A stretch of DNA of 33,858 nt from Acholeplasmatales bacterium (GCA_017449215.1 JAFSJY010000005.1:1-33858), one strand, 5' to 3'; shown: positions 1 through 33,858, counted from the stretch's first letter. Notes: generated by a model from the sequence alone, not told the origin. Numbers and translations are program-made.

Positions 1-111
1 CTAGTCACAGGACTTGTTAGGGTGTCCTGTCGTGGTCTCAAGTATTCAGTTGTCATTAACTATTTAAAAGTTAACGCTACAAATCCTTTGGCAAGTGCCA
101 ATTTCTTGTAA
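1..111 (+). other. Possible 3' end of an interrupted plus-strand reading frame
   Basis: Frame 1 of the plus strand is open from the first base to a TAA at 109-111 and encodes 36 residues ending in NPLASANFL. I do not recognise the protein. It lies just beyond the point (about 123) where the minus-strand helicase loses its conserved sequence, so it could be the tail of a gene in whatever DNA joined here, such as a transposase of an insertion sequence. A chance open frame of this length is also quite possible. Confidence 0.2.
7..30. repeat. Small inverted repeat near the window edge
   Basis: ACAGGAC at 7-13 and GTCCTGT at 24-30 form a perfect 7-bp stem with a 10-base loop. It is more GC-rich than its surroundings and is not followed by a T-run, so it is not an obvious terminator. 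It lies inside the DNA that replaces the helicase C-terminus. Confidence 0.35.
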
Positions 112-1767
112 ACGTTGCGCACCATATAATAATCTTCTTTCCTCTTTTATATCTTTTTCATTCTTTAAATTTGATGGTATTATTCCATCATTAACCGAAA
201 TGATAAATACACATTTAAATTCTAATCCCTTTGCTTTATGAATAGTCATTAAATTGACTCCCATTTCATCTTTGTTTTCTCCTTCATTTAATAAAAGATT
301 ATCTAATATTTCAGATTCTTTATTAGATTCACTATTAACTATAATATCCTTTAATGCTCTTAAATATTCCTGTTGCTTATCAGTAAGCTCATCATATATT
401 AAAGTCATCATATATTCAAATAATCTATTTTTATCATATTGATTTCTATTATTAATTAAATCTTTTATTTTAATTGCTAATGGAGATAATTTGTTATTAT
501 TTAAATTGATTATTGAATCTAATAACTTAATGCTATTTGATTCATAATTCTCGACCATATTATCAAATATCTGTTGGTCTATTAATACTGCTTGTCTAAA
601 TAATATATAATCTTCAGGATTATCTAAGAACTGATATAAAGCAATCATACGTTTGGTTGCTTCAAACTTGAAGAATTTCATTTTACCATATAGCGTATAT
701 GGTATTTTATTTTTTCTTAATTCGAATTCTATTTCAGTAGATTGGTAATTATTTCTGAATAAAACTGCTATTTCATTTGGTCTATAACCACCTTTATCTA
801 TTAGGTTCTTTATAATATTAGTAACATCCCATGCTTGATATGATGTATCAGGTAATTCATGATATGTTACTTTAAATTTAGGTGGTATATCAGAATAAAT
901 ATTTCCTTCTAAATTATGGTTATGCTTTATTAAGCTATTTGATGATTCTAATATGTTTGATGCTGAACGATAATTCTTATTCAGATATATTGTTTCATCA
1001 GCTTCTTCTTTAAAATCATTTATTATTTTTATATCTGAAGATCTAAATGAATATATAAGCTGATTCTGATCACCTACACAAAATAGATTATTATATTTTG
1101 ATGATAACTTCTTTACTAAATCAAATTGAATTTGATTTGTATCCTGAAATTCATCAACTAAAACATATTTACATTCATCTAGAATTGCATTCTTAAATGA
1201 AATATTATCAAAATTATTTACAACTAATGAAATCATATCATCAAAATCTATTTTACCTTTATTCATTAAATACTCCTGAAATTTAAAATAGACCTGATTA
1301 TAAATTCTTGCTTCATCAACTGATTTAAATTCATATTTTAAATTATTCTTTCTTTTAGATATATACTGCATTAATGATTTAGGATTAATTTTAACATTTA
1401 ATTCCTTAGTAATTTTATTTAATAATTCTAATTCATATTCTTCAAATGCTAATTCAATCTTATCAAACTTTTGAAATCCTATTTCATCCTTAGCAAATTG
1501 TAATATCTGATAACAATATGAATGGAATGTATGTATGTTTTTAAATTCATATTTTTCTAATCTATATTTCATTTCCATCGCAGCTCTATTAGTAAATGTA
1601 AAAGCTACTATTTCATTTTTAGATACTCCGTTATCTAATAGATATTGGATTCTATTTGTTAATACTCTTGTTTTACCACTCCCTGCACCAGCTATAACCA
1701 ATACCTTTTTAGATTTAGTAGTTACTGCTTGATATTGTTCAGGGTTAAGCTTTTCTAAATATTCCAT
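64..1767 (-). pseudogene. UvrD/PcrA-type SF1 DNA helicase, truncated at motif VI
   Basis: Superfamily 1A 3'-5' helicase that would unwind DNA ahead of rolling-circle replication. Visible motifs are Q-motif LNPEQYQAV (7-15), Walker A GAGSGKT (27-33), motif Ia TFTNRAAMEM, motif II DEFQDTN (205-211), motif III VGDQNQLIYSFRS, motif IV LNKNYRS and motif V MTIHKAKGLEF (about 507-517). After EERRLLY (to 548), where the family reads VAxTRA, the protein continues with 19 unrelated residues (GAQRLQEIG...) and stops. Family members are about 650-750 residues, and this one is 567. The arginine finger of motif VI and subdomain 2A/C-terminal sequence are lost, so it is probably inactive in this copy. Its ATG overlaps the end of the upstream 83-residue gene, so it belongs to the Rep operon. 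pT181-type Rep proteins are known to need PcrA, which fits this position. Confidence 0.8.
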
Positions 1768-1996
1768 GCTTCATTTCTATATATCTAATGGTCCAGTCTA
1801 ACAATTCATATTCTGAATCAAATTGTTTATTTCTTAAAAAATATAATAGATTATTAATGTTAATGTATTTTGATTCAATTAATGATAAATAATTTAAATG
1901 GTTATCATTTATAAAATTAATTATTAATACTGGAAGATTTGGAAATATTAAATTATTATATTTTTCTCTTATTCTCCAAACTGTGCATTCATCCAT
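1745..1996 (-). CDS. Hypothetical 83-residue protein between Rep and helicase
   Basis: I do not recognise this protein. It is small, rich in Asn, Ile and Tyr, and has no signal peptide or obvious membrane helix. The ATG overlaps the Rep stop (TAATG) and its own end overlaps the helicase start by 23 bases, so the three genes are translationally coupled. A GGAAGGAG-like site inside the Rep end lies about 13 bases upstream. Its place between a rolling-circle initiator and its helicase suggests an accessory replication role. That is inference from position only. Confidence 0.6.
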   Translation of the reverse strand: MDECTVWRIREKYNNLIFPNLPVLIINFINDNHLNYLSLIESKYININNLLYFLRNKQFDSEYELLDWTIRYIEMKHGIFRKA

Positions 1997-3129
1997 TAGA
2001 ATGGTAATTCTCCTTCCTCAATTATTTGTGATATTTCTTTTAACAAATCATTGAATGATTCATCTGTATATGTAGGTAGTTTTCTTTCAACCATAAATTG
2101 ATTAAATCTTTTAAGCTGCATTCTTGATGTATCAGATAGTAATGTAAATAATTCATGGTACAATCTTTCTTCAAATAGCTTCTTATTACATTTAGCTTCT
2201 ACAAACCATAACAGTAAGATTATCTTAGCCTTAGGCATTATGAAGTTATATGATGTTTCACTATTAGATTTTCTAGCTACTGCCCTAGGCAAGATTCCTT
2301 TTTCTGATGTTTCTAAAAATTTTAACCATTTATGATCTGTAGCTTCTCTACATAGATGAGCTTTATCCTCTTTATTGTTTTCTTTAATATCTAACATTGC
2401 ATATAATGCTTTAGTTGCGAAAGCTTTAAGATTTATTCCATATACATCATCAGCTTCATCCTGATAGTTTTCTAATAAATCTAAAACTACTGAATCAGCT
2501 TTACCTTGTCTAAATCTCATTTCGTATCTTGTCCAGTAATCTTCTTCAACCTTTTTACCTAAGGTCATTTGTTGATTTAATTTGTCATAGATACATAATT
2601 CGCTCATTGCATTACGAGAACCAAAATCAATTGTTAATCCTCTTTTTACTGTTCCTAAAATTTTAGGTTCAGTTTTAAATATTGATGTATAGCAACCTTC
2701 TTCAATTTTATCGAATAGATATTTCATTTTGATTTCTTTTCCTGATAGGTCATCAATTGTAACATCTAATCTTTTAAATGTTGGATTGAATCCCATTAGA
2801 AATTCAAAGAAATCATACCAGGTTGCTTCACCTTCCTTTAATCTTTCAAATTCTCTACAGCCTTCACCTTTTAATTCTAATTGGCATGTTCTATATCCAA
2901 ATGCATTCATAGGACCAGCACATCTTAGAATTATATATTTGCTTAAGATAAATTGATATCTATAATTGTTTACTGCATAATTTGATTCTTCAATTTGACA
3001 CATATCTAATTTAAAATATTCTCTAAACATGTCTAGTATTAAATATGCTTCATTTCTCTCTGATAAATTGTTATAAGCTTGTGGAAATGTTAAGCTTAAA
3101 TAGTCTATAATTATTCGTTTATTTTCCAT
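1996..3129 (-). CDS. Rolling-circle replication initiator (Rep_trans-like)
   Basis: Likely initiator that nicks the double-strand origin through an active-site tyrosine and primes rolling-circle replication. The sequence resembles Rep_trans relaxase/initiators (the pT181 RepC, Tn916 Orf20 and ICEBs1 NicK group). Visible features are an RLDVTIDD motif (120-127), an IYDK motif (180-183) that is a plausible catalytic tyrosine region, and a WTRYEMRFR strand (199-207). The length of 377 residues is usual for the family. An AAGGAG site precedes the ATG with a long spacer of about 12 bases. A large hairpin with a single-stranded loop lies directly upstream (3203-3260) and is the natural candidate target. 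The gene is the first of a coupled cluster with the 83-residue protein and the helicase. A plasmid or ICE origin is the alternative, but the adjacent Zot-like ATPase argues for a filamentous phage. Confidence 0.8.
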   Translation of the reverse strand: MENKRIIIDYLSLTFPQAYNNLSERNEAYLILDMFREYFKLDMCQIEESNYAVNNYRYQFILSKYIILRCAGPMNAFGYRTCQLELKGEGCREFERLKEGEATWYDFFEFLMGFNPTFKRLDVTIDDLSGKEIKMKYLFDKIEEGCYTSIFKTEPKILGTVKRGLTIDFGSRNAMSELCIYDKLNQQMTLGKKVEEDYWTRYEMRFRQGKADSVVLDLLENYQDEADDVYGINLKAFATKALYAMLDIKENNKEDKAHLCREATDHKWLKFLETSEKGILPRAVARKSNSETSYNFIMPKAKIILLLWFVEAKCNKKLFEERLYHELFTLLSDTSRMQLKRFNQFMVERKLPTYTDESFNDLLKEISQIIEEGELPF

Positions 3130-3202
3130 ATTGTTTTTTTACTCCTTAAAATTATCAAAAAATCCTGATTCTACAACGGTTTTTTAGCATTTTGAAGTGT
3201 AC

Positions 3203-3260
3203 AAAAGTGGAGTGAAAGTGGGGGTATTACTACAACCCCACTTTCACTCGGCCCACTTTT
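3203..3260. other. Candidate rolling-circle origin hairpin
   Basis: A perfect 14-bp stem pairs 3210-3223 with 3236-3249 around a 12-base loop (3224-3235) reading GTATTACTACAA. An outer 8-bp stem AAAAGTGG (3203-3210) / CCACTTTT (3253-3260) can extend or compete with it. It sits in the only sizeable gap between the Zot-like gene and rep, directly upstream of rep. Long hairpins with the nick site in an exposed loop are typical of rolling-circle double-strand origins, and the loop's TACTAC recalls the TACTACG nick region of pMV158-type plasmids. In filamentous phages the same intergenic region usually also holds the packaging hairpin. No T-run follows on the minus strand, so it is not a simple terminator. 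Confidence 0.6.
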
Positions 3261-3307
3261 GAGGACTCCTTCAAGGGATTGCTAAATAAGATCCATCATA
3301 TTTGTAA

Positions 3308-5164
3308 CTAATTATTTATTTTGTTGTAGAACTTAGAATTACATTTATTTAATTCTTCAATTGAAGGTGTTAATTGTGTAAATGAATCAATATCTTTAAA
3401 ATCCATATTCTTTTTTTCTTGATATGCATAAGATAAAAATGTTGAATCATATAGCTTTTGATTATTTATATGTAGGTCACATAAATTTATATTAAATGCA
3501 ATTCTTTCGCCCTTATCTTCTCCTTCCTGAGATTTAAGAGCAATTAATTTAAAGTACTGGTATTTTTCAAACCAGGTACATATTTTAGTTAATGTTGTAT
3601 TTAAATTACGCAAGAAATAATAGATTGAGTTATAGTCATTTCTTTTATATGTGCCATAACTCTTTCTTTGTGTTTCCTTAGTAATTCTTTTCTTTTTTAA
3701 TTCATAAGAAGTTATTAGCTTCTCTATAATTGTTTTAATGCCTTTGAATGGAAGATAATATAGCTTCAATATCAACGGCATTTTTAATTTTCTCTTTTTA
3801 ATATTAATAAACCATTCTGCGTTACCACGAATTCTAAGTGGTACTTGATCCTTTAGTTGGTAATCGCAGAATATCTTACAATGTCTTTTTAGGTCATGTG
3901 ATACAGTTGAAAAGAAGGTATGGGCACCATCTGTACCAACTTCCTTCATATTGTCATGTGAGTTATATTCCTTATCAATTTCTGATAGAGAAATTACAAT
4001 ATATTCTTCTAGTGGGTATTCAGCTGCTTGGATATTCTTTCTCATATAATCGAAGTTAAATATCTTTGAATATTCCATAAAATATGGAGAATAAATTGCA
4101 TAATTAGAAATTAAGAATGTTCCTCTATCTCTAATTGTTTTCAAAGTATCAGTGTACTCTTTATGTTCCGGATATAATTCTGGGTGTTCTCTTATTTCAG
4201 CGAAGTTTAAAAATCTATATTTAGCTTCATAATCTAATAGCTTCTTTTCCAATTCATCTATATATGCTTCTTCACTAGCTAGTGATAAGGAAACATTAAG
4301 TAGGGTCTTTCCAGTTCCAGGAGCACCATTAATAAATGTAGTTTGGGTTAAGTCATCATGTGCTACCTTCTTTAGGCGTTCATGGTTCTTTCTTAGTTTA
4401 TACTTTGCTCTACCTATACCAATCATAAATAGAATTACATATATTAATATGTACCAACAGAATGTAGGTATCTTAGTTACTATTGGTATTAACCAAGTGA
4501 TTAAGCATTTAAATATAGATTCAAATACTACATTGATATCAAAGTTAAACATATGATATATGTAGACTTCAATAAAGATTAATAGTTCTACTAAGAATCT
4601 ATATAAAAAGCCATTAGATATTAATAAGGCTAGAACAAATATAAATACATACTTCTTATATTTCTTTAATTGTCTTAAAATCAGCCTTATAAATTCCTTT
4701 AACTTATTTATTAGGAAAATAATAAACTCTCTTATCTTAATTAAAATAAGGGCAAATTTAGTGGTTTTAATCTTATATTGAGTGCCATAAATAGATTCTC
4801 TAATAAAGATAAATGTTATTACTATTACATTTAATCCTACGTTTAATGCATACATTAAAATGATGTATAAAATATTAAATATGTTAGCTAATATTTCTTT
4901 AAATGTTTCTTCATTAAAATTAGCAAAATAGTTACCTATATTATTAAATGTTTCAGTACATGTATTTTCAAAATCTTGGTATGTTTTAGTGTTATCTATT
5001 AAATAGTTATCAAAACAAGTTTTTAAATTAGTTATATCAAATATGTCTTGGAATCTTATTGTTGTATCATTAAAGGATTCTAGGTTTAAAAATAATAGGG
5101 ATAGGGAAATCCCTAGCCCTACTATTAATAGACCTATTACGGTTAATTTTTTATAACGCGCCAT
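3308..5164 (-). CDS. Zot/pI-like morphogenesis ATPase with N-terminal membrane domain
   Basis: Predicted inner-membrane ATPase that drives assembly and export of filamentous phage particles (Zot domain, equivalent to M13 gene I). The first ~250 residues contain several hydrophobic segments (about 7-27, 95-121, 172-200, 210-250). The ATPase follows: Walker A GAPGTGKT (280-287), a Walker B-like strand EYIVISLSEIDKEY (387-400), then a conserved stretch with SHDLKRH, a DYQ sensor-like motif and IRGNAEW, as in the Zot family. The start lies inside the end of the upstream lipoprotein gene (22-base overlap). In M13 the ATPase is N-terminal and followed by one membrane helix. Here the order is reversed and the membrane part is larger. 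A conjugative coupling ATPase is less likely because the motifs downstream of Walker B are Zot-like. Confidence 0.7.
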   Translation of the reverse strand: MARYKKLTVIGLLIVGLGISLSLLFLNLESFNDTTIRFQDIFDITNLKTCFDNYLIDNTKTYQDFENTCTETFNNIGNYFANFNEETFKEILANIFNILYIILMYALNVGLNVIVITFIFIRESIYGTQYKIKTTKFALILIKIREFIIFLINKLKEFIRLILRQLKKYKKYVFIFVLALLISNGFLYRFLVELLIFIEVYIYHMFNFDINVVFESIFKCLITWLIPIVTKIPTFCWYILIYVILFMIGIGRAKYKLRKNHERLKKVAHDDLTQTTFINGAPGTGKTLLNVSLSLASEEAYIDELEKKLLDYEAKYRFLNFAEIREHPELYPEHKEYTDTLKTIRDRGTFLISNYAIYSPYFMEYSKIFNFDYMRKNIQAAEYPLEEYIVISLSEIDKEYNSHDNMKEVGTDGAHTFFSTVSHDLKRHCKIFCDYQLKDQVPLRIRGNAEWFINIKKRKLKMPLILKLYYLPFKGIKTIIEKLITSYELKKKRITKETQRKSYGTYKRNDYNSIYYFLRNLNTTLTKICTWFEKYQYFKLIALKSQEGEDKGERIAFNINLCDLHINNQKLYDSTFLSYAYQEKKNMDFKDIDSFTQLTPSIEELNKCNSKFYNKINN

Positions 5165-6207
5165 ATCTTTCTAATAATTAAAAATAATACATAAATTAGT
5201 GCGATTCCAATTACACTTGATACACAAATTGTTACTGTTCTAAATGTTTCATTTTCTGAAACGTTTGTTTTAAAATCTTCAAAACCTTGTTTTATAGTTT
5301 CACTAAATGATTTTGCGTCTTCTTCGATTTGATTAGCCTCATTATTTACTACCTCAGGGTTATCATTATAATTTGGATTTTCCGGATTATTAATATCTGG
5401 TGCTTGTTCTTCAGGGAATTGTTGTTCAATTTGTTGATTAGTATTCTCATTACTTTGGTATGTATCAGTATTACCAGAAGTACCTACAAAACCATCTACA
5501 CATAAATTATTTAATATTCTTACATTAGCAAATGCATGATGATATTTTAAATTACCTGTTTGAATTGTTGTTTCACTCCAAATTTCATTCTCTTCTTGTA
5601 ATGAATCATTATAATTTAAATCAAATTCAGGATTTATAAAGTTAGTATATCTAGCTTTATTTGCATTTAGTGGGACCTTATTTACATCATAACCTGAAGG
5701 GCATGTTGACTTATCTACTACACAAGCATATCTATAATAGCTAAAAGGTGTTACAGCAGCAAACTCTACTCCATCAGGTGCATTAATTACCTTAATTCCT
5801 GTAGATGAATTTCTATTAGTTCCATCTGGAAATGTTACTGATATATCTGCCCAATCACCATTAATATTACATACTATATTAGAATCAGTATGAACTGGTT
5901 TTCCATTATAAAAAATCATATAAGGCTTTAAAGCTTCTACTGCCTTCTTCTTGTCTATATTCTTTGTAAATGTAAATGATGTAGCAATTGTATAACCAGC
6001 ACATTCTTCATCCTCATATGTTATATTAGACGGAATTGATTGAGCATTAAGCTTTAATTCCATTGAATTAAGTTGAAGCTCTTCTTCATTAGTCTTAGTG
6101 TTTGATTTATTATCACAGCTTGTTAGTGCTAGTAATAATAAACCAAATATAGAGATAACACATAGTGCTATTAAAGAAATTGTTATAATACTCTTTTTAT
6201 TCTTCAT
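5143..6207 (-). CDS. Surface lipoprotein with C-terminal membrane anchor (phage structural candidate)
   Basis: Exported protein with a lipoprotein-type leader (long hydrophobic run, then LTSC with Cys31 as likely lipidation site). A ~230-residue ectodomain follows, then an Asn/Gln/Pro/Glu-rich flexible linker (about 245-300) and a C-terminal membrane helix (about 325-346) with a basic tail. Globular domain, low-complexity linker and C-terminal anchor is the layout of filamentous phage adsorption proteins (pIII-like), which stay in the membrane until assembly. I see no named domain. It follows two similarly built genes and overlaps the Zot-like gene, supporting a virion or assembly role. Having both a lipobox and a C-terminal helix is unusual. 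Cys31 could instead lie within a simple signal anchor. Confidence 0.6.
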   Translation of the reverse strand: MKNKKSIITISLIALCVISIFGLLLLALTSCDNKSNTKTNEEELQLNSMELKLNAQSIPSNITYEDEECAGYTIATSFTFTKNIDKKKAVEALKPYMIFYNGKPVHTDSNIVCNINGDWADISVTFPDGTNRNSSTGIKVINAPDGVEFAAVTPFSYYRYACVVDKSTCPSGYDVNKVPLNANKARYTNFINPEFDLNYNDSLQEENEIWSETTIQTGNLKYHHAFANVRILNNLCVDGFVGTSGNTDTYQSNENTNQQIEQQFPEEQAPDINNPENPNYNDNPEVVNNEANQIEEDAKSFSETIKQGFEDFKTNVSENETFRTVTICVSSVIGIALIYVLFLIIRKIWRVIKN

Positions 6208-6208
6208 T

Positions 6209-7084
6209 TTAGTTTCCTTTCATAATTTCATATATTTTCTTTCCTAGTAGATAAATTAAATAAATACCTACTATAGATGCAATTGATGATGCAACTATAC
6301 CTACTATTTGCCAGCCATCAAAGGTATCACTTGATTCTGGTTGGGTAGGTGTATCATCAATTTGTACTTCATCATTACCACCATATATTGCAGGATCTTC
6401 TAAATTATTATCTACAGGTGTTTGTGTTGATTCTTTAGTTAAGTTAAAGCCAACCTCATAGCAGCATGTTGCCATATAGATATCATCTCCAGATCTATAT
6501 CTAGAAATTGTCATACAGCCACCTTCTTTAGCACAAGATTCATATGGACAATAGAATTCATGCTGAACTCTATATCGTTCTTCTACTACATTTAAGAAGA
6601 AATCATTTACGATATCTCCTAAATTGCCTTTGAAGGTACTACCATCTAATATAATTAAAATTTGGTCATATTGATTCATACCAATAATGTATTCAGCTTT
6701 ACCATCATAGGATTCAATTTGTTTTGGTCTAGTCATCCTAGAATAAACATTTTGCTTATATCCATAATGTGGCTGTAAAACTAATACATCAGGATCACTA
6801 TATTCACCAAAAGCCATATAAATATCTTCATCTGGTTCATACCAAGGGCCTGTATTCCATAGCAAATCTTTATAATATTGCTTAATTACTCTTACAGCAT
6901 CCATATTAGGTGTTGTATAGAATTGGTCTATTGATGTATATGTACCAAAGTCAACCTTTGTTTTTGTATTCATTCTTTCTTCATAGGTCCAATCCTCTTC
7001 TGCATAAACACTTGTTGAAGAAAATGTAATTAATGCTATAAGCATCACTAGAAACGCTGAGATAAATAGTTTTTTATTTTTCAT
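6209..7084 (-). CDS. Exported membrane-anchored protein (phage structural candidate)
   Basis: This 291-residue protein has a signal peptide with likely cleavage after VYA (residue 28), an ectodomain, a short acidic Thr/Asp/Pro linker (about 215-250) and a C-terminal membrane helix (about 257-280) followed by a basic end. The ectodomain has a cysteine cluster (FYCPYESCAKEGGC and TCCYE) that probably forms disulphides. No family is recognised. The start overlaps the upstream gene's end and uses a GGAGG site inside it. The stop of this gene nearly touches the next ATG, so the three anchored proteins are made together. Minor coat or adsorption protein of the inovirus-like element is inferred from layout and context. 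Confidence 0.6.
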   Translation of the reverse strand: MKNKKLFISAFLVMLIALITFSSTSVYAEEDWTYEERMNTKTKVDFGTYTSIDQFYTTPNMDAVRVIKQYYKDLLWNTGPWYEPDEDIYMAFGEYSDPDVLVLQPHYGYKQNVYSRMTRPKQIESYDGKAEYIIGMNQYDQILIILDGSTFKGNLGDIVNDFFLNVVEERYRVQHEFYCPYESCAKEGGCMTISRYRSGDDIYMATCCYEVGFNLTKESTQTPVDNNLEDPAIYGGNDEVQIDDTPTQPESSDTFDGWQIVGIVASSIASIVGIYLIYLLGKKIYEIMKGN

Positions 7085-8558
7085 CCTTCATCGCCTCCTT
7101 AAATGTAATTACTAATTTGTATCCAAAATAGAAAAGCAATAAGAAGACTATGATACCTATGATTGTTACCATTATGTTACGAGCTAGCTCTATTCCATCT
7201 GCAATACTGTATGCTTTATCCTTTATTTTCCATAAGGCTGAATCAGTATCTAGGATTAAGCCTCTATCAATAATAGATAGGGTTTCACCATCTACCTGGT
7301 CCATTGTTACAGCAACATCATAAACCTCATTATCTACAAGGTAGTTAAGTCTTAATATCTTAAAATCCTTGATTCTTTTATAATTAGATTCAGGGCAATA
7401 ATCACCAAACCAATCCCAGTTTTGGTCCTTATAATTAAGCATCATTTCATATTTATAGGTTATTGAATTCTTCTCATTAGATTTGAATTCTCCTTCTTTA
7501 AATCCGTATGTATTATAAAGATTAAATATTCCTGTAGACTTTCTTTCTGGTGTCATTGATTTAACTACTTTTTGTTCATCTTCTCTTAACCAGAATTGAT
7601 ACCAATCCTTATTATCTGAAGTTAGTACATAAGATACATCTACTCTATAAATCTTATCGATTGGGATTGTGGTATTAAAATGAACATAATGCATATAGCC
7701 ACCAAAGCCAAAGTCATAATGTGATTGAACCTCACAATCCTTAATTAGCTTATAAGCATGAGTTACCATTTGGCAGCATGATTTACCGTGGAATTCTGGT
7801 GTTACACCTAAATCAAATTCGGCAAATGAATCTATATTAGCTGAATATTTATTATAGGGGTCAGGATCCTCATCAAATTGAAGCTTATCTATTCCTACCT
7901 TAATATTTGAAAAGTTATATTTTCTTGTGATTGGCACACCAAAGTGAGTCCCATCTGATTTATATCCACCAATTGGTGATATATGAATACATAAATCATA
8001 TTGCTCATAATAGTAATATTGTGAGTCATACCAGAAGGCATTAAATAAATCTCCATCAGGATATTGTTCATATTGTTTACCATTTAATTCTAAAGAATTA
8101 ATCGTCATGAATTCTGATGGTAAATATTTAGATGTCCATATTAGATATAGATAAGATGAATTACCCGATGTATAAGCATCATAATATAATCCTAATACTC
8201 TATTTGGATCTAAGTATTGTGGTTCAATATCTAGATTTGTTAAGATATCAAACCATACCTCATTCCACTTGTTTTCATACATATCAATAATATTTACTAA
8301 TTCTGATTGGCTCATATTAGCAAAATAGTCTTTAGTTCCTTGTGAGCCTTGACGATACATCTTTGTATACAAGGTTTGATAGCCTGTACTTCTTGCTAGA
8401 TTTCTATGAAACGTTTGAAGCTTTCCTTGATTAACAAGGTCTACTACTTCAGTTTGAATTTCATCATATTCAGATGCATAAACATTTGATGAACAAAATA
8501 TAAATAGTGATAATACAAGTGTAAAAGCTGTTAATAAGATTGTTACTTTTTTTCGCAT
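7074..8558 (-). CDS. Large exported membrane-anchored protein (phage structural candidate)
   Basis: This 494-residue protein has a signal peptide ending at VYA (residue 28), a long ectodomain rich in Tyr, Asp and Trp, and a C-terminal membrane helix (about 462-482) with a charged tail. No recognisable domain. Paired cysteines (GKSCCQMV, and CEVQ downstream) suggest disulphides. It is the largest of three consecutive type I membrane proteins and has a good AGGAG site 9 bases before the ATG. The shared topology, together with the Zot-like ATPase downstream, makes a receptor-binding or tip protein plausible. This is inference, since such proteins diverge quickly. Confidence 0.6.
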   Translation of the reverse strand: MRKKVTILLTAFTLVLSLFIFCSSNVYASEYDEIQTEVVDLVNQGKLQTFHRNLARSTGYQTLYTKMYRQGSQGTKDYFANMSQSELVNIIDMYENKWNEVWFDILTNLDIEPQYLDPNRVLGLYYDAYTSGNSSYLYLIWTSKYLPSEFMTINSLELNGKQYEQYPDGDLFNAFWYDSQYYYYEQYDLCIHISPIGGYKSDGTHFGVPITRKYNFSNIKVGIDKLQFDEDPDPYNKYSANIDSFAEFDLGVTPEFHGKSCCQMVTHAYKLIKDCEVQSHYDFGFGGYMHYVHFNTTIPIDKIYRVDVSYVLTSDNKDWYQFWLREDEQKVVKSMTPERKSTGIFNLYNTYGFKEGEFKSNEKNSITYKYEMMLNYKDQNWDWFGDYCPESNYKRIKDFKILRLNYLVDNEVYDVAVTMDQVDGETLSIIDRGLILDTDSALWKIKDKAYSIADGIELARNIMVTIIGIIVFLLLFYFGYKLVITFKEAMKDEK

Positions 8559-8725
8559 TTAGTATTTCTCCTATCTTTAAGTTTTGTTATTAAGTTTTTA
8601 ATTAGATTTATAAATGCTTTTATTAAAGTTATTAGCATTTTTAAAAGTAATCTTAATATTATAAGTAAAGCGCCAAATACCTTTGACGCCAAACTAATAA
8701 TTATACTAAGAACTATACTAATCAT
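8543..8725 (-). CDS. Small hydrophobic peptide, candidate coat protein
   Basis: A 60-residue peptide that is almost wholly Ile/Leu/Val/Ala-rich over the first ~45 residues and ends in a strongly basic tail (KLKDRRNTKCEKK). Its ATG overlaps the stop of the upstream gene (TAATG) and its end overlaps the next start. In filamentous phages the short gene between the ssDNA-binding protein and the minor coat genes is often the major coat protein: a membrane helix with a basic C-terminus that contacts DNA. This one fits in size and charge but lacks the usual signal peptide and acidic N-terminus. A minor coat protein (pVII/pIX-like) is an alternative. Confidence 0.5.
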   Translation of the reverse strand: MISIVLSIIISLASKVFGALLIILRLLLKMLITLIKAFINLIKNLITKLKDRRNTKCEKK

Positions 8726-9195
8726 TATTCCTCATTAGTGTTTTCTGATACATCTAAGTCATCAGGAAGCTCAGCTTCTTCATCAACTACATCTGTAAAC
8801 ATTGATAACATGTTATTCTTCTTTAATCTGTGTTCTTGCTTAGCATTAGCGAAGAAATATCTATTTGCATAGAAATCATCACTGCCTAAATGTGCCTTAA
8901 CACCATAGCCATAGCCTTCCTTTGTTTTGTACTTAATACGATTAAACTCGCATGGTACATGATAGAATGTAATGCCTTCTCTAGAATCAATCTCATCGAT
9001 TCTATTAGCATCTTCAGCTAAACCTACTAATGTATCAAAATCAATAATCTTATCAGCTGTGATAATGATATCTCCATATCTATTATCATTAGCCTTCTTT
9101 ACTCTACCTGGAATTTCAATGATTGCCTCACCATTTACTGTTCTCTTTCCTTTATAATCTTGTAAATATAATCTTACGTCTACAAATCCTTCCAT
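8725..9195 (-). CDS. Candidate single-stranded DNA-binding protein with acidic tail
   Basis: This 156-residue soluble protein heads the phage-like operon. It is predicted to be mostly beta-strand with alternating aromatic and basic residues, and ends in a strongly acidic tail (EEAELPDDLDVSENTNEE). A compact beta domain with an acidic C-terminus is typical of ssDNA-binding proteins, including gene V-like proteins of filamentous phages that coat the plus strand before packaging. I cannot assign a family from motifs. The start has an AAGAGGT site about 8 bases upstream. The gene order (this gene, small hydrophobic gene, anchored proteins, Zot ATPase) follows the inovirus pattern. Confidence 0.45.
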   Translation of the reverse strand: MEGFVDVRLYLQDYKGKRTVNGEAIIEIPGRVKKANDNRYGDIIITADKIIDFDTLVGLAEDANRIDEIDSREGITFYHVPCEFNRIKYKTKEGYGYGVKAHLGSDDFYANRYFFANAKQEHRLKKNNMLSMFTDVVDEEAELPDDLDVSENTNEE

Positions 9196-9363
9196 TATTC
9201 TTTACCTCTTAATTAAATTTCCTTTCATTTTTTATTTATTATTCATAATTTATAATTTGGCTTTTCTAGGTTTAGCCTATAACCTTTAATAGACTCTAAG
9301 TCTTTCTTTTGTTTTCTTTTAATAGGGACAAGTCAACCTAATTTAATTATTAATATTTAGTTT

Positions 9364-9555
9364 TTAATCTTCTGTGTTATAGCTCTTATTCAAGAACCAG
9401 TTATGCAATTGAACTAATCTTGCATTCCCAGACTTCTTAACAAATTGTCGATTTATTACTTTATCTCGACCCTTTTTGCCAAGCTTTGAATCCTCAAAGA
9501 TTTCATCCAAGCATTTAATGTATTCCTTGAATAGAATTTCTTCCTCTGGCAGCAT
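9364..9555 (-). CDS. Hypothetical 63-residue protein
   Basis: Small, charged, soluble protein of unknown function with an acidic N-terminal part and a basic C-terminal part containing several Lys/Arg and a VQLHNWF motif. A GTG three codons upstream would extend it, but the ATG at 9553-9555 is preferred because AAGGAGG lies 8 bases before it. It stands alone about 170 bases upstream of the phage-like operon and may be a regulator or an extra gene of that element. Nothing in the sequence proves this. Confidence 0.55.
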   Translation of the reverse strand: MLPEEEILFKEYIKCLDEIFEDSKLGKKGRDKVINRQFVKKSGNARLVQLHNWFLNKSYNTED

Positions 9556-9563
9556 TTGCTCCA

Positions 9564-9570
9564 CCTCCTT
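9564..9570 (-). promoter_or_regulatory. Ribosome binding site deciding the start of the 63-residue gene
   Basis: AAGGAGG on the minus strand lies 8 bases before the ATG at 9553-9555, which makes that ATG a better start than the upstream in-frame GTG, which overlaps the site. Confidence 0.7.
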
Positions 9571-9710
9571 TTCTTAACTTTTCATCTCTAAGTTTTTCTT
9601 CCTTATCGATTACAGCTATAGTTTAAAAAAACGAGAGGTCGGTCACTGGGAAGGAAAATCGCATTTTACAGGTTTTTGAAAATTTTTTTAAAATATTTTT
9701 GCTAGAAAAT

Positions 9711-9743
9711 AAAAAAAATCCCAAGAGTTCAAACTCCTGGGAG
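9711..9743 (-). terminator. Rho-independent terminator of the DUF5677-like gene
   Basis: On the minus strand TCCCAGGAGT, a TTGA loop and ACTCTTGGGA form a 10-bp stem (one G-T pair) followed by a run of eight T. It sits about 12 bases after the stop of the gene at 9755. The remaining gap to 9571 holds no gene. It contains a short GC-richer patch at about 9631-9654 of unknown meaning. Confidence 0.85.
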
Positions 9744-9754
9744 ACAATAAATAA

Positions 9755-11017
9755 CTATTTTATTCTATGGACGTATTCGTTATTAAGAGACTTTAATAAT
9801 GTTTGATTATCATATATAGTTTTATCATATTCTAACTGCTTTTTATAAATATCTTCCATATATTTGCGAAGATTAATACCATTTAAATCAAAAGCCATAT
9901 CATATTGATGTGCAAAATTATGTGCCAAATGAGATAAGATGTAACATACTTTCTCCAACACATTTTGCTTAGATGAATATCTATTTAAAAAACCATTAAA
10001 TCCATGGCTCATTGGACTACATTCACTATAATATTTATATAAAGTTGTTCCAATGTTTGGGTTATCCTTTTGATATAGCATATTTATTAATTCGGCGACA
10101 TCTACAATTCTATATTTTCTTTCTGACTTAGAAATATAGTTATATTCAAGTATAGAATCTAACCAGCCAAAATTCATATAATCAACTTTATTGATATTCG
10201 AATCAATGTATTTAAAGTTTGTATTTAAAAACTCTGATTTACTTGTTGCTGTTTGGTATTTGAATTGTAAATCAACATGATTCATATACTTATCTACAGC
10301 CTCTTTTTTAGCATCAAATAAAGCTAAATAAATCATAAATAATTCAACTAAACTTCTTAATGGATTAAAAGACTCTTCTATTAAATTATTATCAACCAAT
10401 ATCAATACAGCCTTTATTTTGCTTAACATTTTGAAGTGAAGTTGACTTTTGAATATACCATTTTTACCTTTAGGAAATTGTTTTTTATTCATTAAAATAT
10501 CAAATTGAATTGACATATAATTGTTTAAAGCATAAATAGCATATGTTAATGGATAGTATCCTTCAAGTGATTCTTTTGAATTATTAATTAATGCCACATT
10601 TCTAATTTTAATCGCTTCAATCACCTGATTACAAAGTTTAAGTTTATATTCTTCATCTTCTTGGCAAATTGCTCGCTGAGAATTATCCATTATTAGAGTA
10701 TTAAAGAAATGAATCATTGTAATAAATTTACACATATCTAATGAAGAATTATCTTTCCCATGTAATATGGATTCCATAGACATATTAAAAGAATCATATT
10801 GAGTATTTAATAGTTGAGTATAATCAGTTCTATGAAATATCATTTCTTTAATTTCAATAAGGAAGTTTTGCTTAATCTTACCTGCAAACAATTTCTTTAA
10901 AGCTTTATTTTCTTCTTCATTGAATTTCTTTGCAGCATTCATCATTTCTTCCAATTGCTTCATTTGTTCCTCTAATTGTTGAGGATTTAAAGGTGGAAAA
11001 TTATTCATATTATTCAT
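9755..11017 (-). CDS. DUF5677-like protein
   Basis: This 420-residue soluble protein is mostly alpha-helical. The first 45 residues are Met/Asn/Gln-rich and predicted coiled-coil. The core has a conserved-looking helix NPLRSLVELFMIYLALFD (about 217-234) and a later SPMSHGFNGF stretch, which together resemble the DUF5677 family. The biochemical function of that family is not established. A terminator follows the stop, and a nucleotidyltransferase-like gene ends 15 bases upstream, so the two form an operon. Similar pairs of a helical protein with a nucleotidyltransferase occur among toxin-antitoxin and defence modules. I find no clear R-x4-6-H HEPN motif, so a toxin role is only a suggestion. 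Assignment is from remembered family character. Confidence 0.55.
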   Translation of the reverse strand: MNNMNNFPPLNPQQLEEQMKQLEEMMNAAKKFNEEENKALKKLFAGKIKQNFLIEIKEMIFHRTDYTQLLNTQYDSFNMSMESILHGKDNSSLDMCKFITMIHFFNTLIMDNSQRAICQEDEEYKLKLCNQVIEAIKIRNVALINNSKESLEGYYPLTYAIYALNNYMSIQFDILMNKKQFPKGKNGIFKSQLHFKMLSKIKAVLILVDNNLIEESFNPLRSLVELFMIYLALFDAKKEAVDKYMNHVDLQFKYQTATSKSEFLNTNFKYIDSNINKVDYMNFGWLDSILEYNYISKSERKYRIVDVAELINMLYQKDNPNIGTTLYKYYSECSPMSHGFNGFLNRYSSKQNVLEKVCYILSHLAHNFAHQYDMAFDLNGINLRKYMEDIYKKQLEYDKTIYDNQTLLKSLNNEYVHRIK

Positions 11018-11032
11018 AATACCACCATCCTG

Positions 11033-11698
11033 TTATTTAATAATTTTCTTTTGACGCATTTGATTATATACATCACTTACTGCTTGAAAATAACAAACTA
11101 CTGATGGATGATCATAATCATTGGATGTTAGATACTTATTTTTAATAATTAAATAATGTTGCCTAACAACTTCCCACCATCCTGGAACTTCTTTAATAGC
11201 ACGAGCTTTATCATGGCAATTTCTAGAATTAGGTATTTTATTCCAATAGTACTTATCGTTATAAGTATACCCAGTTTTTTCGTGTTTAAGTCTATGCCAT
11301 AGACCATCTTCATCTTTTGTAACTATGCAAATATCCATTGAAAAATCAATGCTAGGATCATCAGTGAAATGCATTTTAATAGTTGTTAAAGATCTAGTTG
11401 AATCTTCAACATCTCTTAAATTATGTTTTCGCATTATTTTATTTAATGCTTTCCTAACGTCTTCTTTCAATTCCCTTTCGTCATAGTCAAACCCATTAAA
11501 TACGTTTAGATTATAGTCATAGTCAATTGATTCATCAGCATTTTGTGTAACCATATTTCTGGCTCCACTTCCAACTAAGAAAAATTGAGTATTAATACCA
11601 TAATCATCACGTAGTAGCTCATCTAGTTCTTGCATAATGCTTGAGCATGCTGATTGAGCTCTTCTTAAAAATTCTTTGTCTTCTACATAATGATACAT
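11033..11698 (-). CDS. Predicted nucleotidyltransferase
   Basis: This 221-residue protein has the signature of the polymerase-beta nucleotidyltransferase fold: GSGAR (43-47), then D-Y-D (59-61) as the metal-binding pair, and a third acidic strand around SIDFSMDIC (about 113-121). It would transfer a nucleotidyl group to a protein, RNA or small molecule. The substrate is unknown. The length suggests a single catalytic domain with a short helical C-terminus. It lies immediately upstream of the DUF5677-like gene. It could be a CD-NTase relative or a MNT-type antitoxin. The missing large C-terminal domain argues mildly against a typical cyclic-oligonucleotide synthase. An AAAGGA site lies about 10 bases before the ATG. 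Confidence 0.65.
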   Translation of the reverse strand: MYHYVEDKEFLRRAQSACSSIMQELDELLRDDYGINTQFFLVGSGARNMVTQNADESIDYDYNLNVFNGFDYDERELKEDVRKALNKIMRKHNLRDVEDSTRSLTTIKMHFTDDPSIDFSMDICIVTKDEDGLWHRLKHEKTGYTYNDKYYWNKIPNSRNCHDKARAIKEVPGWWEVVRQHYLIIKNKYLTSNDYDHPSVVCYFQAVSDVYNQMRQKKIIK

Positions 11699-11774
11699 AA
11701 TATTTTATCCTTTCTTTTCCCTAAACCTGCCCTATGAAAATCTTGTATCATAGCGTTATAGAATAACACTATAA

Positions 11775-11816
11775 TAAAAATAAAGCAAGAGATTTTGTTT
11801 ATATTCCTCCTGCTTT
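11775..11816 (-). terminator. Rho-independent terminator of the kinase-lipoprotein operon
   Basis: On the minus strand AAAGCAGGAG (11807-11816) pairs with CTCTTGCTTT (11782-11791), a 10-bp stem with one G-T pair, followed by a T-rich ATTTTTATT tail. It follows the lipoprotein stop at 11830. Confidence 0.75.
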
Positions 11817-11829
11817 ATATTATACCATA

Positions 11830-14184
11830 TTATACTTTTATTATTTCTACATTACCAGTATAATGAAGCTTATAGTTTTGATTATCACCCATAAAGTAAA
11901 TATAGAAATCTGAACCAGAGCTTGTATATTTACCATAAATACCTTGGAATGTTACAACACTAAATGCTTTCATTGAATCAGATAATCCTTCATAATAGAT
12001 ATTAAGATTCAAATTCTCATCTAATATGAAATAAATATATCCTGTGCTACCATTATGCTTCTTACCATTTGAATATGATGAGAATGTAGTACCAAATAAT
12101 TTTTCAAATTTTCTAGAATTAGGTGATAATACAGTTTTATTATTTATTACATAAATATCAGTTTCTTCTAATATCATTTCAGTTAATTCCGATGCTGATT
12201 TAATATAGAATCTTCTTGTTTCTGATAAATCATCTGTATTTGAACATAATAAATCAAAATACTTTCCTACTGGATTACCATTATATGCATTTGAATCATT
12301 TACTGAATCTGATGATACCTTTATACATGTTCCATCATTTAATAATAGCAATCTTAATTCTGAATTATCTTCATATGTTATCTTTAATACCTTAGATGAA
12401 TTAATTGTGAATGATTTAATCTGTGTGTAATTATAACCTTTAAATGATAAATTAATGAATTTTTTTATATTATTTGTCTTTGAATAAGTTAATTCCTCTC
12501 TTTCACGGTATAATTCATAATCAGTCCATTCATTATGGAAAAATTGGTAATTATCATCATTTGATTTATCTTGATATACAGTATATGTACCATTATCAAA
12601 TGCATAGTATTCATGATTACAATAAGTACAATATGCTGTACCATCATAATTAGTACCAAATGTATGGTACTCCTTATAATTTGTAGGCATTGAAACAGTT
12701 GATGATTCTATTACCTCTTCAACACCTATATACAATGCATTATTCGATATAGTAAACATATCTAAAACGCCACTTGGTTTAAGTTGTATTCCTAATGTAA
12801 TTGCTGTGTTTTTATATGGACCATATGTGAATGTTTCATTTACACATTTATAATACTTATAATCTGAATCCCATTCCATATCACCATAGTATGCTGATGA
12901 TTCTGTAATGTATTTTAATAAGTTATTCTTCTCATATTCAAATAAATCATATTTTGATTCATAAGTAGAATGTCTATAACCATCATCATATGTAAATAGA
13001 GCTGTTTGATAATTATGATAATATTCTTCGATAAAACCTGTTTTATTATTTACAACCTTACAATAAAATACATCATTCTTTTGAGATAGAGTTACAGTTT
13101 TATTAAATGCTATATCTATATATGTAAAAATTATTGTTTTATTATTTAAATTGGATAATGCATTTTGCCATACTGATTGAGTTAATTCTTTTCTTGGAAT
13201 TGATTCCTCATGTGAATCAGTACAATTAGCACATCGTACAATCTTAGTACCTTCATCAGTATAAGTAGGCTGTGCTGTTACTGTTTCTACTGTATATTCA
13301 TGAGATTTAAGAGGTAATTCAACTGGTGCTTCTAATTCAATATGACAGAATGAGCAATAGCTTCCTGCAGTATGTCCATGCTCTGTACAAGTTGATTCCT
13401 TTGCTTCACCTGGAGTTGGAGTATGATCTATTTTCTCTACATCTCTATATTCTTCATGATGGCAAACCTTACATTCTCTTCTTTCTTTACCTTTTGATAT
13501 ACAAGTTGCTGGTGTATCAATTTCCCATTCTGTATAATCATGGTCTTTCTTATCCACAGTAGTATATGGTGTTAATTCTTGATTACAGAATGAACAATAT
13601 GAACCTCCTGTATGTCCTTCATGAGTACAATCAGATTCTAAATCTGTATATGGTGTTGAAGTATGAGCAATCTTTTCAATATCTCTATATTCTTCTAAAT
13701 GACAATGCTCACATTCTCTTTTTTCTTTTCCCTTTGAAATACATGTTGCAGGTGTATCTACTTCCCATTCTGTAAATTTATGGTTAAGCTTAGATAATGT
13801 TGTTTGTTCCTTTAGAATCTTTTCACACCTAGAACATTTTATTCCATCAGATAAACCTGAATCATCACATGATGCAGCAGTACCATTAATTGTTACTGGA
13901 TTATGTCCTAAAGCAGGTATTGTTTCTTCTTTAGTATATCCACATTTACAAGTATATTTAATCTTACCATCTGTTTCACATGTAGCATCATATAGGATTT
14001 CTTCTTCAAATTGATGTGCTTCAATATTTTTCTTTTGGCCACAATCACATAAATCAAAATGAGCTTCTTCATCATATGATGGTTGATAGTCATGAATATT
14101 CTTTTCTACTGCGTTAATATTAACACATGCTGAAAGTATAAATAATAATCCTAATACTGGAATTAAGTAAAGTAGCTTCTTCAT
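11830..14184 (-). CDS. Surface lipoprotein with tandem cysteine/histidine repeats
   Basis: This 784-residue lipoprotein has signal peptide and lipobox LSAC with Cys20 as the lipidation site. Residues ~40-325 hold seven or eight degenerate repeats of about 35-45 residues, each roughly with a T-C, a C-x-x-C pair and a closing H; the two copies with TEWExDTPATCISKGK are nearly identical. Such repeats recur in secreted proteins of gut Bacillota. Whether they bind metal or form disulphides is unknown. The C-terminal ~450 residues are a Tyr/Asn/Ser-rich beta-type region without a recognised domain. The ATG overlaps the stop of the upstream kinase (TAATG), with an AAAGGAG site inside the kinase end. 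Tight coupling to a membrane kinase suggests a sensing or surface role under its control, which is inference. Confidence 0.7.
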   Translation of the reverse strand: MKKLLYLIPVLGLLFILSACVNINAVEKNIHDYQPSYDEEAHFDLCDCGQKKNIEAHQFEEEILYDATCETDGKIKYTCKCGYTKEETIPALGHNPVTINGTAASCDDSGLSDGIKCSRCEKILKEQTTLSKLNHKFTEWEVDTPATCISKGKEKRECEHCHLEEYRDIEKIAHTSTPYTDLESDCTHEGHTGGSYCSFCNQELTPYTTVDKKDHDYTEWEIDTPATCISKGKERRECKVCHHEEYRDVEKIDHTPTPGEAKESTCTEHGHTAGSYCSFCHIELEAPVELPLKSHEYTVETVTAQPTYTDEGTKIVRCANCTDSHEESIPRKELTQSVWQNALSNLNNKTIIFTYIDIAFNKTVTLSQKNDVFYCKVVNNKTGFIEEYYHNYQTALFTYDDGYRHSTYESKYDLFEYEKNNLLKYITESSAYYGDMEWDSDYKYYKCVNETFTYGPYKNTAITLGIQLKPSGVLDMFTISNNALYIGVEEVIESSTVSMPTNYKEYHTFGTNYDGTAYCTYCNHEYYAFDNGTYTVYQDKSNDDNYQFFHNEWTDYELYREREELTYSKTNNIKKFINLSFKGYNYTQIKSFTINSSKVLKITYEDNSELRLLLLNDGTCIKVSSDSVNDSNAYNGNPVGKYFDLLCSNTDDLSETRRFYIKSASELTEMILEETDIYVINNKTVLSPNSRKFEKLFGTTFSSYSNGKKHNGSTGYIYFILDENLNLNIYYEGLSDSMKAFSVVTFQGIYGKYTSSGSDFYIYFMGDNQNYKLHYTGNVEIIKV

Positions 14185-15608
14185 TATAATGTTTCTCCTT
14201 TACTTAAATCTTCTTTGATTTCACTTATAGAATGATATCTATTATTTAAATTGATATCCATACATTTAACACATATCTTTGATATATAGTCATCAGTTGT
14301 AATAGCAACTTCACCATTATATATAAAGTTAATTATATAGCCTATACCATAGATATCACTTTGAGCTGTATATTGACTTAGCTTTCTAATTGCCATATCT
14401 GTTAGGGTTGATCTTTCACCTTGTTCTGTTTTAGTTTTAGTTAGATTAACTTCTGATTTAGCTAAACCAAAATCAGTAATAACAAGCTTTATTTCATTAT
14501 CATTGATTTGTTTAATCATTACATTACCTAATGATAAATCTCTATGTAGTATTCCATGGTTATGTAGGTATTCCATTCCATCTATTAATTGATTTATTAA
14601 TGATAATCTTTCCTCTTTAGACAATGCATGAGTATTAATATAATCTAGAATATTTGAATCACAATAATCCATTATATATTCTAGCTTTAATTCATTATAT
14701 GAATATACCTGTAATAGGTTAGGATGATTTACTGATTTCATTAATTTAAATTCATCTTCAAATCTAGATATATCTACTGTTCTTGTTGATTCAAGCTTCT
14801 TTACAGCAAATATTTTATCTAATGAAGGTACATATACCTTATAAATAGATGCAAATTGACCTTTACCAATACATTCTAATATTTCTGTATCTATTAATAT
14901 TTCATCAATCTTTTTAAATGAATAATGAGAATAATATTTAGATGAGAAATATAAATCTAATATATAAATAATTGTTGTTAATAACCCTATTAATTCAAAA
15001 ACCAATATATCATGCCAATAAACCTTAAAATGTACTACTTCAAATGATAATATTCCTATATTAAATATCCCTATTATTATCATTATTAAGCCTAATATGA
15101 ATTTCTTATCATATGAATTTATAAAGAATGAATGATTAAGCTCACATCTATCGATTTTAGTTAGGTTAATAATATCTTTTACTAGAATAAATACTAAGAT
15201 TAGAGATACAGCGCCTAAAGCAATTAATCCATAATAATCATAGGCTCTAACAAAATCCATTTTGAAAAAGTAATAAACTGTTAAACCTATAAGGGATAAT
15301 AAGCCTAATGTATCAAAGATAACTATTAATAGTTTTAATTGCTTATTCTTTGAATATGTAGATTGATAGAAAAGCAATTGGTTAGTATTATATGATACTT
15401 CTACTGTATGTCTTTTTCTTTTAAATACTAATAAAACTATAAAAGAAAATAAGAATACTCCAGTTGATGCTAATAATGAATATAATAGCACTAAATTTTG
15501 AGTATTCATTATGTTTAGGTATGCAATTACAATAGCATAAATTCCTAATATTATATAAGCAAGCTTATATACCTTCTTATTATCTTCCCTAATTTTTATC
15601 TTTTCCAT
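14184..15608 (-). CDS. Membrane-bound Ser/Thr protein kinase
   Basis: This 474-residue protein has about six membrane helices in the first ~225 residues and a C-terminal eukaryotic-type kinase domain. Catalytic features are the glycine loop GKGQFASIYKV (from 248), Lys in FAVKKLE, Glu in DEFKLMK, HRDLSLGNVMI (355-365) and DFGLAKS (379-385). All key residues are present, so it is probably active. The usual Gram-positive PrkC/Stk1 has the kinase first, one helix and external PASTA domains. Here the order is reversed with a polytopic membrane part and no external domain. An upstream in-frame TTG at 15653 is rejected because the promoter -10 box overlaps it. The ATG at 15606-15608 is used. The stop overlaps the start of the lipoprotein gene, making a two-gene operon. 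Confidence 0.85.
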   Translation of the reverse strand: MEKIKIREDNKKVYKLAYIILGIYAIVIAYLNIMNTQNLVLLYSLLASTGVFLFSFIVLLVFKRKRHTVEVSYNTNQLLFYQSTYSKNKQLKLLIVIFDTLGLLSLIGLTVYYFFKMDFVRAYDYYGLIALGAVSLILVFILVKDIINLTKIDRCELNHSFFINSYDKKFILGLIMIIIGIFNIGILSFEVVHFKVYWHDILVFELIGLLTTIIYILDLYFSSKYYSHYSFKKIDEILIDTEILECIGKGQFASIYKVYVPSLDKIFAVKKLESTRTVDISRFEDEFKLMKSVNHPNLLQVYSYNELKLEYIMDYCDSNILDYINTHALSKEERLSLINQLIDGMEYLHNHGILHRDLSLGNVMIKQINDNEIKLVITDFGLAKSEVNLTKTKTEQGERSTLTDMAIRKLSQYTAQSDIYGIGYIINFIYNGEVAITTDDYISKICVKCMDINLNNRYHSISEIKEDLSKGETL

Positions 15609-15652
15609 ATCGTCTTTTCCCCGTATCCCTAAAAATCGAAAATAACACGACA

Positions 15653-15681
15653 ATTATAGCATTTTTATAAAAATTAGACAA
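15653..15681 (-). promoter_or_regulatory. Sigma-A-type promoter of the kinase-lipoprotein operon
   Basis: On the minus strand TTGTCT (15676-15681) is separated by exactly 17 bases from TATAAT (15653-15658). Transcription should begin near 15645, giving a leader of about 37 bases before the kinase ATG. Confidence 0.75.
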
Positions 15682-15696
15682 TATGGCAACTTAAAT

Positions 15697-15737
15697 AAAA
15701 GAAAACCATAGGACTTTGAGAAATTTTTCCTATGGTT
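15697..15737 (-). terminator. Rho-independent terminator after the DUF262/DUF5655 region
   Basis: On the minus strand AACCATAGGA (15728-15737) and TCCTATGGTT (15704-15713) form a 10-bp stem around a 14-base loop, followed by TTCTTTTATTT. It follows the stop at 15744 and marks the end of the three-gene operon at 16299-22810. Confidence 0.8.
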
Positions 15738-15743
15738 AAAATA

Positions 15744-16298
15744 TTATTGAATTTGTTTTAATGCTGAAATTAATATTTCAACAACCTTATTTTTATCTGT
15801 CTCTTCATCAACATAAACTCTATAATTTAAAGCCCATAAGTATGAATCAGGAACTTTTTCACCTATTAATAAAGTCTCATCTTCAGGCACTCTAGTTTGA
15901 ATTAATAATTTATTCTTTTGTAAGTGGAATTCACAGATGTTTTTTCCGTTAGAATTCTTTAATGAGATATAATTTGGAGTCGCATCTTCATATACTTCTG
16001 GTATTCTTTCTTTCATTTTAGAATAAATATCATTATGAAGATTAATAATTTCAGGACTCTTATTTTCTAAATAAGCTTCCATACTATATTTAGGTTCTTC
16101 AGCATTATCACCAAGAATCATTTTTGTTAATTTGTGATATCTTTGGTATAGAGTTTCGTCAGGTTCAATTGAACCTCCCAAATCAACTATTGCTTGTCCA
16201 ACTAAAGAACGCTTTGATGGGTTAGAATTACTAGGAACATCAGTATTATTAGTTAAATCTACAATTCTTAAAGTACCATCAAAATTAGTACTTCCGTG
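15744..16298 (-). pseudogene. DUF5655-like tail separated from the DUF262 gene by one stop codon
   Basis: This reading frame is in phase with the upstream DUF262/DUF1524 gene and separated from it only by the TAA at 16299-16301. It runs open from 16298 to the stop at 15744 (about 184 residues). There is no ATG; the first candidate start is a TTG at 16179-16181 without a ribosome binding site. The C-terminal ~110 residues (from about NLHNDIYSKMKERIP through LWALNYRVYVDEET) resemble DUF5655, a small domain often found at the end of DUF262 proteins. The best reading is that a single longer protein has been split by a nonsense change, or that the stop is read through. A sequencing error is also possible. 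Confidence 0.6.
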
Positions 16299-18965
16299 TT
16301 ACTTCTTATTAGTAAGACTAGATTCAAAATCTATTTCTTTAAAATAATGCTTTATCTTGCCTTGTTTTTCAACATCAACATTATATATTTCATTATTTAA
16401 ATCCGCTGGAGCATCCTTAAATGCTTCTTCTATATCTATAAATCTTGTATCAAAGAAATCTTTTATTCCGTCAATAATAGTTGTTATGTATTCTTCATCA
16501 GAAATATATGTATCTCTAGGATTGGCAACTACAATTGTTTTTATCATTGGATCCCATTTCTTTTTAGTTACTCTATATTTACCACCAAGTGCTTCATTAT
16601 TCTTAGCGAAGTTATGCCACTTCAATCTCAAATTTTGATCATCTGATGGTCCTATAAACACTACAATACTAACTCCATCTTTAATTGTATTTTGAATTTC
16701 ATAAGCAACCAAATCTAATATATTAGTCCATTGACCATTACCATGAAAGCCAACTTTATTACGCATTGCAACACCAGCAAATCTAATATAGCAATTACTT
16801 GACATAATATTATATATTTGACCTTCTTTTTCTTTAACGTCTAATATATCCTTTATTTTTAAAGCTATTATATCTCTTAAAGGTTGACTACTGTTTTCTA
16901 GTTCAGGTACTGAATATATATCCTCAGGATTTAATTCAGGTATTGATTCTCTTGTTTCACTCATAAATTCTATGCCTAAAACTTTAAGTTTAGAGTCTTC
17001 ATCAAATTTAACACTCCATCTTTGTTCTAGGAACGCTAAAAGCTTTAATCCTCTTTCCTTTATGCATTCTGGATTCCAATCTTTATAATGTGATACTTCA
17101 ACTTCAGAATGTGAACCATTAGCATAACCACGTCTTTTACCTGTTTTAGGATTCTTCTTATCTTCAAATTCATCATTTTGTAGAGCTGAATTAACACTTT
17201 GAGATAGAGCTAATAAATTACCTAAAGAATTAGCTAATCTATGATGTTCCTCACTATTATATTGTCTAAATTGGTTCTTCCAATAATACTTAGTTGGTGT
17301 TTGAGGAAAGATATGTTCAATTGATATCTTATCCTTTTCACTCTTAGTAAATGCTTCCCAATCTGTTAGCTTAGGAACAAATGTTTTTTCGTATAATGAC
17401 ATTTCATATTCAAATAAGAAATATCTTAAATCAGCCCAACTATAATAACCATCTCCATTTTTGAATAGACCTTGTATTTTAGTTGAGAAGGTTTCAACTG
17501 CTTCTGAAACAACACTATTAAATTTATTTTCAAGAGCATCTATTATTTCACCAATAGTTCTATCTTCTTTATATAATTCTCTTGCAAAATTATAAGCAAC
17601 GGTAGATTGGTAACTAGATTGCCATCTTGCCATACGAAAGAAAACAAACAATGACTTTTCCATTATTTTAAATAATCTTACTCTTTGTTCTGTTGTTACA
17701 TCCTTATTTAAAAATGAAGCAACAACCAATGTTCTATAATAATTTATACCTACACGATTAAGTTTAGATATCCATTTCTTTTCCTCGTCAGAGAATAAAT
17801 TACACTCCATAGGATTATATGAATAGTACCAATATTGTGCTACAGATTTTAAACTCTCTACATATAATGATATTTCTGTAGGAGTTAACATTCCGTCATT
17901 TGCATCAACTGAAAAAACAACAGATTCTTCTTCATCAAAATCTATAGCATCATCTAGCTCTTTTTTATGATGTGCTTGTAGTCCATATACAGCCTTAGGA
18001 GTAAAATATTCACCTAATAGGAAGTTAATATAATCATCACCTGTATTTCTAGAATACTTAAAGAATAAAGACCAATGACTTCTCAAGTACCAGTCATCAT
18101 TCAATGGTTTTTCCTTATTCCTACCAAGCTGATAATACACTTCTTTCCAAGCATCATTGATGTTCTTTCTTATTTGATTCTTTTCATCTATAGATAGAAT
18201 ATTCTCTGGATATATTGTAGTTAAATATATTAATCTATTTTTCAAAATCTCAAGATTAGATAATTTCTTGCCTCTATTATTCATTGTTTCAAAAGCAACG
18301 AATACATCAAAATCATCATCAATATTATGGATATTAAACTGTAATCTATTAACTAATTTTTTAAATAATGATTCTAAGCCATCTTTTCCTTTTTCTTTAA
18401 AAAATTCCTGAATGTTTTTATCAAAGAATGATTTTGCTCTTTCAAGATTTAAAGTATAAAAGGTCTCTTGTAATGTACCTGAATTACCTTCTTCAAGAAT
18501 TTTATATCTTAAGAATTCAAAACTAGGGTTATCAGATTCATATCCAAATTTAAATGCCTTATTTATCATTTCAGGCTTTTTATACTCAACAATATACCTA
18601 GCTTTAATTGTATCTAAATCATCACCATTTAAATATTGAATATTATGACTTTTAGCAAATCTAATTATAGAGTTAACTAAAATAATAAATGTAGTTAAAC
18701 GTTGCTGACCATCGACAACATGAAATGCTTCATAATCTTTATCCTTAATAATCCATCTTTCTTCTTCCCATTTTTCCCAAACAGATTTATCAAGTTTTTT
18801 TAAAGACAGCATACCAGTGTAATGATATCTATCTTCTGTTAAATTATTTAAATCATCCCAAAAATCTTCAAGTTGAGAATCGGTCCATGCATATCCTCTT
18901 TGGTAATCGGGAATTCGATATATTTTCTTATCAAATAATTGTGATAAAGATATTAAATCATTCAT
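16299..18965 (-). CDS. GmrSD-like DUF262/DUF1524 nuclease
   Basis: Large defence nuclease of the GmrSD type, in which a DUF262 NTP-binding ParB-like domain controls a DUF1524 HNH nuclease; known members restrict modified phage DNA. Visible are IPDYQRGYAW (18-27), DGQQRLTT (85-92), FETMNNRGKKLS (225-236) and the DUF1524 signature IEHIFPQ (549-555) with the SLGNLLALS stretch. The last ~200 residues are unassigned. The ATG at 18963-18965 is chosen because GGAGGG lies 8 bases upstream; the ATG at 18980 overlaps that site. It is the last gene of an operon with the R-x4-H protein and the nuclease-helicase, only a few bases apart. The frame ends at a TAA but continues in phase into a DUF5655-like tail, so the protein may be truncated. 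Confidence 0.8.
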   Translation of the reverse strand: MNDLISLSQLFDKKIYRIPDYQRGYAWTDSQLEDFWDDLNNLTEDRYHYTGMLSLKKLDKSVWEKWEEERWIIKDKDYEAFHVVDGQQRLTTFIILVNSIIRFAKSHNIQYLNGDDLDTIKARYIVEYKKPEMINKAFKFGYESDNPSFEFLRYKILEEGNSGTLQETFYTLNLERAKSFFDKNIQEFFKEKGKDGLESLFKKLVNRLQFNIHNIDDDFDVFVAFETMNNRGKKLSNLEILKNRLIYLTTIYPENILSIDEKNQIRKNINDAWKEVYYQLGRNKEKPLNDDWYLRSHWSLFFKYSRNTGDDYINFLLGEYFTPKAVYGLQAHHKKELDDAIDFDEEESVVFSVDANDGMLTPTEISLYVESLKSVAQYWYYSYNPMECNLFSDEEKKWISKLNRVGINYYRTLVVASFLNKDVTTEQRVRLFKIMEKSLFVFFRMARWQSSYQSTVAYNFARELYKEDRTIGEIIDALENKFNSVVSEAVETFSTKIQGLFKNGDGYYSWADLRYFLFEYEMSLYEKTFVPKLTDWEAFTKSEKDKISIEHIFPQTPTKYYWKNQFRQYNSEEHHRLANSLGNLLALSQSVNSALQNDEFEDKKNPKTGKRRGYANGSHSEVEVSHYKDWNPECIKERGLKLLAFLEQRWSVKFDEDSKLKVLGIEFMSETRESIPELNPEDIYSVPELENSSQPLRDIIALKIKDILDVKEKEGQIYNIMSSNCYIRFAGVAMRNKVGFHGNGQWTNILDLVAYEIQNTIKDGVSIVVFIGPSDDQNLRLKWHNFAKNNEALGGKYRVTKKKWDPMIKTIVVANPRDTYISDEEYITTIIDGIKDFFDTRFIDIEEAFKDAPADLNNEIYNVDVEKQGKIKHYFKEIDFESSLTNKK

Positions 18966-18972
18966 GGTTTTA

Positions 18973-18978
18973 CCCTCC
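18973..18978 (-). promoter_or_regulatory. Ribosome binding site deciding the DUF262 gene start
   Basis: GGAGGG on the minus strand lies 8 bases before the ATG at 18963-18965. The alternative ATG at 18978-18980 overlaps the site itself and cannot use it. Confidence 0.7.
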
Positions 18979-18980
18979 AT

Positions 18981-19910
18981 TTAAATTAATAATGAATAGT
19001 CCTTATTTTTATCCTTAAATTTAGCTATATTTTTACTATATATAATACTATTTTCAAAATTCGAAAAATCATAATTAACTATAGATAGATAATAAATCGT
19101 ATTTAGTAGCATTAATGATGAAGCCTTTTTATTAGAATAATACTTTCCATGCATTGAAGTATGTCTATTTACATCCTTATTCGTTCTAATGCTTATATCA
19201 TTATTAAAATCATGATTAATATAAAGCATATTTATGTTTTCGTTAATCATAAGCATAATTATATGTTTTTCAGTAATTCTAGAAAAATCAATATGTTTTA
19301 TTAAATCAACAATTGGTTGCAATAAACCATTTCTTTTAGTACAACCTTTATTTTCTAAATAAAAAGAAGTCAAATCATCAACTATAGAAATCAATCCTAA
19401 ATTACACAATGCATAATTTTCATTGAAAAATGAATCAAAAGTTTGACTATATAATAACTTATGCTTTTCAGGAAGTATATTTAATGTATCTTTCTTAAGC
19501 ATTAGCAATAATTCATTTGTAAAATGATTAATCATATAGTTGTCAAACTGAACCTCAGAAACATCTTCTTTTGTTATTTTTCTTAATTCGTCAATAGAAA
19601 TATTATAAGGAAAAATCCAAAAACATTTGCTTAGCACTTTATAATAATCGAACCATGATAAAACACTATTAGGATTATTAAGTGCCTTTTCTACTGATTC
19701 TTTAAAAGGTTGCAAGGCATTATTAATTACATCTCCAATATGTTTAATAGGTTCATAATATTCTTTGATACGTTGGCTAGCTTCAGCCAATGAAGCAGAC
19801 AAGGGCTCAATACTTTTTCTCATCTGCTCCATTATTGCTTTTGTCATATCTGTTAATTGTTTTAATGATTCTGAATAAACGAAATGATCAGTGTTATCGT
19901 TCATAAACAA
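18981..19910 (-). CDS. Uncharacterised protein with R-x4-H motif (HEPN-like candidate)
   Basis: This protein of about 309 residues is predicted helical. The first ~80 residues look like an amphipathic/coiled-coil region (many Gln, Glu, Lys, Ser), followed by a helical core. Near the end is NRHTSMHGKYY, an R-x4-H arrangement (R249, H254) followed by Gly, which matches the catalytic signature of HEPN ribonucleases and related R-x4-HG proteins. No family is firmly recognised. The start is uncertain: a TTG at 19910 is 8 bases after GAGGAG, while the ATG two codons later is 6 bases after AGGA. It lies between the nuclease-helicase and GmrSD-like genes with almost no spacing, so it is an integral part of that system. 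An RNase effector or a structural adaptor are both possible. Confidence 0.55.
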   Translation of the reverse strand: MFMNDNTDHFVYSESLKQLTDMTKAIMEQMRKSIEPLSASLAEASQRIKEYYEPIKHIGDVINNALQPFKESVEKALNNPNSVLSWFDYYKVLSKCFWIFPYNISIDELRKITKEDVSEVQFDNYMINHFTNELLLMLKKDTLNILPEKHKLLYSQTFDSFFNENYALCNLGLISIVDDLTSFYLENKGCTKRNGLLQPIVDLIKHIDFSRITEKHIIMLMINENINMLYINHDFNNDISIRTNKDVNRHTSMHGKYYSNKKASSLMLLNTIYYLSIVNYDFSNFENSIIYSKNIAKFKDKNKDYSLLI

Positions 19911-19912
19911 TC

Positions 19913-22810
19913 CTAAATCTCCTCATATTCTGGTAACTCGTTAATTATTTCATTTATTTTTACACTCATCGAAATAATACTCAATGCTTCTTCAATATTA
20001 ACTGCAGCAATATAATATGCTAACAATACAATTTCATTAGCATGAATTTCACTTGTATATTTATATAAAATATCATCCTTAGATATGATACCTGATTGAA
20101 TTAATCTAACTATAAATGTTCCCGTTCCAGTAAATGGATCTAAAATATGAACATCTTTATCAGCTAAAGATTTACCAAATTCCCTATTAATTAACTTTTC
20201 TACACTATGAATAATAAAATCTACAACTTCAGTTGGAGTATACACAATACCAAGTTTTTCAACCTGCTTTTTCAAAGCAACTCTAAAAAATTTATCATAA
20301 AGTTCAATAACTATTTTCTGTTTACCTAAAGAATTATCGACACCTTTCGCTCTTTCACGAACACTATCATAGAACTTTTCTAATGTCTTTTGATCTTTTT
20401 CAATAGAGTTTTTGTCTAATAAATCAAGCATTTCTTGCATTGTTTTAGAAACTGAATTTGATTTCACAAATGAATAATTATCAAACAACGCATCAAATAC
20501 AGGTTTAGTTATCAAATGCTCTGCTAACATTTCGATTGCATCTTCATTGGTTATAGAAGGATTTAAAATACTTCTTAAACTATTTACAAAATTATCAAAA
20601 ATCTTTTTATTTTCTGGTTGTTCTAATAATACCTTAATTTGAGTTATATGACGATTCGCAATATCTGCTACATCTTTAGCCCAATTCTCCCAATAAATTT
20701 TAGAACCACATTTTTTTACAATCTTAGCATAAACCTGATCTTTTAAAACTTCCATATCAAGATCTAATGATAATTTTTTATAAGCTTTATTCTTATTATC
20801 TTCTTGTGATTCTTGATTATCTTCACCATCTCCATATCCAACACCAATGACTTGAATATTATCTGGTTTTCTCTTGTTTAAATCTATTTTATTAATTGTA
20901 TTATTGAATCTATCATCATGGGCTCTTAAAGCTTGAAGCACATCCCAAACAACCTTATATTTTTTATTATCATTTAACGCTTTATCAGGCTCTACTCCTG
21001 CAGGAATTCCAATAGGTAAAATTATATAACCATATTTTTTATTACCATCATATGGTCTTCTCATTACTCTTCCTACACTTTGAATAATATCAATAATGGA
21101 ATTTCTAGGAGATAAGAACATTACAGAATCAAGAGCTGGAACATCGATACCCTCTGATAAACATCTGGCATTAGTTAATATTCTACATCTACCATTTTCA
21201 TTTGAAGCTTTTAACCACTCTAATTTTTGTTTTCTTTCGAGAGAATTCATCTTTCCATCAACATGTTCAATATCAATATCAACTCGTTTATCTGTAACAT
21301 CGTTAATTTTATAATATGTTTCAATCATTTCAAATTTTTGTTTAAATGCTTTTGAATTAGCTATAGTATTGCAGAATGCAACACTTGTTCTCATAGGCTC
21401 AGGATCGGATTTAAAGCTTTCCATATCTTCTTCATAGCATGTTATTTTTGAAAGTCCATTCCAACATCCAATTATTTTTACTGAATCATCAAGATTTAAT
21501 TCATTATTTTTATCAGCCAACAATTTTTGAAGACTTCTATGAACATATTCCTCACTTACAGTTAAAACAATTACTTTATAGTCTGATAGTAATCCTAATT
21601 GAACTGCTTTACCAAATCCCAATCTATGAAATTCAGGTCCATATTTACTCTCATCATCCATTGAACAAATTTCAGCCCCAGCTTCATCTGCTTTGTTTTT
21701 AGATTCATCTCCATATACCTTTGGGGTTGCAGTCATATATAAACGTTTTTTAGCATTTATATTTTCATTGCTATGAACTTTTGTAAATGAAGATTCATCT
21801 TCTTCAGCTAAAGTTACACCTGTTGTTCTATGCGCTTCATCGCAAACGCAAACATCAAATACAATTCCAGATTCTTTTTGGAATTTTGAAACAACATCAA
21901 TTGATTGATATGTTGAGAAAAAGAAAGTGATTTGCTCTTTATTAAAAGAATTGTAATGTTCTATCAACTTCTTTGAATCAGTTGTTGCAGGAATAATTGT
22001 ATCAAGTATTTCATCACTATTCTTTTTACTTGCATTAGAATCAGAACAAATAGCTAACATATTATATGAATATGCTGATTGTTCACTCCATTCAACAAGT
22101 GTTTGGTTTAGCAAAGAAATTGAAGGAACAAAGAAAATTACATTTCCTTTTCCTTTTGTCATCTCTTCAACTATCTTTAAAGAAGTAAATGTTTTTCCAG
22201 TACCACAGGCCATAATTAATTTACCTCTATCGTTATTAGCAAAGCCTTCAACAACATCTTTCAAAGCTCTTTTTTGATGATCTAAAAGATGTTTTATAGC
22301 ACTTCTTTTCATTCCTTCAATATTATTTATATCAAATTGATCCCAATCAATTGCCATACCTTCAAAATCTTGAAGACGTATTCTATTAACAGGAATCATT
22401 TGATTAAGAATAGTGCTTTCTGCGTTGGAACTCCACTTATCAGTAGTAGAAACAATGATTCTTTGAGTAAAAAAACTTATCTGACCATTTGCTTGAAAAT
22501 AAGTAGATGATGCCGACAAAAAAGTATCAACATCTGCTTTTGATACAGATGAATCTTCTGAATAAAACTTACATTGAATTGCACAGTATTCTTCTCTATT
22601 TCTAATTTTCGTTACAATATCTATACCAGTATCAGGCATACCATTTCTATATGGAAATTCATTCCACAACCATACTTGTTCAAATTGGTTAGCATAAGTA
22701 GGTTCTATTTGGAAAAACTTTTTTACAAAGCGCTCAAAAATGGACCCTTTTTGACGCATTGTTGTTGCGTTAGACTCAAAATATTGTAATAAATCTTTAA
22801 ATTTGCTCAT
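19913..22810 (-). CDS. Mrr-nuclease/DEAH helicase, type ISP restriction enzyme lacking most of its methyltransferase
   Basis: This 965-residue protein has the domain order of type ISP restriction-modification enzymes (LlaBIII/LlaGI): an N-terminal Mrr-like nuclease (DTGID 60-64, AIQCKFY 77-83), an SF2 motor (ACGTGKT 201-207, DEAH 324-327, TATP, then NARCLSEGIDVPA and QSVGRVMRRP), a helical coupler, and the beginning of an N6-adenine methyltransferase (GIVYTPTEVVDF, then motif I DPFTGTGTF 891-899). It then stops about 65 residues after motif I. The catalytic NPPY motif and target-recognition domain are absent, whereas family members run to about 1,500-1,600 residues. The next gene starts three bases on with its ribosome binding site inside this end, so the shortened form looks settled rather than freshly broken. 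It may be a modification-independent nuclease-translocase. A -10-like TATAAT lies upstream at 22843-22848. Confidence 0.8.
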   Translation of the reverse strand: MSKFKDLLQYFESNATTMRQKGSIFERFVKKFFQIEPTYANQFEQVWLWNEFPYRNGMPDTGIDIVTKIRNREEYCAIQCKFYSEDSSVSKADVDTFLSASSTYFQANGQISFFTQRIIVSTTDKWSSNAESTILNQMIPVNRIRLQDFEGMAIDWDQFDINNIEGMKRSAIKHLLDHQKRALKDVVEGFANNDRGKLIMACGTGKTFTSLKIVEEMTKGKGNVIFFVPSISLLNQTLVEWSEQSAYSYNMLAICSDSNASKKNSDEILDTIIPATTDSKKLIEHYNSFNKEQITFFFSTYQSIDVVSKFQKESGIVFDVCVCDEAHRTTGVTLAEEDESSFTKVHSNENINAKKRLYMTATPKVYGDESKNKADEAGAEICSMDDESKYGPEFHRLGFGKAVQLGLLSDYKVIVLTVSEEYVHRSLQKLLADKNNELNLDDSVKIIGCWNGLSKITCYEEDMESFKSDPEPMRTSVAFCNTIANSKAFKQKFEMIETYYKINDVTDKRVDIDIEHVDGKMNSLERKQKLEWLKASNENGRCRILTNARCLSEGIDVPALDSVMFLSPRNSIIDIIQSVGRVMRRPYDGNKKYGYIILPIGIPAGVEPDKALNDNKKYKVVWDVLQALRAHDDRFNNTINKIDLNKRKPDNIQVIGVGYGDGEDNQESQEDNKNKAYKKLSLDLDMEVLKDQVYAKIVKKCGSKIYWENWAKDVADIANRHITQIKVLLEQPENKKIFDNFVNSLRSILNPSITNEDAIEMLAEHLITKPVFDALFDNYSFVKSNSVSKTMQEMLDLLDKNSIEKDQKTLEKFYDSVRERAKGVDNSLGKQKIVIELYDKFFRVALKKQVEKLGIVYTPTEVVDFIIHSVEKLINREFGKSLADKDVHILDPFTGTGTFIVRLIQSGIISKDDILYKYTSEIHANEIVLLAYYIAAVNIEEALSIISMSVKINEIINELPEYEEI

Positions 22811-22894
22811 AAAATATCACCGTTTTCTCAAAATCTATTCTAATTATATCAAAAAATATATATAATTTATATATTTTTCTCAAATATAAAGCCA

Positions 22895-22920
22895 AGAAAA
22901 ATGCACTAATTATAGTGCAT
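22895..22920 (-). terminator. Terminator of the expanded Wadjet operon
   Basis: On the minus strand a perfect 8-bp stem (ATGCACTA / TAGTGCAT) with a TAAT loop is followed by TTTTTCTT. It begins only 9 bases after the exonuclease stop at 22929-22931, separating this operon from the nuclease-helicase operon. Confidence 0.85.
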
Positions 22921-22928
22921 AGTAAGCT

Positions 22929-23762
22929 TCATTTCTTTCTTATATATCCTTTTTCTGCTGCATACTCAACATCTAATAATTTCACCATTGTTCCAAACTT
23001 GATAGCAGTGAATTTTTTATTAGAAACATCAACAATAATGCCCTTTCCAAAATTGATATGTAGAATCTCATCTCCGACAGATAGGGTACTTACATCAATT
23101 TTTTCAAAAGCAACATCTTCTTCACATTCATCACTAATTACTGTTGAAATATTCTTAACTATCTTTTTATTTTTTTGCTTATAACAACTTATTAGTTCAT
23201 TAGAATTAATTGCTCCAACATAATAATCATCTAGACTCTTATTCAACATTTTCATTATCATTAATTCATCTTCGGAATCACATAAAGCATTATGTACTTC
23301 ACAGTACTTCTTTCCAGATAAATAAGAATAAACTGACTCAACACCATAACCAGTTCTAAGTCTACCTGTTTGACAATAATCTGCATATTTAGGAAGCTTA
23401 TCATTATATTGTCTATATGCAGCAATTTTCATTATATCGAGCCAAATAAAAGATGCTAATTCTGGTAAATGTCTATAATCAAAGCTTGCATTATATGCAA
23501 AAATATATTTGATGTTTTTTGAGAGAAGGTATTCTTTTATTTTCTTCATTGCTTTACTACGAGAATCTTTTTCAATTTTAGCTCCTCGAGTTTCTTTTAA
23601 AACATAACTAAACATTCCTCCAGTTTTATATTCAGGAGTAAAAAGATAATAGATTCTATCCATTATCTTATAATCATCAAAGTTTGATATAACAATCCCT
23701 ATTGACATAACTTCATCTGACCATGTAGTTTCTGTATCAATTACAGCAAATAATTCACTCAT
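22929..23762 (-). CDS. DEDDh 3'-5' exonuclease fused to a PcrA-type Tudor-like domain
   Basis: Residues 1-175 form a DnaQ-like exonuclease: ExoI IDTET (D9, E11), ExoII YNASFD (N91, D95) and ExoIII HNALCD (H157, D162), all DEDDh residues being present. A linker leads to a C-terminal domain (about 222-277) that reads VGDEILHINFGKGIIVDV...IKFGTMVKLLDVEYA, closely matching the VGDxVxHxxFGxG pattern at the C-terminus of UvrD/PcrA helicases, a Tudor-like domain known to contact RNA polymerase. I do not know this fusion as a described protein. The ATG has a GGAGG site 6 bases upstream and lies 17 bases after the helicase-nuclease gene. The stop is TGA, which shows the standard code is used. It probably trims DNA ends produced by the Wadjet cassette or the helicase-nuclease. 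Confidence 0.8.
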   Translation of the reverse strand: MSELFAVIDTETTWSDEVMSIGIVISNFDDYKIMDRIYYLFTPEYKTGGMFSYVLKETRGAKIEKDSRSKAMKKIKEYLLSKNIKYIFAYNASFDYRHLPELASFIWLDIMKIAAYRQYNDKLPKYADYCQTGRLRTGYGVESVYSYLSGKKYCEVHNALCDSEDELMIMKMLNKSLDDYYVGAINSNELISCYKQKNKKIVKNISTVISDECEEDVAFEKIDVSTLSVGDEILHINFGKGIIVDVSNKKFTAIKFGTMVKLLDVEYAAEKGYIRKK

Positions 23763-23778
23763 AATATTCCTCCTCTCA

Positions 23779-25542
23779 TTACAGTTTTAACACTGCTTTG
23801 GCAACTGCATTCAAGAATTTTTTCGGTCCTCTTACAGATACTTCATACATACTATTATCTCGTGTATTCCATAAAATTCCCTTCTTTAGTCCAAGGCCAA
23901 CAACATAACAAGCACATTGTAAAAAATGTTCATGTGTTAATTCTGAAACAAACTTCAATTCATATACAACGTCATTCTTTAAAACATCAACAAAACCCTC
24001 TGCCCTAAATTTATATTTAGTATAATCTGAAAAATTTATTTCACAATGATGCTGGACATCCTCATTCTTTGTAAACTTCTTACTTAATCTATCAAATATC
24101 TTATTTTTTTCTTCTTCAAGAATAAATGGTCTTACAACTTGATTTCTATATCTATTATGACGTGTTTCCAAAGATACTAAATAAAGAACTTTACCTTCGA
24201 CATCTAATTTTTTAGAGTTCTTTAAATGAAAATCAGGCAAATCATGTAAGGCAACATATAAAGTTATGTCCTTATCAATATTATAATGTTTGAAATAAAA
24301 AGCTTCTTGATAAATTCCAATGCATGGTGATAAATCTATTAATCCATCTGTGCTTTCAACATCTATTATTTCTGAATCTTCGTTCTCAATTTTCTTTATT
24401 GTTAAAAGCTTATAGCAGTCCTCTACACTTTCTTTATATTTAAAATCAAACATTTCAGAAATATTAACTCTAAGTTCTTTTTCATTCCTATCATGATCAG
24501 AGCTTGCTAAAATTTTTTCATTAAGAAGCATATTTTCGCCTTTAACGAAGATTATATTTTTCTTTCCTCTACTAGCGGCAACACAGAAAATATTTCTTAA
24601 TATTTCATATTTCTGATTTGGAAAGCTAAGTCTTGTATACCAATAATCAATGTCAAAGTCAAATAATACACAAGTAGGATACTCTAATCCTTTACTACTA
24701 TCGTATGTAGTAAAAATTGCAGAATCCTTATTTGGATCAACTGATTTAATATTATCATTATCCCTTATGCTTGCATAAACTGTATTTTTATTAAACTTTT
24801 CAGGATACTTCTCCTCAAGAGTATTTAATACTTTAGTAGCATCACCAGTTCTAGCACCTAAGCATAATATATCTTTATTGTCACAATTTGCTAAAAAGTT
24901 AACTACTTCTTTGAAATTCATAAATTTGATATTGCAATCATCATTTACGCCAGTAATTTTCTTTTTCCAAACGAAACCCAACTTATCAGCAAGTTCTTTA
25001 TTTAATCTAAAGCAAATTGAAAATTCCAATATAATATAATCACCAAGAAAAGAATTAATAAAAGTTTTTACATCTAATCTTGTCTTATCATAAATTTTTT
25101 GTTCCATATCACCAACAGCAATCAATTGCATATTTGGATTAGATTCTTTGATGATTTTTAACATATTAGATATTTCTTCATCAATATCTTGGTACTCATC
25201 CATTATCAAAATATCATATTTATCAAATTTGGGTTTTTCACTCAAAAATGTTTGAATGATATCAGATCTTCCAACATTAATACTATTAGCCATTAACCAG
25301 CGATATGCAAATCCATGATAATTAGTAACAAAAGCATTTCTATTTTTTATCTTTGATTTAGCATCAACTTTCAATAATCTATTATATGTTAAATACAATA
25401 TTTTTTTGTTTTTAGGAAGTTGATTACACAAATGTTGAATCGATGTTGTTTTTCCACTTCCTATACATGCTTCAACCAAAATGTTTTTTCCTTTTAAAGC
25501 TGTATCTATAAATAATTGCTGTTCATTAGTTAGTTCAATCAT
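23779..25542 (-). CDS. SF1 helicase with C-terminal RecB-like (PD-(D/E)XK) nuclease domain
   Basis: This 587-residue UvrD-like helicase has Walker A CIGSGKT (26-32), motif II DEYQD (115-119), motif III VGDMEQKIYD, a TTYDSSKGLEYP motif V and motif VI FCVAASRGKKN. It is compact, lacking large 1B/2B insertions. After a linker the C-terminus has a RecB-type nuclease signature: GFVDV (D519), YELK (E528, K530) and Q542 with Y546. Unwinding and cutting of DNA ends is expected, as in AddAB/RecBCD-like enzymes, but with one polypeptide. It follows jetD by 30 bases with a strong GGAAGGAG site, so it is co-transcribed with the Wadjet genes. This gene is not part of the canonical four-gene Wadjet set. 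Confidence 0.8.
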   Translation of the reverse strand: MIELTNEQQLFIDTALKGKNILVEACIGSGKTTSIQHLCNQLPKNKKILYLTYNRLLKVDAKSKIKNRNAFVTNYHGFAYRWLMANSINVGRSDIIQTFLSEKPKFDKYDILIMDEYQDIDEEISNMLKIIKESNPNMQLIAVGDMEQKIYDKTRLDVKTFINSFLGDYIILEFSICFRLNKELADKLGFVWKKKITGVNDDCNIKFMNFKEVVNFLANCDNKDILCLGARTGDATKVLNTLEEKYPEKFNKNTVYASIRDNDNIKSVDPNKDSAIFTTYDSSKGLEYPTCVLFDFDIDYWYTRLSFPNQKYEILRNIFCVAASRGKKNIIFVKGENMLLNEKILASSDHDRNEKELRVNISEMFDFKYKESVEDCYKLLTIKKIENEDSEIIDVESTDGLIDLSPCIGIYQEAFYFKHYNIDKDITLYVALHDLPDFHLKNSKKLDVEGKVLYLVSLETRHNRYRNQVVRPFILEEEKNKIFDRLSKKFTKNEDVQHHCEINFSDYTKYKFRAEGFVDVLKNDVVYELKFVSELTHEHFLQCACYVVGLGLKKGILWNTRDNSMYEVSVRGPKKFLNAVAKAVLKL

Positions 25543-25571
25543 CTTTATAATCTCCTTCCAAAAATTTTATT

Positions 25572-26759
25572 CTAATCTAATATTTCTTGTTCCAATTTAC
25601 AATTGTTATTTAACATATACTTTATAACGTCATAAAACTCCTCAAAACCAGGGTTTGTTAAAAGAATTTTTAAACGTCTAACATCGTTAGCTGTCAATTC
25701 TTTCAAATTATCCTTATTATTCTCAAGTTCTTTTATTCCCATTCTAAAAGGTTTAAAAGGGATACATGTTTTATTCTTTAAATTATTGTAAATCCAGAAT
25801 CCGCCAGCATCAATATCACTAAAATGATAATATTCTGCATTTGGATACATCTCATATATTTTCAATAATAATTGTTGTTTTATAGAATTATGAAATCCTG
25901 CTAAATATATAATTAATGCATCTTCATTTAATCCATAAAATGTAGTTAAATTCTCAACTGTTATAATTCGTTTAATATCTGATTTTATTATTGTCAAATC
26001 CTTTATCATCTGATTAGACATCGAAAAATCATAAGGCAATTGATTCAAATCAATTATTGTATTTTTCAATTTAAAAACAAGCTTGTTCTTAATTAAAGTA
26101 TATGAATAGTTGCTTACTATATTATATGATTTTAAAATATCTTCTTTTTCAATATCCTTTGCTTCAGGATCATAATCTTTAATAATATTGATTATTTTAT
26201 TCTCATACAATACGAACTTTTTTGAATCTCCTAATACTCTAACAGAAAAATCTCTTTTCATCACTTCATCATTTAAAACCAATATTTCATCAATAATTTT
26301 TAGAATAATCATCAATTCTTTTGAATCATTGAAATAAATCTTGGGATATGTATACTTTTCATTTATTTGTTTTATTACATCATCCTTAAATATTTTCATA
26401 AATGAATTAGTTTCATATGAATTCAAAATAGATATCACTTTTTCATTTTCAATACGTGGATTAGGAATACCATGATAATTGTATAATTCATCAACCCTAT
26501 CAACATTTAAAACCAAATATTCAAATTCATTTTCCTTACTAAAATAAGCATTAATATATCCTTTTGATTCTAAGATACGAATTGTTTTATCATTTTGTTC
26601 TCTATATTTATATGAATCTCTAGATTTATAAGATTTCATAATAGGATCATTAACATCAATTTTAATTTTAATATTTCTTTCGCTACCCTCTTTAGATAGT
26701 TTACTATTTTGATATTTAGTAAGTAATTTCTCGATTATTTTATTTTCAAAATCATTCAT
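25572..26759 (-). CDS. jetD: Wadjet nuclease subunit JetD (Toprim, DUF2220-like)
   Basis: Topoisomerase VI-like nuclease of the Wadjet plasmid-restriction system, which cuts circular DNA once the SMC motor has extruded it. Residues ~1-220 are the DNA-binding/arm region. The C-terminal Toprim-like domain has VENLTTF (candidate catalytic Glu) and YYHFSDIDAGGFWIYN from 310, where the D-x-D pair (315, 317) should bind metal. The ATG at 26757-26759 lies one base after the jetC stop and is preferred over an upstream TTG at 26801 inside jetC. The 395-residue length is usual for JetD. Family assignment rests on the Toprim motif combined with the JetA-JetB-JetC gene order. Confidence 0.85.
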   Translation of the reverse strand: MNDFENKIIEKLLTKYQNSKLSKEGSERNIKIKIDVNDPIMKSYKSRDSYKYREQNDKTIRILESKGYINAYFSKENEFEYLVLNVDRVDELYNYHGIPNPRIENEKVISILNSYETNSFMKIFKDDVIKQINEKYTYPKIYFNDSKELMIILKIIDEILVLNDEVMKRDFSVRVLGDSKKFVLYENKIINIIKDYDPEAKDIEKEDILKSYNIVSNYSYTLIKNKLVFKLKNTIIDLNQLPYDFSMSNQMIKDLTIIKSDIKRIITVENLTTFYGLNEDALIIYLAGFHNSIKQQLLLKIYEMYPNAEYYHFSDIDAGGFWIYNNLKNKTCIPFKPFRMGIKELENNKDNLKELTANDVRRLKILLTNPGFEEFYDVIKYMLNNNCKLEQEILD

Positions 26760-26760
26760 A

Positions 26761-29700
26761 TTATTTACCTGCCTCATGGAATAATACAGCCTTATTATCA
26801 ATTTTAGTAATTCCTATTACAGAATCCATATATGGGGCAATACTATAAGTTCTAATACCAGGAACAACAATAAATAATTGAATTGATAACTGTTTATAGA
26901 AATTTAACACTGCTTGAATTCTTCCTTCATCCATGTTGTTAAATGCTTCATCAAAAATTGCCATGCAACATGATTCAATATCTTTCTTATCTTTGCTCAT
27001 TAATTCATCGAAACATGCTGCAATTACAACATAGAAAGGTGTTTGAGTTTCACCACCAGATTTTTCTCTAGCTGTTTCTGAAATATATGATGGTTCCCCA
27101 GCTTCATTAACTACCTTAATATCGTATCTCATATATTCACGATAATCCAAATACTTTTGAATATACTTTTCGTTAGAATCATCGCTTGAAGAAACCTTAT
27201 TAAATAATTCTTCTATCAATTTAGAATCAGCTTCATTCAATGTATCAGTGAATAAATCTTTTGATTCTAATTCTTTCCCTGAAGTTATGATTCTATAATA
27301 CTCACCAAGTTCTTTATTTGCATCACAAACAAATGAATATGTATCACCACTAAATGGATGATTCTTTAAAATTTTATTTATCTTGTTAATCTCTGCTTTC
27401 GCATCTTCTATTCTAGTTCTAATACCTATTAAGAAGACTTGTCTAAATCCTTCTCTACTTCTTTCATATGCCTCATTTGCCTGTTCCCTGAACTTGACAA
27501 TATCCATATTTTTTATCCTATAATATTCATCAATATAATCTTCCAAATTATCAAAAATTGCAGTTAAATCAGGCTTAAAATCTTTAGAATAATTTTGCAT
27601 ACCATTTTGAATACCGTTATATAAGGCACGATTTGTTTTATCAGCTGATTCATAATCTTTTAAAACTAATGATTTATTAAATCTGTCACCATTTCTATAA
27701 TTATTAATTCTATTCAAATAATCAACATAAACTGAGTTATCCTGCTTAATTAGAATAATCTTTTCATCATATTCTTTTTGATTGTTTTTGATAGTTTCTC
27801 GAGCTACATTTATATTATTATCATATCCACCTTTTTCTGTTGCTAAGTTTGTATTTTCTTCATCCAAATCTTTTGCTTCTTTTTCGACATTTCTCTTCGT
27901 TGTTTTAGCACGTTCTAATTTTTGATTTATAGATATTAGAGATTTATTATTTTTATCTTCATCAACCTCTTTAATTAAACGAGCGACTTCTCCAGATAAA
28001 GTGTTTAATTTACTCCATAAATCTTCCATTTCTATCAATCTGAATGCCTGAGTTTTCTTAGATATTTCAATAACTTTAGCAATAGTAGACATTTTCTTTG
28101 TAATGTCAGTTTGTTCCTTATTTATTTCATCTAAGTGATTCAATAATACTTTTTCTTGTTGTTTTAATGAATCCCTTCCGATAAAAGGTATTTCCCAAAC
28201 TGCTTTGTTTATAGCTCTAACACAATAGTTTTTATAAACCATTCCAGTTTTTGTAATTGAAACTTTATGCTTATTTAAATCTTCAACATCATTTACACAA
28301 ATAACATTATTAAGTAATAATTGAGCATATTTTTTTGCATACTTGTTGGAAATATCCAATTTTAAATATAATGAGTCCTTAATTTCTTTTTGCTCCTCAA
28401 TCTTTTTAACATCAACAATACCATAATTATAGATGCCTAATTTATCTTTTACTGACTCATAAATTCTAATGGCATCAATATAATATTGTGGATCAATTAT
28501 TAAATCAAATCTTTGAGTATTCAAATATCCTTCCAAAGCATTCTTCCATTCTTCTTCGCCTTTTTTAATTTCCAAATACTCAACAAAAGGAACAACTTCT
28601 ACATTTTTCTTCTTTGTATCGTAAATACGTTTTTTAATAATGTCAATTAAATTGCTTAATTTAGGATCATAATTTTTAATACCTTTTCGAATATTATCTA
28701 ACTGTCTATTTGTCTCAGTAATATCGGCACTTAATTCTTTAATTCTAATATTCAATTCGGCTTTTAAATTTAAAGCTTTATCACTTGCATCATCTAATTT
28801 TTCTTTATATTTCTTTATTGAATTATTAAAAGATGGATAATCTTTTCTTTGATAATCATCATAAAATGACATCTTTATGCCTACACTTTGAGCTAATACA
28901 TTCTCATCCTTTGCAATCTTATCATAATTACAAATTTGCTCATTTAAAGTATTTAATTCTCTATTTTGAATAGATAATCTTTCCTCTTTTTGCTTTAATG
29001 CTTTAATTTCCTCATTATTTTCGTATGAATATATTTCTTTAGTTAATTCCTCAGATTGCTTTTGCAATGAAGCAATAGTATCTTTATTAGTTGAAACAGT
29101 TTTATCTATTTTATTAATTTCTGATTCACAATCTGATATCAGTTTATTGGCATCTTCAATGTTGATTAATACCTTGACAATATCAAGATATTTCATTATT
29201 TTTTTATTTTCCTGATAATCTTCAGCTTTATGTACAAAGCTCTCTAACGAATTAAGCTTAAGCTCTTCTCTAATAATTATCTTATGAATTTCGTTATAAT
29301 TTCTCATATCAGTTCTTAAACTATCTAAATCAACAGGATTATCTTTTAACAAGAAATTATTAACAAAGCTACTTACCTCTTCAATTGGCTTAAATGCAAT
29401 CGCTTTTGCTAATAAATCATAATACTTATCTTTTGATGATAACTTGAAAACATCTTTAGCCAATATTTCTTTTCTTTTAGAAATATTATATTTATCCCAA
29501 GAATCATAATTATTTATATGATTTTTTAATTCTATATGATTACAAATTTTCCCGTTGGTTATATAATCAGAATCATTAATTCTATACTTATCAGCAAAAT
29601 AGAAATGAACCTGAGGTCTTGTGTTTCCACTAGATAATTCTAAGCAAACTCCGACAACAAAGTACTCATTACCTTTTTCATTTTCATATTCTAATGCTAT

Positions 29701-29973
29701 ATGAGAAATTACTTCGGATTCACTTCTAAAATATTTTTTATTCTCTAAACCAGTCTTATATCTCATATAAGCTTCAAGGGTTCTCTTTGCATTTTGACTT
29801 GCAGCATGATTAAAATGTTTTTCATCTCCAGCAGATAGCACATAATAAATTGCATCTACTAATGTTGATTTACCAGTTCCATTTTCACCTGATAATAAAG
29901 TATTACCTTTTAATTCAATTGTATTGTTAGAGAACAAATGCCAATTAATTAATTTAATCTTCGTTAACTTCAT
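26761..29973 (-). CDS. jetC: Wadjet SMC-like ATPase JetC
   Basis: MukB/SMC-type motor that extrudes loops of plasmid DNA. The N-terminal head has Walker A GENGTGKST (29-37). The centre is long heptad-rich coiled coil, and the C-terminal head has the ABC signature SGGETQTPFY (972-981) and Walker B CMAIFDEAFNNMDE (about 1003-1016). The start was moved to the ATG at 29971-29973, 8 bases after GGGAGG (29982-29987); the GTG three codons upstream overlaps that site. It overlaps the end of jetB by 20 bases. SbcC/RecF-type proteins share the head motifs, but the flanking JetA, JetB and JetD genes identify it. Confidence 0.9.
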   Translation of the reverse strand: MKLTKIKLINWHLFSNNTIELKGNTLLSGENGTGKSTLVDAIYYVLSAGDEKHFNHAASQNAKRTLEAYMRYKTGLENKKYFRSESEVISHIALEYENEKGNEYFVVGVCLELSSGNTRPQVHFYFADKYRINDSDYITNGKICNHIELKNHINNYDSWDKYNISKRKEILAKDVFKLSSKDKYYDLLAKAIAFKPIEEVSSFVNNFLLKDNPVDLDSLRTDMRNYNEIHKIIIREELKLNSLESFVHKAEDYQENKKIMKYLDIVKVLINIEDANKLISDCESEINKIDKTVSTNKDTIASLQKQSEELTKEIYSYENNEEIKALKQKEERLSIQNRELNTLNEQICNYDKIAKDENVLAQSVGIKMSFYDDYQRKDYPSFNNSIKKYKEKLDDASDKALNLKAELNIRIKELSADITETNRQLDNIRKGIKNYDPKLSNLIDIIKKRIYDTKKKNVEVVPFVEYLEIKKGEEEWKNALEGYLNTQRFDLIIDPQYYIDAIRIYESVKDKLGIYNYGIVDVKKIEEQKEIKDSLYLKLDISNKYAKKYAQLLLNNVICVNDVEDLNKHKVSITKTGMVYKNYCVRAINKAVWEIPFIGRDSLKQQEKVLLNHLDEINKEQTDITKKMSTIAKVIEISKKTQAFRLIEMEDLWSKLNTLSGEVARLIKEVDEDKNNKSLISINQKLERAKTTKRNVEKEAKDLDEENTNLATEKGGYDNNINVARETIKNNQKEYDEKIILIKQDNSVYVDYLNRINNYRNGDRFNKSLVLKDYESADKTNRALYNGIQNGMQNYSKDFKPDLTAIFDNLEDYIDEYYRIKNMDIVKFREQANEAYERSREGFRQVFLIGIRTRIEDAKAEINKINKILKNHPFSGDTYSFVCDANKELGEYYRIITSGKELESKDLFTDTLNEADSKLIEELFNKVSSSDDSNEKYIQKYLDYREYMRYDIKVVNEAGEPSYISETAREKSGGETQTPFYVVIAACFDELMSKDKKDIESCCMAIFDEAFNNMDEGRIQAVLNFYKQLSIQLFIVVPGIRTYSIAPYMDSVIGITKIDNKAVLFHEAGK

Positions 29974-30607
29974 CAATGGCACCTCCCTTTTCTGTTAAAT
30001 AACTATTTAATCTATCATTTAATCCGTTGATGTTATCTGATTTTACCACTTGTAAAATTGTTGGATAAATAGCAATAATACTGTCATCAGTAAACTGTTT
30101 AAAATCAAAAGATACAATTTTATATCTTCGCAATAATTTTAATGAGTTCATTAATTCTGTTTTATATGAATCATTTGAAAATATATTTGTATTATTTATA
30201 TTTTCTATTAAATCTGAAGTTTTTACATAAACATCAGATGTATTTGAAGACAATGTTACCTGCTTTTGTCCTGTGTAATACAATAATCTTAGTACTAATA
30301 AAAGAATTGTATCTACCTTTCTTAGTCTTATTCTATTTCTATCTTCTGAAGTTTCAATAAAGAAGACTTTATTATTGTCATCATGAAGCAAATTATAATC
30401 AATCATTGAAAAATAACTTTCAATTAAATCTCTATAATTCAAAATTGAATAATAATCAGTCTTATCGCTTTCGATTCCTCCATAGATGAAGTTATCTTTT
30501 AACAATTTATTACATAAAGTACTAAATGTTTTTTTCTTAATGTCTGACAATTCTTTATAACCATTATAAAAATTTTCAGAAGCTGTTATTTTATCTATAT
30601 TTGCCAT
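29954..30607 (-). CDS. jetB: Wadjet MukE-like subunit JetB
   Basis: This 217-residue protein of predicted winged-helix (kite) type binds the JetA kleisin and the JetC head. The sequence has LLKDNFIYGG (about 35-44), a central dTILLLVLRLLYY helix and a C-terminal LLRRYKIVSFDF wing, in keeping with DUF6063/DUF4194-type JetB proteins. The ATG lies two bases after the jetA stop with AAAGGAA upstream, and its end overlaps jetC. It has no catalytic motif, as expected of a MukE homologue. The subtype cannot be fixed by eye, though the DUF6063 resemblance would point to a type III-like Wadjet. Confidence 0.75.
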   Translation of the reverse strand: MANIDKITASENFYNGYKELSDIKKKTFSTLCNKLLKDNFIYGGIESDKTDYYSILNYRDLIESYFSMIDYNLLHDDNNKVFFIETSEDRNRIRLRKVDTILLLVLRLLYYTGQKQVTLSSNTSDVYVKTSDLIENINNTNIFSNDSYKTELMNSLKLLRRYKIVSFDFKQFTDDSIIAIYPTILQVVKSDNINGLNDRLNSYLTEKGGAIDEVNED

Positions 30608-30609
30608 TA

Positions 30610-32031
30610 TTACTTTTTCCTTTCTATAATGAAATTATCAAACATAATTCCGTATTTTTTATATTGAGTAAGATTAGAATCAAATCGAACTTTATATTCA
30701 ATAGATGAATTTGTACTATAAAGTAAAACTAAGAAATGTTTTAATGAATCTTCCTCTTTTGATTCTTCTATTAATTCTTTGGCTTCAATAAAGTTCTTAT
30801 TCTTCATAGATTCCATTACATATTTGTTAATTGCAAATGAACTATATTTATTATCTTTAAAATATGCTAATGCTAATTCTTCTAGTTTTTCTTGAGGAAT
30901 TTCATTTACGACTTCTGCATCAACATCAGTAACGGTTTTTGATTTGCTTCTAGGCTTATATAATGATGCTTCATCTATATTTCCTAAATCATAAATATTG
31001 AAATCATCAGATTCACCATCTTCTAAGAATTCATCAAAATCAATTTCCGAAATATTCTTTAATATATTATTAATAACTCCATCTATTCTTCCACTATCAT
31101 TTAATAAGAAGTTTGTTCTAGCCTTAGCATTTGATACATATTTTGAATTATTTTTATTAAGAATAGAAATCAATTCATCTATATTTTCAAAGGTATCAAT
31201 CACATAATCAAAAGATTGTCTAAAATAAAGGTCAGCTTCACTAATGTTTTCAACAGTATCTTTACCAGATTTTTTATCCCTAATATATAGTTCTATTAAT
31301 TTAGTTCTATGATCTGTGAATATTAATTCTAATTTATCTTTAATAAACTTCCTATACATCGCAGGGTTATCATGCTGTCTAAGATTTTGAAGAGTTTTTA
31401 AAACAACTTTATCATTGTAATCAACCAATAACTTATCTAATATTTCTACTGGAGTTAAATATGGATTACTTAATAAACCACTTAAATATTTTTTTACAAT
31501 ATTATTAACTCCACGCAATAATGAAACCAATTGTTTTGTCATTGATACAATTTGTTCTGTTATACCAACAGCTTGGTCAATTGTAAAATTCTTTACAGCA
31601 TTATATATATTGTAAACATAACCATATAATTCATTTTGATTAGTTCTGTTTTTAGTTATTTCAGCCATTGCTTTTAACAACAATATAGCATTTTCATCTA
31701 CCATATAACTAATATTAAAATTTGAATCTTCCTCATCGTTTAACCACCCTGTGTTAACAAAATATCTGATTTTATCAGAAGCCAATCTTTTAATATCAAT
31801 CTCACTAATATCTTCAGCTCCATTTGTATCATCATCATAAACAACAGTTGTAGGATGCTCATTGTAGTAACTAGTTATCCAATTTATCATTTCTTCTCTA
31901 GTTGCTGTATTGTTGACATTTGCTTCAATGTTATTGTTGATAATTGATAATAAATCATAATTAATTTCTCTATTTTTATTTGTAAAAACATTGAAAAATT
32001 TTGGATTAATATCTGTAAAAAAATTATCCAC
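30610..32031 (-). CDS. jetA: Wadjet kleisin subunit JetA (MukF-like)
   Basis: This 473-residue kleisin bridges the two JetC heads. The N-terminal FFNVFTNKNREINYDLLSII segment resembles DUF5716-type JetA proteins. A helical middle and an acidic low-complexity linker (about 355-395, DDFNIYDLGNIDE region) precede the C-terminal head-binding part. The GTG at 32029-32031 is chosen because GAAGGAGGT lies 6 bases upstream; an upstream TTG at 32073 would put that site inside the gene. This is the first gene of the six-gene operon and faces the divergent WYL regulator. Co-directional, overlapping JetB, JetC and JetD genes support the call more than any single motif in this protein does. Confidence 0.8.
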   Translation of the reverse strand: MDNFFTDINPKFFNVFTNKNREINYDLLSIINNNIEANVNNTATREEMINWITSYYNEHPTTVVYDDDTNGAEDISEIDIKRLASDKIRYFVNTGWLNDEEDSNFNISYMVDENAILLLKAMAEITKNRTNQNELYGYVYNIYNAVKNFTIDQAVGITEQIVSMTKQLVSLLRGVNNIVKKYLSGLLSNPYLTPVEILDKLLVDYNDKVVLKTLQNLRQHDNPAMYRKFIKDKLELIFTDHRTKLIELYIRDKKSGKDTVENISEADLYFRQSFDYVIDTFENIDELISILNKNNSKYVSNAKARTNFLLNDSGRIDGVINNILKNISEIDFDEFLEDGESDDFNIYDLGNIDEASLYKPRSKSKTVTDVDAEVVNEIPQEKLEELALAYFKDNKYSSFAINKYVMESMKNKNFIEAKELIEESKEEDSLKHFLVLLYSTNSSIEYKVRFDSNLTQYKKYGIMFDNFIIERKK

Positions 32032-32037
32032 AAAAAC

Positions 32038-32046
32038 ACCTCCTTC
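32038..32046 (-). promoter_or_regulatory. Ribosome binding site deciding the jetA start
   Basis: GAAGGAGGT on the minus strand lies 6 bases before the GTG at 32029-32031, close to a perfect match to the 16S rRNA 3' end. It rules out the longer TTG-initiated frame. Confidence 0.8.
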
Positions 32047-32154
32047 AATAAATAATCTGGTTTCTTCTATCAATTATTTCTTTATGCTTTTATTTTACTA
32101 TAAAAAGGTAAATAAATGAAGTGCTTATACCACTACTTATTAATTATTTTCTAG

Positions 32155-32171
32155 TTGTATAATTTATATAA
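32155..32171. promoter_or_regulatory. Near-palindrome in the jetA/regulator intergenic region (operator candidate)
   Basis: TTGTATAATTTATATAA is symmetric over 17 bases except for one pair. It shares TTGTA and the A/T core with the second palindrome at 32220-32236. Both lie between divergent genes, so they may be binding sites for the regulator encoded at 32252. The region is AT-rich, so chance symmetry must be considered. Confidence 0.4.
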
Positions 32172-32202
32172 AAATTGGCTTTAAATATGGATTTTTTTGT
32201 TT

Positions 32203-32208
32203 TATAAT
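32203..32208 (+). promoter_or_regulatory. -10 box of the WYL regulator gene
   Basis: TATAAT on the plus strand lies 44 bases before the ATG, with only a weak TTTAAA at the -35 position, as expected of a regulated promoter. The palindrome at 32220-32236 covers the expected transcription start. Confidence 0.5.
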
Positions 32209-32219
32209 GTAATTAATAG

Positions 32220-32236
32220 GTTGTAGTATATACAAC
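32220..32236. promoter_or_regulatory. Operator candidate at the regulator's transcription start
   Basis: GTTGTA and TACAAC form a perfect 6-bp inverted repeat with a 5-base spacer, immediately downstream of the -10 box and just before the AAAGGAGA ribosome binding site at 32238-32245. Occupancy would block transcription, suggesting autoregulation. Confidence 0.5.
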
Positions 32237-32251
32237 TAAAGGAGATTAGCT

Positions 32252-33307
32252 ATGGAAAAGAAAATTACTATTTCAGACAATTTATATAATAAAATTTTAA
32301 ATGATAAAGAGGATTTTGGTTACATTGGAAGTAATAATGATTTTTATTGCGATATCATTTTAAACACCTATGATTACGACAATCCATATAAACAAATGGA
32401 AAAAATAATTAATCTTCTTTCAGGTCGTACTAAAGAATGTAGTAACAATGAAATAATTGAAACAATAAAAGAAATGAAGAATGATTATCAATATAAAGAT
32501 TGGATGACCCAAATAGCTATTTCGATCGTAAAATTATCAGAGACATCTTATCCTTTAGTAGGTGATAGAAAAGAGATTTTCATTCGCGAAACAGAAAAAA
32601 CAAATGGAAATTTAGAAAAAATATTAAATGAATTTGCTGCTTCTTCTGCATCTGAAATTTACAAAAACATTCTACTAAAATATATATCTTACCCAGCATA
32701 TATTAGAGAACAAATTATTCATCAAAAAAATTATAAAGAATTGAACGAATGTATAAAAAAGAAAATTAAATGTAAGATTGTCACAGTTAAAGGAAATACA
32801 TTCATTATCGAACCATACAAAATGCTTCCAGGTAAAGATGAAGGTCATAATTATTTAACATGCTACTCTACTAGCGATTCAGGTAAATATAATAGGAGCA
32901 TACAAAGTTATAAACTTTCTACTATAGCAAATGTATATAAACTATTTGAACCATGCTCATTATCTGAAGATGAACTATCATTAATATCAACAAGATTAAG
33001 TGAAAATGGACCTGCATATATTAGTTCTGAACTTAATGATTATGAAATAGAATTTGATCATCGCGGTCAAGCACTGTTCAATTCAATAGAAAAAGATAGA
33101 CCTAAAAGAATCTCAATTGAGCCAGGAAAAATAGAATATTACAATGATAAGCCTCAACAATATTTAATATACACTTTAAGATGCACAGAGTTTCAAATAC
33201 TAAATTATCTAAAACAATTTAGCTATCATGTTAAAATACTAAATAATGATAATTTAAAAAAGAAACTAATGGAATATTATGAAAAGGCCTATAAGCAATT
33301 CAATTAA
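32252..33307 (+). CDS. Ribbon-helix-helix/WYL-domain transcriptional regulator
   Basis: This 351-residue predicted DNA-binding regulator is divergent from the Wadjet operon. Residues 1-40 (KKITISDNLYNKI, then FGYIGSNNDFYCDII) look like a ribbon-helix-helix DNA-binding unit. A helical middle leads to a WYL-type domain (about 165-245) with FIIEPYKMLPGKDEGHNYLTCYS and a following RSIQSYKLSTI stretch; the canonical W-Y-L is here N-Y-L. WYL regulators of defence loci such as BrxR and CapW keep them off until a nucleic-acid signal is sensed. RHH rather than winged-helix DNA binding is a variation. AAAGGAGA lies 6 bases before the ATG. It is the only complete plus-strand gene in the window and ends at its own terminator. 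Confidence 0.75.
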   Translation: MEKKITISDNLYNKILNDKEDFGYIGSNNDFYCDIILNTYDYDNPYKQMEKIINLLSGRTKECSNNEIIETIKEMKNDYQYKDWMTQIAISIVKLSETSYPLVGDRKEIFIRETEKTNGNLEKILNEFAASSASEIYKNILLKYISYPAYIREQIIHQKNYKELNECIKKKIKCKIVTVKGNTFIIEPYKMLPGKDEGHNYLTCYSTSDSGKYNRSIQSYKLSTIANVYKLFEPCSLSEDELSLISTRLSENGPAYISSELNDYEIEFDHRGQALFNSIEKDRPKRISIEPGKIEYYNDKPQQYLIYTLRCTEFQILNYLKQFSYHVKILNNDNLKKKLMEYYEKAYKQFN

Positions 33308-33312
33308 AAATT

Positions 33313-33345
33313 GGCAAGACTATTTAAATGTCTTGCCTGTTTTTT
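33313..33345 (+). terminator. Terminator of the WYL regulator gene
   Basis: GGCAAGAC (33313-33320) and GTCTTGCC (33330-33337) form a perfect 8-bp stem, followed by TG and a run of seven T. It begins 6 bases after the stop codon. Confidence 0.9.
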
Positions 33346-33371
33346 TAATCTCTATTATAGAATCCCAACCC

Positions 33372-33451
33372 ATCAAAAAATTTCTTCCACCACAAGACTC
33401 CTGCTCTATCCAAAATTTTCCACCAACGGTTTTTCCACCATTTTTCCACCA
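33372..33451. repeat. Clustered TTTTCCACCA short repeats
   Basis: TTTTCCACCA occurs at 33416-33425, 33431-33440 and 33442-33451, with a variant (TTCTTCCACCA) at 33372-33382. Short repeated sites close to a tRNA-derived attachment site are typical of arm-type integrase or excisionase binding sites, but no integrase gene is present here to support that. Confidence 0.5.
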
Positions 33452-33480
33452 AATGCATCTCAAAAGATATAAAAGTTATG

Positions 33481-33545
33481 GAAGTTGTACGAGATATTTG
33501 GCATTTTACAAGAAGTTGTACAAGATTCGGAAGACATTTGGCATT
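33481..33545. repeat. Imperfect direct repeat
   Basis: GAAGTTGTACGAGAT (33481-33495) recurs as GAAGTTGTACAAGAT (33512-33526), and ATTTGGCATT recurs after each (33495-33504, 33535-33544). The second unit carries a 9-base insertion (CGGAAGACA region). The repeat lies between the short repeats and the tRNA remnant. Confidence 0.6.
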
Positions 33546-33570
33546 ATAAAAGATATTTTTACAAAATTAT

Positions 33571-33618
33571 CCGAATCCTAAGTTGGAATGATCGGTTCGA
33601 ATCCGGTTGGGACTGCCA
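33571..33618 (+). tRNA. 3' half of a tRNA (Arg-CCU-like), probable attachment site
   Basis: The T-arm is canonical: stem ATCGG (33591-33595), loop TTCGAAT (33596-33602), stem CCGGT (33603-33607). It is followed by an acceptor 3' strand TGGGACT (33608-33614), discriminator G and encoded CCA (33616-33618). Upstream, TCCTAA followed by GTTGG fits an anticodon loop reading CCU and the 3' anticodon stem. The matching 5' acceptor strand (AGTCCCA or a wobble variant) and D-arm are absent upstream. A tRNA fragment from the anticodon loop to CCA is the usual scar of tyrosine-recombinase islands. The isoacceptor assignment is tentative; G73 is also found in other tRNAs. Confidence 0.6.
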
Positions 33619-33631
33619 TTTAGAAGATAAA

Positions 33632-33668
33632 ACAGCCTCAGAATTTTATGGTTCTGAAGCTGTTTTTT
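33632..33668 (+). terminator. Terminator downstream of the tRNA remnant
   Basis: ACAGCCTCAGAA and TTCTGAAGCTGT form a stem with one internal bulge/mismatch around a TTTTATGG loop, followed by TTTTT. Its place right after the CCA end fits the native terminator of the tRNA transcript. Confidence 0.8.
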
Positions 33669-33763
33669 AATGTTCTTTTATGGTTCTATTCCAACTACCA
33701 ACTAAGCCTAAATATTTTGTATCCATAAAAGATTCCCATCTAATAATTTATGATTGATCCTCT

Positions 33764-33790
33764 TATAATGTAAGAAAGCATTGTAGGAGG
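33764..33790 (+). promoter_or_regulatory. -10 box and ribosome binding site of the transposase gene
   Basis: TATAAT at 33764-33769 and TAGGAGG at 33784-33790 precede the ATG at 33799 by 29 and 8 bases. No convincing -35 box is seen, which is common for insertion-sequence promoters. Confidence 0.5.
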
Positions 33791-33798
33791 ATTTTTAT

Positions 33799-33858
33799 AT
33801 GGCACAAGGACAACATGGATGGTATACTCCAGAATATAAAATGGAGGTCGTACAAAAA
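33799..33858 (+). CDS. Transposase OrfA start, IS3-like (partial)
   Basis: The 20 codons before the window edge encode an N-terminus with GWYTPEYKMEVVQK, which matches the opening of IS3-family OrfA helix-turn-helix proteins (Y-[ST]-x-E-[FY]-K pattern). The gene runs off the window. The left end of the insertion sequence must lie between the terminator at 33668 and about 33760, but its terminal repeat cannot be defined without the other end. Confidence 0.6.
   Translation, partial: MAQGQHGWYTPEYKMEVVQK

What the first reader, a model, noticed from the sequence alone, without database searches (positions are those of the whole stretch)
22929..33307. Wadjet operon extended by a helicase-nuclease and an exonuclease-Tudor fusion, with an RHH/WYL regulator
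JetA, JetB, JetC and JetD are followed, in the same operon and before a single terminator, by an SF1 helicase with a RecB-like nuclease and by a DEDDh exonuclease. Canonical Wadjet has four genes: SMC loop extrusion and one cut in circular DNA. The two added enzymes could degrade the linearised product completely, and the divergent WYL protein could gate expression. Seen directly: operon spacing, motifs, shared terminator. Known: Wadjet mechanism. Inferred: cooperation.
Basis: partly seen in the sequence, partly recalled or inferred. Interest (0 to 1): 0.88.

Follow-up and report, generated by a model that had tools for sequence, protein, structure and literature searches.

The report
Wadjet operon with hitchhiking helicase-exonuclease pair
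A bacterial anti-plasmid system (Wadjet) is here followed in the same gene string by two DNA-degrading enzymes, but in other bacteria those two enzymes travel together, often as one protein, almost always without Wadjet, so they look like an independent DNA-destroying unit that landed behind it.

Summary
The anatomy is real. An intact type I Wadjet (JetA-B-C-D, catalytic residues kept) is followed on the same strand, 29 nt and 16 nt apart, by a UvrD-type helicase fused to a RecB-like nuclease (HEL) and a DEDDh exonuclease (EXO), then a terminator. The reading "extended Wadjet" does not hold as a recurrent system. HEL is absent from all 54 other genomes of the family and from 390 of 395 in the class; in another family it is absent from 64 of 68 genomes with JetD. 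Of 34 other HEL loci inspected, one (L004) has Wadjet nearby, with an unrelated penicillin-binding-protein gene between. HEL and EXO are instead partners of each other: one fused protein in 17 of the 34 loci and adjacent genes in 8, in Clostridia and mycoplasma-type genomes. Several fused forms end in a transmembrane helix; the window's EXO ends in a weak Tudor-like segment. Best account: a horizontally acquired, self-contained DNA-end-degrading pair that came under Wadjet's promoter in a defence island. Help in degrading JetD-cut plasmids is plausible but unsupported beyond co-orientation. The WYL domain of the divergent gene is weakly supported; RHH is not.

The parts
30610..32073 (-). jetA (kleisin), type I Wadjet; likely true start GTG near 32028
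   Evidence: PF18982 2e-62, PADLOC JetA1 5e-61
29954..30607 (-). jetB (KITE)
   Evidence: DUF4194 1.5e-23, PADLOC JetB1 1e-43
26761..29982 (-). jetC (SMC ATPase)
   Evidence: PADLOC JetC1 2e-245; Walker A, signature and Walker B residues invariant in alignment
25572..26801 (-). jetD (toprim nuclease); likely true start ATG near 26759
   Evidence: JetD_C 5.7e-19, PADLOC JetD1 8.6e-98; E283, D329, D331 invariant
23779..25542 (-). HEL: UvrD-type SF1A helicase (residues about 1-345) with C-terminal RecB-like PD-(D/E)XK nuclease (about 455-587)
   Evidence: AAA_19 2e-14, UvrD 3e-8, PDDEXK_3 1.5e-4; invariant G28SGKT, D115EYQD, S324RGK, D519, E528-K530, Q542; AlphaFold model aligns to UvrD at Z 21.8 and over helicase plus nuclease to AdnA/AddA/RecB
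22929..23762 (-). EXO: DEDDh 3'-5' exonuclease domain (about residues 5-180)
   Evidence: PADLOC DEDDh 1.1e-10; D9, E11, D95, H157, D162 invariant; Foldseek best matches are DEDDh exonucleases such as 3'hExo
22932..23090 (-). EXO C-terminal Tudor/CarD-RID-like segment, weakly supported
   Evidence: PcrA_UvrD_tudor E=7e-4 on the isolated segment, below curated cut-off; low AlphaFold confidence
22901..22920 (-). intrinsic-terminator-like stem and T-run after EXO
   Evidence: fold z-score -4.0
32252..33307 (+). divergent WYL-domain protein, putative regulator
   Evidence: PADLOC WYL 2.3e-8, residues 156-346; no Pfam match
32152..32238 (.). operator-like inverted pair TAGTTGTATA (32152-32161) / TATACAACTA (32229-32238) in the jetA-WYL divergent region
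   Evidence: function inferred

Best explanation
The locus is an intact type I Wadjet operon behind which a self-contained two-enzyme DNA-degradation unit (HEL-EXO) has been inserted and brought under the same transcription. HEL is a UvrD-type helicase with a C-terminal RecB-like nuclease; EXO is a DEDDh 3'-5' exonuclease. Most likely HEL opens DNA from an end or gap and its nuclease cuts the unwound strand, while EXO removes 3' ends; the two act as one machine (inferred from motifs and from natural fusion). Elsewhere the machine occurs without Wadjet. Here it is probably a second, independent DNA-destroying layer of a defence island that may incidentally clear linear products made by JetD (inferred, not shown).
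For: HEL and EXO are one continuous protein in 17 of 34 other HEL loci inspected and adjacent same-strand genes in 8. All helicase, nuclease and exonuclease catalytic residues are invariant. HEL is absent from 54 other family genomes and from 390 of 395 class genomes, while the best relatives (50-59% identity) are in Clostridia, which points to horizontal acquisition. Of the 34 other HEL loci with flanks, only L004 has Jet genes nearby; other neighbours include UDG, valS, a Mur-ligase-type gene, dnaG and PBP genes. Of 11 other JetD loci of the class none has HEL. Co-transcription is indicated by 29- and 16-nt gaps, Shine-Dalgarno sequences and a single terminator. HEL aligns to UvrD and, over both domains, to AdnA, AddA and RecB. 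The downstream window genes are also defence-like (type ISP restriction half, GmrSD, Ser/Thr kinase).
Against: L004 places a fused HEL-EXO 1.25 kb downstream of an independent JetABCD on the same strand; by a rough estimate such adjacency is unlikely at random (about 0.002 over 30 loci), though defence islands are not random. JetD and HEL co-occur in 4 of 8 HEL genomes of L004's family against 1.8 expected (P = 0.08). I have no biochemical data for HEL or EXO, and their role as defence, repair or plasmid genes is undetermined.
Confidence: 0.62

Rival explanations
1. Extended Wadjet: JetD linearises the captured circle and HEL-EXO, expressed from the same operon, degrades the ends so that the plasmid cannot be rejoined; HEL-EXO is a dedicated Wadjet effector in this lineage.
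For: Same strand, 29-nt and 16-nt gaps, shared terminator; the enzyme types fit linear DNA; L004 has HEL-EXO close behind an unrelated JetABCD.
Against: No other tight JetD-HEL operon among 11 other JetD loci in the class and two plasmid loci; 64 of 68 JetD-bearing genomes in L004's family have no HEL; in L004 a PBP gene lies between; 33 of 34 HEL loci have no Wadjet nearby. The host genome also has an AddA-like RecB-family helicase candidate of its own.
Confidence: 0.2
2. Housekeeping DNA-repair or recombination enzyme: HEL-EXO is a minimal AddAB-like end-processing enzyme, and its place behind jetD is chance.
For: Chromosomal metabolic and repair neighbours in Clostridia; presence in reduced TGA-as-Trp genomes.
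Against: Patchy: 8 of 299 genomes in L004's family and none of 54 relatives of the window, unlike a core repair gene; in the window it sits among defence-like genes.
Confidence: 0.15

Closest known systems
Type I Wadjet (JetABCD / MksBEFG)
   Same: All four subunits in order, catalytic residues kept, PADLOC JetA1-D1 matches
   Different: Two further enzyme genes in the transcription unit and a divergent WYL-type gene
UvrD/PcrA and AdnAB/AddAB/RecB helicase-nucleases
   Same: SF1A helicase core (Z about 20-22 to UvrD/PcrA) and a RecB-like C-terminal nuclease; whole-chain alignments to AdnA, AddA and RecB
   Different: Far shorter (587 aa), one motor, partner is a DEDDh exonuclease rather than a second AddB/RecC-type subunit; NCBIfam AddA matches only locally
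Gabija GajB
   Same: UvrD-like helicase; PADLOC GajB models match at up to 7e-15
   Different: No GajA partner; HEL carries its own nuclease and pairs with EXO
SNIPE (membrane-bound anti-phage nuclease, described in PMC12904381)
   Same: Analogy only: several HEL-EXO fusions end in a transmembrane helix
   Different: Different enzymes; the window's own EXO has no transmembrane helix

Membership tests
Type I Wadjet | jetA, jetB, jetC, jetD in one operon, type I models | tested here: met
Type I Wadjet | JetD toprim acidic residues and JetC ATPase motifs intact | tested here: met
   E283, D329, D331; G37K38S39T40, S975-G976, D1011-E1012 invariant
Type I Wadjet | restricts circular plasmids | not testable with these tools
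   needs plasmid transformation assays
Six-gene 'extended Wadjet' | HEL and EXO recur in the jetABCD operon of other genomes | tested here: not met
   only L004 has them nearby, with a PBP gene between; none of 11 other class JetD loci, none of 2 plasmid loci, and 64 of 68 JetD genomes in L004's family lack HEL
Six-gene 'extended Wadjet' | co-transcription with jetD, no internal terminator | tested here: inconclusive
   spacing and terminator agree; no RNA data
AddAB/RecBCD-type end resection enzyme | SF1A helicase with C-terminal RecB-like nuclease | tested here: met
AddAB/RecBCD-type end resection enzyme | second AddB/RecC-type subunit | tested here: not met
   partner is EXO, a DEDDh exonuclease, in fused and two-gene loci
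Gabija | GajA OLD-type nuclease next to GajB | tested here: not met
   neighbours are JetD and EXO
RHH/WYL regulator | C-terminal WYL domain | tested here: inconclusive
   PADLOC WYL 2.3e-8, no Pfam match
RHH/WYL regulator | N-terminal ribbon-helix-helix | tested here: inconclusive
   no RHH profile match up to E=1; the RHH of RspWYL1 is itself described as atypical (PMC6547453), so divergence could hide one

The most novel reading that the evidence does not exclude
HEL-EXO is a little-described family of compact, often membrane-tethered helicase/nuclease/exonuclease machines that destroy DNA ends, and this lineage has wired the machine to Wadjet so that circle cutting and full degradation come from one transcript.
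Probability: 0.2. Interest if true: 0.72.

Novelty: new variant of a known kind. Interest (0 to 1): 0.45.

Why it matters
If HEL-EXO degrades Wadjet products, it would answer what happens to a plasmid after the single JetD cut. Even if not, the survey describes a compact helicase-RecB nuclease-DEDDh exonuclease family, fused or paired, in Clostridia and mycoplasma-type genomes, with predicted membrane anchors in several members, for which I found no described function and which is directly testable.

Tried and rejected
Six-gene Wadjet as a conserved system: rejected on recurrence. Gabija: no GajA. Phage origin of HEL: no match in phage records, and no relative among viral contigs with a pattern scan limited to six peptides. 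EXO, JetC and WYL in viral contigs: none. WYL in plasmids: none. JetD in phages: none. phmmer of EXO and WYL against solved structures: nothing useful. AlphaFold for the Tudor-like tail: low confidence. The Pfam and Foldseek matches of HEL do not separate UvrD from RecB-type relatives; VIA-align rows with rmsd near 27 reflect domain rearrangement and only suggest that both domains are present. Promoter scan: chance level. Search for another copy of the tRNA-like 3' end in the genome: none. Literature: a text search for Wadjet with JetD, helicase and exonuclease gave three papers; I read passages of one, which did not describe such an extension; the library is limited to open-licence papers. 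A search for papers on the HEL-EXO domain combination was malformed and not repeated.

Full report
Observation. The - strand of 22929-32073 carries jetA, jetB, jetC, jetD, HEL and EXO in that order. JetA to JetD match Pfam and PADLOC type I Wadjet models strongly, and their catalytic residues are kept. HEL has AAA_19/UvrD helicase and PD-(D/E)XK nuclease matches; EXO has a DEDDh match. The HEL motifs GSGKT, DEYQD, GDxxQK, SKGxE and VAASRGK, the nuclease residues D519, E528-x-K530 and Q542, and the EXO residues D9, E11, D95, H157 and D162 are invariant across 19 HEL+EXO sequences. An AlphaFold model of HEL (mean pLDDT 78) aligns to UvrD at Z 21.8 over residues 1-342, and over both domains to AdnA, AddA and RecB. 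The EXO domain resembles 3'hExo and polymerase proofreading domains.

Operon. The gap from jetD to HEL is 29 nt and from HEL to EXO 16 nt, each with a strong Shine-Dalgarno sequence. A stem with a T-run follows EXO (22901-22920, z = -4.0). The terminator scan finds no more sites than shuffles do, so the support is position and fold, not count. Co-transcription is therefore likely but unproven.

Recurrence. HEL was not found in any of 54 other genomes of the window's family, and in 5 of 395 genomes of the class including the window's own, while JetA occurs in 115 of 395. I retrieved neighbourhoods of up to 20 kb for most of the JetA loci. JetABC was present in about 79, but a JetD model matched in only 11 besides the window and L004; none of those 11 has HEL or EXO. 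The nearest Wadjet, L076, lies in the same family (JetD 44%, JetC 38% identical). Two plasmid Wadjets also lack them. In the family of L004, JetD occurs in 68 of 299 genomes and HEL in 8; both occur in 4, against 1.8 expected (P = 0.08).

HEL loci. Thirty-four HEL loci other than the window were inspected with flanks: 15 from named genome contigs, 4 more from L004's family, 13 from TGA-as-Trp genomes that I read as mycoplasma-type, and 2 actinobacterial plasmids. By my count HEL and EXO are one reading frame in 17, adjacent same-strand genes in 8 and HEL alone in 9; some are fragments or contig-end copies. Wadjet genes occur only in L004, where JetABCD ends 205 nt before a penicillin-binding-protein gene that precedes the fused HEL-EXO. 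Neighbours elsewhere include uracil-DNA glycosylase, valyl-tRNA synthetase and a Mur-ligase-type gene, DnaG, and other unrelated genes. HEL-EXO is thus a module of its own. Fusion in one lineage and separate genes in another is good evidence that the two proteins act together.

Tails. The fused proteins end variably: nothing, a basic tail with hydrophobic residues, or a predicted transmembrane helix (L009, L016, L161, L162 and four mycoplasma-type loci), in some preceded by an HTH_17 domain (L009, L016 tested). In the window EXO ends in a weak Tudor/CarD-RID-like segment instead. Membrane tethering is an inference from hydropathy.

WYL. The divergent gene matches a PADLOC WYL model but no Pfam model, and no RHH profile matches its N-terminus. 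WYL proteins accompany many defence systems (PMC9122601), and an RHH-WYL architecture is known in RspWYL1 (PMC6547453). A 10-nt inverted pair lies in the divergent region. Gating of Wadjet by this protein is untested.

Mechanism. Published work describes JetABC as a shape sensor, modelled as loop extrusion, that triggers JetD to cut circular DNA and spare linear DNA (review PMC10586767). The fate of the cut product is the natural place for HEL-EXO to act, but the window's genome also has an AddA-like candidate (C56, below the model's cut-off). I therefore rate cooperation at about 0.2 and an independent DNA-degrading pair as more likely.

Limits. Genomes searched were one per species and drawn from larger groups; HEL searches used one protein query; the genome-contig scan used six peptide patterns, so it favours close relatives. 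Whether HEL-EXO defends, repairs or serves plasmids is unknown. Gene starts for JetA and JetD are my reading of the sequence.

Noticed in passing
L068, L070, L071, L073-L075, L077-L088 (JetABC loci of the window's family): In 18 JetABC loci without a jetD match, a SepF-like cell-division gene sits directly after jetC (mostly overlapping or within a few nt; 67 nt in L087). This suggests a domesticated Mks condensin coupled to SepF.
   Followed up: partly
L067 (own genome, contig C82): The same genome has a second JetABC set with no jetD match in the ORF list.
   Followed up: partly
L009, L016, L161, L162, L164, L169, L170, L176: HEL-EXO proteins (L164: the separate EXO) end in a hydrophobic predicted transmembrane helix, in L009 and L016 after an HTH_17 domain.
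   Followed up: partly
33594-33618: A tRNA-like 3' end (T-arm and acceptor end with CCA) with no complete tRNA found by ARAGORN, near a transposase-like start at the contig end; it may mark an attachment site of a mobile element (inferred).
   Followed up: partly
1996-3129 and 64-1767: A rolling-circle replication initiator and a full UvrD-type helicase near the left end suggest that the contig is part of a mobile element.
   Followed up: no
14184-22810: Further defence-like genes: Ser/Thr kinase, GmrSD nuclease, and a type ISP restriction-helicase half without a methyltransferase domain match.
   Followed up: no
L095:8995-14982: Another jetD is followed 26 nt later by an SNF2 helicase and a protein with an RNA polymerase alpha C-terminal domain.
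   Followed up: no
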